Source: Tilletia caries
Taxonomy: Eukaryota; Basidiomycota; Exobasidiomycetes; Tilletiales; Tilletiaceae
Direction: 5' to 3'
Assembly (NCBI GenBank): GCA_032718865.1
Contig: JALUTQ010000007.1
Coordinates: 2,294,001-2,358,000 of the forward strand
DNA length: 64,000 nt
The notes beneath the pieces were generated by a model. The model saw nothing but the letters and a program-made list of their open reading frames with translations, ran no database searches and was not told the origin of the DNA. Position 1 is the stretch's first letter, and each line of letters starts with the position of its first letter. Both the position numbers and the translations under genes were made by a program. Below, one piece after another: positions 1 to 64,000 of the stretch.

Positions 1-2494
1 CAGGCGGGCTGAGCTCTACCTCTCGAAGGACAAAATGGATCTATATTCGAAGTCCATGATTTGTCTAGGGCACGTTATTGATGATAACGGCCTACATGCG
101 GATGAGGATAAACTGAGCAAGATTATCGCCTGGAAGGAGATGAGTACAGTCAAAGAGGTTCAGCGTTTTTCTTGGACTGGTCCAGTACCTTGCCCAGTTC
201 TTCCCAAACCTTTCCACAATGACGAGCCCCATCTCCAAGCTCACGCAGAAAGGACAGCCGTTCGAATGGGGTCCCTTACAGGTCGCGTGTCTGGCGCAAC
301 TACAACGCGCTGCCGCCAACGCTCCCATTCTGAAACCAATCGATCCGGCACACAATAAAGAGCCTATTTTTTTGTTGTTACCGACGCCTCCACGTCTGGC
401 GTCGGTGGCCTGTACGGCCAGGGCCAAACCTGGCAAACAATGCGGCCCGCTGGGTTCCACAGCCGCAAGTTCAACTCTGCGCAAATGAACTATCGAACGC
501 ATGAGCAAGAGCTGCTTGCCGTGCTTGAGGCGTTGATGAAATGGGAGGACCAACTGCTAGGACGGCAGTTCACAATCATCACGGACCACCGCAGCCTTGA
601 GTATCTACAGACTCAGAAGACACTCAGCGGTCGACAAATTCGCTGGCTTGAATACCTCTCGCGTTTCACATATACCATTCAGTATGTAGCTGGTGAAACA
701 AAATGTGGTCGCAGACTACCTCTCCCGCTTCTGGGAAGACCCAAAGGTCCCTTCGGAGCCTCACGACTATGTCAACGCCGACGCGCGCCTCAGCGATGAC
801 GACGACGGTCCTCCAAACTTGTATACTGCTGCGATCCGGCGCAACACAACGGGCGCCAACAACGGGCGTCGGCAAGTCTCGGCATCCAACGCCGCCGAAC
901 ACACGCCGCCTACTCGACCATCTCTACCTGATGCGATCAAAACCGCCATCGACGTCAATGGTCTCGGCGACGACCTCTCTCCTGCCATCCAAGCCGGCTA
1001 CGCTAGCGACATATTCTTCCGCATCATCTGGTCCAAACCTGAATACCACACCGTCCACTTCGAGGTCGAGGACGAGTTCCTGTGGCGCAAGCAAGATGAT
1101 GGCAGTCGCACTCTTTGCATCCCAGGGGCCCTTTTTAAAGGTAGGAGGGTGACGGAACTTCTGATCGACAGTACTCACAAAGGCCTTGGACACCTTGGTT
1201 CACTTAAGACTCTCACAGAACTCCGCAGATACTACTTCTGGCCTCGCATGGTCAAAGACGTTGAAGCGTTTGTCAAATCCTGTGGACCCTGCGCGGTTAC
1301 CAAGACATCACCCACATCCCCTCAAGGCAAGCTCCATACCATTCGTGTCCCGGACACACCATGGAAAGGCATGGCCATCGACTTCGTCGGACCGTTGCCC
1401 TTGACGGAAGATGGCTTTGACTTCCTATTGGTTGTCATTTGTTTGTACAGTTCAATGGTACATCTCATTCCGACAACGACAACAGTCACCGCTTCGGGGT
1501 CTGCCAAGCTCATCTACGACGGGATCTACCGACTCCACGGTTTGCCAGAGAGCATCATCTCTGACCAAGACACACGCTGGAAGTCAACGTTCTGGCAAGA
1601 ACTCCACCGCCTTCAAGGAACAAGGTTGCGCTTCTCGACAGCGTACCATCCCGAGACTGACGGCGCCACCGAACGGGCCAACCGAACCGCCATCCAGATC
1701 CTGCGATCCATGGTCAGCGCTGACCAGAAGGACTGGAAGGATCGGCTGACAGCTGCCGAGTTCGCAATGAACTCACAAACGAACCAGACCACTGGATTCA
1801 GCCCCTTCGAAATGCTTTACGGTTTCAACCCAGTCATGGTTCCGAACCCTGCATCCTCCAGCAAGATCAGCCCATTCAAAGGCGTTCGACAGTACCACGA
1901 AAAGATCAAGCTCAACATGATGGCTGCTCACGACAGCATCATCGCCTCTCGCACCCGACAGACCACGCAAGCTAATAAGCGTCGGTCAGTCACAGAACCG
2001 TACCAGGTAGGCGACTTGGTCTACTTGTCCACCAAGAATCTTAAGCTTCCAACAGGACGAGCATCTAAGTTACTGCCACGATACCTTGGCCCGTACAAGA
2101 TCGCCAAGTGTCTTGTGGAGCAGGATGCATTCACCATTGAGTTACCTAAAGAACTAAAGGATCGCCGGATCCACCCAACGTTTCACAGTAGCCTCCTGAA
2201 GCCTCACGTACCGAACGACGATAAGTTGTTTCCTGGTCGTGAACCAAAAAGTATTTTTATGACTTTGGTACAAATGAGGATGAAGAGTGGCAAGTGGAAG
2301 ATGTCCTCGGTCATCGTTGGCTATCCGCCCGCCTTCAGCTGCTTGTACTATGGTCGACTGGAGAGAACACCTGGGAGCCAATTGAGAATTGCAACCGACT
2401 CTCTGTGCTGGACAAGTACTTGGAGCTTCATGGTGTACACCAGCCCGACATACTACCTCAAGGTACTCACACCTCAGGCTTGGTCAGATCATAA
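1..2494 (+). pseudogene. Retrotransposon pol (RT thumb, RNase H, integrase, chromodomain), frameshifted
   Basis: Reading begins in the RT thumb/connection at 35. RNase H follows, with a DAS motif near 385-395 and TDHRSLEYL near 580-605. The integrase has an H-H-C-C zinc finger (about 1175-1300), catalytic D in AIDFVGPLP, D in ISDQD, and a YHPETDGATERANR block. A chromodomain (EEWQVEDVLGHRW, then TWEPIENC) lies at about 2276-2490. The frame is broken at about 168, 367, 702 and 2254-2258, each in or beside a homopolymer run. The integrase core between 693 and about 2250 is one open frame. Function would be reverse transcription and targeted integration, but this copy cannot encode it unbroken as written. 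Confidence 0.92.
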
Positions 2495-2599
2495 ATGTGC
2501 AGCACGTGACTACGATCTGACAGCGTTGAGTCCTTTACACAAAAAACACAAAAGAAAAAAAATACCGAAAACCTCAATTAAACAAATACGCAGCACTTA

Positions 2600-2991
2600 G
2601 AGGCGTACCGTGCATGACGCAGGAACGAGGGTCCCGTCGGAGTATCTGCACCTACATTCTAGACCTTTGAATATGTGCTGGGACCTGGGTACCTGCAGAT
2701 AAATGGCAGTGCCTTGCATGGTCTAGAACCTCAAACGCCGAAAAAAAATCGGGACGGAGTTTTTAACCCGTTCCTGACCACACCTTCACTCAACACCGCT
2801 CAGCACTTCACCTCTACGTTGCATCGGCATCGAGTTGAACACCACTCAAAGCAATCCAATCTTGCGCTCCTGAACGCTTGCTGCGGTGCGCAGCACACTG
2901 CTGATGGTCGCCGTGGATGGGCAGAGAGAAAGCTATATAAGAGACAGTGTCGTGAGGGAGAATTGACTGATTCTACTCATCAAAACACACT

Positions 2992-3029
<38 letters not shown>

Positions 3030-3826
3030 TGACTTATACACACAGTCACACACTTCTGATCCTCGGATCCCTCCTCGCACTCCTCGCGACAACACTCCTC
3101 ACCCTTCCTACTCTCCCAACGACTCTCTGGTCATCAAGGACGAACAAGAGGATCCGGTTCTGCAGTCTTTCGGTTTCTACACTCAAGAACGGCTCCCGAA
3201 CGGCGAAACCGATTCCGAACAAGATGGCGACCCACTTCCCTTTGTTCCTCAGTCACAGCACATTCAAACCGCCGTCGACACCGCCCTTCACTACGTATTT
3301 AGTACCTTCTCAACGATGTCAGCTAATACTAGGGCTTGTTACTTTATGTACATGAAGCCGTTTCTCCGTCCTGAGCTGGAGGAAGCGGTTGCCCAAGCAA
3401 CTGCTCAGCTCCAGGCTGAGAATGATCGACTTACGGCCGAGAACGAGCGCCTCGACCGACACCTTCGAGCCCGACTCCGACTCGCCGGCTCCCGGTTTTT
3501 ACTTTCTTCCGGAATCCCGGTGGTCTCAACAGTCGTGGTCTCGCCACTCACTCCGCCAACTCAACCACGCGGACGGGGTCAACATGGCGGCCCAACTTAT
3601 TGTAGCTGCCGATGGTAACACTCACCACCCCTATCTCCTCCACAACCCCGCTTACCGCTACTGTCTCCGCCGCTTTGCCCCCCCTACTCCCACTCTCACC
3701 CTTAAAGTTTCTCACTGCTCCCTTTGTCTCTCCACTATGCTCCCTCCACAAAAAGATTTCCCTCTTTCTTGACTTCTTCAAAAATTACACTTTGGTGAAA
3801 AACTCTTTTGACTGACATGTCAGCCC
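2600..3826 (+). pseudogene. Segment between integrase and 3' LTR with a degenerate coiled-coil reading frame
   Basis: Between the chromodomain and the polypurine tract are 1.2 kb not needed by a simple chromovirus. The segment holds a TATA-like TATATAAG at 2934, an (AC)n run at about 2993-3025, then an open frame from about 3030 to 3618 whose first ATG is at 3316. The product is hydrophilic and contains a coiled-coil stretch (ELEEAVAQATAQLQAENDRL). Near 3440-3470 the sensible reading appears to move to the frame running to 3772. It could be an extra third ORF of this element or the LTR and gag start of a second, nested element. No family is recognised. Confidence 0.4.
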
Positions 3827-3838
3827 AGAAGGGGAGGA
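3827..3838 (+). promoter_or_regulatory. Polypurine tract priming plus-strand DNA synthesis
   Basis: The purine run AGAAGGGGAGGA lies immediately before the TG that starts the LTR. That is the position and composition expected of the Ty3/gypsy polypurine tract. Confidence 0.85.
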
Positions 3839-3919
3839 TGTAAGGTGTCTGACATATGTAGGTGCCACGCGTACATTATTCAGCACCTCACAAGTTAACA
3901 TTTCTATCCTCTCACCCGT

Positions 3920-4130
3920 ACCGACGCGTGGTGACCGACACGTGGTGCGGGTTGTTTTTCTCTGCGCGCGCGATATGTGGTGCGCGTTGTTTTTTTATTT
4001 TTCTCACCCTGAGACGCGCCGCGCGTCGACAATTGTCACGTGGCGCGTGTGGTGTGCGACGCGTGGTGCGCGTTGGTTTCTCAGGCGCCCAACGCGTGGT
4101 GCGCGTCACGTGTCACATATGGTGCGTGTT
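3920..4130 (+). repeat. Degenerate GC-rich direct repeats inside the LTR U3
   Basis: Units close to CGCGTGGTGCGCGTTG recur at least five times, mixed with CACGTG-type E-box cores (CACGTGG, GTCACGTG). The spacing is irregular. They may be enhancer-type binding sites, which is inference. Confidence 0.55.
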
Positions 4131-4523
4131 GTTTACAATTTTTGGTGAAGTGTTGGTTCACGCGAATTTACCATCGAAACACATTTTTCGCGTGGTGAAC
4201 CAACGCTCACCATGCGCACCGCGCGCACCACTCACCACCGCTTCCTCTCACCTCACCTCGCCACACTCACACTTCCCCTTTGACTCGTCCCTGCTCCCAT
4301 GATGACTGTATGACTGTGTATGTATTTAGCCCGTGTCAAAGGATGACTGTGTATTGACTGCTGGGTGATTTATGGTGACTGTTGGATGACTACTATCTGA
4401 CGCGTCAGTTGTCACGTGGCTGTGACTCTTGTGACTCACCAGCACACCGACGCATCCACATCACCACACCTCAGCGCAGCGCACACCACACAATGCGCTG
4501 CGCATCAGGGGCACCATGAAAGG

Positions 4524-4531
4524 TATAAAAG
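4524..4531 (+). promoter_or_regulatory. LTR TATA box
   Basis: TATAAAAG lies 0.35 kb before the LTR 3' end, in the usual relation to a retrotransposon R region. It is a likely Pol II start signal. Confidence 0.55.
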
Positions 4532-4870
4532 GAGCGCCCTCGCCGCCCTTCTTCCCTTCTGGTCCCCCCAGCTCTTTCCTCTCACACTCCCAGACAACTA
4601 ACTTAGCAATCACAGATCATTGCAGAGTTAAAAGTCTACTGTGTGAAGTCTGAGTCTCATAAAGTTTCATCAAGTGATTGAGAGAGCCACTTTCACCCAC
4701 ACACCTGTAGGACCACTGGTATACTGGTTAGTTATCTAAACATAGTAGCATAGGCCAAAGTTCAGCAGCGCGTCACTTCTGTCTCAATACAACGAGCGGT
4801 ACTACGCGTCCGACTGTCCAACACCAATTCTATTGTGTTTGCAACGACCTTATAACTAGGAAATCTTACA

Positions 4871-6310
4871 CCCTGCCACCGATGGCCAATGACCCCGTAT
4901 GCTCAAGCTGATATCTTTTCTTTCTCCTCAGGGCTCAGATCACGGTCCACGGCTGAGGCCTCAGATCTTTGCTGATCTCTCCCAACTCCTTCTGTGCAGG
5001 AGAGTGTTTCGTTGCTCACGCATATCATCGTTCTCTTCTCACTTTGCTGACAGTTGGCATTTGACCGTTGACGCTCGCATAGTCCGCACTGGCGTCTGGC
5101 CAATTGGCCATCGCCTCTCCGTCGCCATCAATCACAATCATTTACAATTTAAGACAGTGAGTCTTCAATCCCTCATACAGCCTCGTCCTTGTCATCTATC
5201 TCGGCCAAGTGTTCAATTTTCAATCATCTGCAGCAGCGAAGCCACGTCCTCCCGCTTCGACACTCGACAGCAGCTCGCTCGCGCGGGGGGTATCTTTCCG
5301 GCCTTGCCAGCTCGACCAAGACGGGCCGGCCCGTACTGCCTCGGGCATCACGCGTCCTCGGTCCTCCCGCTATCACGATTGCACCAGCTACACGGTCGCA
5401 CACACAATCGGCCGGAACAGCTTCTTATTGGGTCAGCTGCAACCACGGCCGCTTAAGCCCGTACCCCCTTTCCGACGACCGTTCTGGCAGCAAGCTCGGT
5501 AGTCAAACGCGCCTCCGCTTGGACCACTTCCTCCTCAGCTTTGGGGCCTACGCCTCCCGCCCGCTCTGCTATCCTAGCCCGGTGCCGTCTCGATCTTGGC
5601 CGTCCCTGCCCCCTGGAGCAACTGTTATTGTCTCCCCGCCCATAGGGTTGGACCCCGGTCATTTGAAGGTTGCCGTCGCCGCCTGCACCTGGTCTCGTCG
5701 CCCACTGGACTGCAGGCCTTACGGCGCCACCACCCGGAGCTCGTTCTGGATACCTCTGACGTGCCATGCAGCTCATAAGCTACGGAATCAAGACAACTGA
5801 ATCTTCTGGACACCTGTGCTCTGCTCTCCCTTCTTGAGCCGTTTGAGGTCTGAGGATGGGTCTCAACAGGTTATAGGGCCGAGGGGGGGTTGCGATTATC
5901 ATATGGCAGATTGTGAGAGGCAAGGAAAAAGGGAGGGAGGGAGGAGAAGAGAATCATCCTGATATAATTCCACTCAAGGTTTAAGGTCAGCATGCTGAGG
6001 GACGATTGAATGGTTTTGGGCGAGGAGCCTTTGTGTATGGGACCTTCCAGTGACCTTGCGGTCTTTGATTGAAAACTTATGCCAGCTGTCTGCTGTATAC
6101 AGTCAGAATGATCATCACGTTCGGACAAAGAAAGTTGATTAAAATGTTGATATCTGATAACATATCGAGCCTAAGAGATTGGAGAGGTAGATGATTGGAA
6201 TTTGGAGACATTATTGAAGAGTCAAGAGTTGAGAGTCAAGAATCAGGACACAGAGCGAATATATCGGAACAGTAAGAAATTTAGAAGGTGAGGTCTCGCG
6301 ACCGAAATTC
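4871..6310. other. Interval without a recognisable gene
   Basis: No frame here resembles a known family. There are overlapping open frames of up to 203 codons at 5189-5800, rich in Ser, Arg and Pro on one strand and Ala/Arg on the other. They lack a convincing start context or conserved motif. The interval separates the LTR from the minus-strand cluster and may hold the Helitron 3' end, which should be a CTRR terminus with a preceding hairpin on the minus strand. I could not place it. Confidence 0.4.
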
Positions 6311-6316
6311 ATCAAG

Positions 6317-8198
6317 TTAGCGTACGGAGACCGCCCTTTTTGCACCCATGACCTCTTTGCCTTCATCTTCTCGGCTACGTTTCTTCCCCTTTCCTTCCGC
6401 TGCTGCCGCTGCAGAGGAACGCTCCGCGCTTCCTGCTGCCAATCCAAGGTCCGCTGGCTGTCGGGTGATCTGCTGGGCAAGAAGAACAAAGTTCTGACCA
6501 GATGTTTCCTCGGCGTTGACGTTTAATTCGATGTTCTGCCGGGATGCGGGATGATGTGCGGCGTCGCCGATGTACTGAGTAGGCGCAGTGAAAGCTGAAG
6601 TCGCTGCAATTTCTGGAGGCACGCTGCGTCCAGACTCGAGGGTTAGCTTTGGTGGAGATGGCGCAGCGATAGAGGTACCAGCTCCGGAGGAAGATCCAGC
6701 GGAGGGGTCTGCTGTCGTGATACCGAGCGTGTTCATGTATCGGGTCTGAATGCTGCTAGACGTTTCTGCCGAGTTCGGGGGGGAGATGGACCTCCAGGGC
6801 CTCCACTTCTGTTAGGCGGTGGGCTGCAGAGATGCTCCAGGGTGATGACGATCTTGGCGATGTCGTTATACTTGATCGTCTCTACCGTTCCGCGCACGCC
6901 CACGAAGCTTCCGACCGGGACTGTCCGATACTTTGCCCAACGCTTGTTGTCGATTGGAATGCGAACGTCCATCATAAACACCGTCACCTTCCCGTTCTGT
7001 ATCATTGGAAGGAAATAAAAGAGATGATCAGAAGAGTTCGTAACTGGTACTTTTGACGCAGGATGCTTGACTCACCGTCTCGGACACAATCTCCAGGCTA
7101 AAAAACCCAGCTGAAGTTTCAACCACTCGACCAACTCCTCGCACGCGCCATTGCAGAGAAAGACTCTGATTTATAAGGTAGGCAGGGTCCGTTTTTATCT
7201 CCGTGTCGCGCCTCAAAGCGCCCTTCGTTCACGTCGATGCGGAGCGCCAGCTCCTCGAACGTGAGCGGTCCTGTGATACCGTAGATGATCTCTGCTGGAG
7301 GTGTATGGCCGTAGTTCCAGGCAAGGCGAACGTCATGAGTTTCTCCGTCGAGGGAATAGGCCCGACCGGCCACCTCGTTGTTGATCGCAGATTTGAGTAC
7401 GAACCGATGCGACGTCTCGCAAAAGCTGGTCAGAGGATTGACCTCTCTGGGTGCTTCAGATGTGGTTCCTGGGCCCGGCTTTGAATCCCGTCCGAGAAGA
7501 GCGCTGCGCCACATTTCTTCTCGGTCGTTCTTTGACATCGATGCTGCTCGAGGTCCTTCGACTCCAACTTGAAAAGAGTCCAAGGAAACAATGAGCGTGC
7601 CCTCTGAGTTTACCTTGGAAACAACTCCGCGGCCTCCAGCAAAGTTCCCGACTTGCAAGGGCATGATGTTGGCCGCTGGCTTCAAATCGAAGCGAATCGT
7701 ACCCCGCTTTGTGCCTTCGGTCTGTAGTATCACGGCGAAGAATGTAGATATGAGCAAGCGTTAAGGGTTTATACGTTTCTAATCATAGAAGGCTCTCACC
7801 AAGAAGGTCACTGTTGCGATAGTGAATGATGTTTCTGACACAGAAACCACCCGTCCAAATGCACGGATGTACATAGGAAGGAACGAAATGTGCCTCGCCA
7901 TGTAGTCTGGATCGGTAGCCGCGCCTGGGCGAACTTCGACTTCCGAGCGAGCAAAGAAAAGCTCGACTCCGGTTTGAGGGCTAGCGACCATAAATGTCCC
8001 TAGAATGATCGAACCCTCCACAGGACGCTCATCGCGCCACCAGCCGTGCAGAAGGACGCTGATCATATCGCCGTCTCCGATCTTGGCGAGACTTTTGATG
8101 AGAGCATAGTCCTTCTTGCGCGGGTTGTCCTGGATCTCGATGACGGGAAATTGGTGAAATATCTCGCAGTATGAGTTGTACTGACTAAGCTCGGCCAT
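6317..8198 (-). CDS. OB-fold, RPA-like single-stranded DNA-binding protein (putative Helitron accessory), frame broken
   Basis: Exon 1 is 8198-7800 (133 codons, phase 0). Exon 2 starts at 7721 after TACAG. A donor GTGAGT follows VSET near 7073, and the last part starts with NGKVTVFMMD near 7006. At least two beta-barrel segments look like OB folds: about residues 85-130 (MYIRAFGRVVSVSETSFTI) and the C-terminal stretch VPVGSFVGVRGTVETI. A similar GVGRVVETSAGFFSLEIV strand pair lies between them. The tail is low complexity and ends with a basic KGKKRSREDEGK patch. The frame must slip at T5 (7192-7196) and at G8 (about 6776-6783). Plant Helitrons often carry RPA70-like genes. The link here rests on strand, position and fold only. 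Confidence 0.55.
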
Positions 8199-8680
8199 AT
8201 TGATTGTTGATTGTCAGAATGGGGGGAGGATGAGTGTGCTGTGCGCTGGGTGATTCTGGGGAGAATGAAGAGGTATGTGGATGTGGGTGCTGTGAAAATC
8301 AACTGGGTACACTCAGGCAGACTCCCGCTTTTTATATGTAATGCATGCTGCTGGGCGGCATCATGTCACCCATCGCCGTTAATAAGGCCGCAACTGGCTT
8401 GCAACATGTTACATGATGCATAAAAACGTTGTAGTACCTCATCCACAATGCACATGAAATCGTATCACGTCTCATCACTCACGTCGAACTCTAAGGGCTG
8501 TAGCGCTTGACTACCGAGGACCGAGACCCGAGTTCGCTCACACATGCTGACATGAGGTGTCACAATCTGGCAGGAACGTTACATTAGGTAGCGACGGTCG
8601 GACGGACCCAAAGTCTGTAGCCACTGCCACAGGTGCATCGTCGTCAATGTTTTACTCATTGCAGCAGAGCATGTTCTGGT
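8199..8680. other. Upstream region of the OB-fold gene, no gene seen
   Basis: The interval holds the likely promoter of the minus-strand OB-fold gene. I see no open frame with family resemblance and no clear repeat. Confidence 0.4.
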
Positions 8681-8681
8681 G

Positions 8682-9838
8682 TCATGTCCCAAATGATGTG
8701 CTCTGGCCTCTGCGTGTCTCAATGATATCAATGCGGACAGCGGAGACAACAAATGAAAGAAAGAGAAGTATGCATAACATCGGGAGGCGGTAGGTCCAAG
8801 AGCTCAGGCAGTCAATTTCCTTCGCGGATCGTCTCCCGCGAGCTGCTAGCAACTCCTTGCGGTGGAGCACGATGCGAAACAACACACTGGGGAGCGAGAA
8901 CGTTAAGTCGGTCGTTTAGCAGAGATTGGACCAAATTTCGAGACTGGATCACTGGATTAACAGTAACGTACTTGATCGGGTATCCATCGCTGCCGTATGA
9001 AAGCAAAGATGTCTCCGGAACTGTTCACACGCTGTATGAAAAGTGCAATAACGATCAGCGGACAGTGATACTGGGTCATCTTGGCGAGATCGTGCCGACG
9101 TTCAGAACTGACCTTTCGTATAGCACCGTCCATCCACTGAAGGAAAGGACAAAAGAAGGTCAATGGTTAACTGCTGGTCAATGGTCGCCTAAAAGGAAAA
9201 AGCATACTGACCTCTAGTTCATATTCGTCCTTGATCTGACCTGCCGCTGTCTCCAACTCCTCTGAACGCGTTTTGGGCGGATCGGTCCGTTTGCTGGGCG
9301 GTTCCTGCTCATCATCGGCTGAGGCGTAAGAGTCTGAGTCGCTGAGCTCAAGCAATTTGGCCTTCGCGTGCGCCAATCGACTGCTTTGGGTGTGTTGCAG
9401 AGCCGCCAAACGTGCACTACGCCGAGGCTGTTCAGGGTCCACGCGCGTCCGACCACGACGTTTGAGGCTGTGAGCGCTGAGCTTGGAAGATGACGTTGAA
9501 TCCGAGTTGGAGTCATCTGAGACTCCGTCCGTGAAAGAAGCAGTTCCTTCTGAAGCGTCTGGTGATCCGGTAGACTGCGTCACGTCCTCATTGTCGGAAA
9601 CAATGAACTGAACAATTGACGTATCCGAGTCCGCCGATGAATCAGATTTGTCTCCTTCCGTGTCTGGTGCCGACTGGGAAGATGCAGTTCCGATCGAATC
9701 TCCGCTAGGTTCTGAAGGAAGACTCGTCAAGGTAGATTGAGAGCTTGAGGAGTCGTCCTCTTCAGCTTCTTCGATAACATAGTTGATATCGATTTGCGAT
9801 GCAGAGGTGGACGCGTTTGTGATGTCTTGGGGATTTTA
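8682..9838 (-). CDS. Acidic serine-rich protein of unknown function, multi-exon (tentative)
   Basis: The main exon, about 9838-9219, follows an acceptor-like CAG. It encodes a low-complexity, Ser/Asp/Glu-rich, probably disordered chain with a basic patch (LKRRGRTRVDPEQPRRSARL). Small exons with good splice signals seem to follow: one ending at a GTCAGT donor near 9115, one holding RVNSSGDIFAFIRQRWIPDQ ending at GTACGT near 8972, and one starting SRNLVQSLLNDRLNVLAPQ near 8945. The start and final exon are unclear; the last open frame ends at 8682. It lies between the helicase and the OB-fold gene on the same strand, so it may be Helitron cargo. No family is recognised. Confidence 0.35.
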
Positions 9839-10081
9839 GGGCTGACTGCTGAACTATGGACATTATATATTCATACCCATGCATCAAGAGACGCGTAAGC
9901 AACTCCATCACAGAGATCAATGATGAAACGTGAGACAAATGAGACCTACAGGATGTGTGATACATTGCCTCAACAGATACGTTGGTTTGCATTACTACTA
10001 CATCATGACAGGCAACATGACAGAATTGGGTCACTGCGATTTGCGAAGCAACAGAGAGGAAACATTACGCTAAAGTGCAGA

Positions 10082-12515
10082 TCAAGTTTCTTGTAGATGA
10101 GGCAAGGCGCGAGGCAGAACTACATTGGTTGTCGACGTGTCGGATCCAGGAAGCAGGACACGTACGTTTCTGGCGTCAGTAGCTCGTGACAGAGCGACGT
10201 ACAGCTGGCCATGCGAAAAGCAGGGTACCCGCAAGTCGATTCCAACACGGTCAAGGGACTGCCCTTGACTCTTGTTGATCGTCATTGCGAAGCACAATTT
10301 GACCGGAAACTGACGTCTGATAAGGACGTATGGATATCCGCTTTCCTCCGTACGAACATCGATTCGAGGTATCAGGACTCGTTGTCCAATGCGATCCTTT
10401 GCTCCGGTGATGATCATCGCTTCGAGCACTGGTCTTCGCATAGCAGTGACCACCAATCGCGTTCCGTTACAAAGCCCGTTGGAGGGATCAAGATTCCGCA
10501 GCAGCATGATTGGAGATCCAATCTTCAGAGACAGTGCATGCGGGGGAGATCCAGAGGGCTGTTGCGTCGCTAGGTATTCTGCAGAGAACGCAGGAGACTC
10601 GTCGCCGTCGGCCGTGACCGCTCTGTCGGCGCTGAAGAAGGTAATTGCTTCGCCTGGAAGCATTGACAATATCGTCTCGTTCGTTTTGTCGGCAGCATCG
10701 TTTCGTGCATGAAGAATTGCGCGAGGAGCCCAATACCTTTGTGCGGTTACTGGAGAAAAGGCGGCCGGGATGGATTCGTAGACAAAACGAATAAAACTGG
10801 AAGCGTCGTTTCCATTCAACCGAATGGGATCCGGAACCATGACTCGTCCCTTGTTGTCCTGAGGGCAGTGGCCATTACCAATGTGCATCGTCCAGCGACC
10901 GTATTCCATCTGTAGAGAGGCGTCGTCTGTGGACATTGTACTCATCGACAGGAGCAATCGCAGATTGATTCGCAACTGCAGTTGAACCATGCTGCTCCAT
11001 AGCTCGGATTTGTGTAGACAGATTTGAATCGTGTCCGATGTTGTGCCTCCTTGAACGATGGGGAGTGTTTGACGCCAGTCTCCGGAGAACAGTACCACTA
11101 CACCTCCAAAAGGTTTTGAGTTCTGAAGAAGATCTTGGAACAGGCGATCGACAGCCTCAGCAGCATACCTGCTCTGCATAGGTGCTTCATCCCAAATCAG
11201 AACTGAAGTTCGTCGAAGAAGCTCGGCCGATGCTGTTTGAGCACGAACACCACAGCTGGAATCTGCGGTGAGTGTGAGCGGGATTTTGAAACGTGAATGT
11301 GTCGTTCGTCCGCCTTCGAGCATAATGGCCGCGATTCCCGACGCTGCAACAGCGAGGGCGATCTTTCCTTTGCTGCGAGTGTATGCAAGTAACGCGTTCT
11401 CTACGAACGTTTTCCCACATCCGCCTGGCCCATCGAGGAAGAAGGTGGTTGACGAAGAAGCAGGATTGTCGATCGCGGCCTGTATGGTCTCGAAAGCCAT
11501 CGCTTGATCTGCGTTCATGAGGCGGACCATTTCTTCGTACTTGAGCCGCTGTGTGTCCCAGTTGTAGCCGACTTCCTCCAGTACCGCGACCGGAATACGT
11601 ACTTCATCGAAGCTGTATATGTCATCCGGTGGGGGTATACCGTACAGAGCCAAATCCACATCAGCTTGCATCGACCCCAAAACGTCACGAAGCAGAGCAC
11701 GTGAAAGGGATAAGCATCGTTCGAACGATGGGTTTTGGACTCCACGGCGGAGAAGGAGTCGACGACAATCGTCCGCAAGGGCTTCTCTGTGCTTTGTGTA
11801 GAGTCGAAAAGGATCGTCCACGCTTTGGTTTAGCAGGATAGCGCAGAATAGGCGACGCAGAGCAGATCCGTGCTGTATCGCAGAAGCTTCTCGAAGGCAG
11901 TAGTCCCACTCAGAGTCGTCGGTAAGGAGTCCACGAGCGAGGTAAGCAGCACGGAAGGTAGGATAGACGAATTCTTCGAACGTCCGAACGCCAGCGAACG
12001 ATGTTGGTCCCCGGACATGGTGCAGCAGCATTCTGAGATAGAATTTCTCGCCCGCCGTCTGTGGGACGAAATAGACACGGCCGATCTGCCTTCCTTGGGA
12101 GCGCCGCTTCCATGTGCGGTCTTTCTGATTCCATACGTATTGGGACGGAACCTCTGGATAGGTTAGCTCCGCCGTTTCGGATCCAGAGCGACCGCAGAGC
12201 TGAAAGAATGCGAGCAACTTCGATCGACGTTCTTCTCCTTCCATAGTCTCGAGAGTTCCATTCAAATCGTCCGGATCAAACGTCACACGTTGACCGCCTT
12301 CCTCGTGGACGTCCAAGGACATGACAGAGGGCCATATGCCATGCAGAGGTAGCCGTAGCAGTCGTGCGACTCCTTCAGAAAGAAAGGAAACAATACATCA
12401 GAAATTCGGATTTAGTTATGACCTGGTCTGTGAAATACTCACCTTCGCAAGGGGAGACGAATCTAGCGTCCACGTACTCAGAGATCTCGTCCAGAACTTG
12501 TTGCCCCTCAGGTCC
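10082..12515 (-). CDS. Helitron RepHel, C-terminal PIF1-like helicase part
   Basis: This is the helicase third of a Helitron transposase, which unwinds DNA during rolling-circle transposition. From 12515 the frame reads through a short exon (VTVGPEGQQVLDEISEYV) to 12443. A short intron with a GTGAGT donor follows, and an exon starting near 12372 runs open to the stop at 10082. Walker A is GPGGCGKT, Walker B is VLIWDEAPM, and the C-terminal motif contains TINKSQGQSLDRVGID followed by QLYVALSRA. The helicase frame is uninterrupted over about 750 codons. It is separated from its Rep domain by the MITE at 12524-13359 and by inversion of the preceding segment, so it cannot be made as a full RepHel here. 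The open frame starting at 12322 might give a helicase-only product. Confidence 0.93.
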
Positions 12516-12523
12516 CACTGTGA
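12516..12523. repeat. Target-site duplication half, ACTGTGAC
   Basis: This is the complement of GTCACAGT at 15333-15340, which lies at the left end of the other copy of the same MITE, not at the far end of this one. It is the swapped partner that marks the inversion. Confidence 0.9.
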
Positions 12524-13359
12524 CCAGTGATCATCACCATTTGTCATACATATGAAGTCATATTATGCATATGACAGAATTATGACAAAGTCTCATTGTC
12601 ATATTTATGGCCATAATGCCTCCCGTGGCTGTCATATGACAGCTTTATGACAGAAATATGACATAATTTTCCCGCCCTAAATTCTGTCATATTCTGTCAT
12701 ATGACAATGCAGAACATATGCCTTATGTATGACAGTATTCTGACAAAACGTCCACAGCCGGGCCGAAAAGATGCATAATTCTGTCATATGGTCGTGCATA
12801 ATCATGTCATATTCTTGGCAAATCTGACATTTTTATATGACCTGAGCTCTAAATTCTGGTCAGGCTCACCGCTCAGGCGCCGAGTGCCTGGCATTTTTCA
12901 GAATAAAATTAAGCGTTTTTGGCATCTTCCGTGTCTCCGGCATCCCCCTGGGCCCTGCCCCTTCTCCCGATACAAAATAAAAACGCTCCGGAGCTCAAGA
13001 TGGCTCCCAACATGTTACATGTTCCGCAGCAAGATTCACGCGCCTGTTCTGGATGGCTGGATATGAGGTGAAAACTGCGCCAACCTGAAAGAGGGAACGC
13101 GGCGACGCGGCTTGACGCGCTTCGCGGTTCACCACATGGCGAGACGCGCTTCGCCACGCGATATTACGGTCTACTCAGAGGCGGAAAGTTTGCTTACGTA
13201 ATATGACAGAAATATGACAATTTTATGACTTCATATGACAGAAAAATGACATTTGCATAATGCATATATATGACATCGCCTTCCCAAAACTAGATTGTCA
13301 TAATGCAGATATATGACATCGCCCAAAAAATTGTCATATATGCATCATAATGATCACTG
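12524..13359 (+). mobile_element. hAT-like MITE, family X, copy 1 (836 bp)
   Basis: The element starts CAGTGATCAT and ends ATGATCACTG, perfect inverted ends of at least 10 bp. The start fits the YARNG consensus of hAT termini, and the duplications in this cluster are 8 bp. The first and last 200 bp are packed with ATGACA, TGTCATAT and related motifs on both strands, as in the subterminal transposase-binding regions of hAT elements. The internal open frame (12909-13157, minus) shows no transposase motif. The copy is nearly identical to 15341-16173 in reverse orientation. Confidence 0.88.
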
Positions 13360-13367
13360 CCACAGAC
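13360..13367. repeat. Target-site duplication half, CCACAGAC
   Basis: Its partner is GTCTGTGG at 16174-16181, next to the other X copy. Joining the two flanks at this octamer restores an open Rep frame, which identifies it as an original target duplication. Confidence 0.9.
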
Positions 13368-13826
13368 GCAGATATAGCGGCTGCAGCGTTGCAGGATCCC
13401 AATGGTGCGTTATTGCTTCCTCCTGTGCGGTCTGATGCTTTCCTATATGCGCTGGACGTTAGGCAATGTCTTATGCTCATCTCTCTCTCTCCCTGTCTTA
13501 CGTTTCCGTTTGCAGTCGTTCGAGGCCGGGGAGCGGGAGGTTCGCACAAAGTTTCGCTTGAACAATTCCACTGCTATCATCTCCATCTACGATTCACCTT
13601 CTCGACCCTTCTCCATGGCGGCACATTGATGCAGGAGTTCATTGTCGATGCCTGGGTCGTTGCCGAGCAAAGACGTCTCCACTTCATACGATCCAATCAA
13701 AGCCAGCTTCGGGCAGACGTGTACAAGGGGCTGCAGGATGCACTCATGAACGGCACGGATCTGAACACGCTCGGTCAACGCATCGTGTTACCTTCTTCGT
13801 TTACCAACGGTCCTCGATACATGCAG

Positions 13827-14601
13827 TAAGGAAGAGCACGGAGTAGACCCCGGAATGGGTTTGCAGGAATTCCGGGGCACTCCGGGCAGAGTTCCGGCGG
13901 TACCCGGAACCCGGAATGCTAATTTTCAATTTTTGTCAGTTTAGTCCTTTTAAGCAGGAAGCCGGAATTTCCTGGTACCGCTCAGCCGGAATGCGGAATA
14001 GATCTTGCTTTGGCCGTAACTTTTTCTTGCGGAATGCGGAATCTGTGGTCAGACAAGCTCATTCTCCCGAAATTCCGCCGGATTCCGGGAGATTCCGGGG
14101 GGGTCACGTGATGTGGGGTCTCATTCGGGGTTTCATTTATCAATGAGACTCTCCGGCGAGTTTCACATATGAGGAGACCCAGTCTTGTGGTCTCAACAGG
14201 ACACATGAGGCTTGAAGAGGAGCAAATGGACGCGAGTGAGGCATCAAATGGCCAATGCAGAGCTTCAATGTAGACTGTGGACGAGTACAAAGCCGATTTA
14301 GAAAGGGGTCGACTCGTTTTTCATATGATCTTGCGACTGCGGAGGAGAGTCCCGGAATCCGGCGAAATTCCGCATTCCGGGAGCTGCGGAATGCGGAATC
14401 GAAAAATTGATCAAAACCAAAATTTTGACGGAAGCCGGAATTCCAGATGTACGAATTTGAATCTTTCCCCGGAATACGGAGCTCTGCGCCCGAAAGAAGA
14501 GTAATTTAACCGGAATGCGGAATGCCCTGAGAGGCCCCGGAATTGCTGCGGAGGTCCTCCCCGGAGTGCGGAAATTCCGGGGCACTCCGTGCTCTTCCTT
14601 A
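13827..14601 (+). mobile_element. hAT-like MITE, family M, copy 1 (775 bp)
   Basis: The inverted ends are TAAGGAAGAGCACGGAGT and its complement ACTCCGTGCTCTTCCTTA. The element is flanked by the exact 8-bp duplication ACATGCAG (13819-13826 and 14602-14609). The interior is rich in CCGGAAT/GGAATGCGG motifs in both orientations. No transposase frame is seen, so it is non-autonomous. It is nested in the Rep frame between RYMQ and ARYHD. Confidence 0.92.
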
Positions 14602-15332
14602 ACATGCAGGCGCGATATCACGATGCAATGGCTTTGGTACGCGTCTACGGAAAACCGGACATCTTCATCACCATGACATGCAATCCGCTGTGGAAGGAGA
14701 TCGTCGAAAATCTCAAACCACATCAGCGCGCTTCAGATCGGCCCGACATCGTTTGCCGCGTTTTCTGGCTGAAACTCAAGCACCTGATATCCTTCCTGAA
14801 GGAGAAGCAAGTCCTCGGAACTGTTGTATCCTTCACGTGGACCGTCGAGTTCCAAAAGCGAGGACTTCCCCACGCTCACATCATCATCACTATGAACAAC
14901 GAGGACAAGACTCGATGTGCAGCGGACATTGACAGCATCGTCAGTGCCGAACTCCCGGATCCTGCAATCGACGAAGAGCTGCATAATCACGTCCTTGGGC
15001 AGATGATACACGGGCCCTGCACACCAGAGCAGCCATGTATGCAAAATCCAGAATCACCAGGCATTTGCACACGACGTTTTCCCTTTGCACTGCAGGAAGA
15101 AACTGTCGCTGGAGACGACGGATATCCTCTGTACCGCCGTCGCAATACTGGTGTTTCTGTGCAGAAACAGTGTGGTCGCGGGTTTCGAGACGTCGACTCT
15201 ACGTGGGTTGTACCTCGCAATCCTTTTCTGCTCAAAACGTTTGGCTGTCACATGAACGTGGAAATTTGCACGTCCATTAAGGCGGTCAAATATCTCTTCA
15301 AATATATCTTTAAAGGGCCAGATCGCTCTCGG

Positions 15333-15340
15333 GTCACAGT
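15333..15340. repeat. Target-site duplication half, GTCACAGT
   Basis: It matches ACTGTGAC at 12516-12523 in inverted orientation. It ends the Rep segment (RVTV) and should continue directly into the helicase exon (VGPEG). Confidence 0.9.
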
Positions 15341-16173
15341 CAGTGATCATTATGATGCATATATGACAATTTTTTGGGCGATGTCATATATCTGCATTAT
15401 GACAATCTAGTTTTGGGAAGGCGATGTCATATATATGCATTATGCAAATGTCATTTTTCTGTCATATGAAGTCATAAAATTGTCATATTTCTGTCATATT
15501 ACGTAAGCAAACTTTCCGCCTCTGAGTAGACCGTAATATCGCGTGGCGAAGCGCGTCTCGCCATGTGGTGAACCGCGAAGCGCGTCAAGCCGCGTCGCCG
15601 CGTTCCCTCTTTCAGGTTGGCGCAGTTTTTACCTCATATCCAGCCATCCAGAACAGGCGCGTGAATCTTGCTGCGGAACATGTAACATGTTGGGAGCCAT
15701 CTTGAGCTCCGGAGCGTTTTTATTTTGTATCGGGAGAAGGGGCAGGGCCCAGGGGGATGCCGGAGACACGGAAGATGCCAAAACGCTTAATTTTATTCTG
15801 AAAATGCCAGGCACTCGGCGCCTGAGCGGTGAGCCTGATCAGAATTTAGAGCTCAGGTCATATAAAATGTCAGATTTGCCAAGAATATGACATGATTATG
15901 CACGACCATATGACAGAATTATGCATCTTTTTCGGCCCGGCTGTGGACGTTTTGTCAGAATACTGTCATACATAAGGCATATGTTCTGCATTGTCATATG
16001 ACAGAATATGACAGAATTTAGGGCGGGAAAATTATGTCATATTTCTGTCATAAAGCTGTCATATGACAGCCACGGGAGGCATTATGGCCATAAATATGAC
16101 AATGAGACTTTGTCATAATTCTGTCATATGCATAATATGACTTCATATGTATGACAAATGGTGATGATCACTG
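15341..16173 (-). mobile_element. hAT-like MITE, family X, copy 2 (833 bp)
   Basis: This is the reverse-oriented near-copy of 12524-13359, with the same CAGTGATCAT/ATGATCACTG ends and only small differences. Its flanks are GTCACAGT on the left and GTCTGTGG on the right. These do not match each other, but each matches one flank of copy 1. That swap is the signature of inversion by recombination between the two copies. Confidence 0.9.
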
Positions 16174-17968
16174 GTCTGTGGAGAACATCTCGCGAGGAGC
16201 ATCCCGGCCTAAGGGAATCCAGTAATGCCAGCCCAGATGTCCGAAGTAAGGAAGAGCACGGAGTGCCCCGGAATTTCCGTACTCCGGGGAGGACCTCCGC
16301 AGCAATTCCGGGGCCTCTCAGGGCATTCCGCATTCCGGTTAAATTACTCTTCTTTCGGGCGCAGAGCTCCGTATTCCGGGGAAAGATTCAGATTCATACA
16401 TCTGGAATTCCGGCTTCCGTCAAAATTTTTGGTTTTTGATCAATTTTTCGATTCCGCATTCCGCAGCTCCCGGAATGCGGAATTTCGCCGGATTCCTGGA
16501 CTCTCCTCCGCAGTCACAAGATCATATGAAAACGAGTCGACCGTTTTCTAAATCGGCTTTGTACTCGTCCATAGTCTACATTGAAGCTCTGCATTGGCCA
16601 TTTGATGCCTCACTCGCATCAATTTGCTTTTCTTCAAGCCTCATGTGTCCTGTTGAGACCACAAGACTGGGTCTCCTCATATGTGAAACTCGCCGGAGAG
16701 TCTCATTGATAAATGAAACCCCGAATGAGACCCCACATCACGTGACCCCCGGAATCTCCCGGAATCCGGCGGAATTTCGGGAGAATGAGCTTGTCTGACC
16801 ACAGATTCCGCATTCCGCAAGAAAAGTTACGGCCAAAGCAAGATCTATTCCGCATTCCGGCTGAGCGGTACCAGGAAATTCCGGCTTCCTGCTTAAAAGG
16901 ACTAAACTGACAAAAATTGAAAATTAGCATTCCGGGTTCCGGGTACCGCCGGAACTCTGCCCGGAGTGCCCCGGAATTCCTGCAAACCCATTCCGGGGTC
17001 TACTCCGTGCTCTTCCTTAGTCCGAAGGGTATGAGGATGGGGAAACGTAGAGGAAGAAAGCAAGGATGTGACTCGTTGATCCTACGAAGCGGGCCATTTT
17101 TGTATTGGAAGACGATGTCCCTGCCGCTCCCTTCACTTGCGTTTCGATCGAAAACGATTGCTGCGATCTCGGATGCTCTTGGTAGGTTGTACGTGCGCGG
17201 ATCCGGTCCTCCTTCAGCTCCAGGATGGATAATTCGTACCCCCACCTCCGTTTCGGTCGTAGCTAGATGGTCCAGCATTGTTTTCGAGCTACGCAAAGCC
17301 TCGACGAAGGGATTGACGTCCCAAAGAATTCTCTGCAGGCCATCCAGTGTGTTCGGTTGGAGCCCAGTATTGGGCCGAGACGCTCTGATTCCGGTAGCTT
17401 GCGCAGGATCTGTGGCCACGAAGTAGACCTGAGCGTACGAAGGCGTGAAGCCGTCCTCTGGAACCAAACCGCCGATGCGATGATGTACCTGCCCTTTGAC
17501 CTTGAAGGTGTATATGCCGCGCTGTCCGGCAACGCTGAGGTCGCGAGTACCACCGAAAGAGAGGAACGCAAAGGCGTTATTGTAATCTCGAATGTTGCGA
17601 CGGAATTGATCGGCCACATCGCCACCACTTGTGTACAACGCTTGTAGCGTCGGCGGGCAGTCGAAGATTTGAGGCAGAACAACGTTTCCGTTACTGCAGC
17701 ATGTGCCGAACTTCGGTTTGCACATGGACCCCGACGTCTTCTCGGATATCCAATGCAAAGCTAGGCAATGTTCGCAAACGTGTTCCATGAATCCGAGACT
17801 GTGCAGGACAGCATTTGCTCCGTCGCCGCGTGCCGGTCGATGCAGCGGCATGAAGAAAGGTGGAAAAACAGAGGGAATGGACTGTTGAGTAGGCCGGAAG
17901 GCAGTAGGAATCAAAGAGTCAGTGGAAGGAGGGAACTTCGACACTCCATCATCAGCGCAAGAATCCAA
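16174..17968 (-). pseudogene. Helitron RepHel, N-terminal part, interrupted by MITE M copy 2
   Basis: Reading leftward from 17968, the frame contains a Cys/His cluster (EHVCEHCLALHW, then GTCCSNGNVVLP) and the Helitron N-region including RNIRDYNNAFAFLSFGG, and runs to RFPILIPFG at about 17020. The MITE at 16247-17019 follows. The frame resumes as HLGWHYWIPLGRDAPREM and stops at 16174 against MITE X copy 2, from where it should continue into the inverted Rep segment. The start is uncertain: 17968 is the first ATG of the open frame, but upstream exons are possible. Apart from insertions the frame is intact, suggesting recent damage. Confidence 0.88.
16247..17019 (-). mobile_element. hAT-like MITE, family M, copy 2 (773 bp)
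   Basis: The ends TAAGGAAGAGCACGGAGT... and ...ACTCCGTGCTCTTCCTTA are as in copy 1, flanked by the exact duplication GTCCGAAG (16239-16246 and 17020-17027). It is almost identical to copy 1 in reverse. Because copy 1 sits in the inverted segment, both originally pointed the same way. Removal leaves RepHel in frame (IPFG to HLGW). Confidence 0.93.
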
Positions 17969-18364
17969 ATCAGCTGTACTTCATAGGGCTATATGAATCA
18001 TAATATCCGTTACAGTAGGTCGTTGCCGTACACCTGAAGCCTGTAGAGATTTTCATTGCAGATGTCAACATGAGGATTGAAGAAGGTAAGTTGCGTATGT
18101 GAAATGTTTCCCGAGTACTGTTGCCTTTACGGCTATAGAACTGTATCATTTGCTGTAACCAACAGGTAAAACTGTTCTGGGCTTTTGTTTGTTGCGTTAA
18201 TTTTTGCGATGTGGCGCTGTGAAAGTATGAGTTCTAATGTCTAAAGGTGCTGCAAGCCTGCAAAGTTCGGAATGAAGCACGCAAGCCCTGCTGCAAATCC
18301 CACTGTTACATTGCTCAAGGGATATGTTAGCAGCCAGATGATGGCACACTGCGAATACGGTTAG
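17969..18364. other. Region upstream of the Helitron N-terminal frame, no gene seen
   Basis: It contains no supported coding frame. It may hold the RepHel promoter and the 5' end of the Helitron, but I could not identify the terminus. Confidence 0.35.
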
Positions 18365-19642
18365 CTACGTGTATGTCAAAGATGCTGTTGACAGTCGGTG
18401 ATGATGAGGTGACGTAAACTCGGTGCAACCTCTAGAGGAATAATAGGTGGCTGGAAAGTTTTGGGCGACCCATCGAGATACTGTGATGAAGCCCACCAGG
18501 GACGGCTTCGTAAGACGAATGTGGTAAGAGCGGGGAGATGCCCAGAAAGTAAGATAGGTTCGCGAGGGGCACCAAGATCTGCTATTTGTCATGTGAGGTA
18601 TGCCTGTTGAGTGAGCTGTGAGGTAAAAGAGACAATGGATTTGAGAAGGATTGTGGACTGTGGTACTCACAACGGTGGGAAAGGATAAGCGTTTCTGCAA
18701 GGGGCTCCGTGCATGAGATTCGTGCTCCCGAGAACGTTCGGCGGCAAACTGTGTGCGTCGTGTTGTCGAGGGGTACTTCTGGATCCCGGCAAGATCTAAC
18801 GGCATCGGGTGGAGACGATTTTGCAGAGACGCGATTGACAAAGATCGTGTACTGCGCGTCGATGCAAGAGCATATCGGTAGATCATCGTAGTAGTCTTCG
18901 GAAACGATGACATGCCGCAGGGACGGTGCGACAGATTTCCAAATGGTAGGGAAGCAGAAGTTTTTCCGTCATCGTGCCGGAGAACGTATCTAGGTCCCAC
19001 TTGGAGAAGCCCTGGACGACGATGGTATGGAGGAAAGGAAATTGGGCAGAGAATGCCACAATCTCTCCATCCTCCGTCAAATCTGCAACCGAGAGGCGCC
19101 GAATGAAGAATCAGAGAAGAAGTACTGGGAGTACATGAAGAAGGACACTCACCTCCGCGGAAAAGAATGAAAACCTCGAGGAAAGGACATCGCTTCGACA
19201 GGACCCGAAACCGTGCGCTACGGTGTTGATCGCGGTAGAGATCCGTTTCCTTCAGCGACCCAGTGAATTCGAGGCGGCGAACGCACCATCCTAATGCCAG
19301 CTCCGTATAAAGTTGACGGGAGAAAGCAGAGCTGCCGTTCGGATACGAAAGGCGAACTCGCTGTAGCAACTTGAAGCGAAGCAGATGGTACCATGAATAG
19401 CAAGTCCTACTCAACTGTGCGAGAGTGGCCTGCGAGTCCGGATCGGCAAAGATATGGTTGAGTATGAGATCCCAGATCTCAGCAGGCAGTCGTGGCAGCG
19501 GTGCCATCTTGTCAACCATCGGAGTGAGAGCGGCAGCAGGGAGTTGTGGAGAGGAAGCGGGATGCTGCGAGCAAAAAGAAGAACAGCAGGACTTTGGATC
19601 GACATTCAGGGAGAGCCGAGGAGGGCAGCTCTCAAATATCAT
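18365..19642 (-). pseudogene. F-box protein, frame broken
   Basis: An F-box motif lies near the N terminus (LPRLPAEIWDLILNHIF, followed by LAQLSRTCYSWYHLLR). The first ATG is at 19642, or 19507 directly before the F-box. After residue ILFRG a GTGAGT...TGCAG intron (about 19152-19083) leads into LTEDGEIVAFSAQFPFLHTI. The frame then slips at a five-base A run (plus-strand T5 near 18961-18965): beyond it the meaningful frame reads IWKSVAPSLRHVIVSEDYYD. Such genes usually encode SCF ubiquitin-ligase substrate receptors with variable C-terminal leucine-rich or unknown regions. The 3' end is uncertain, with a further GTGAGT donor near 18675. It is either a decayed family member or affected by a homopolymer error. 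Confidence 0.62.
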
Positions 19643-19690
19643 TACTGATCACCGGTGAGCTTTCAGCTTAGTCGTCAAGAAAAATATCAG

Positions 19691-19820
19691 AGAGAAATGA
19701 GGGATACATGGTGCGATAGATACCTAAATTGTGCTGCGTCATGCGTGCAACGTGAAGAGAAATGAGTGATACATGGTGACATGGATACCTGAATTGTGCC
19801 GCGTGCATTGTGCAACTTGA
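19691..19820. repeat. Two-copy tandem repeat, 65-bp period
   Basis: The unit beginning AGAGAAATGAG, with GATACATGGTG and AATTGTGC further on, occurs at 19691 and again at 19756 with a few substitutions. Confidence 0.75.
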
Positions 19821-21647
19821 TTCGAGAATGCAACGTAGCATTGAAAAGGCTGGTAGATCAGTACATCAGTGTTCATTGATGCAAAATGCAGGGGGCCACC
19901 TAACTGATGATTGATCATTGATGCAAAATACGGGGAGATACGTGTATCATGTATACATGGATTGAAAAATTGAAACGTCAGCAAGTGAAGCAACGAACAC
20001 AAAACGTTACAGCACAACACGGTGGCAGATGAGATATGAGAATCGAGGAGGGATACATTGTTATCGTACTTGGATTTTGGCGCGGGTTGCTTTACACAAA
20101 AGAGTCGAGGAGGCAACAACGGAGGACATCGCCGTTCTCATGGCAATGGCGACGCTTGAAGCAGATACAGTCTGGAAGGTCGGGCGACGCGCTCTAGCCA
20201 GACTTGAAGGAAGCGGTTCAGGCAACTGAGGAGGAAGAAGAGCAAAGGCGCGGGGAGGGCGAGCGGGGTCATTCACTCATTGATCGATGTTCTTGAGGCC
20301 AGGAAACCCTGCAGGAGGAGGAAGCGTAAACTATCAGAAGGAGGCAGGCCGCAGGGTACTGGTGGAGTTGCGATGAGTTTTGATCATCTCCAGTCTCCAC
20401 CCACTCTGTCTCACTTATTCCCTTCACCGCCGTCGCCTACCCGACGGGTCCAGCCGTCACACACATAGTGGAAGCAACAATCCTCGATCCCCGCCACTCT
20501 ATCGTGAATCGTCTTGGTTGAAGCTGTGGCAGCGTGACTCTCATAGTCCCATCTCCGGTCCGCTTCGCTACGTTCATGAAGGCAGGCACTGAGACGGATG
20601 TGGCCAGTGGCGGACGGGTCGGAGAGCAGCCGAGCGGGTCGGACAACGGGTTTGCGGTCTGCCTCTTGCGAATAGGTCGTTCCTCCTACCGTGAATGCGC
20701 ATGGCTTCAGTGACACTACACTGCGGCGGCCGGCGTCGTCGCAGTCGTTGTCGGTATCAGGCGTTGATTCGTTGTTGAAGTTGGAGTAGCTAACAGCTTC
20801 GGGTCGACGGCCTTGCCCTTGCAATTTGGAGCGATCCAATCAGCGTGCCTGTGAGTTGTGACAACTGCACATGGTGTAACAGATGCTCACTGAGGAGTGA
20901 GGGGCGAGGCGGATTGAAGGAGAGTTAACATTGGCTGGAAGCAGAGAAGGAGAAGGGGAAGGGCATCAGATAGAAGAGAAGCGTCAGCTAATGGAGAGGG
21001 GAGGGAGCTGATGATGCATAGACTCCGACCGTTCTTCACCGCTGCCGTCGTCGTTGCTGATGAATTCAGAATGTGATGTGTGAATGTGATGTAGTTGTGA
21101 GTTCGATGAGGGAGGGAAAGTGGGTTGAAGGATTCGAACTGGAGGGAGGAAGCAACATAGTCAGCTACCAACTTCGGGCTGGGACTGTTGAGTGCCGGCT
21201 GATTAGGGGATGGCCGTCTCCTTTGACCTTTGTTATGCAAAACGATTCAGATGGCGCGCCTGGGACGCATGATCGGACAGGTGCTCAGTGCTCACCGAGC
21301 AACATCGGCTACCTGTTTGAGGCGGACGAAGAAGGAGGGATTACACTCAACCAAAGAAGAAATGGGCGTCAGCTTATGGAGAGGGGCAGAGGATTGATGA
21401 CTTCAAGGTATGAGCGCTGGGAAAGGGCTGATGCCTGGGTGAAGGAGGCAGCGGAAATGATGAGGGCAACGCAGCGTGGTTTCCAGCGGGGGAGCGATGT
21501 GTGTTGCTTACTTCATTTCGTGGCCGTGGGTTTCGATGATGGTGGTAACGTGGAAGTAGTGACATCGCTGTGGGTGTACAGGATCGATGTTCTTCCCACT
21601 CCGTCTATCCCACGGCCCGAATCGGAAGCAATGCATTTCTATCAGCT

Positions 21648-21832
21648 GGGCGGGAGGGCTCTGCCCCCCCGGACCCCCCCAAAGTCCAAAGGTACGAAGT
21701 TGCATCAGTCGTCTGGGTTGAAGAAATGTGTTGCTTCCAAGACAGGCAGGTGCAAAGGTTGGTTACATAAAGGTCACGACTATGTATGGCATTGGGGGGG
21801 TCCGGGGGGGCGAAGTCCTCCCGCCCAGGTGA
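21648..21832. repeat. Inverted pair of G/C-run blocks
   Basis: The block CTGGGCGGGAGGGCT followed by long C runs around CGGA (21648-21687) recurs inverted at 21790-21832, about 100 bp away. Each can form hairpins or G-quadruplex. A similar block is at 22073-22112 and another at 31418-31445. Confidence 0.6.
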
Positions 21833-23128
21833 CCGTGCCGGCCCGGCGACGGTGTGTGCGTAGGACGAAGCTGCCTCCCATAGCGTGGTTTGTAAGGTTT
21901 CTAACGCGCCGCGTGGGAAAAGCAACAAATCAGTTGTAACTGTCTGAGCTCAGGTTTGTAGTTCTGATTACAATGTGGTGTAAGCTTCCTGAAATGAGGA
22001 GATTGCCTTTTAGTGGGAAGATATGGTGGAGATTACAAAATAGATTACAAACACGGTTAGAGTCGAGGTTAGAGGGGGGGGGGGGGTCGAGGGGGGGCAC
22101 AGCTCCCCCCCGCTCTGGCTTGATTGTCACCACGTGTTGTGAGCAGATCGGGCTTGCGCCAATTGTCTTGGCCAACCATTCCAGCCAGGCTGCGCTCATA
22201 CTTGTGTGGTTGCGCTTCCAGAAGATTTCATACGCCGCCAGCGTTGCTTGGCTCATCGCTCATCGCTCACCCACTCTTGCGCTTTTCCATCACAACGCTT
22301 CCCAGGATGCTCAGCTCTCAGCGAACACGATCAGGTATCGGCATCGAGCAGGGCCGAAGCGCCGACCTTTGGCATCGGATGTGCCGGGCGTGTCAGTTGT
22401 CGACGCCTCTCGCAGGACGATGGAGATGTTCAACGGTCGCTCGCGTATCCAACGGTCACAGTCGGCCAAGGTGGACAAGTCCCCAATCGAGCATTCGGCC
22501 ATTCTGCAGCACGAGGACTGCGGCACAGCCTCTGACGCGCGTTCTCACCAGCTGGCCTCGTCGTTGAGAGTAGTAGTAGTGTCCCAAAGCACCTGTCGGT
22601 CAGTTGTGCTTCCGCTGAGCCGGAAAACATGCACTGAGTGATTGCTGCCAGATGCCCCAAGGCTTACTGGTATCCCGTCACGGCCCACTGCTCACGACTC
22701 ACTTTGGTCTCTCCGCTTAGTGCTCCGCTAAACTCTTCCTGTTTGCTGGCTTCACCTTCTACTTGGCCCACAGACATTCGCCCTCGTCCGTTCCGTGCAT
22801 TTCCCAATCACAAGACCAGTCAGTCTTCTTCAACTGATCTTTTCTGACTTCTTTCCACCACCTCCCTCCTTCCTTCCGCCCTCATCCTCCTCACCAGACA
22901 TCGAGTGATCTGACTCGATCCCATCCTTCTTTCTCCTTCTCCCCTTCCTCGGCCTGGTGCCATCTCTCTACGCACGCACCCTCGACGGGTACTGCGAACT
23001 TTTTGTTTCCTTCAGCCTTTGACAGGTCCACGAATCTCGCGCGAACAGGAATCGCCCGGGTATTTCACTTTACAGCACAACTTCTCCCCCTTTTTCTCCA
23101 ACCTCCCACCCCCATTTCCAAGCCCAAC

Positions 23129-25459
23129 ATGCAGATCTTTCCCAGAAGTAGCGGTGACCTCATCAAGATTGCAAGCTCCCTCTCGCTTGCCGTCGCCAAC
23201 TACAAGCCCGTCCCGATGGTTCCCAATGGCAACGATCTCGTCGTGAACGCATCGCTTCCATCTGCGTCCAACTCGGGTGCGAACCGGTTCCAAACAGTAG
23301 CAGGCAGCAGCAATGTCACATCATCAAACTCGTCCTTGGCGGCCAGTGGCTTCAATGTCAGCGAATGGGGTGTGCCATCCACTCTGAATTTCGACACCTC
23401 CGCAGCGTCACCACTCAACATGGCCGTACAGAGCACCATTGGACCCGGCAACTGCCCCATCCAGACCACGTACACCCCCATCGGAGGCTGGGAAGCCCTT
23501 CCCCCGCCTTTGTTCGCCCCCTTCGACCCCGTTCGGGCTAACATTATGCGATACCGTCAACAGCAAGGTGTCAATCTCGGATCATGGTGAGTGTCCTGTC
23601 TCTGGTGAATTCATCCTCACCTCGTTCCTCCTGACTGATGAACCTCATCTGAAATCTACAGGTTTGCCCAGGAGAACTGGATGGAATGGTCACTCTTCAG
23701 CTGCTCAATCGACGGCAAAGCTGGCGAGCTGGATCTTTTGGGTGGCTGGGGAAAGACACCAAACGGAGTGGCCAACGCGACCGCCTTCCTCGAAAAGCAC
23801 TGGGACACCTGGATTCGCGAGGACGACTTTGCCAAGCTTGCCGCCATCGGCATCAACACGGTTCGGATTCCCGTCGGTCACTGGTCCATCGGACCCTTCT
23901 ATGCCCTGAACAGTCGCTTTGAGCCTTGGGCGGACGTGTATCAGTTCAGTTGGCGCTACGTTGCCCGAGCCATCAACTGGGCAGCCAAGTACGACATCGG
24001 TGTCATTTTGGACATGCACGGAGCTTACGGATCCCAGAACGGCCAGTCTCACTCTGGCATCTCCGACGGCTCTACCGACTTCTTCACCGAGGCCAACATG
24101 AAGAGGACCGCCGACGTCCTGATCTGGATCACCAATGAAATCGCCGATGTGACCAACGTCGTCGGTATCCAGCTGCTGAATGAGCCTCAGGACCGGGCCG
24201 AGCTCTGGCCTTGGTACAACCGTACCATGGACGCTATGCGTAACGCCACTTCGTACGCTGCCACGATCCCGCTCTACTTCCACGACGCCTTCAAGCTGGA
24301 GAAGGGCGCCAAGTTTGTTGCCAACCGTACCGACTTTGTCGTCCAGGACCACCACAGCTACTACGTCTACACGCCCTCGGACATCGCACTCAGCGCCAAG
24401 GCTCACATCCGCACGATCAGCGGTCGGATCTCGGACTGGATGTCCGGCCAGTCCGACGTGGCCCGACGCAACCTGATCGTAGGCGAGTGGTCTTGTGCCC
24501 TGGCCGAGAACTCCAAGGACCAGTCTACCGACCCTGAGGGTGACCAGCGCAAGTTCTGCGAGGCTCAACGGGATGTGTACGCCACGACCTCGGCAGGGTG
24601 GACCTTCTGGAGTTACAAGATGGAGAACTGCGACAAGAATGCTGGCTGGTGCTTCCAGAGTGCTGTGAACAAGTATCTCCCCCGCACCTTTGACTCCTGG
24701 GGTCTCGGCACCGTGGCTCCTCTGCTGTACAATGCCAGTTCGGTGGAGGCCAAGCTGGCGAGCACCAACATGCTTGCGGCCCTTCGTGACATTCAGTTGC
24801 CCGCCAGTGCCCTTCAGCTCTTCCGAACGGACAACGCAACGACGGACCAGGACATTGCCAACGGCATCGCTACGACTTTCGAGAGCGACGACCAGAGTGG
24901 CCCTCGACTGCCCACCTCGAGCACGATCACCACGTCCACCTCCACTGCCAAGCCCATAGTGACTCCCAAGGCGCTCGTCGCTCGCCCGTTCATCGGCAAG
25001 GTCATGACTCCCGACACGGACAGCAAAGATGCCTCCTCGTCCTCGTCCCCGTCCTCCAACAACTTTGATGCCGTGCCAAACCACGCTCTCCAGATGCGCG
25101 GTTCCGGATCCCTCGGCGCACGCGCAGCAGCCCTCGTCGCCCGCGACCGCGCCCAATCCCGCAAGCGCGCCGCCGTCCAAACCTCCCTCGTCAACAAGTC
25201 CGGCTACTCCGACGGCTTCATGAGCGCCAAGATCTTCGCCGCCTCGATCGGACTCAGCCGAATCGGCTTCACGGAGCAGTACATCGCAGATTCGTGGGCG
25301 GCCCGGGTGGCGAGCGGGAAGATCGATGACGGCTTCAGCAAGGCGGACGTGAATGCTTACAAGAGGCAGTTCCGTGCCGGACTGAAGGATGCGGAGGGGG
25401 CTATTATGCAGGCTGTGCAGACGACGCTGGCCACTACCACGGCGCCCTCTGGCCGCTGA
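23129..25459 (+). CDS. GH5 family exo-beta-1,3-glucanase
   Basis: This enzyme hydrolyses beta-1,3-glucan of the fungal wall from chain ends. Exon 1 is 23129-23586 and exon 2 is 23662-25459, split by a 75-nt GTGAGT...CTACAG intron inside the Trp of the family signature QGVNLGSWF. The protein is 751 aa. Family landmarks are GINTVRIPVGHW, the acid/base Glu in LLNEPQ (about residue 327), HHSYYVY, and the nucleophile Glu in VGEWS (about 428). A serine/threonine-rich linker follows at about 560-610, and an unusual C-terminal module of about 110 residues. No clear signal peptide starts at this ATG; an in-frame ATG at 23003 adds 42 residues with a hydrophobic stretch and may be the true start. Confidence 0.93.
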
Positions 25460-25924
25460 ATCGCCCCCGTGAGCGTTCGGTAGCGACATGCGCAGCTCCA
25501 GGGACGATCTGTTTGGCCATACAACCCCACCTCCCGTGCACAGAGCGACGAGGCGATGAGGGCACAAAAACTCGAGCCGGCCCTGGCTGGCTTCCTATCT
25601 CCGGTTTCTGTCTCCTTCTTTCTTGGAATAACCTTGTCACCATAGAGGAATTGATCGCGGCATCTTGGAAATGCAATAACATACACCTTGCCGCTGGGCG
25701 GATACATCTTCTGGTTTCGAGGGCATGCACAGAAAAAGCCGACGACGATGAGAGAATAGTGAGCGAAGATTGAGCCGATGAATGCAGATCCAAGGTTTAG
25801 ATCCTGTGCATTTTGAGCGATCCCGAGTGACATCGTAAGGTACAGATTTGTGATTGCCGTCAAGGTCGTCGAGTGAGGAATGGGTATATCGTACATTGCT
25901 GGGAAGCGAATCTAGCTTCCCGCT
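25460..25924. other. Convergent intergenic region, GH5 and BOS1 3' ends
   Basis: Both neighbouring genes end here. Open frames on both strands are short and continue as shadows of the GH5 gene. No repeat or RNA gene was seen. Confidence 0.5.
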
Positions 25925-27081
25925 TCACCCGAACCACTTGTAGATGTAGTCTGTAGAGGCGTGGAAGAGGAGTCAGAACGATGCAAGCCTAAGAGATTTT
26001 CAGAGAAAAAGGGATACCCACAGAAGCACACAAGGGTGAAAATGGCGCCGACTGCGAAGATGATGTTGTCCTGGGTGCTGCGTCTCTCAATGTAGCCCTA
26101 AAGTGTCGCAGGGCAAGCACAAGGTGGGCATGAGCACTTAAGCAACCATCTCACATGCTCGTATCAGCAAAGACAAACAAACTCACAATGACATCCCGGC
26201 TCAACCCAAGCGTATTAGCCGCACTGAGCAACTTCCGCTGCGTCTCCTTCAAGATCCCCCTCTGCTCAACAAGGTTTCCCCACACCTCTCTCCCCTGCGC
26301 AATAAAGTTATCGAGCTGCAGCTCCGTCTGCTGAATGAAGCCGTGTTCCCGTAGTGCGTGTCCCTCCCGCGCGCTCATCCCTGTCCCGCTCATGTTGGCC
26401 CCACCGAACATGGCAGCGGCGGAAGCGTTCATCTGGTAGGCGCCCAGGTCGGGTGACCGGGGTGGGTAGCCGCCGCCCCCGCCGCCGTCGTCAGGGTATG
26501 GACGGTTTCCTGGCGCGCGCATGGTAGGTGCGTTCCCGTACTGTGTTGTGCTGTTCCGGGCGTGGAGACTGTATGGTGATTCGGCGGTCGCTGCGCTTGA
26601 GCTTCGGATGGCATAGGCAGATGAGGACGAGCCGCCGCCGTTGGGTGCTTGATTTGAATATGGTGATGCGCCGTTTGTCGAAGGATGCCCAGATGCGCCG
26701 CCCTGAGGGATTGGAGACGAGTCGCGCTTCAGCTCTCACACGTGAAGAAAGGAATGCTGCCTTTTTCGAAATGCGCATGCTCACCTTATTCGCTGCTCCA
26801 CCACTTCCACCTCCCGCTTTGATCTTGGCAAACTGCCCTTCGAACTCGCGCGCATCGTCCCTGAACTTCTTCGTGCGCGCAAACGACTTCTCCTGCTTAG
26901 CAGGCACGAGCTCCCGTCTTGCCAGCCCTTCAAATTCGTCCACTGTGCGAGTAAAGGCTGCGAGCGTGGCTGTGATCTGTCCGATCAGCGACGCATCGTC
27001 CGGGCTGACCTCGATCCGGGCGAGATCTGCGCGGAGGGAGGAGGACTGTCTGAGGCCGAGGTTGTAGAGCGAGGAGGCCAT
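25925..27081 (-). CDS. BOS1: Bos1/membrin-type Qb-SNARE of ER-Golgi transport
   Basis: A tail-anchored SNARE acting in vesicle fusion between ER and Golgi. There are four exons: 27081 to about 26785, 26702-26187, 26097-26022 and 25950-25925, giving 304 aa. The N terminus (SLYNLGLRQSSSLRADL, then KKFRDDAREF) matches the Bos1/membrin helical domain. A Gly/Ser/Asn-rich linker follows. The SNARE helix contains LDNFIAQGREVWGNLVEQR and LKETQRKLLSAANTLGLS. The last exons encode YIERRSTQDNIIFAVGAIF and a C-terminal membrane anchor ending in YIYKWFG. The tiny last exon is supported by ACAG acceptor and frame. GOSR1/Gos1 was considered, but the N-terminal pattern and the linker fit Bos1 better. Confidence 0.9.
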
Positions 27082-27600
27082 GCTGATTCCCTTTGCGTTG
27101 CTTCGGCTTCGGCCTGTGCGTGGTGGACGTCCGCATGGTGGCCTTCGACGTGGACATGGCCAATGCATGAATCGGACCATTCTGCGCCCGTTCCGCTGAA
27201 CGGAGACAGAACGGCACGCTTACAGAAGTCCAACACCACCTCGTCCCTCGAGGTCGTGTCTATTGGCCGACCCCGGTCGGCACCCGACCCCTCTGAGTTA
27301 CCCACTTTGACCGTTCCAGCAACGTACTTAATAAAGCGGGCTCAAATTTTGCATGGATGTCAAGGACGCCTGTACGCGTACTCATGCGAAATTTGAGGTC
27401 AATCGATGCAGAATTGATGTTGAAAGTAAGGGAGGAGCCGTTTTCTTTGGCTTAAAGAGGCGAAAAGTGGAAGTCTTTGTGGTTTTAGAGCTCTGACTGC
27501 TCTAGTGCCGGGGTCGGCCCGTCGACCTAAACCGACCGGGGTTCGGCGCTCAAACGATACCCGCGCCACAAGAGTGGAGGCGAGGATGGCGATCACGCAG
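27082..27600. other. BOS1 upstream region and left flank of the LINE
   Basis: No gene is supported. A GGCCGACCCCGGTCGGCACC block near 27260-27283 and a GTGCCGGGGTCGGCCC block near 27507-27522 are roughly inverted relative to each other. The LINE 5' end lies somewhere in the right part. Confidence 0.4.
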
Positions 27601-27602
27601 CC

Positions 27603-29620
27603 ATGTTTCACGCACTCGCCTCGGACTGCGTGGAGGCACGCCCTCCCGCACCCGCTACCACGCCTTCGCCTACGCTGCCGTCTTCCTCTGCCCCCGCGCA
27701 AGGTCCTTCGCCCCGCCTGCCGCGCAAAGCCCAGTCCCAGCCACTCAATGCCCGGGCCGCCCCCTTTGTTCCTCTGTCAGTTCGCACTGATCAAGGGACG
27801 GAGGAAGTTGCCCCGTTTGTCCGTCACCTCTCCCGTCTGCTTCGGTTGGTGGCTGCCTGTGCGGTTACCCCTGCCCGATGGGGTCGTGCACTCGTGCACC
27901 TTATCCCCAAGCGGGCGGATGGCGACCCTACGGCGGCAACCAGTCGCCCCATTGGACTGCTCCCCATGTTCCGACGAATCTTCGAAGCGATCTTCGTCAA
28001 GCGGCTCAATCCGGAGCGCTCGTGGGCGCAGCTACACGCGGGGCAGGCCGGCTTCTGCCGTGGGTGGTCTTGCCTTTCGGCTCTGGTCACAAACCACGAA
28101 GCTGCTCACACCCGTCGGAACATTGCAATCTTCCTCGACCTTCTCTCCGCTTTTCCCTCTCTCGCAGCTCTACTCGTCGTACAAGTTCTCGCCGACCGAG
28201 GCGCGCCACTCTCAGAACAGCGTCTGGTTTGGGCGCTTCTGACGGTTGGAGCGTCCGCGGTATTGGTGGTGAACGGTCAGCGGTGCAAGCCGCTACAGTT
28301 CTTGCGAGGCCTTACTCAAGGCAGCATCATCTCCCCGGCTCTGTTCAATCTGGTCATCGACGGCTTGGTGCGCCTGCTCAACAAAAAGGCGCAGCTGGGC
28401 AGCCTTCGTGCTGTGTTCTTTGCAAATGACGGAGCTCTGACGGTGGAGACGGAAGCGGAGGGTCAGCGGCTGTTGGATGCGACGGTGGAATGGACAACAG
28501 CGCATGGGATGCGTCTCAACGTTGGGAAGTGCGGGGTGGTAGCCCGAAGACCGACCCACTTGCTGGTGTACGGCCGAGAGGTCCCTCAGGTTCAGAGCTA
28601 CAAGTACCTGGGCATTCCCCGGGATGCAGGCGGCCTGGACCTGACGGCGTACCTTGACCGGGTCAACGACAGCATGCGCCGAGCCTTCAAGCGGCTTTGC
28701 GCTCTCGGAGCGACGTGGTCGGGGCTGGTGCGACTGCGGATGTACAAGGCAGTGTGTCGCTCCATCGGTGAGTATGGTGGTCCCTTAGTGGCACTATTGA
28801 CTCAGGACTTTACTTCGCCTCTGCTCGCCATTGCTCTGCACACCACCCACAGCCTTCACGCTGACGTGGTGCGGTGGATTACGGCAACTGGCTCGCACAC
28901 TCGCGTGGGAGAGTCCATGAGTGGACTGCTTCCTCCCGCGCTTCGTTTTCGGCTTCTTGCAGCTGCCCTGGTCAATCACCTTCGCCAAAGCAACGTCCAA
29001 AACCCTGTGCGCCCGCTCATTACCCGCTCATCGCCCACCTCCTCATTGCTTCTCCTCGCCATTCAACAATGCCACGCGTACAACGAATATCTGGGAGCGT
29101 CAAGGGTACATGCGCGTGCCTCTAGGTCGCACAGTGGCGCCAGGGTAGCTCCTCTTTCTCTTCGGAGTTGGTTTGGAGCATGGATTCGGAACTGGGTTGC
29201 TGCGAATACGGGCATTATGGGTGCCCGCATCAGCCCCTCGCAGCGGACTACGGGGCGGATAGGGTTTTAGCGCTGGCGTCGGGTCCCATGCGGCGGGAGG
29301 CGGCCGCTTGGCGCTGTGAAGCTTGGCTGCTGGACCGCCTCTGCATCTGCGGGGAAAGGTTCAACCGGCACCACTACCCCTGCCTCAAGTCATCTCCTGC
29401 ATACTGCATCGCCGAACCGCCTACTCTCGCGACTCGTCGTCAGCAATGGCAAGGACGAGTGCGGGAGCACCATCTTACGGCCAACATCAACGTCATTGAC
29501 TTCGCTCTGGGTCAGGAAGAGGAAACCTGGAGCAGCATCGCCACGGACTTCTTGCACAAGTGGGCCTCGTCTCTCTCTCTCGCGCCTATCCCTGATGAAG
29601 CGGAACCCGAGTCGCGTTGA
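27603..29620 (+). pseudogene. Non-LTR retrotransposon (LINE-type) reverse transcriptase, degenerate
   Basis: The open frame 27603-29270 carries a LINE-like RT: SRPIGLLPMFRRIFEAIF, an AGFCRGWSC block, motif A with Asp in IFLDLLSAFPSLA, and GLTQGSIISPALFNLVIDGL. Motif C reads FFANDGALTV, that is F-A-N-D instead of the usual [YF]ADD, so one catalytic Asp is Asn (codon AAT). The frame breaks at a T run near 29266. The other frame (to 29620) then gives a C-terminal CICGERFNRHHYPC Cys/His knuckle typical of fungal LINE tails. No endonuclease domain is visible upstream, so the copy is 5'-truncated. It is very likely inactive. Confidence 0.85.
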
Positions 29621-29720
29621 ATGGCTGGTGATCAGCGCCCTTGATGCATTATTCGTCCCTTCTTATGGGCCAGCACAAGGCTAGTTTCATTGCGTAGCGA
29701 TTTTCTTCACATGTTTTTAA

Positions 29721-30987
29721 AGCGACCAGCCCCGTCAGTATAGCGCGCCGTTTTGATACACCTATTTTTGACAATTGCCTTTTGACAAATGACATTTGAC
29801 ATTTGACATTTGCTATGTGACCACCCTGGAACCCCCACCATCACTGGCCACCACCACCGTATCATACAACCATACACATATGGAACAACTGCAAGAAACA
29901 CTCCGCACATATTTGGTACCCCTTCCGCTCCTTCAGCGCCCCTGCGCTGCGCTTCTTGTCACTCGCTGATGGCTCACCAGGCGCCAGCGCCCGTCGCTGA
30001 CCTCTTCACCCTTGCATTCCCGTTTCCCCCTCTCATCTTCTCACAGCTTCTTCAGGTATCTCTGCCATCGTTGCAAAGCACATCCGATATCCAAGTGAGC
30101 ATCTCTCTGCCAAAAAATGTGATTGCATGAGTATACTGACGTAGAGTTCCGCCCATCGCATTCCTCTCTAGACTTCGCTCAGCCTCCCACCCGCAACCTG
30201 CCCCTCGCGGCCTTCTTCCTCCAGAGCGGACAAGAGCAGCGAACGGATGCAGACCTGCAACGGCGGATGAAGCGGAAGGCGCGATCCGCGGAGTAGAAGC
30301 GGGGGAGCAGGAGCGGCAGGAGGGTAGCAGCTGCAGCGGGCGGAGAGGGCACAAGTCCGAGAGCAGCTGAGGCAGCAGCGGCGAGAGGCGGACGGGAGGC
30401 GAGGATGAATGGAAGATAGCACCGCTGTAAGAGTGAGAGGAGAGAGAGGAGTAGGAGGAGGAGTGGGGGGAAAGAAGAAGGGTCAATTGCACGAAATGAG
30501 AAGAGGCGAACGTCAGTCAGAATCAATGTCAACGGAGGCACGTAATCCAGTCATAGGTGCGCGCGGTGCGCGGGCTGACAGCCTTACGTTATCCTCGTGA
30601 TGGGACCAAAGAAGAGAAGGATGTGAACAAGTGTATGGTATATGGTGGTGGTGGACAGTGGTGATGACTGATGAAATGGGAAAGCAAGGGGTCAGCGAGT
30701 GCTAGGGGTTAGTGAGCCATCAGCCAGCGAAACGGCACGGAGCGCAGGGAGTCTAGAGGAGCGGCAGGTGAGCCCATGTATGCGCGAGGTGTTTCTTGAA
30801 GCTTTTCTATATGCGGATGGGCGTGATGCAGTGGGCTGGTGGGCAGCGGGGCAGCGGGGCAGCGGTGGTGCGAGGAGAGGAGGTGGTCACATAGCAAATG
30901 TCAAATGTCAAATGTCATTTGTCAAAAGTCAATTGTCAAAAATAGGTGTATCAAAACGGCGCGTCATACGTCAGAGTGGTAGCAATC
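29721..30987. mobile_element. Foldback-like inverted-repeat element, about 1.27 kb
   Basis: Roughly 85 bp at 29740-29825 recur inverted at about 30885-30967 with almost no mismatch. They include CGCGCCGTTTTGATACACC and stacked TGACATTTGACATTTG units. Weaker inverted similarity extends inward to about 30,000 and 30,690 (for example AAGAAACAC and TGATGGCTCA). TTAA stands just outside both outer ends (29717-29720 and 30988-30991), compatible with piggyBac-type insertion. The outermost 20 bp of the two arms match poorly, so the ends are uncertain. The interior holds low-complexity frames and no recognisable transposase. Confidence 0.75.
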
Positions 30988-31063
30988 TTAAACCACCCCC
31001 CCCCGGCCAATAGACAAAACCGTCCCTCGACGCGACGCGACGCGAATCCAACACGAAGGATCC

Positions 31064-31497
31064 AGCTCCCTCTCAAAAAAACTAGGGTGACGATGATCAT
31101 GATCTTGATCATTGATTGATCTTTCTTTCTTTCGCGCGAGCTCTAATCTTTGTGATCATAAAGGCAGAGCAGAAAGGTTGTCATCATCAAACCGCCACTA
31201 TAGTTCAGCGGTCTGATATGCAGGCCAAATCTGCGCAGGTCGTCGGATCGATTCCCACTCTTTTTCATTCATTCTTTTTCTTTTTGCCCACCGTCGCTGG
31301 GTTAGAGAACTTGGTCGCTGGGTTAGCGCGTAGCGAGTACAGTTAGGGTTAGGGGGTGCGTGAGCACCCGTTAGAAAACTTAGGGAATATGTTGAGATAA
31401 CTTAGTGAAGAGTTAGGTTGGGGGGTCTGGGGGGGCTGCCCCCCCCAGCCGATTTCGCGACACGGTGTTGCACCCTAGTTTTTTTTGAGAGGTAGCT
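31064..31497. mobile_element. Small terminal-inverted-repeat element with internal Pol III promoter boxes
   Basis: The left end AGCTCCCTCTC + A7 + CTAGGGTG (31064-31089) recurs inverted at 31471-31497 with one substitution and one extra T in the homopolymer. The 434-bp element contains a tRNA-like Pol III promoter (31194-31265), a TTAGGGTTAGGGG stretch near 31341, and a G/C-run palindrome (31418-31445). No clear target duplication was found. No coding frame. Confidence 0.75.
31194..31265 (+). ncRNA. tRNA-like Pol III unit (tRNA relic or SINE head)
   Basis: The A box TAGTTCAGCGG (31201-31211) fits TRGYNNARNGG exactly. The B box GGATCGATTCC (31245-31255) fits GWTCRANNC. A TTTTT terminator starts at 31261. 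A 5-bp anticodon-stem-like hairpin (TGCAG/CTGCG) encloses a 7-nt loop, GCCAAAT, without U33. The acceptor arms do not pair, so this is not a functional tRNA but could be transcribed by Pol III. Confidence 0.6.
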
Positions 31498-31573
31498 GGG
31501 GAGGTTATCCAACACCTCAACTTCGACCGTGGCCTTCAGCACAGCACAAGTACATACATATCTTGCTCTCCTC

Positions 31574-32630
31574 ATGGCCCTCCCGCGCTCCCTCGATGCC
31601 GGCTTCCTGCCGTCTGAGGTCGAATACATCGCCAGCATAGAAACCGAGGTCAAAATCGTCCCCCTACTCTCCTTCGACCGAGTCCGTCTTCTGGGTGTAA
31701 GTCTGACCCCCCTCTCCATTCTCTTACGCTTGCAACAAGTCGGAAGCGGCTGACTTTCCTTTTGAAATCTTGCCCGCGCGCGCAGGGAATCTACGGACCA
31801 TTCCGACCTCCAGCACAGGCCAAGGTGCCGCTCTGGCTCGCCGCCTACCTAAAAAGACGCAACAAATGTGCCATCGTCCCGCCCGCTTGGCTCACCGTCG
31901 GTGAGTGCTGTCCTTCCATCAAAGCTTCAGCAACGTGAAGGCACCGGGCTTCCCGCGCGGAGGAAGTTGCTGAAACGCGGTGCTTTCCTTTCCCCCGCAG
32001 ATGCGTTATCAGAAACACTACGGATTGAGACCAACATGGCCAGCTTCGCAGAGGTGCCCTTCCACTACGTCGCCGTCGCGAAAGTGCTATTAGACGTGTG
32101 AGTGAATGATCCGCGCAAGGGAGCTCGCAGAATCGCTTCTCACGCGCCCCCCTTCATGTTCCTTACAGTGCCGCAGATGACATTCCCTCCAGCGATCAGG
32201 TCCGGGCACTGCTCAAGGACCTCCGCGAAGCTCGACAGAGCAAGATCATGGCTGGTCTGGAGATGATCAACCCTGTCCACCTCGAGGTACGTTCCCTTCA
32301 CATCTCTTCTCCCCCTTAGGCATCCTATCCAAGTGCTGACCTTTTCTCACTTCACCCTGTCCTGTTGCACCTTGCAAAACAAAGATGACCAACATCTCCG
32401 CCCTCGAGATCGCAGAACTTCGACCCTTCTTCGGAACGGCCTTCAAAGAACTCAGGACTTTCCAACGTAGCGCAGCCATCGCCAGCGAACAACAAGAGAA
32501 CAACAACAACAACGCAGCCGACTTTGACTTCGGTCCTGGCGGGGGAGGCTATGACGCAGACGAGCCGATGATGTGGGGTCAAGGAGGAGGAGAAGCAGGA
32601 GGAGCCGATGATTACTACGGAGACGGATGA
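31574..32630 (+). CDS. PSF2: GINS complex subunit Psf2
   Basis: Psf2 is one of four GINS subunits of the CMG replicative helicase. Five exons: 31574-31696, 31786-31900, 32001-32097, 32169-32286 and 32385-32630, all with GT-AG introns. They sum to 232 codons plus stop. Diagnostic pieces are [20 protein letters not shown] at the N terminus, [20 protein letters not shown] at the first junction, [29 protein letters not shown], and [18 protein letters not shown] near the end. A Gly/Asp/Asn-rich acidic tail follows. The length is slightly above the usual 185-215 aa because of that tail. The start at 31574 is chosen because MALP precedes the conserved region directly. Confidence 0.95.
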
Positions 32631-32906
32631 AGTGCGTCGAGAGAGAGAACATAGAAATGGAACGGAAAACAAGTGTTGCCGTCGCTCGGTAGCCAAAGAT
32701 CTGAAGCCATGGGGGAGAAGGGGGAATCGATGAACCCGTGTCGAGAGGAGAACCAGAGAAAGAGGAAGCAAAGGTGCATAGTCCCATCACCAACCGTACG
32801 TGAATTGTGTGAAGGTGGCCCGAAATGTGGCAGAAGGTCCCTTGGTCGCCCACCCGCCCGTCCCGACTCCAAGAAGCGGGATAGAGCCACAGGAGAAAGG
32901 TCCGCA

Positions 32907-35900
32907 TTACCGCTGTCGTGGTCTCCGCGTCCTCGACGAAGCGGTAGTCGCAGCCGGAGCAGACGCAGAAGTCGATACCTCCACCTTCGTCCGAGGCCTG
33001 GAAGTACCCACAGCTTCTTGTGCACAACCGCTGCCAGAAACAGCAACAGCAGGTCCTCGTTCCCGTGGATCACGCTGTTCCCGCTCCCGCGGGTCCCGCG
33101 GACGAGTCGGAAGTCGACTATCCTTCAACCCGAACCGGTCCCGAACTTCCGGGCTCGCACGATGGACAGGTACAGCCTGAACACTCCCCGAGTTCGCTTT
33201 CCCACCGGCGGCGGCAGTCGTCCTGCCACTTGCACTTGAAGACGCAGCTTGGTGCGGCGGTGGCGGGCTCGAGAAGACATCGTCGACATCAACAAGCTTA
33301 GGTTCCGACGACGATCCCGAGCCCAACACGGCAGCGCCACGAACAGGCGAACCCGCAATCGTGTCCAACGTCGACGACAGTCCCAACGGACGCATCACCG
33401 TCATCTGTTGTCCATTCTGATTCAGGCGCGCAAGGATGGACGAAGGCGTCGGCAAGGACGGGGGTGCCCTAGGCGTCGTCGAGCCTATATTTGCTGCCGC
33501 CGCCGCCGCCGCAGCCGTGGACGAGGTTAGTCCGGCGTGCGAGCCGATCGACTTGAGCGACGGACTGGTCATCCCACCCGTACGCACATAGGCACCACTG
33601 CCCAAAACGCTCTCCTTCGGCGAAAGCATCAACGTCAACTTGCCGCCGTCCTGCGTCAAGATCGAGCGCGCCGCACGGATCGTGTCGTTGTGGTCGAGCT
33701 GCACGTTGCCCGCGTGGATGCTCTGCATGAGCGGCTGTACGGACGACGAAGAAGGCGCCGAGGTGGAAGATGATGACGATGATGATGGCCCGCCAGGCTT
33801 GCCGTTCTGCCTCCGAGTTCCCGGTGGGACGTTGGCATTCTCCGCTCCCACATCATGCACCACCGTCGAGCGACTACGCTCCCGTCGTTCCGTGCCCACC
33901 GCCGCAGGGGCAGTATCCCCATCCGCAGGACCCCCATTCTTCCGAAGCAAACTCGACGTCCGAACCGGAGGCACCGCACTCGACCGTTTACCCTTCTTGT
34001 CCATCCCAGGCGCAGGCGACTGCGTAGGCGTCTCCACCCCTTCCACAGGACCCGAATCCGAACTAAAACCCGACCCGGATCCCGAACGGCCAGAACCAGA
34101 CGGCCCACCAGCACCGCCACTCTCCTCCTTCCCACCCACCGTGTTCAGCAGACCCGCAACAAGCGACCTCCCAAACCCAGCACCGCCGCCAGCTTTGTTA
34201 TTCCCCAAACGACTCTCCGTAGGCGGCGCCTGGAGCTGAGCCGACCGTTTCCTCGTCGGACTCGGGCTTTTGCGCGGTTGACCCACGACGGGCGGGGGCT
34301 TGACAATCGTCGCCATCGCCGCTCGGAGGGCGTCACCGTTGTTCATGCTCATGATCGCCGGGGCGTCGGAGCCAGAAGCCTCGTCATCGGCAGGCGCCGG
34401 TAGGAAATGCGCCACCTTCCGCGGACGGGGCGTCATAGGTCCAAGGTCCTCTCCATCTACATCTCCATCTACATCATCCAGTAGTCGGGAGTCATCGCCC
34501 TCGACGTCCCGTTCGACCGAAGACTTGCGCTTCAACCTCATCCGCGCCGCCTCGTCCGCCTTGGCACCTCGCACCCCACCTTTAACCAAAGCCTGGACCT
34601 CCGCCAACTCTTGCTTAATCTTCTCCACCTCCCGCCGACTGCGCTCCAGCTCGGCCGCGATCCTCACATTCTCCGCTTCCACCGCAGCCCGGCTCTCCTC
34701 CAAACGCGCCTGCTCGCCCCACCGGATCCACTCCACAAACTGGGTGTACATGAAATGCTGCTGGGGCCCGACGACACAGCCGGGTCGCATGAGTCGCATG
34801 AAGCCGATCACCTCGTTCGCGGTAAAGCCGTGGTTCCAGATCAGGTAGGCTCCGATCAGGACGCCGGTCCGGCCGAGTCCTGCTTTGCAGTGTACCGCAA
34901 TCACGCCCCCGGCTCTCACGACTTCATCCGCCAGCTTGATGAACTCGCGCAGGATCTCGGTGGACGGGTTCGATCCGTCGTCGAAGTACATGTCCTTTTG
35001 TTCACGGAAACGGAAGAGAGGCTGTGTGAGTTCTCTACGGGTCCCTTGGGAGAATGGTTCGACACGCGTACTCACAACATGCCGAATACCCGCATCTTCG
35101 AATACCTTCTTGTCGTATAGAGGATTGTTAAGTCGGACCACCAGCTGGACGTTCTTCTTCCGGAAGTACTTGATCGTATCGCCCATAAGTTTGCTCATCG
35201 GCTTCTTCATCTTGTTGTTCGTCACCGTCAGGGCCGCAGCACCACCACTCTGCTGCGCTTGCGCATTCGCGCGCAACTGCGCAACATACTCCTTATCGTT
35301 CGGACTCGCAAACGCGATAAAGTTGGGCGTGAGCCAGTTCCAATCACCGTTCTGGACTTGTTCGTAGTGCTCGTACTCGTCAATGTCGAATTGGCTGAGA
35401 TCGAGGAGATTGCAGGCGAGACCGCGGTGGAGGCCGTAGAGGACGTCTTGAATGGAGAGGTTGAAGTCGGCGCGGCCGTAGCCTGCGTCGCGGAAGGGCT
35501 CAATCTCCCACTGCAGGACGAGGTATTGCGCGTCAGATGCATGCAGCTTAGAAGAAATACAGCATCACGTAGGACACTCACGGTGCTGAAGGGGAAGAAG
35601 GCATCGGCAGGCTCGACCTTCTCAATGACAAGGGCCCATAGTGCCATGAGTAGAGCTGCGTTGGCTTTGCGATGAGGATCTGCGGAGGTGTAGACGACGA
35701 GGTTCTTGTGTGCGAAATCGGGGTCCTGAAAGCATCGGGAGAAGAAGGGGAAGAAGAGAGGGTCAAAGCGCGTTCTGATGAGAAGAAGAGTGTGCTCGAT
35801 CCTCCCGCATACAGCCGGAAAGGTCCGTGAAAAGAGGACTCACGATCAACCACTGATGAACATGGGTGCAGAAGCGCCAGAACATGCCTATATTGAGCGG

Positions 35901-36656
35901 ACCCCAGTCATCGAAGAAGCTGAGGTACGGCAGGTCATTATCGACAGTGAGCCACTCCCAATGCTTGAGTTTGGGTTGATGGCGGGGCACCCCATTGCCG
36001 TCGTCCCGCAGGCCATTTTTTCGTTTCCGACCCTGTTCTTCGAGATCTTGGGCGTCGGCGGGGGGTAGGATCACGGAGCGGCTGCCGTTGCCGACGGAGA
36101 GGTCGTCCATGTCCGGTGCGGGGTGTGGGAAGACGGCGAAGTAGATGCGAGGGGCGATGCGGACTAGGGGTCGGATGGGCATGGGATGACCTGCATGTAT
36201 GCGGTAGGAGGAGAGGCATGCGATAAGGCAAAGGGGGTCGCTACATGCGAGAGCATACGGAATGTGATGTTAATACTCACCATTTGAGTTGGATGCGACT
36301 GTACCTGAGGAGTGTAGTGCAGCATGGTCATCCATCTGATCCTCCTCCTCGTCCATGCCATCCTGGTCGCTCTCCAGCAGATCGATCTCGCTGTCGAGGA
36401 AGTCGGAGTCATCGGGACCGGGGACGATGACCGCTTGGTAGAACTGGGTGGATACTTTGGGGAGTGGCTGTGATGCTGGATGCTGCTGCTGCTGCTGCTG
36501 CTGAGATGCTGTGGTGTGATGTCTGTTGTTGTACGATGCTGATGTTGATCGTGTGGTGGGCTGGCTGCTTGAGGAGGGCACCCTCCGTGTTGAGGTCCGG
36601 GTCGAGGCCTGGCTGTTGGACGGCGCTTGCCGTGCGGATGATCGCGTGGGTGGCAT
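32907..36656 (-). CDS. CDC14: Cdc14 dual-specificity phosphatase
   Basis: Cdc14 removes Cdk phosphorylations at mitotic exit and in septation. Five exons: 36656-36281, 36190-35844, 35726-35582, 35510-35076 and 34994-32907, giving about 1,130 aa. The N-terminal pseudo-phosphatase lobe contains RIYFAVFPHPAP and FDDWGPLNIGMFWRF. The catalytic loop is VHCKAGLGRTG (CX5R), followed by RPGCVVGPQQHFM. Before the core is a Ser/Thr/Gln-rich stretch with a run of Q from a CAG-type repeat. After it lies a coiled coil (AAELERSRREVEKIKQELAE) and a long disordered Ser/Pro/Gly-rich tail with basic motifs, far longer than in yeast. Start at 36656 (MPPTRSSARQ) is the first ATG fitting the conserved region. Confidence 0.94.
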
Positions 36657-37570
36657 CGAAGTTCCTGCTGGCCTTGCTCCTGCTGGCTGACGTGTTTGGA
36701 TGAAGGAATCTGGTAGTTGGAATTGGAGTTGGAGCTGGAGTTGGTTGGAGCGAGAGTCGAGAGCATACCGGGACACGCTTGCCAGTCGAGAGCCTTGTTG
36801 TGAATTTCGCGAGTGTTGTTCTCTGCGGATGCGCGTCACGTCACGTGAGCAGAGACAAAAATCCACACTCCGGGCGAACTCGGAACAGCGATCCGATCTT
36901 CCCCGGAACGCACCTCCTTCACACCAGCACCAAGAAGTAAAAGGGCGGTCGATCTTCGCATCGAAAGGGAGGGAGGGCGGCATGCGTGATGCAGTGGAGC
37001 AACGGGCGAGCTCGCTGACCATGCGTGCCGGAAGCACTCCTCTCCCTCCGCGACGCGATGGAGCGGTCAACTGGAGCAAGGCCCGCCGGCACTCGCGAGA
37101 TTTCCCAACGACCACAATTCAAGATGCGATGAGGTGGATTACAGGGAGAGGGAGTGACGGCGAGACATAATAAAGGAGAGCTGACACCCTTTTCTTTCAC
37201 TCACGGGAATGAGCAGCGTGAGTCGCTCGATGCCGGATCCTGCGTACGGGTGATTGACTTCCGGTTTCGCTCTTGCAGGCCCTCCGTGGCCCTGTGCATG
37301 ATCTTGCTTTCCCTGTGCAGCCGTGCCAGGCCTGTGTTTGCAGCTGTTGTTTGCTGTCGTGCCCTGCTGAACACCTCCTTCTCTTGCTCGCTCGCGATTT
37401 CTCCCACGCACAGAGCATGTATACTGACTGACTTCCTTCTATCCAAGCGCTGACGTTTTCACCCCACCCGTTGTCTTCTTCCGTCCCTATCAAGCAGGGT
37501 GGGTCTATTCCGGTCTTTCCAACCCGAGAGTACGACACTGGTCGCAAAGATCATATTTTCTTCCAGCAGG
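36657..37570. other. Divergent promoter region between CDC14 and the coiled-coil gene
   Basis: The minus-strand frame of CDC14 stays open some 450 bp upstream, but without family support. No other gene, repeat or RNA was seen. A pyrimidine-rich tract lies before 37571. Confidence 0.45.
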
Positions 37571-39601
37571 ATGCTGTTCCGGCGCAGAACAGAGACGGAG
37601 CCTGCGACAAGCCTCGGCGGCGATGTTTCCCGGCCGGACTCTCGAGCAGGAGACGCAAGCACTCGACAGCGCAGACGGGCTCCTCCTCCGAACCCACCTC
37701 CGTCCCTGCCCCTTCCCGCGCCACCATCCTCAACACCCTCCATCGCGACCCTTCCCACACCACCCGCATCCTCCTCCTCCATCTCATCCATGGCAGCCTT
37801 CCACCCCATCCCGACCTCCACCCCGTCCACATCCCCCTCCACCAGCCAGTCCTGGACGACGACAAGCTCAACCTCACCAGCGACCTCATTCACCGCGACC
37901 GCATCAACGACAACCCTAACAAGCATCCCGACCACCGACGCAAACGCCCTCGCAATCTTCCTCCAATCACGCACCCTTCTCCCGGCAACCATCCCCCCAC
38001 CGCTCACCCCAGAGTTACTCAAACTAGCCGAAGCCCTCCCCTCGGCCGAAGACACCCTCCGCCGAACGACATCCGACGCCCACCAAGCCCGCACACGCGC
38101 CTTACTCCTCCACCAGTCCGCCACCCACGCCTCCCGGCGCGCCGACGCGCTCGAGGAACAGGCCCGCGCTGAACGGCAGTGGTCCCGGGATCTGTGGCTC
38201 GTGGCGCAAGGCGGCGAGAGGGATGCCAGGGTGGCCGAGGAGGCGATGAGGCAGGCGGGCGAGGTGTTGGGTGCGGTTAGGAAGATTGCTGTGGAGGAGA
38301 TGGGGAAGCATCTGGCTGGGACGAGGAGAGAGGGTGGTGGTGGTGGTGGTAGTGGTGGACCTCCTCTTCCCCCATCATCATCATCGTCGTGGAACGTTAA
38401 AGGAGGAGAGCGGACTCAGCACCTCTCATCGGCTTTTGCATCAAGCACGACATTGTCATCTTCGACGGACCAGCGTACGCTTCACTCATCCACAAGCTTT
38501 CCCGAATTTCGACGACCAGCAACAGAAGGAGGAGGAGGAGAAGCAGCATCCCCCTCCTGGCCTCAAGGCTCAGCAACCCACGTCCGCGACCGGACGATCA
38601 CTCCGAGCACGTACGGCCCGCGCATCGCCGACCTCGACGCCATCCTCGACGCTGAACAGGACCGACTCTCGGCCCTCCGTCGTGAACAAGGCTCGTCATC
38701 GTCGTCATCGGCGGTGGGCCCACACCCTTCCTCCGCCTCGTTCCCGCTACCACTCCCGCTTACGCCCCAGATCGGGCCGCAGTCGCAGTCGCAGTCGCCA
38801 TCGTCCTCGCCCCAACTGGGCATGCAAGAAGGTCCAGCAGCGCCAGCCCGGCCGCCGTGGGAGCTCGAAGTGGAGATCCCGCCTGCGCGCGCTGCGTCTG
38901 AGTTCCTCATGCAGGCTGCCTTGATGGGTCGGACCCAGTCTACTCTGACCTCGGCGGAGCTGGTACAGGAGGTAGGGCAGGGCGAACGACGACGTCGGGC
39001 TTTGTCGGTCACTATATCTCCTACTACCACAACCGCACCGTACGAGTACCCATCCGCGTCCGCGTCCGCGTCCGACTTCATGCCCTTCTCCCTCCGCAGT
39101 GGTCTTCGGACATCCATATCGTCCGAGATGTCGATGATGACCGCCACCTCTCACCCAGAGAGCGCAGGAGGAGGGGGAGGAGGGTTGGGACTCACCATTG
39201 ACCCGCTGGCTGCACTCCCACTCCGAGCCCCACCCACACCTCGACTGAGCAACGTCGACCTGCCCGCACCCATACCCATACCCACACCCACACCTCTACC
39301 AGGCCCGGCGTCCAGACCCACCCCACACCTACACCCGCGCAGTCCATCCACCCCAGCTTTCCCTCCCCCTACCCGACCTCAAGACCTCCCCCTAGCAGAG
39401 AACACGCCCGCGCGCACGTCGCTCACGGGCCCGTGGTGGAAGGAGACTTCGCCGACGGAGGAGACGGGGATGGGAGTGCTCAAGAACGATGGGAATGAGG
39501 AAGTGGAGGGGGACGATCCGTTGGTGCCGTATCCGGTCAGTTCGGCCGAGTTGGTCCCCATTCCCGTATTCTCGCCTTCTGCGCTCCACGAACGCGGCTA
39601 A
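37571..39601 (+). CDS. Ser/Pro-rich coiled-coil protein of unknown function
   Basis: One intronless frame of 676 aa from ATG 37571; the frame is open from 37499, but this ATG gives MLFRRRTETEPATSLG. After a Pro/Ser/Thr-rich N terminus comes a probable helical coiled-coil region, about residues 130-255 (TPELLKLAEALPSAEDTLRR, then EEQARAERQWSRDLWL and EAMRQAGEVLGAVRKIAV). The rest is disordered, with Gly, Ser and Pro runs and a short helix-like LDAILDAEQDRLSALRRE. No catalytic motif, signal peptide or membrane segment. The long overlapping frame at 37471-38172 is a shadow. I do not recognise the family. Confidence 0.7.
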   Translation: MLFRRRTETEPATSLGGDVSRPDSRAGDASTRQRRRAPPPNPPPSLPLPAPPSSTPSIATLPTPPASSSSISSMAAFHPIPTSTPSTSPSTSQSWTTTSSTSPATSFTATASTTTLTSIPTTDANALAIFLQSRTLLPATIPPPLTPELLKLAEALPSAEDTLRRTTSDAHQARTRALLLHQSATHASRRADALEEQARAERQWSRDLWLVAQGGERDARVAEEAMRQAGEVLGAVRKIAVEEMGKHLAGTRREGGGGGGSGGPPLPPSSSSSWNVKGGERTQHLSSAFASSTTLSSSTDQRTLHSSTSFPEFRRPATEGGGGEAASPSWPQGSATHVRDRTITPSTYGPRIADLDAILDAEQDRLSALRREQGSSSSSSAVGPHPSSASFPLPLPLTPQIGPQSQSQSPSSSPQLGMQEGPAAPARPPWELEVEIPPARAASEFLMQAALMGRTQSTLTSAELVQEVGQGERRRRALSVTISPTTTTAPYEYPSASASASDFMPFSLRSGLRTSISSEMSMMTATSHPESAGGGGGGLGLTIDPLAALPLRAPPTPRLSNVDLPAPIPIPTPTPLPGPASRPTPHLHPRSPSTPAFPPPTRPQDLPLAENTPARTSLTGPWWKETSPTEETGMGVLKNDGNEEVEGDDPLVPYPVSSAELVPIPVFSPSALHERG

Positions 39602-39978
39602 AAAAAAGGGAGGGGAGGGGCCGCCCAGCTGGGCGCAAGATGGGGCTCTTTCTTCGTGTTGAACAGGCATAACAAATGACCGGCGTCGTCATGTTTCTCT
39701 CCTCAATCCTAGCATTCTAGAGCCAATCACCAAAAAAAAACGATGCGAAAACGTTCGAAGATCATCAACAGAGACCCAGCTGGGTCAAGCATGTGACGGT
39801 CGTCAGAACGATTTGATCTTTTGATTGAGGAGAGACGTGCAAGAGACGTGGATGAAGAAGAAATACAGGGGATGAAAAAGAAAGGGTTGGTGCGCTACAT
39901 CGACTTTTGAGAAAGGGGTTTTCAGAAGGGGAGAGCTGGGCCCCATCGCGCGAGAGCGAGGGCGTTGCCCTTCCCAAC

Positions 39979-41684
39979 TCAGATCGGAGCTGGAAGCGAG
40001 ATGTTGACGTGGACCGACTTCACGTTCGTGTAGTTCGCAAGGGCGTACTGGCCCAGCTCGCGACCGATACCGGACTGCTTGTAGCCGCCGAAGGGTACCC
40101 TGCGAAACAGAAGGGTTCAAAAGGGGGCGTCAGCTTTTTCCCCATTTACCTTTTTTTTTTTTGTTTTTTTACTGAAGCTCGTAGGAGGGAGAGAGAGAAA
40201 TACGTACTGTGCGTCGAGCAAGTTGTACGTGTTGATCCAGACCGTTCCCGCCTGCAGCCGGTTAGCAGTCTCCAGCGCGCGCGAGATATCACGCGTGAAA
40301 ACAGCCGCAGCGAGACCGTAGTACGAGTCATTGGCCTTGGCAAGCAAATCCTCCGTGTCCTTGAAGGTAGAGGTAACCAACACAGGCCCAAAGATCTCCT
40401 CCTTCGAGATGGTGTCGGTCTCCTTGACGTTACTGAAGATGGTCGGCTGGACGAAGTAACCTTCGTTGCCGTGTCGCTTGCCGCCCATCTCGACGGTGGC
40501 GCCTTCCTTGATGCCCTTCTCGATGAAGCCGGTGACGCGGTCGAATTGGAGCTGGGAGACGAGCGGGCCGTGGAAGGCGTTTTCGTCCCAGGGCGCCGAG
40601 ACGTGCATGTTCGCGACGACCTCCTTGAGCCGCTTCATGAACTTCTCATGGATCCCCTCCTGGACGTACACCCTCGTGCCCGCACAGCAGCACTGCCCCG
40701 CATTGAAGCTGAACCCAAACGCAGCCCACTTGGCCGCCTGCTCCACATCGGCATCGTCGTAGATGATATTGGGCGACTTGCCACCGAGCTCGAGGGTGAC
40801 CTTCTTCAGGTTCGTCTTGGCGGCCACTTGCATGATTTGACGTCCGACGAGGGTCGAGCCTGTGAAGGCGACCTTGTGGATGTCCATATGGGACGCGATG
40901 GCTGCGCCTGCGACGGGTCCGAAGCCGGAGACGACATTGACTACGCCGGGAGGGAAGCCGGCTTCCTTGATGAGTTCGCACAGCTTGAGGACCGACAGGG
41001 GAGTCTGTTCGGCCGTCTTGAGGACGACGGTGTTGCCTGTTGCGAGAGCGGGACCGAGTTTCCATGAAGCCATGAGGATGGGGAAGTTCCAGGGGATGAT
41101 CTGGCCGCAGACGCCGATGGGCTCGTGACGGGTGTAGGTGAGCTTAGCGTCGTTGGTCTCGATGACTTGTCCCGTGTTCTTGTCGGCCCAACCGCCCATG
41201 TATCGGAAGTTGGCGGCGACCTGTGCGACGTCGAAGCCTAGGAAAAAAAGTAAGGGAAGAAGGGCGTCAGGAGCAAATCGACGCGTTGTGAGCTTTGGGT
41301 ATGACTTGACTGGTACGTACCCTTAGCGATGGAGAAGGGCTTGCCGTTGTCGAGAGACTCGATAGACGACAACTCGTCAATGTTAGCCTCGACGAGATCA
41401 GCGAGGTGCATGAGGAGCTTGCCGCGCTCATGACCGGGGACCTTGGTGCCCCATGTGGTATCGAAAGCCTTTTGAGCGGCCTTGACAGCGCGGTCGACAT
41501 CCTTCTCGGAGCCCTCTGCAACCTGAGCGATCTCCTTGCCGGTAGAAGGATCCAGGACGGCGAAGGTCTTTCCGGACTCGGAGGCGACGAACTCGTTGTT
41601 GATGAAGAGACCGCCGGAGAAGGTGCTGCCCTTCTGCGCACAGGGACCTCCGGGGAAGGTGAGCTTGACTTGAGGTACTGACAT
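39979..41684 (-). CDS. NAD(P)+-dependent aldehyde dehydrogenase
   Basis: The enzyme oxidises aldehydes to carboxylic acids. Three exons: 41684-41321, 41237-40208 and 40099-39979, totalling 504 aa, the standard length. Visible are [12 protein letters not shown], the cofactor loop [10 protein letters not shown], the general base Glu in LELGGKSPN, the catalytic Cys in [23 protein letters not shown] and [14 protein letters not shown]. The start [12 protein letters not shown] lacks a mitochondrial presequence, so a cytosolic location is likely. It resembles the class 1/2 ALDH group of fungal acetaldehyde dehydrogenases; the exact substrate is inference. Confidence 0.95.
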
Positions 41685-42029
41685 TATGGAAAGCTTTTGG
41701 TTATGAAGAGGAGAGATGGGAGGAGAAGGTGTGGAAGATGTACTTGTGGATGAGGAGGTCGCCCTTCTTATACCCAGTTTTCTAGCCGCCACAGCCAAGA
41801 CGTCGATGACACGTTTACCGAGCTCCGCAGCAGAACAGGCGGGGTCCCATGACCAGCAAAGACGGGCACACCGAGAACAGGAATAGCGATTAGCGATGCC
41901 ATGGTACACATAGGCGGTATAGGACAGGCTGATCCGTGCGTGTGAGGCACAACCAGCAGGCAGCTCTCTATTCTGAGCGCTTCCGGCTCCGGCTCTGCAA
42001 CAAGAAGCACTCAAGCAGACCAAAGCCCG

Positions 42030-42063
<34 letters not shown>

Positions 42064-42356
42064 CAACGAACAGCAGCGCTGCCGCCTGCCACCTTCGCAC
42101 CGAGACAACCGCGAGTCAACGACAGGGTGACTGGGTGAGTCGACACCGCGGGGTTCTCTCGTTCTCTCCCGCTCCCCGCACTTTATCATGGCCCATCGGG
42201 GAAGCCCATTTTTCATACCACAAACGCTTTTTCAGCTCCCCCAAAAGTGCAAAAGTGATCTTCGCTCCTCTCCCTCGTCCATTGCATCACAATCGTATCG
42301 CACTGACAGCTGACAGCTCTAAGCCACAACCCACACTCCTTTCCCTCAGAACAGCA
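41685..42356. other. Divergent promoter region between ALDH and the GPI-type gene
   Basis: It contains a (CTG)n run at about 42033-42062. Open frames across it are short or extend into the neighbours. No gene called. Confidence 0.5.
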
Positions 42357-43448
42357 ATGCGCGCCTCCAGACTCAGACTGGCTCTCACTGCCATCCTCAG
42401 CCTCGCCGCCCTCCCGGCCCTCGTGAGCGCAGTCTCGGTGCCCAATGCCGAACCCGCCTGCCAGGCCTTCCTCACCTCCCTCGACTTGGACGACAGTCTG
42501 AACGCGTGTATCGCACCCATCAACAATGCCACGGTCATCTACCAGAACAGCACCTCCAAAGCAGCCACAACAGCCTCTCTGACGCCCACCCTCCAGACCC
42601 TGTGCGCATCCGATGGACTCGTGGCCCAGTGCGACGAAGCCGCCGTCCGGAAGAACTTGTTCAACTTTTGGGGCAGTTGCCAGAATGACATCGTCAAACA
42701 GACCCCGGGAGTCTACAATGTCTATGACTTCCTCTACGTCTTGATCCCCTTCAAGAAGGCCATCTGCCAGACCGACACCGCAAACAATTACTGCCTGCTC
42801 AATGTAGCCGCTGCCGTTGGTCAAGACACCTCTGCGGCACAGCGTAGGAGCCAAATAGACGAGCAGCAGCAGGAGGAGGATGAGGATGCGAAGGATGTGG
42901 ATGTGACGAATGCGCCGGTCGAGCTCGGCGAGGACGAGGAGGATGAAGACGATAACGACATCGACGTGACCACCTCCTCCGTCGAGCAACGAAAGCGCTA
43001 CCACGCCGGCCTAGCAGCCCGTCTCCGCACCCGCTTCGTCGCAAAACGCCAATCCGACTACGAGATCAGCAGCGAAGCAGGCCAGGAAGACAACAGCACC
43101 AAGCCAAACAACAACATCGCCTTCCTCTTCGTCCAACCAAGTTCATCCAAGGACATCCTCTGCTCCGAATGCACCCGCAACATCCTCGCCTCCTACATCC
43201 AGTTCGAAATCTCCGTGCCCTATGCGGTCGGCCTGTCGAGCTCGCTCTTCCTGCGCGGACAGAGCGCGCTGTATGCGAAGACGAAGGAGGTCTGTGGGAC
43301 TTCGTTCGCAGATGATATTGATCATCAGTCGGGGGTGTATGTCTTCAAGAAGGTCGGCGCGGGGCGGAGGAGGATGGTGGGGGGTTCGGTGGCGGCGGTG
43401 ATGGTGCCTGCGTTGGTCGTCGGTGGGCTGGCAATGTTTGTGCTGTGA
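42357..43448 (+). CDS. Secreted GPI-anchored wall protein of unknown function (DUF7729-like)
   Basis: Intronless, 363 aa from ATG 42357. The N terminus (MRASRLRLALTAILSLAALP) is a clear signal peptide with cleavage near ALVSA. Two Cys-rich halves follow: about residues 35-160 (CQAFLTSL, LFNFWGSC, YDFLYVLIPFKKAICQ, NYCL) and 255-330 (LCSECTRNILASYIQF, VCGTSF). Between them is a very acidic linker (EDEEDEDDNDIDV). The C terminus is a short hydrophobic segment after GRRRMVGGSV, consistent with a GPI-anchor signal. The layout matches basidiomycete proteins annotated DUF7729. Several NxS/T sites suggest N-glycosylation. Molecular role unknown; probably cell surface. Confidence 0.8.
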   Translation: MRASRLRLALTAILSLAALPALVSAVSVPNAEPACQAFLTSLDLDDSLNACIAPINNATVIYQNSTSKAATTASLTPTLQTLCASDGLVAQCDEAAVRKNLFNFWGSCQNDIVKQTPGVYNVYDFLYVLIPFKKAICQTDTANNYCLLNVAAAVGQDTSAAQRRSQIDEQQQEEDEDAKDVDVTNAPVELGEDEEDEDDNDIDVTTSSVEQRKRYHAGLAARLRTRFVAKRQSDYEISSEAGQEDNSTKPNNNIAFLFVQPSSSKDILCSECTRNILASYIQFEISVPYAVGLSSSLFLRGQSALYAKTKEVCGTSFADDIDHQSGVYVFKKVGAGRRRMVGGSVAAVMVPALVVGGLAMFVL

Positions 43449-44117
43449 TAGGAAGTCTCGGACCTTTGGGGAAGGCCGGTTCCTTCCTTCTGCTCTCTCT
43501 CTTTTTCTCACTGTTTCTCCTTCTTGCGCCTCATCGAGCCCACCCTTTCTCTCTCTCTCCTTTACCCCTTACCTTTGCTATTGCCACGGAACATTCCCTA
43601 TCTTCCCCTTGCCATATTATCCCCTCCTTCTCCGCTTCAAGCAGAGGGGTTCCTTGAATGGAAAAGCTCGCACTTCCTGACTGGAAAGTGGCGCGCGTGA
43701 AGTGGAGGCTGATCTTTATGTACGTCCGCTTTGTCCGGCCCCCGGCGAGGTGAACACCGCCGGCCATCCGCCGTCCGCGATATCCACGGTCCAGTCGTTG
43801 GGAGGCCATTTGGAGTTGGTCAGGAGCGAGGGGGACCGGGCGAGGGAGCGAGGAGAGAGAGCGAGGAGTGAACGGGGGAAGCGGCTCAAGGCGTGGGAGC
43901 CTGGAGTCATACTGGGTGCTCGCTGCTCGGGCCTCGGGGCCTGTACGATACTGACTGTGTTTCGTTCCCTGTGAGAGCAGACCGACTGGGGGTCGGGGGA
44001 GCTGGCTGACAGCATGAAGCATGAAGGGTACATAAACCATCGCCTCCTGCTCACCATGCTCACTGACCACCACCACAATCCCCCTTCTTCCCCTCCCCCT
44101 CCCACAGCCGAACGAAG
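43449..44117. other. Upstream region of the flavocytochrome b2 gene
   Basis: It is pyrimidine-rich near 43490-43640. A frame at 43702-43974 ends at a GTGAGA donor (43971) and would splice in frame through an acceptor at 44107 into the b2 coding region. It may be a 5' UTR exon or an alternative N terminus. Confidence 0.4.
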
Positions 44118-45647
44118 ATGGGCAGCACACTCCACTACGACGAAGTAGCCAAGCACAACAGCAACGACGACTGCTGGGTCATCGTCCACGGCGAGGTCTG
44201 GGACGTCACCGACTTCCTCCCCGACCATCCGGGCGGATCGAAGATCATCCTCAAGTACGCCGGTAAGGACGCCACCGAGGAGTACGAGCCCATCCACCCG
44301 CCGGGCACCCTCCAGGACAACCTTCCCAAGGACAAGCTCAAGGGCAAGGTCGACCCCGCCACCATCCCCAAGGAGGTCGCTACTGCTTCTGCGGAGAAGA
44401 AGATCTCAGCGCAGGAAGCCCTCGAGAAGAACGGCGAGATCCCGCCGCTGGAGCTCTGTCTGAACCTGTACGACTTCGAAGTCATCGCCAAGCGCGTGCT
44501 CAAGCCGGCCGCATGGGCGTACTACTCCTCCGGCGCGGACGACGAAGTCACCATGCGGGACAACGCCCGCGCCTTCGGTCGGATCTGGTTCCGGCCTCGC
44601 ATCCTGCGGAACGTCTCCGCGGTCAACTACTCCACCACGCTCCTCGGTCATAAGTCCAGCATGCCCATCTACATCACCGCCACCGCGCTCGGCAAGCTCG
44701 GCCATCCGGACGGGGAGAAGAACTTGACGATCGCAGCGGGACACGAGGACATCATCCAGATGATCCCGACGTTAGCCTCGTGCAGCTTTGACGAGATCGT
44801 CGATGCGCGTGTGCATCCCGGCCAAGTGCAGTTCCTGCAGCTGTACGTAAACTCCAAGCGGGAACAGACCGAGAAGATCGTGAAGAACGCGGAGGCTCGC
44901 GGCGTGAAGGCGCTCTTTATCACCGTCGACGCGCCGCAGTTGGGTCGCAGGGAGAAGGACATGCGGATGAAGTTCGACGACGTCGGCTCTCGCGTGCAGA
45001 ATGACTCCAAGGACAACGTCGACAGGTCCCAGGGCGCCGCACGTGCCATTTCTTCTTTCATCGACCCCTCGCTCAACTGGGACGACATCCCCTGGCTGCG
45101 CTCCCTAACCCGCATGCCGCTCATCCTAAAGGGTGTCCAAACGTGGGAAGACGCAGTCCTAGCTGCCGAACGGGGCCTGAACGGCGTCGTACTCTCCAAC
45201 CACGGCGGACGACAGCTGGACTATGCCCGGAGCGGGATTGAGGTCCTGCCGGAAGTCGTGGACGCCCTTACGAAGCGGGGTCTCTTCCCGAACCCGCAAT
45301 TCCAAATCTTCGTAGACGGCGGCGTACGACGCGCCTCCGACGTCCTCAAAGCCGTCGCCCTCGGCGCAACCGCAGTCGGAATCGGCCGGCCCTTCCTATA
45401 CGCCTACTCCGCCGGCTACGGCTGGAAAGGCGTGCAACATGCCATCCGGCTGCTCAAGGCCGAGATGGAGATGAATATGCGGTTGATCGGGGCGCCGAAC
45501 TTGAGGGATTTGGTGCCCGAGATGGTGGATATTAGGGCGTTGGGGTTGCACACGAGTGATGTGCCGTCGCATACGGGGGGTGCGATTTATCAGAAGATGG
45601 CGACGGCGGTGGGCATGCCGGATGAGCCTAGTAGGGGCAAGCTCTGA
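44118..45647 (+). CDS. CYB2: Flavocytochrome b2, L-lactate dehydrogenase (cytochrome)
   Basis: It oxidises L-lactate to pyruvate and passes electrons through FMN and heme b to cytochrome c. Intronless, 509 aa. The N-terminal cytochrome b5 domain has heme ligands His37 (in DHPGG) and His60 (EPIHPPG). The FMN alpha-hydroxy-acid dehydrogenase domain starts near residue 112 and carries YYSSGADDEVT, PIYITATALGKLGHPDGE, FITVDAPQLGRREKDMR, the catalytic His/Arg in VVLSNHGGRQLDYARSG, and the phosphate-binding FVDGGVRRASDVLKA and GIGRPFLYA. The ATG at 44118 begins directly at the b5 domain, so no presequence for the intermembrane space is visible unless the upstream exon is used. The alternative, another 2-hydroxy-acid oxidase with a b5 domain, cannot be excluded. 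Confidence 0.94.
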   Translation: MGSTLHYDEVAKHNSNDDCWVIVHGEVWDVTDFLPDHPGGSKIILKYAGKDATEEYEPIHPPGTLQDNLPKDKLKGKVDPATIPKEVATASAEKKISAQEALEKNGEIPPLELCLNLYDFEVIAKRVLKPAAWAYYSSGADDEVTMRDNARAFGRIWFRPRILRNVSAVNYSTTLLGHKSSMPIYITATALGKLGHPDGEKNLTIAAGHEDIIQMIPTLASCSFDEIVDARVHPGQVQFLQLYVNSKREQTEKIVKNAEARGVKALFITVDAPQLGRREKDMRMKFDDVGSRVQNDSKDNVDRSQGAARAISSFIDPSLNWDDIPWLRSLTRMPLILKGVQTWEDAVLAAERGLNGVVLSNHGGRQLDYARSGIEVLPEVVDALTKRGLFPNPQFQIFVDGGVRRASDVLKAVALGATAVGIGRPFLYAYSAGYGWKGVQHAIRLLKAEMEMNMRLIGAPNLRDLVPEMVDIRALGLHTSDVPSHTGGAIYQKMATAVGMPDEPSRGKL

Positions 45648-45898
45648 TGCTACCTCACTCACTCGCCGTTGGGGACTTTTCTGTAACACACTCTCCTCCC
45701 CTCCTCTTCCCCCTCCTCAGGAATGCCAATGTATCATCTCGTCGCCAAGTGCGCTTCCATTGCATCATGCTTTACCACCCTGACACGGGAACTTTTAGGT
45801 CCTGAAGACACAACCAGGGACAGTTTAGTTTGCCCATTGCGATGTACATGTATGGCACCTATCCATCTATAGAAATACAAAAGGGACAACCGCCCGGC

Positions 45899-48145
45899 TC
45901 ATCCAACTCCATACGACCTCACGACCGAAAAGACAAAAGGTTTTGTATGCACAAGCGGCAGACCCAACCGCTCCCCATTCCCCAGATGAATACTCTCATA
46001 CCGCTCCAACTCGAGCCGGTTCCACCTCCCCCTGCCCGTCGACTTCACGCCGAACACCATCCGGAAGGCGTACTTGGGGAGCGAGCGGTCGCGGAGGTCT
46101 GTTAGGAGCAGTTTTGGTTGAGCGGCGGGGGGGGAGGAGGAGGAGGGAGGGTGGGTGAGGGGGAGGTGTTCGTCGTCGGTTGAGTACTCGTGGAAGGTTT
46201 CTTCTTCTTCTTCGTCGTCGTCGTCGTCGTCGTCGCCGTCTTCTTCGGCCCCGTCCAGATAGGCGTCTTCGAGCAGGAGGTTATCCATCCCCTGCGCCAA
46301 CCCATCCTCCGCAGCCCCTCCCTCAACCGGGCCCTGATCGATCCTTCTCCCCCTCCTTCTTCTCCGCCGCCTTCCCGCCCCTTCCTGCTCCGGCAAGCCC
46401 CAAGGAAAGAACCTCCACCGCCCCACACAAAGCCCCTTCCTCTTCCACCCGCCCTCCATCCGTCGCACAGTCTCCGCGGGCCCATCCGTCGTCAACAGAC
46501 TCAAGGCCGTCCCATCAGGCAACAACCTGATGGAGCGATAGAACTCGACGACATGCACCACGGAGATCCACACGTTCTCGGTCGACTGGCCCGGACGGGT
46601 ATATCGGCAGGGGGAGATATAGCACCCGTTCATCCTCAGCCGCGGGTGTTCGATCCAGAGCGTTCGCCAGTCGTTCGAATGCAGCCTGTAGAGCGTGTTC
46701 CAGAGTTGAGTTTTTTGGAGCTCGGTTAGACGAGGTGGGATTAGGGGTGGGAGTAGGGTTGTCGTTGTGCAGAGTCGCCAGAGGGAGCGGTCTGCTGTTA
46801 GGATTCGCCATTTTGCGCAGGTGCGTCCGAGAGTTTCGAGGGAGGGGATGTCGGGCAATGCTAGGTTCATAGCCAGACCGAGTGGGTGGGCGTGAGAAAT
46901 TGTGGACGAAGTCGGAGCTGCTTGCCCCTGCCCCTGCTGGTGGTTGTGGCCATGCTCGTGTTGTTTCCCTGCCACATTCACACCCCCTCCTAGGGTAGGA
47001 GCACCAGGGACGGAATGCAACCCAATAGGCAAAGGCAACTTCTCGCCCCTCCTGCCACGGGGCCTAACCACCTCCATCGCAATCGCCAACAGAAGCTCAT
47101 CCGGCAATCTAGCAAGCGGGCACGGCTTACTCTCGTCGAGCGGCTGGAAGACGAGCGCGTTGGCGGTGCTGCTACTTCCGCGCGGTTCTGTCGAGTTTGA
47201 GATCGTTTGCGCTCGTTCCGGTCGGGGATCTCGGATGAGACGCTCGAGGATGGGGAGGAGGGTGTTGGTACTCCCCTTAACCGCGGGCAGGTTGAAGATG
47301 AGTTGCTGCTGCCCCTGCCGCCCTGAGGTAGTCGGAGCGGTGTAGCGGTTGTGCGTGGGCGAGGAGGAGGTGGAGGCTGGTATTAAGGGTGCGCGGGGAA
47401 GAGGCTCGTTCCTGGTGATTGTTGGGGAGACCTGATGGTTCACTTCCGGCAGAGGTTGGATGGGAGCTACGGGGGACGTGTGCGGCGTGCTCAACTCGGA
47501 CTTGACGATGGAAGCAGACTCTGCATTACCATCGGTATCCGGCTCGAGGGATGTCCTGAGGAGGGCGAGGAGGGGCTGATCAAGAAGAGCGCGTACGTCG
47601 ATGCTGTCGGCATGTTTCGCCTTGCCTTTCTGAGCTGATGGCGAGTCGGTGATTAGGAGGGCAGCACAGGCACGGTGGTAGAGGGCGTCTGGTCTATCGT
47701 GAGACTTGAAGGCGCGGCGGTATGACTCGAGAGCGGTGTTGAGGTCGTGCTTGCGTTCTGCGAGGACGGCGGTGGTGTATGCGTGCAGGGCCGAGTACGC
47801 GTTTTTGTTGGTAGAGGAGGTGGATCCCTGTAGTTCTTGTTTCCACTGCTCACGGAAGCGCTGGAGCTCATCTTCGCCGCCGCCGCTGCCATCGCCAGGG
47901 CTGTTCATGCTGAAGCTGAGATCTGTGCTGAGCTGTCCTTGCTGGGAAGGGAAGGTGGTCGCCTGATGGTGATGGTGATGGTGATGGTGATGGTGTTGGG
48001 TGGGGCGAGACCCCAAGACGCTATGAGACCCTGTGACCCTGTTTGAGACTTCTGAGTCATGGCTCCCTCCTTTTCTGCCGAGTGCCGAGCTCATCTGCAA
48101 GGTCGCCCTCCTCATCGCCATCGCCATCGCCATCGCCACCAACAT
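45899..48145 (-). CDS. F-box protein of the Hrt3/Pof7/FBXO9 type
   Basis: A substrate receptor of SCF ubiquitin ligases by family. One open frame of up to 748 aa. A more likely start is the ATG at 47908 (MNSPGDGSGGG), after a His-rich stretch encoded by (GATGGT)n at 47964-47998. Residues about 130-180 form a TPR-like helix pair (YTTAVLAERKHDLNTALESY). The F-box lies near CPLARLPDELLLAIAMEVV and continues at LETLGRTCAKWRILTADRSLWR. The family-specific block is PRLRMNGCYISPCRYTRPGQ with FYRSIRLLPDGTALSLLTT. Acidic and basic low-complexity inserts interrupt the second half. It ends VRSYGVG at 45899 and is convergent with CYB2. Confidence 0.85.
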   Translation of the reverse strand: MLVAMAMAMAMRRATLQMSSALGRKGGSHDSEVSNRVTGSHSVLGSRPTQHHHHHHHHHHQATTFPSQQGQLSTDLSFSMNSPGDGSGGGEDELQRFREQWKQELQGSTSSTNKNAYSALHAYTTAVLAERKHDLNTALESYRRAFKSHDRPDALYHRACAALLITDSPSAQKGKAKHADSIDVRALLDQPLLALLRTSLEPDTDGNAESASIVKSELSTPHTSPVAPIQPLPEVNHQVSPTITRNEPLPRAPLIPASTSSSPTHNRYTAPTTSGRQGQQQLIFNLPAVKGSTNTLLPILERLIRDPRPERAQTISNSTEPRGSSSTANALVFQPLDESKPCPLARLPDELLLAIAMEVVRPRGRRGEKLPLPIGLHSVPGAPTLGGGVNVAGKQHEHGHNHQQGQGQAAPTSSTISHAHPLGLAMNLALPDIPSLETLGRTCAKWRILTADRSLWRLCTTTTLLPPLIPPRLTELQKTQLWNTLYRLHSNDWRTLWIEHPRLRMNGCYISPCRYTRPGQSTENVWISVVHVVEFYRSIRLLPDGTALSLLTTDGPAETVRRMEGGWKRKGLCVGRWRFFPWGLPEQEGAGRRRRRRRGRRIDQGPVEGGAAEDGLAQGMDNLLLEDAYLDGAEEDGDDDDDDDEEEEETFHEYSTDDEHLPLTHPPSSSSPPAAQPKLLLTDLRDRSLPKYAFRMVFGVKSTGRGRWNRLELERYESIHLGNGERLGLPLVHTKPFVFSVVRSYGVG

Positions 48146-48241
48146 CGCCCCTCTCGTTCGTGCCTGTCTACCTGCTGCTTACTACTTATCATCACCCCCC
48201 CCCTTTCGTGCCTCCCCCACTCCCCACTCCCACTCCCCAGC

Positions 48242-49893
48242 GATGTGCGCAATCAACTCCCGCCGCTCCGACAAGATGCTCAACGCAGCATCAACAGAGG
48301 CATACCGCTCCCAGATGCGATTCCGACACGGCGCCGTCATCACAAAGGGAGGCAAGCTACTCGCCACGGGCCATAACCACGTACGCACTCGTTTCAGCGG
48401 GCCGCTCGCTTCCAATGATGCTATCGTCTTGCCCTTCGAGGGCGCGGCCGAGGTGGCCTTCCAGAGCCAGTCCTACCCTAACAACAACTCGGCTTCGTCT
48501 GCACCATCCTCGGCGGCCTCATCATCTGACACTGGACATCCATCGGGATCATCAGGATCACATACAGCTTCCGGATCATCCTCCTCATCCGCTACATCCA
48601 CAGCCTCGGCCCAATCACATTCAACCGCTTCAACTTCCACCTCTTCACAATCATCCGCAGACACATCAACTTCCACTTCCACATCCTCCTCCTCTTTTTC
48701 AGCCTCGTCAAATTCCAACAGTAATAGCGGAAATAGCGGCGGAGGAGGAGGGCATAGCGTCGGACAACACTCCTTCAGCATGCACGCCGAGATGCACGCA
48801 ATCACCCTCGCCCTCCGCGGCGCCCGTCCACAACGACACAAGTCACACCTCTCCATAGATCCACACGCAGCCGCACTCGCCCTCGCATCCTCCTCCTCCT
48901 TCTCCTCCTCCTCCAACACGGCCCCATCATCATCCAGCAAGCCAAAGTCGTCGATGAGCTCGTCGAATGCCAATACCGCTGCCGCTGCGGCGGGCCGGCA
49001 CCATTCTTCTTCGGCTTTGACGCCCCAGGCTCCGTGGTGGCTTAAACCCCGCGGCAGAGTCCGACGTGGGGAAGAAGAAGAAGAAGACTGGGAAGGGTGG
49101 AAAGAAGGAGGGTGGCGCTCGCAAGGTCGTCGTCACGCACACCCAATCGCCTCCTTCGTATACCAACAACTCATCATCGGCAGCAGCGGCCACTGCGGCT
49201 ATGGCACCGCCTTCCGATAGTGGCTTCGGCGCACCCTCGCCACGGGTACGAGGCGCGGATATGTACGTCGTCCGTCTCCTGCAAGATGCCGAGTCCAAGG
49301 CGCGCGCACGGGCGAAGAGGCGCGCTTTGACCACCGGTAGTAGCACGGGTAACCCACAACAACAACAACAACACCACCGCACGCCCGCTGGATGGCCCCA
49401 GCATGAGGCTTTGGAGTACGGCAGTGGTGGGAGGGAGCCCAAGTACGCTGATTCGAGGCCTTGTTGGAGATGTTTGAAGTGGATGGAGTGGGCGGGGATC
49501 AAGCGTGTCTTTTGGACCGATGAGAATGGAGTGGTGCGTATTTTTCTTCGTACTCTCCTTTCCCATTGCACCCCTTGGCTGACTCAAAAATTTCTTTCTT
49601 TCGCTACACAGTGGGAAGGCGCGAAAGTCGTCCAACTCCTCTACGGGCCCTTCCCCGCCCCGCCCCCGCCCTCGCTCTCCTCACGAACGTCCTCCGACGC
49701 CGACTCCGACACGGACACGAGCTCGGGCCCTCGGCAACAGGTGGTGGCGCCGTCGTACCCGGCCATCCATATCACGCGGTACGAGCAGGCTGCCATCGTG
49801 CAGGCTGCGAGGGCTGCTATTGCCGGTGGGGGTGGGGGAGGGGCAGGGGGTGGACAGGGCTCTTCTCATCATCGGAAGAAGGGCCGGTCGTGA
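48242..49893 (+). CDS. CDA-fold (cytidine/deoxycytidylate deaminase-like) protein with large Ser-rich insert
   Basis: The start MCAINSRRSDKMLNAASTEA leads into SQMRFRHGAVITKGGKLLAT, the first strands of the deaminase fold. The zinc-binding/catalytic motif is HAEMHAI (His and proton-shuttling Glu), and the second zinc motif is RPCWRCLKWM with CxxC. Between the first strands and HAE lie about 110 residues of Ser/Thr low complexity. Between HAE and CxxC are more than 200 residues, including KKKKK and Q runs. The frame changes between about 49030 and 49066, by an unidentified intron or a frameshift. A GTGCGT...CACAG intron (about 49535-49611) precedes WEGAKVVQLLYGPF. Substrate unknown; a nucleotide or RNA base deaminase is inference. 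Confidence 0.7.
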
Positions 49894-49926
49894 GGGGGTC
49901 CCTTCCGGTTGGTGGTTCTGTATTTC

Positions 49927-49962
<36 letters not shown>

Positions 49963-50572
49963 GGGTCTCTCACAACCTACTGCTTTCCCCCCTTTGCCTC
50001 GCGGGATTTTCTTTGTTCCCTTTCACTCCCCGCCACTATATACATATCTAGTCTCCCTTGTTCACGGTTGCCCCCCTTCCGCCCGGTTTATATGTGTCTT
50101 TTCTATGACGTTGAACACGATTTGGTGGTACAGTTGTGGCGACTTTGAGGGTATCCGGTGGCGTATAGTCCAGGGCGAGAGGTCCACGGTTGCTGTGCTG
50201 AGCTGAGCTGAGCTGAGCTGAGCTGGAGGCTTCGACCGGATTGTCATCGCCTCTTGGTGCGAGTCTCACGTTCGCCTGAGAGGGGATCGTCCGTCCGTTC
50301 GCATGGAGGTCTGGGACCAAGGGGATCCTTGGGCGGCAGGCCTGCTTGCCCTCCTGAGAAGCTCGAGGAAGACGTGCCTTGATTCGGTCGCTGGGTGATG
50401 AGTTCCCGAGCATTTGCCACTCCTTTCCCCCATCCCCCAAGGAGGCTCCAACCAAAGAAGCGACCCTTGGTAGCGAAAGAAACACCAAGTCGAGAGAAGG
50501 TCCGCAGGCGTCCGCCAAAAGCGCAGGATGGTGTGGTAGTGTGTCGTCGTCGAAAGAGAGAGAAAAATCCCT
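49894..50572. other. Convergent intergenic region with simple repeats
   Basis: It holds a (CT)n run at about 49931-49959 and a pentanucleotide (TGAGC)n run at about 50197-50225. A 156-codon minus-strand frame (50048-50518) has no family resemblance and is not called. Confidence 0.5.
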
Positions 50573-50944
50573 TCATTGCCGACCTTCCTGCTGTTGCCGC
50601 TGCTCCAAGAACGCCTTCGTAGGCTGCACACTCTGGAAAACCCTCTCCCTCTCCCGATTCCTCCTCAAGTCCTCAACCCTCGCCTCAGGCGTGGCCTGAC
50701 TGGGCGGTAACGGTGGGGCCTGCACCTGCGCCTGCACCTGCGCCTGCACCTGCGCCTGCACCTGCTCCCCCGCTTCTTGTTGTGCGGCAGCAGCAGCGCG
50801 TTTGGCGTCCAAGCGCGCCTGGTCACGCACGACGCCTTGGTACATGTTCTCGCGCTCGGCGGATTGTTGGTAGTGTACGCCGACGACGACGAGGGTGGAG
50901 AGGGCGGCGGAGAGGAGGAAGGTTGATTTGGCGGCGCGTGACAT
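50573..50944 (-). CDS. PET117: Pet117-like mitochondrial cytochrome c oxidase assembly factor
   Basis: Pet117 couples heme a synthase to cytochrome oxidase assembly at the inner membrane. The frame is 123 aa. Residues 1-45 match the family: MSRAAKSTFLLSAALSTLVV is a single hydrophobic segment after a short basic start, followed by VGVHYQQSAERENMYQGVV. The usual protein is 70-110 aa. Here the C terminus is extended by Gln/Ala-rich sequence with four QAQV units and an Arg/Glu-rich helix. The start is fixed by the conserved MSRA. It is divergent from the gene at 51184 across a 240-bp shared upstream region. Confidence 0.85.
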   Translation of the reverse strand: MSRAAKSTFLLSAALSTLVVVGVHYQQSAERENMYQGVVRDQARLDAKRAAAAAQQEAGEQVQAQVQAQVQAQVQAPPLPPSQATPEARVEDLRRNRERERVFQSVQPTKAFLEQRQQQEGRQ

Positions 50945-51183
50945 TTTGTGGGACTTTTGTGTGTGTTGTGTGTTGTGGGAGAGTGGGAAGGGTCTGGGTA
51001 TAAGGGAGAGGAAGAAGGGAGAGGGTACGAGGGAAAAGGCTCCGAGCAGAAGCTGTCACGTCGCGTCGCGTCTTGCTCTTCCCCCCAGAAGATACACGCG
51101 CCTGGACGTCAAAGATCTCTCTCTCTCTCTCTGGCTCATCCTCTTCACCTCCAGCGAACGAAGGATCATTCTCCCAGCGCGCC

Positions 51184-52881
51184 ATGTCGGCCCTCATCAG
51201 CAACACCAACACCAACAGTATCCTCCAGCCGCTCTCCACAGACCACACCACAAGCTGCTCCTCCCCCAACACAAAGATCAACAAACTCCGCATCCTCTGG
51301 CGCGGATCGCTCCTCCTCCCCCACGGCGGCGTACCCTTACCAGGGCTCTCCATCGTATCCACCCACCTCCCGTCTTCTTCCTCCTTCTCTCCACCACGGG
51401 CGGGGCGGAAGAGGAGGACTAGGGTACGGACCGAGGACGTGTTTGGCGCTCTTGGTACGCCTGGGGAGGAGGAGGAGGAGGAGGAGGATTTTGTTGATGA
51501 GGGGCAGAAGGATGCAGATTTCGATCAGCAAAGGGAGGTAGAGGCCGAGGTTGAGTCTGACCTGACGCTCGCGATTGAAGTGCTCCGACATGCGCCCCTC
51601 GTCGTACGCACCCACAACCCTCGTTCCACCCTGGCGTCCGACGATCTCAACCTCGACCAATGGGTCGTCTCCAGTTCCACCTCGCTCTCCCTCGACTCCA
51701 CGCACTGGAGCACGATCGACTACCTCCACCGTGCCCTCCTCCCTCCGCCCTCCTCCTCCTCCTCCTCTTCGTCCATCATGTCGAGAGTCGCGCTCACCAT
51801 CGCCCCGCCTCTGCAAGAACCACCACGGCAACAGCAGCGAGGAGGGAAAGGACTCCTACTCCCGCCTGCTGCGGGTTTTGACGTCTTCTCGTCCCCGCCG
51901 AACGAATTCGCTATCGTGCCCGTCCTCGTCCCGTGCTCACCCTCGGAAACGACGAAGAAGAGGGGTAACAACACAGCCCAACAAACCATCCGTCTCGCAC
52001 TGGCTCAACGACGGCGATTCACCGCTCCTACACCCGCAGTAGGTCCAGGTCCAGCTTCATCGGTGCTGCGCTTCCGACCCATCGTCGCTAATGCGGAACC
52101 TACGCCCGAGCGTGAGCGCGAGCGCGGACTGTCGGCGCATAAGAAACGGATGACGGTCGCCGCGCGGAATCGGAGTGTCGCTGCTGCTGCTTCCGCTGCT
52201 GCTGTGGGCTCACTTACCCCATCTGCTGCTGCTACTTCGTCCTCGAGGTTGAAGACGACGACCACGAGCAGTGTCAGTGTCAATGTCAATTCGGCGGCGA
52301 CACCAGCAGGGAACGACATCCTCCTCCCAGCCGCAGTCTCAGCTGCTGCAGCAGCAGCAGCAGCAAGAGCTGCAGCAAGTACTCAACCCGCATCGACGAC
52401 TGCTCAAACAACATCCACAGTCCCAATCCCAATCCCAGTTCCAGCCCCAGTAGCACCAACACGCACGCTGGTCCGACAGCAAATCAAACGTCTCAGCCGG
52501 TACGCCCTCCTCTCGCGCGGGATGGTCGAGTCCGCTTCTTCTTCTTCTTCTTCTTCTTCCAAGGGTCCTTCCTTCCCGCAACAACAACAAGGCGGGGAAG
52601 CAACAGCGGCAGCGGTGGATGAGTACGGACGATGTCTAAAGGCAGTCGTAGCAGCGACCGAGGCAATCTTGGTGAGTCTGACCGTCTACCCTCAGCAGAT
52701 CCCCCAGAAGTCCTGATCCGACTCCCTTTATTAACAGAAACCCGAACTCGACAAGCTGCCTACGGGAGCACCGATGCCGGACATGGCGCGGATCGCGGCG
52801 TGTGTACAGGTACATGTTCAGATGTACGCGCCTCCGCTGCCTCGGGCTTGTTTCCCGCCTGGAACGACGGTGCCGTCGTAG
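51184..52881 (+). CDS. Ser/Ala-rich protein of unknown function
   Basis: Exon 1 is 51184-52671 (496 codons) and exon 2 is 52738-52881, joined by a GTGAGT...TAACAG intron in phase 0, giving 543 aa. The N-terminal third may be folded (KINKLRILWRGSLLLPHGG, LTLAIEVLRHAPLVV, LDSTHWSTIDYLHRAL). A long Ala/Ser/Thr/Pro low-complexity region follows. The C terminus has a helical stretch (LVRQQIKRLSRYALLSRGMV, EYGRCLKAVVAATEAI) and continues KPELDKLPTGAPMPDMARIA in exon 2. The layout of an N-terminal domain and a short helical C-terminal domain faintly recalls Sld7, but I cannot support that name. The frame is open from 51073, and 51184 is the first ATG in good context. Confidence 0.65.
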
Positions 52882-53252
52882 CTATCATAACCCTTTCCGT
52901 TCCCCCTTTCCTTTGCACACAATTGTAACTACTGTATTCCCGTACTTGGTCAAGACACATGATTGATGTAGACGCAAACACGGGGGCCGGCTCTTTCAGA
53001 TGCCTTTCTTTTTTGAGGCTGGGAGACAGCCATTTCCGACAGAAGAGAGAAGGAGAGAGGGAGCGGGTTGGGACTTGGGGGGCAGGTAGGCGATAAAAGC
53101 AGCAAGGATGAGGATGAGTGGGGAAGAAGGTGAAAAAGGTTGTTACAAATTACGGAAGAAGGAATGAATGTGAAGACAAGGATGGTTCTATTTTGGTTTT
53201 TGGGGGGGGGGGGGGGGGGGATCTCTTGTTGGAGAACTGTGTTTGATTTTTT
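52882..53252. other. Convergent intergenic region with a poly-G run
   Basis: It contains 19 consecutive G at 53202-53220 just downstream of the SET gene stop, a possible G-quadruplex and an assembly-sensitive site. No gene seen. Confidence 0.55.
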
Positions 53253-54406
53253 TTACTCCTTCTTGTTCTTCTTCTTTGCGGGCTCGTCGGCCTCGAGGTC
53301 GATCTCAGCTGCGTCGTCCTCGTCCTCGTCGTCCTCGTCGTCGCTCCTGAGTAATGAGGGCAAAACAATGGGGGATCAGCGAACAAAGCGTGTATAAGTA
53401 AAAGCAAAAGAAGAAGAAAAAGAGTGAAGAGAGAGAACTCACTCGTCGGGGAAGAAGGCTTCTGGCGCGGTGTTGAGGTAGAAGCCAATGGCGTTCTGGT
53501 ACAGCTCATCAACGATGTTCTCGCCCAAGACACCAGCGATAGCCTTGCTAGTGTTATCAAAGAGCGAGGAGAAGAACGAGCCCGGCTCAAAGTCATCCTC
53601 ATCCTCCAGCTCATCACCAGCGGCGCCATTCGCACCAGCGCCATTAGCGCCGACCTCAGGCCCCTTCGTCGGTTTCAACTTGCACAGGTTCTTCTCGTCC
53701 GACTTCCAGCTGATGGCCGTCGGACCGGGCACGGTGTCCTCGTGGAAGACGAATTTGTCGCCCAGGGGGGACGCGTCCTTGGCGAGGGTGAACTCCTTCT
53801 TGAGGGAGGCGTCGTTGATGAAGTCGTTGGGGGAGAAGAAGAATTCGATGGTCGCTGCGCGTGGGTCGGAGGAGTTGCGGGAGACCTGGATGTCGGTGAT
53901 GTGGGAGAGGAGGGCGTGGTCGTCGTCGTCGATGTAGATGCTCGTTCCCAGGCAGTTTACGAGCTGTTTCAAACACAGAGAGAGAGAGGGAGATTTGAGC
54001 CTTTTGTGATGCTGATTGACGCGTCGTTTTGATCGTTTTGATGTGGATTCATGGGGAGATACGTACGGCCTGGTGCCAGAAGCCTGGAATGGACTTTGTG
54101 ACGTCTGCGCGCTCCTGGAAGAGAGGCTCGTGGATCTTGGCGGCGTGACGGACTGTGAGAGAGAGAGACGCGTTTTTTGAGTGAAAAAGCGTGTTAAAAG
54201 CATATCGTTCTGGATATGGGAAAAAGACGTACTGAGCTCTGCGTTTGCGTCGTCGAACTTCTGCTCGAGAGCGTCGATCTTGGACTCTGTGAGAGGAAGA
54301 GAGAGTCAGGACATGGGTTGAGAGAGAGACACTGACACACTGAGAGTGACCACTCACGCTTGTCGGCGGGGATGACACCGGCCTCGACGTGACGGATGGA
54401 AGACAT
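53253..54406 (-). CDS. SET/TAF-I-type histone chaperone of the NAP family
   Basis: It handles histones in nucleosome assembly and disassembly. Five exons: 54406-54358, 54286-54233, 54152-54067, 53963-53443 and 53346-53253, totalling 267 aa, normal for SET. The N-terminal dimerisation helix spans exons 1-3 (SKIDALEQKFDDANAEL, AAKIHEPLFQERADV). The earmuff domain contains IPGFWHQALVNCL, ATIEFFFSPNDFIND and DFEPGSFFSSLFD. The last exon encodes an acidic tail (DDEDDEDEDDAAEIDLEAD) ending in the basic KKKNKKE, a possible nuclear signal. Nap1 itself is longer and lacks this layout; Vps75 is the alternative name. Several small 5' exons are supported by in-phase splice sites. Confidence 0.9.
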
Positions 54407-54975
54407 GATGTGCGAGTACGTGCTGAGTGAGTGTGAGTGTGAGTGTGTCAGTGTGTGTGAGAAGATGGGTGTCGTGTTTAGGAAGATCCTTTGCCCAACT
54501 TCAAAAAATTCTCTTTGCGTCCCGGCTCCCGGTGGCTTCCAAAATTGTGTCCACACACTGCTCCAGTGCCCCGGGCAAATCGCGGAAGGCCGTGCGCAAG
54601 GCAAAGCGTGCTCTAATTTTTGCGGTTTACCTCATTCGATTCGCTCCATCCCCAATTGGGTGTGGGTGTTATTCGGCCGAGTGATGGGCACACGTGATAG
54701 CCGGCGATTGAGATGAGGTGGAGTGAGTCGCCGGGACCCCTGCCCACCTGGGCCACTCTGGATATGGGCGAGAGGCTCAGGCTGTCTGTCACTGATCTCA
54801 TCTCCCTCTTTTGATCCAGTCACTCCTTCGTTCTCCCTCCTCACCTCGCCCTCGCCCTCGCCCTCGCCGTCTCTCTCCATCCAGTATCCCGACCTCGCCT
54901 TCGCCTCGCCCCGCCCCGCCTCCGTATCTTTACAGGCGGTCTCGGGTCTCCTCTCCCCCCGGCCAACCCACACGC
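54407..54975. other. Divergent promoter region between SET and the Opy2-like gene
   Basis: Pyrimidine-rich sequence with CTCGCC repeats near 54845-54870 precedes the ATG at 54976. No gene seen. Confidence 0.5.
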
Positions 54976-56370
54976 ATGGAATCCTCCGCCCTCGCCCAGT
55001 CCAAGCCACGCATGGTCCTCGTCGCTCGCGCAGACTCACAATGCTGCCCAGCAGGCTTCAGCCCAGAGCCATGCAGGGGCTGCAACCCAAACACACAGCG
55101 CTGCAACCAGTACTTCCCCACAAACTGCCAGTGCGCCTACAACGTATGCGAGAACATTACCAGTAGCCCCGCCAACAGCCCAGCAGGCGGCGCCGGCTCA
55201 GGTGCCCTTGGCGGCGCTCTCGGTGGCGTCCTCGGCGCACTCGCCATCGCTCTCGCCCTCTTCCTCTTCTGGCGCCACAAGAGACAGCGCGCCAAACTGC
55301 TCCAGGCTCGCATGAAGGCCGATGCAAAGGTACGCGCAGCCGCAGCAGAGAAGTTCAGACCGGGACGAGAGGGCGCTATCAGTGCAGCCAGCGGCGGACC
55401 AGCCTCAGCGAATACCACCCAGGATCGACGACTCTCCCAACAGTCCAGCAAACGCTCCGTCCAAACCCTCAGCATCGGACACGCCTCCAACCTCCTCGGC
55501 TCAGGCCCATCGTCGGCGAACAACAACAACAACGGGACCAGCACAGCCATCGCAACGGGCACAGGAACGGGACGCAAGTCTCCCCTCGACCCCTTCGTCG
55601 ATCCCGCCGACGACGAAGATACCGAATGGACCGAGCTCCGCGCCGACGGACTCACCACCTTCAAGAACCCCGCCGACGCGAACAACCTGATGGACAACGA
55701 GGAAGAAGAGATGCTCGACGGACTCGGCGCACTCGTCAACCGTCGTCACTCCACAGGAGCGGCGACCCATCTCAGTCGGATCACAGAGGGCAACGAGGAC
55801 GATGAGGACGAACGGAGGTCGTTGGCGCCTACTGTGCGCGACTCGTTCCGGCTTAGCGCCCATGCGCCTCCCATGCCTTTCGACGCTGTCTCCATCGCTC
55901 AACAAGCGGCGGGTATGCTCAGCAGTGCACCGGCCAGCTTGCGGCCCCTCTCTGCTTACTCCTCCCAATCGGGCGCGTCCGTAGGTCGGGTAACTACAGC
56001 CTCGCCTCAGAACAACAACAACGGCGGCGGCGCTGCTTCGTTACTAAACCCGCGCATGAACGCTCCTTCCAACTCGTCCTCGTCCTCCAACCGACTCAGC
56101 ACACTCACCACCGCCACAGGACTCTCGATGGCCTCCTCCATCGGGGACTACGTCATCAGTATGTCCCAGAGCATCTCGCCCCAGGCGCCCAGGAGGGTAC
56201 AGCTCGGACAGGAACGGCCGACGTTGGTTCGCACGCTGTCCCACGAGCAGGGGCAGGGGCAGGCGGAGGAGCAGGCGGAGGGAAGCGGGGAGGGTAATGG
56301 GAAGACGGCGGAGAGCGCGGCGCCGACGGCTTCGCTTGTTAGTTACAGGACGGCGGACGACATCCTCTGA
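54976..56370 (+). CDS. OPY2: Opy2-like single-pass membrane anchor
   Basis: In yeast Opy2 tethers Ste50 and Ste11 to the plasma membrane for HOG and mating MAPK signalling. This frame is 464 aa, intronless. A short extracellular N terminus carries the Opy2 Cys pattern (CCPAGFSPEPCRGC, then CNQYFPTNCQCAYNVC). A Gly/Ala-rich transmembrane helix follows at about residues 75-100 (GALGGVLGALAIALALFLFW) with a stop-transfer RHKRQR. The long cytoplasmic tail is disordered, with acidic-hydrophobic patches (DPADDEDTEWTELRAD, NEEEEMLDGLGALV) that might bind an RA domain. The start at 54976 is the Met closest to the Cys domain; no classical signal peptide is seen, consistent with type III topology. Confidence 0.8.
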   Translation: MESSALAQSKPRMVLVARADSQCCPAGFSPEPCRGCNPNTQRCNQYFPTNCQCAYNVCENITSSPANSPAGGAGSGALGGALGGVLGALAIALALFLFWRHKRQRAKLLQARMKADAKVRAAAAEKFRPGREGAISAASGGPASANTTQDRRLSQQSSKRSVQTLSIGHASNLLGSGPSSANNNNNGTSTAIATGTGTGRKSPLDPFVDPADDEDTEWTELRADGLTTFKNPADANNLMDNEEEEMLDGLGALVNRRHSTGAATHLSRITEGNEDDEDERRSLAPTVRDSFRLSAHAPPMPFDAVSIAQQAAGMLSSAPASLRPLSAYSSQSGASVGRVTTASPQNNNNGGGAASLLNPRMNAPSNSSSSSNRLSTLTTATGLSMASSIGDYVISMSQSISPQAPRRVQLGQERPTLVRTLSHEQGQGQAEEQAEGSGEGNGKTAESAAPTASLVSYRTADDIL

Positions 56371-57386
56371 GGAGCGATGAAGATCTTTTCTTTCGCGAAA
56401 ACCAGCCTCTCGAGTCTCTCGACCTTTTACCAGAAGACGCGACATTACCGGGATTTCTCTCTCCCCCCCCTCTCTTCTCATACCACAACTCGTCAGCGTC
56501 TCAAATCGCACAACCTCGTCAAGCGGGGCCCACACACCCTTGTGTACTCCCGCGGGCGGCGTCGGGGCCCCCTCTGCTGCTCTTTATCGTTCACGGTCCC
56601 ACGGACCGCCTTTTTTTCTCTTTCACGTGGGTTTAGGGTCGGTGTGTGGGGGGGCGCCTCTCCTCCTCTCTTCGCCCCTGTGGGGATTACCCACCCGGCA
56701 CCCACCACTCTTCACCACCCAAAGGGTGCCGGGGCCAAATCCACGCCGGCGTTCCGATCATCTCGGCCTCCCTCTACCTTCTTCCTTTCTCTTTCTTGGC
56801 GCTACATTGCGCACGCGCTCCGCTTGGGCCTCTCTCATCTCCTTTTATCCTGTCTTCCCCAGTCTCTCCTTTTTCTCACAACACCTTCCTTTCTCCCCCT
56901 TTCCTTTCGTTTCGTTTTGCACAACACTTGGGCTTCATGATTCATGGGTGCCTTGCTTACCAACACCTTGTTGTTTGTTACCCTTTCATCTTATTCACAC
57001 ACACACGCTCTCTCTCAGTCTCTCTCTCTCTCTTTCTGTTCTCTTTTGCCTTCACCCCAATTCAAAGGTCATAAGCCGGTCTTCACCTCGCCGTCTTGCC
57101 TGGGAAACTGGGATGGGACCTTGCGTCTCGGCTGAGCATGATACGAGGGGTGCGTGCGCTGGATACGTTTCTTTTTTTTTTTTTTTTTTGTTATTCCACA
57201 GCGCAGTGCCGGGCCGAGAGGGATCACGATACAGACTGTTGGCGAAGAGAGGAGAGAGCCGCGAGAGAAGAGGATGGGCGAAGCGAAGCAGACGTATGTA
57301 AAAGGGGGAGGCCCAAGATCGTCCTGCCCCCTGCTGACCGAATAATTTTGTGAAGGGGAGGAGGATAAACCAAACCCTGGAACGCT
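56371..57386. other. Convergent intergenic region, pyrimidine-rich, no gene
   Basis: Long C/T-rich stretches create open frames up to 253 codons on the plus strand (56540-57301), but these are low complexity and lack motifs. A T run of about 18 lies near 57171-57189. Confidence 0.5.
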
Positions 57387-59460
57387 TCAGTCGTACGCAC
57401 CCGGTCCATCCCCATTCGTAGCCGCAGGAGCAGCAGCAGCAGCAGGCCCATCATCCCCAGCACGCGATCCCGAACCTGCACCAGCCTCACGCTCACGCTC
57501 GTCCCCTCCCCGTCGGCCGCCACCACTACTGCTTCCATACTCCCGATCCCGATCATCCCGTCGGCCATACTCCCTGTCTCCACCACGGTCGTCCGAACGC
57601 CCACCTCCGCCGCCGCCGCCGCCGTAGCGGTCCCCACCACGGTCCCCTCCTCGGTCATAGCCGCGGTCTCCACCTCCACCGCGGTCGTCCCGACGACTGC
57701 CATAGTCACGGTCCCGGTCTCCACCACGGTCGTAGCCACGGTCACGGTCGTCAGAGCGGCCGCCGTAGCCGCCGCGGTCATCACGCCCGCCGCCGCCGCC
57801 GTATCGGTCATCGGAACGTCCGCCGCCGTATCCACCGCCTCCTCCGCCGCGGTCGTCGTAGCCGCGCTGATATGGGGGGAGGGGGGGACGAACCAAAGGG
57901 TGAGATTTTCGTTCCAGCTTCCCCCCGCGGTTTGAAGTAAAAAAAAGGAAATGGGGTTAAAAGGGAAAATGAAAACTCACCTCTTCCTCAACGCGGACGA
58001 CACTGCCGCGAATCTCGGTACGGTCGAGGGTGCGAACAGCCTGGTCGGCATCCTCGCGGTTTGAGTATTCAATCACACTTAGAAGAAGAGAGAGAGAGAG
58101 AGAGAGAGAGAAACGCACACGTGAGTAAGAATTCTACCTCAAGCAAAAGAGGATTGTACCCAAAGGCATGTCCCCGTCAGCCACACTCACCCTTCTCCAG
58201 GACGGTCACGGTTGACATCAGCAAACGTGACCGGTCCGGCGGAACGACCGAAGTCCTTGAGATCCTGTTATTTTTTGGGGGGGGGGTTGGTTGGAAAGGG
58301 GCCGGCCATGTGAGGTGACGTGTGAGTGTGGGGGGTTCGGTCCTTGTGAGCCAGCGAAAAGCTCCATGCGAGGGGGAAGGAGGGGGGAGGGAGGGAGGGG
58401 GGTTTCCGAGAAGGCCAGGAGAGGGGGGTCACGATCCTGTAATTATGTCCAACCTGGTCCCGCGGATATCAACGTCCGATTCCGGTCCCTCCGTTACCTT
58501 GATACGACAGCGGGAAACATGGACCTCCGACCAGGGATTATCAGCTGGCTCCGAATCGCCCTCGTCCTATAGACCCCAATTGACTCGAGGAATGATCGCT
58601 CCACCGTGGATCCACAACGCCTTCGATCAATTGGTCCTCGTCCCTGTTCTTTTCACCAATGGTGGCGTTCATCAGGACCTGATCCGAACTCGGACCCTGG
58701 ATGGGAACGTCCCCATGCGACCTTGCCGCCCAAGATCAAGAATCGCCCAGCGAAGGTCCGTAAACGAGGACCCAATTTCCGTCGGACCTATACCTGGGGA
58801 ACCTTGACCCATGGGACTTTAATACCTCCCGTCCGCTCGACGACCATCCATCCACAGTGGGGAAAATATGGGCCCCTCCTCCTCGGAGGTAATGGAGAAG
58901 AATAGGAAGAGATCACGGAACCACGGCGACGCGTACCTGCCAGCTTGTTTCGCGAGGGAGGTTGGAGATGGTCAGGCGGAACTGTCCTCGGCGGAGGGCG
59001 CGTTGGGGTGGCCTAAGTGCGTGAGAAGAGAGAGAGAGAGATCAGATACGCGGCGGATGGATGGATGGATGTATCGAGCGAGAAGGCTTGGTCGAACGTA
59101 CGCTCCGTAGGGGGAGCCGCCAGCTCCGGGGGGGCCGCCGCCATCGCGACGACGGGGTTCTTTGGCAGGCTCGACGAGAAGCCTGCCCGGATGTAATAAT
59201 CGAAAAAAAAGAAGTCAGCTGGCCGCACTGTTTGAAAGGTGATGTAGGATAGAGAAAGAAACGGACCGGTCACCGCGCCATTCATGACCGTTAAGCGCGC
59301 GCACAGCATCGTCAGCCTCGCGGGAAGAGTCGAACTCGACAAAGCCGAACTGGCCCATGATGCGTACATCGACGAGCTTGCCGTACTTCTCGAAGAGGTC
59401 GTCGAAGTCGGCGCGTTGGACGTTGGGCGGGAGACGGCCGACGTAGATGCGGCGAGACAT
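57387..59460 (-). CDS. SR/Npl3-type RNA-binding protein with two RRMs
   Basis: It acts in pre-mRNA splicing or mRNA export by family. Six exons: 59460-59267, 59182-59102, 59012-58937, 58264-58191, 58077-57981 and 57866-57387, totalling 333 aa. RRM1 is residues 4-75 with RNP2 IYVGRL and RNP1-like QFGFVEF. RRM2 (about 100-170) contains FRLTISNLPRETSWQDLKDF, the SR-family pseudo-RRM signature SWQDLKD, and GVIEYSNREDADQAV. The C terminus is built of DRGG, RSDDR and DRDRDYG repeats. The third intron is 672 nt against 54-114 nt for the others. It may be Srp2- or Npl3-like; the SWQDLKD motif favours the SR group. Confidence 0.92.
58265..58936 (-). other. Long intron of the SR gene (672 nt)
   Basis: It lies between TGGCAG|GTACGC and AACAG|GATCTC, which join to the RRM2 motif SWQDLKD. 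It has no gene of its own. It is many times longer than the other introns of this gene. Confidence 0.75.
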
Positions 59461-59825
59461 GGTTCTGGATGTTGTTGTTGTTGTTGTTGTTGTTGTTGGG
59501 AGGTGAATGGGTGTTTGGGATGGATGGAGGGATGGAGGAAGGTGAGGAAAACAAGGCGCGATGAAAGTCGAGGGAGCGGACGGGACGCGCGACACGGATG
59601 CCAGGGCGAAAGGCGTTTTTGAAAAGTGCAGAATCCACTTTTCGGAGATGCTCGGAGGGTTGGAATGCCTGATGGGCTGGCAGCTGGCCCGCAGGCCGCA
59701 GGCCGCAGCCAACATGAGGAAGGCAACCACGATGATGATGAGGTCGACGGTGATCTCCTCGCTGTGCTCCTCTTGACTCCCTTCCACAGACACGACCACG
59801 CCCAGCCCAGTACGAAGCACAGCAG

Positions 59826-62800
59826 ATGATGGCGACGGGCATGACAGCACCAGCACCAGCACCAGGCGCACCCACAGCCACAGCCACAGCCACAGCCACA
59901 GGCCCAGCACCACCACCGCCCAGCTCGCCCTCGATCCACGTCACAGAATGGTCAGAAGCACACGTAGCACAATGGCTCCTCTCCCTCGGCTTCACACACC
60001 TCGCACCCTGCTTCCGCGAGCACGGCATCAACGGCGACTCCCTCGTCCTCCTCGACGACGACAACCTCCACGAGATCGGCGTCGGCTCGGTAGGACAGCG
60101 CTTGGCTATCCTTGGCGAGATTTACAGGCTTAAGCAGTCTTTTGATATTCCTATTGAGGATGGCGATTATGTTCCGCATTGTGAGTATGCGCCAGTCTGC
60201 AATGCGAATCGCGCCGGAGCTCACCCAACCAACATCTCTCTCTCTTCCCCCCTTTGTCCCTACTCTTTCCTCCAGCCGCATATCCTACCCTCGCTCTCCC
60301 GTCCGCCACAGCTTCAGAATCCCACATCCCCATCTCAAACGTCCTCAGCCTGGTCCAACAGCGCAACGACCGGATCGCCGTGCTCGAATCCGAGCTCAGC
60401 AAGGTCACCATCTACCTCAACCGTCTCCAACAAGACTTTGCCCAGGTCTGCCAACTCGTCGGTCTCCAGAAACCTTCCAGTCGGGATGCGCCACCCATCT
60501 TCCCATTCAGTCCGATGCGGTTCGAGCATGATCCCGTCTTGCTTCTGAACCCGTCCGAGAAGGGGCCCGCGGGGATGGGACTTTCGTCGAGTCAGCAGGG
60601 CATGCCTTATTTGCCGTACTCGGCAAATACACTCTCCACTCCCATGGTACCGCTGCGTCCGTCCATGTCAGGCGCTTCGACCGTCAATCCTACACTTGCT
60701 CCTCTCACAGGGCGCGCATCCATCGCCACGAATGGTGAAGCTGCGCCTGTGGCAGCGACATCAACAGCCCCTCTTGCCGGCACACAGGCCGTCGTCCCAA
60801 CAATCAACAACAACAACAACAGCACCGCGCTCGCTGCCACAACTGCGCCAGCCACAGCCACAGCTACAACCACAACCACAGCCCTACCCGGCTTCGGCAC
60901 CGGCGACCCCGAAAACACCTACCGCAGCTTCCGCGTCACCCTCGACGACCCCTGCTACCGCGTCCTCCCCGCCGCCCTAAAAAAATACAAAATCAACGAC
61001 GACTGGAAAAAATACGCCCTCATCATCTGCCACGGCAACACGGAGCGATGTGTGACGTACGAGGAGAAGCCGCTGTTGCTGTTCCAGAAGTTGAAGGAGT
61101 CCAAGCAGAATCCGATCTTTATGCTCAGGCATATTCGGGATGTTAAGAATCCGATTGCGTTGGCCAAGGCGAAGGCGGAGGCGAGGAGGTTGAATGCGGC
61201 TACTGCTGCTTCTGCTCGTACACCAACACGGACCGGCGCCGGTGTTGGGAAGGTGTCCGGAAAGGAGGCTCAGGCTGTAACGAAGCCGACGGTCTCCTCC
61301 TCTTCGGCACCGTCCACAGCGTCAGAAGAGGGCGCGTCAACAAGTAAAGCAGGCACGCCATCCAGCGGAAGTAAAGTAGCCCAAACAGTGGCCCGCTTTG
61401 AGAATGGCTCGACCCCGCGCCCTCTGACTGCACCTCTCCCCAGCGGCGGCGGCACCGGCAGCGGCACCAGCACCAGCGCGGACTCGGCGCAGCCCAACCC
61501 AGAACCGAGCACGAGTACCAGCGCAGGTGCTCCTCCTTCCTCCTCTGACGCCCAACCAGCCTCAGCACCCGCCAACTCCTCCACCTCGCGCCTCACCGGG
61601 AAGAAGAGCAGCTCGGCCGGGATGTCACAACAACCACAACATCCGCTCGGCTCGGCGGAGTGGGCGGAGGCGATGGCGCTGCGGGCGCTTAAGAATGGGC
61701 ATGATCCGGTTAGACCGGTGTTGACGGGGGCGGCGACGCGGTTGCCTGCTTCTGCTTCGCTTGCTTCTGTTTCTGCTTCTGCTTCTACTTCGGCTTCTGC
61801 TTCTGCTGGTGGGGCGGCGGCGGATGGGACGGGTACGTCTGCTGCTGCTTCGACAACGCCCACGCCCACTCCCACCACCGGCTCCTCCTCCGCCTCTGGA
61901 TCCGGATCGAGCCGCACCTCGAGCCTCCCGCGCAAATACGCCATCGCGATCTACCCCTACCCCTCCGAGCGGGACGACGAATTCGACGTGGAGCTCGGGG
62001 ACACCTTTGTCGTCCTTTCCAAGATCCACGGCTGGTGGGCCGTCGAGCGTGATCCGGGCGCGGATGGGGAGGGGGACGGGCGGTGGGTCGAGCTTGATCT
62101 TCCTGGTTCTAGGGAGGAAGGGAGGGTGAGGGTTAAGGTTGTTAGGACGGGGTGGGTGCCTGCGGGCTGTTTGTTGGAGATGAGCACTCCGCTTGCTGTG
62201 GCTGTGCCGGCGGTGAAGGATCGGGTTGACCCCCCGGCTGCACCTGGGGCGGGGACGGGGACGGGAGAAAGTGAAGAGAAGGCAGCAACTCTTCTTCCTG
62301 CTGATGGTAGTGCGGAGGAGAGGAAGGACGTCGAGGGCGAAGCCTCATCCTCGAAGACCGCGCCGGACACCACATCATCATCAACAACAACAACAGGGCC
62401 TCCCAATCCCAACCCCAACCCCGATCCCGATCCCGATCCCAATGCCGAAGCCGCGGAACCGCAACCGTACATGGCGACCTTCCCCATCCCGCCCGCGCTC
62501 ATCACCTCGCCCTCCACACCGGGGATCATGCTGATGGACTACACGAGCCCGCCGGAGGACCGGCTGTCGCTGAGGAAGAACGACCGGTTGAGGGTGTTTA
62601 AGCGGTATAGCCATTGGAGCTATTGTGTGCAGGAGGGGGGCAGTCATGGGAGGGGATGGGTGCCGTCGTGGTGTGAGTTTTTGTTTTGCTCTCTTTTTGG
62701 GCTCCGATGGTCTGTCTTGTTGCTGACCACTATTTTTCTGTTTTACTGTGCTGGTTTTTTTTTTTTGGGGGGTCATGGGTAGATATCGGTAAGGCGTACT

Positions 62801-63324
62801 CGGCCTCTTCCTCCGCCAGTAATACATCCGGCTCGCGTCGGCCCACGGGTTCGAGCCGACTCGGTCTCAGCGGCGGCGGCGGTGGTGGTAGTGGAGCTCG
62901 AGGCGGACCCTCCTCCTCATCATCATCCCGAAGCGGGATCTCGTCCGCTCTGTCTTCGGCCGGTGCGGCGAACGGGAAGGTCCTCCCTGGATCGTCGTCA
63001 TCATCATCATCAAAGACGAATGGGAATGGGAACGGAGTGGCTGTGTTAGAGTCGAATACGAGCGTCGTCTCTGCTGCGCCTGCAGCAGCAGTAACAGCAG
63101 GCGAGGGGCTGGGCATGGGCGTCTTACCGCGGCCGTTCGTCGCCAGTCCCATTGGAGTGACTGAGAACGGGACCAAGGTGGACGACAGTGGTGGCGGGGT
63201 TGGGGTTGTAGGTGCAGGGGCGGGAGGGGATATTTCGACGGACTCGACTGCTTCGAGTAGTGTGATGAGAATCACCGCGAGGGCGGGGTCGTTATCGGGT
63301 GCTCATGCGGTCCCACTTGAATGA
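59826..63324 (+). CDS. Ste50/Ubc2-type adaptor (SAM-RA-SH3-SH3)
   Basis: The adaptor links membrane and Rho/Ras-type signals to the MAPKKK Ste11. Three exons: 59826-60180, 60276-62672 and 62783-63324, totalling 1,097 aa. The SAM domain is residues 35-105 (WSEAHVAQWLLSLGFTHLAP, HEIGVGSVGQRLAILGEI). A coiled coil follows (NDRIAVLESELSKVTIYL). The Ras-association domain is at about 335-410 (YRSFRVTLDDPCYRVLPAAL, PIFMLRHIRD). SH3-1 starts at AIAIYPYPSERDDEFDVELG and SH3-2 at IMLMDYTSPPEDRLSLRKND. The last intron splits WVPSWY of SH3-2. This architecture is that of Ustilago Ubc2, while ascomycete Ste50 lacks SH3 domains. Linkers are Ser/Ala/Pro-rich. The start could also be Met at 59829 or 59841. 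Confidence 0.93.
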
Positions 63325-63598
63325 ACGGGACCCATGCGTTTGCAAGCCTTTTGACTTCACTCTGTCTGTCTGTATTTATACTGTACCATTTTTTCTTTGA
63401 ATCGATGGGAGGGGGAATCAGGTCGCCTTGCCGTTGCCATATACCATCCGCCCTCACGCTACGTTTTCCATTTCACGTTCCGCGTTCGTCGAATGCGTTT
63501 GGTTGGATGACAGTTGGGTGGGAAGTATCCGTTTTACAAGTACAAGAGAGAGCTGAAGTCAGTGATGGCGGGGTGCTTTGGGAGGGGTCGAGAAATGT

Positions 63599-64000
63599 TC
63601 ATGGATCCTCCTTGACATAATCCTGAAGGAAGTCGACGCCCGTGTGCGTATTCTGCAAGCGGGCTTGACGTGAGCCGGCTGCGCCGCCGCGTTTGCCCCG
63701 TCCGCGTTTGGCGTTGCCCCGTCCTGCTGATGGGATGGGGCCTGCGGCGGAGGTTTGGGCCGTTAGACCCTCTGTTGGTTGGTGGAGAAGGAAAGGTCAG
63801 GTCTGGAGGTACGGAGCAGGCATGAAATGGAGACTGGAGAGGGGAGGAATTTCTCTTACCTGCTTGGAGTCGGCTGTCCATCTCCGCGTCGTCAGGTACC
63901 TTCTGAGCGTTCCATAGCGTTCGAAATTCTGGGATTGAAAGAGCAACAGAGTAATTTCATTCAAACGGAGCCGGTTCATCTCAAGCTTGGCGTGAACACT
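63599..64000 (-). CDS. TFA2: TFIIE beta subunit, C-terminal exons (partial)
   Basis: TFIIE-beta helps recruit TFIIH to the Pol II preinitiation complex. Two exons are visible, 63928-63860 and 63771-63599 (stop). The first encodes FRTLWNAQKVPDDAEMDSRL. The second begins GLTAQTSAAGP, passes a basic KRGRGKRGG patch and ends NTHTGVDFLQDYVKED. The order LW..VP, GL, basic stretch, then NTH..G..L.DY is that of the TFIIE-beta C terminus. The rest lies beyond the right edge, past an acceptor at 63929-63931. Identification rests on a short tail, so it is moderate. Confidence 0.72.

Follow-up and report, generated by a model that had tools for sequence, protein, structure and literature searches.

Transposable elements at inversion breakpoints

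The Galileo inversions of Drosophila buzzatii are chromosomal and involve an element of the P superfamily with 7-bp target duplications and chimeric copies (PMC2775673). The locus considered here lies in a 64,000-nucleotide stretch of DNA from the wheat-bunt fungus Tilletia caries, the whole of which is called the window. In contrast to Galileo, its element is of the hAT type with 8-bp duplications, the inverted segment measures 2 kb and sits inside another transposon, and the two element copies, X1 and X2, are too alike for chimeric copies to be told from identical ones. Inversion 2s of Drosophila mojavensis, associated with the approximately 1-kb MITE BuT5, resembles this locus in having exchanged target duplications at both breakpoints; unlike it, the BuT5 duplications are 9 bp long, one copy is reduced to a footprint and the inversion is a fixed chromosomal one (PMC3355041). 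Similarly, in the Drosophila virilis group the DAIBAM MITE signature occurs at the breakpoints of eight of nine inversions, and ectopic recombination was inferred. These are, however, insect chromosomal inversions, and the term "target site duplication" is absent from the paper's text (PMC6278893).

Two further systems involve hAT elements. In Atlantic cod, hAT-derived non-autonomous elements have been proposed as recombination substrates at inversion breakpoints; unlike the present case, they form tandem arrays at large chromosomal inversions, and "TSD" is absent from the paper's text (PMC12368964). Maize Ac/fAc elements share with X the hAT superfamily, the 8-bp duplications and the element-flanked inversions, whereas there the junction duplication is newly made and the inter-element segment is lost (PMC8225341). 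Neither the X1/X2 event nor any Helitron flipped by MITEs was found among the papers listed in searches of an open-access library.

Structure of the locus

The interrupted transposon is identified as a Helitron by a Rep (HUH) domain and a Pif1-type helicase within one element, the parts of which are colinear on one strand in all five close copies. Helitrons have a 5' TC end and a 3' CTRR end with a hairpin, and make no target duplication. The N-terminal part of the protein gave no Pfam match. The Rep-containing frame of one close copy (L052) was compared with proteins of similar length, the best 7992 candidates by common words being scored; the search, which is silent on orientation, gave 11 similar proteins outside the genome, the best of them 51% identical and from Tilletia indica. 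The features of the locus are collected in Table 1.

Table 1. Features of the interrupted Helitron, in window coordinates
Feature	Position	Strand	Remarks
Helitron copy, approximate limits	4871-22022	coding sense -	interrupted by X1, X2, Y1 and Y2; ends (~4871, ~22022) from alignment of close copies
Pif1-type helicase part of Helitron protein	10082-12516	-	PF05970, E 9.5e-62; PF21530, E 3.1e-18 (frame 10082-12394)
Octamer ACTGTGAC, X1 left flank	12517-12524	+	pairs with X2 left flank; single copy at empty site of close copies
X1, non-autonomous hAT-type element	12525-13359	+	835 bp; ends CAGTGATCAT...ATGATCACTG
Octamer CCACAGAC, X1 right flank	13360-13367	+	pairs with X2 right flank
Inverted segment with Helitron_like_N (Rep) coding parts and Y1	13360-15340	+	PF14214 in both pieces
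Y1, non-autonomous element inside Rep coding region	13827-14601	+	duplication ACATGCAG on both sides (13819-13826, 14602-14609); empty in 5/5 close copies
Octamer GTCACAGT, X2 left flank	15333-15340	+	
X2, inverted second copy of X	15341-16173	-	833 bp
Octamer GTCTGTGG, X2 right flank	16174-16181	+	
Y2, Y copy outside inverted segment	16247-17019	-	duplication GTCCGAAG on both sides (16239-16246, 17020-17027); empty in 5/5 close copies
N-terminal part of Helitron protein	17000-17980	-	open frame; 92-99% identical to same part in close copies

X is a family of short elements with 46 matches in the genome, fragments included, among which 24 copies of 828-879 bp are intact. Its copies, many and similar in length, end in short inverted repeats and have no coding capacity (in X1 every one of the six frames has 10-16 stops). 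Among the 22 other intact copies fetched, the 8-bp target duplication is perfect in 20 and has one mismatch in two; at X1 and X2 themselves the duplications match only once an exchange is allowed for. At locus L076 (contig C25), X-like sequence (95% and 91%) stands on both sides of a PF05699 match (E 2.5e-19), and a related larger element with the hAT dimerisation domain is thus present in the genome. The left terminus of L076 is decayed, so that its link to X rests on the X-like flanks and not on both termini or a duplication. X seems to derive from a hAT transposon by deletion. The duplications, the short inverted ends, the noncoding sequence and the flanks of L076 are all in line with the initial annotation, which had described the X copies as hAT-like MITEs.

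In pairwise comparison, X1 and X2 are inverted and 99.3% identical over 835 bp; just two substitutions and the lengths of four homopolymers set them apart. One of the substitutions, at alignment column 623, falls on a site that is variable in the X family, with both states common. The two copies have in common a 36-bp deletion that is absent from all 22 other full-length X copies aligned. Short direct repeats border this deletion, and L026, a further copy, is deleted differently in the same place; deletions may therefore recur at this site. The substitutions are too few for any date of the event finer than "young".

The second element, Y, has an 8-bp duplication and terminal inverted repeats in all 24 copies examined (Y1, Y2 and 22 of the 38 others), one of them, L072, being counted after a one-base end shift for a changed terminal base. 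Y1 has 4-11 stops per frame. Y1 and Y2 are inverted, 1.6 kb apart and 97.7% identical, yet unflipped. Also unflipped are two inverted Y copies on contig C15 that lie 24 kb from each other. A further inverted Y pair, on contig C11, has one and the same octamer, in reverse complement, at its two members; one locus seems to have been duplicated in inverted form there, so that the pair is no independent control.

Exchanged octamers and direction of change

Read in reverse complement, each octamer flanking X1 equals its counterpart on the same-named side of X2, with all eight bases matching on both sides. The mismatched flanks of the two copies, and the pairing of each octamer with one at the opposite copy, had been reported before and were confirmed base by base; all sequence statements of the initial annotation hold, with the one correction that the first octamer starts at 12517 and not at 12516. 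Of 2,000,000 random octamer pairs drawn from the window, 52 were reverse-complement matches, and two independent matches would be expected by chance at about 7e-10, which excludes chance pairing. When the octamers of 30 X loci and 22 Y copies were compared pairwise (52 copies, 1326 pairs, exact matches), X1/X2 was the sole reciprocal exchange and no second exchanged pair was found. The remaining exact matches involve two truncated X copies (L014/L024), two loci with one octamer in common (L021/L030) and a tandem array (L060, L062, L063).

The uninverted form, for which a search of the same genome had been proposed, is represented by five Helitron copies (L051-L055) that are about 99% identical by DNA and contain neither X nor Y. 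The segment is unflipped in all five, and in alignment with each of them 13360-15340 runs counter to the sequence on its two sides. All four insertion sites are empty in the five copies and hold one octamer copy each (5/5 per site), 2 of the 20 octamers being off by one base. The two X insertions thus went into single octamers. Together, the exchanged octamers and the unflipped copies agree with the earlier reading of a Rep segment inverted between two inverted hAT-type elements. In a separate observation, L053 carries an inversion that resembles end joining.

The rejoining of the coding parts at both junctions (FSTD to ADIA, RVTV to GPEG), previously deduced from the window, is seen in natural copies, in three of the five close copies by translation. 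The open frames of L051 and L052 run FSTD-ADIA and R(V/I)TV-GPEG unbroken, and both joins are present in L054, in two overlapping frames. Ten of ten more distant Helitrons in which all three coding parts were found are likewise colinear on one strand. Since the order is colinear in all five close and all ten distant copies, the unflipped order is supported as ancestral and the arrangement in the window as derived; the opposite polarity is ruled out by the same copies. Without Y1 and one duplication copy, the inverted segment measures 1198 bp, the length that it has in L051, so nothing was lost or gained relative to that copy.

The inversion had also been held to be what disabled the Helitron, which the sequence does not bear out. 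Stop codons occur in all frames of X and of Y, and since one X or both must have been in place before the segment turned, the frame on which the flip fell would have been interrupted beforehand. To disable the Helitron the inversion would not have been needed, its frame apparently being broken already at the DNA level.

Origin of the inversion

Local transposition of X followed by ectopic recombination between the X copies is probably what took place. A recently active Helitron would have landed at the locus, and the non-autonomous X would then have inserted into its coding region. A second X, oppositely oriented, would have come to lie 1.2 kb from it, the probable route being a local hop of the first copy. 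The host's homologous recombination between the inverted copies would finally have flipped the intervening DNA and swapped the 8-bp duplications. Inverted copies with exchanged target duplications do stand at both breakpoints, as ectopic recombination predicts, and the length and identity of X1 and X2 should make them a good recombination substrate. The difference at column 623 is easily explained by two separately inherited X copies. Furthermore, another close pair, L010/L017 on contig C33, lies on the same strand 1.4 kb apart with zero substitutions between its members, each of which keeps its own perfect duplication; these near-identical neighbours indicate that local hopping without inversion happens in this genome. 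The flip is probably reversible, as the repeats are long and close.

Some features weigh against local transposition and recombination. The private 36-bp deletion in both copies would be expected if one copy had given both in a single aberrant transposition, and plain recombination therefore needs local hopping, gene conversion or recurrent deletion to be added. The nearby inverted Y1/Y2 pair and the Y pair on C15 have stayed unflipped. X1 and X2 offer too few informative sites to discriminate chimeric from identical copies.

The swapped duplications had been taken as proof of recombination. The exchange is real; the mechanism is left unproven by it, because the transposition of one hybrid element leaves the same pattern, strikingly like recombination except that the copies are identical and not chimeric, as described in the Galileo paper (PMC2775673). 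Here, after replication, the transposase would have joined one X end on one sister chromatid to the other X end on its sister and inserted the hybrid 1.2 kb away, so that the second X, its 8-bp duplication and the inversion would all have arisen at once. Such an origin, which is unlikely though worth weighing, would fit the private deletion, the near-identity of X1 and X2 and the presence of the larger element that has a hAT dimerisation domain; maize hAT elements are known to undergo alternative transposition, and the same paper also cites impala in the fungus Fusarium (PMC8225341). However, one substitution falls on a family-polymorphic site, so that X1 and X2 may have differed from the start; the deletion, lying between direct repeats and matched in place by that of L026, may be recurrent; L010/L017 shows that ordinary local hops occur; and hybrid-element events are rarer than standard transposition, according to the maize paper (PMC8225341). 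Likewise unlikely is an extended form in which one aberrant transposition of the hAT element, involving both sister chromatids, made the second X and the inversion, and the X pair now lets the segment flip back and forth, with both orientations coexisting in culture.

It is improbable that the unflipped order is the real or predominant one and that the assembler crossed between the X copies, in an artefact or a mixed culture. The length and similarity of X1 and X2 would permit this, and the junctions between X ends and flanks are all identical in both orientations, so that short reads cannot discriminate. Against it, the 38.1-Mb assembly has 40 contigs and separates six Helitron copies that are about 99% identical, and the window contains no N; these features suggest reads much longer than 835 bp. 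Reversed-ends (alternative) transposition between direct-orientation X copies, which yields element-flanked inversions in maize (PMC8225341), and breakage with end joining, for which the L053 inversion in the same Helitron family might speak, are both very improbable. The former loses inter-element DNA and makes a new duplication (PMC8225341), while here both octamers are shared and 1198 bp kept; the latter would not put both breakpoints exactly at inverted X copies. Both were rejected on these grounds and on the empty sites.

Significance

The kind of event is already known from Galileo, BuT5 and DAIBAM, and the X1/X2 inversion, which leaves ideas on mechanism unchanged, illustrates very cleanly, on a small scale, a known route of genome reshuffling. 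It is unusually complete for a small case: thanks to the survival of five nearly identical unflipped Helitron copies, a single genome reveals the ancestral state, the empty sites, both octamers, the direction of change and, in large part, the sequence of events. To the chromosomal inversions documented in insects and proposed in fish it adds a smut-fungus example at the scale of a few kilobases. Exchanged target duplications could serve in genome-wide screening for short elements that once recombined with each other or took part in aberrant transposition.

Sister copies and the ancestral arrangement

Judging by its lactate dehydrogenase gene, the host is Tilletia caries, a bunt fungus of wheat, or a very near sibling. 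Protein searches of the same genome revealed five close copies of the Helitron (L051 to L055), on contigs C5, C13, C3, C23 and C28. Their protein pieces are 92-99% identical to those of the window and their DNA is about 99% identical; in L055 the helicase half is shorter by about 3 kb. Window 13360-15340 aligns in every one of the five sisters opposite in sense to both adjoining stretches, so that the uninverted copy which the initial annotation proposed to seek is present in this genome. The protein joins predicted on re-inverting the segment, FSTD to ADIA and RVTV to GPEG, are read through by the open frames of L051 and L052, the second as R(V/I)TV-GPEG. The inverted segment measures 1198 bp, equal to that of L051, with no bases gained or lost relative to it. 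Furthermore, the N-terminal, Rep and helicase parts lie on one strand in 10/10 more distant Helitrons, counting places with all three parts close together and leaving out those with one or two. Judged by sequence comparison, the window is the derived arrangement, because the sisters and the distant Helitrons keep the one-strand order.

The sites of the non-autonomous elements X (X1, X2) and Y (Y1, Y2) are empty in all five sisters. The X and Y insertions are therefore later than the split of the window Helitron from them. The octamer doubled in the window is single at each of the four sister sites, differing by one base in 2 of 20 cases (L053 at X2, L052 at X1). The inversion arose with or after the second X. 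Divergence among the Helitron copies is 0.3-0.7% over 2.4 to 6.5 kb, and the Helitron copy, the insertions and the inversion are all young.

Exchanged octamers at X1 and X2

The own flanks of X1 mismatch at four of eight bases, as do those of X2. As had been claimed from the sequence, each flank pairs with the opposite copy: the left octamers of X1 and X2 are exact reverse complements of each other, and so are the right octamers. Random octamer pairs from the window matched in this way in 52 of 2,000,000 draws, giving a chance of about 7e-10 for both matches together. The element-flank junctions are identical whichever way the segment is oriented, so misassembly is testable only by reads spanning an entire X copy. 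A Tilletia genome paper mentions PacBio reads in connection with two isolates of T. controversa (PMC9172201).

Features in and around the Helitron of the window
Feature	Window position	Strand or orientation	Remarks
Multi-copy element, different	3001-4871		many matches, 92-100%; ends at Helitron start
X1	12525-13359	opposite to X2	99.3% identical to X2
X2	15341-16173	opposite to X1	99.3% identical to X1
427-aa open frame inside Helitron	18368-19648	minus	weak F-box-like match, PF12937
Short repeat family, ~160 bp	22020-22183		adjoins other Helitron end
Reverse transcriptase open frame	27603-29267	plus	PF00078, E 3.8e-27
Cytochrome b2-type L-lactate dehydrogenase gene	44118-45644		100% identical over length to T. 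caries protein

The X and Y families

Element X has CAGTGATCAT ends, 8-bp duplications and stops in every frame, and its intact copies are 828-879 bp long. Of 46 genome matches, 30 were fetched, 24 of them with both ends. Perfect duplications flank 20 of the 22 such copies besides X1 and X2, and two show one mismatch; this count leaves out six fetched matches without an end, L030 among them. L030 is one half of an X copy whose halves stand 6.8 kb apart with other DNA between them; a perfect duplication flanks the two outer ends. On contig C25, a 7-kb stretch (L076) bears X-like sequence at either side (95% and 91%), has a decayed left terminus and encodes a hAT dimerisation domain between the sides (PF05699, E 2.5e-19). 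Because of this structure and of a common internal breakpoint near 520 in several X fragments, X is most readily interpreted as derived from a hAT transposon by internal deletion. At C3:483803-491521 (L077, L078), X ends stand 7.7 kb apart with the perfect duplication GGGCGAAG; its reverse complement is the octamer of a copy on a different contig (L021, C32:559211).

Element Y is 775 bp long, with 8-bp duplications in 24/24 copies examined. Of the two window copies, Y1 is within the inverted segment and Y2 beyond it; since both keep perfect duplications, they show no sign of recombination with each other of the X1/X2 kind. Three same-strand Y copies in a row at C27:981283-984634 (L060, L062, L063) share the identical octamer GCAAGGTG, and probably arose by tandem duplication of Y together with its flank. 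At C11:16320-31666, on a 48-kb contig, the duplications of an inverted Y pair (L079, L080) are mutually reverse complementary, which suggests an inverted duplication.

Mechanism of the inversion

Exchanged duplications are a signature of ectopic recombination, though not exclusive to it. A local hop of X would have given a second, inverted copy, and recombination between the two would then have flipped the segment. This is, with fair probability, the more economical account, because the genome holds a precedent: two same-strand X copies 1.4 kb apart (L010/L017, C33:595172-598325) have zero substitutions and separate perfect duplications, showing that ordinary local hopping of X occurs.

Insertion of a hybrid element, drawn from one shared site on two sister chromatids or homologues, is described as giving a near-identical outcome, the copies being identical afterwards and chimeric after recombination (PMC2775673). 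Between X1 and X2 there are two substitutions and four differences in homopolymer length, too little for the chimerism comparison either way; one substitution is confined to X2 (a badly aligned truncated copy aside) and the other falls at a family-variable site, both states being common in X. A 36-bp deletion is private to X1 and X2; it is absent from 22/22 further full-length copies in the alignment, in which two truncated ones stop short of the site. This suggests that X1 and X2 are close kin or homogenised. Recurrence of the deletion is possible, because short direct repeats bound it and L026, another X copy, has a separate deletion at the same place. Hybrid-element insertion is a less probable candidate origin of the X1/X2 arrangement. 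Reversed-ends transposition is excluded, as it would lose the intervening DNA and create a new duplication (PMC8225341). Where recombination between MITEs had been called proven, the direction of change in the assembly stands, and the mechanism does not share that certainty, hybrid-element insertion having nearly the same result.

The inversion had also been held to disable the Helitron. Unless X can be spliced out, the flip is not needed for this, because X1 and Y1, with 10 to 16 and 4 to 11 stops per frame, each interrupt the coding region, and one X insertion or more had taken place by the time of the flip.

Other features of the Helitron and the window

L053 carries a different 7.2-kb inversion of the Helitron coding region (positions 344-7509, C3:699844-707009; window 7785-18188). 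A few bases were lost at its breakpoints and no repeats were seen there; it resembles the product of end joining, within the Helitron family of the window. The 427-aa frame, whose PF12937 match (E 0.0061) is below the curated cut-off, lies in a stretch with about 99% DNA identity in 5/5 close copies and is possibly a captured host gene. The reverse transcriptase frame is probably a retroelement. The window occupies C7:2294001-2358000 of a 38.1-Mb genome in 40 contigs.

Relation to known inversions

MITE-mediated inversion with exchanged duplications is already known. Such exchange is reported for the BuT5 MITE of Drosophila mojavensis (PMC3355041), and also for the Galileo transposon of D. buzzatii (PMC2775673). 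DAIBAM MITEs are described at inversion breakpoints of the virilis group (PMC6278893), and hAT-derived MITEs are implicated in inversions of cod (PMC12368964). The present case is new in its host, its small scale, its position within a Helitron and in how complete the evidence is.
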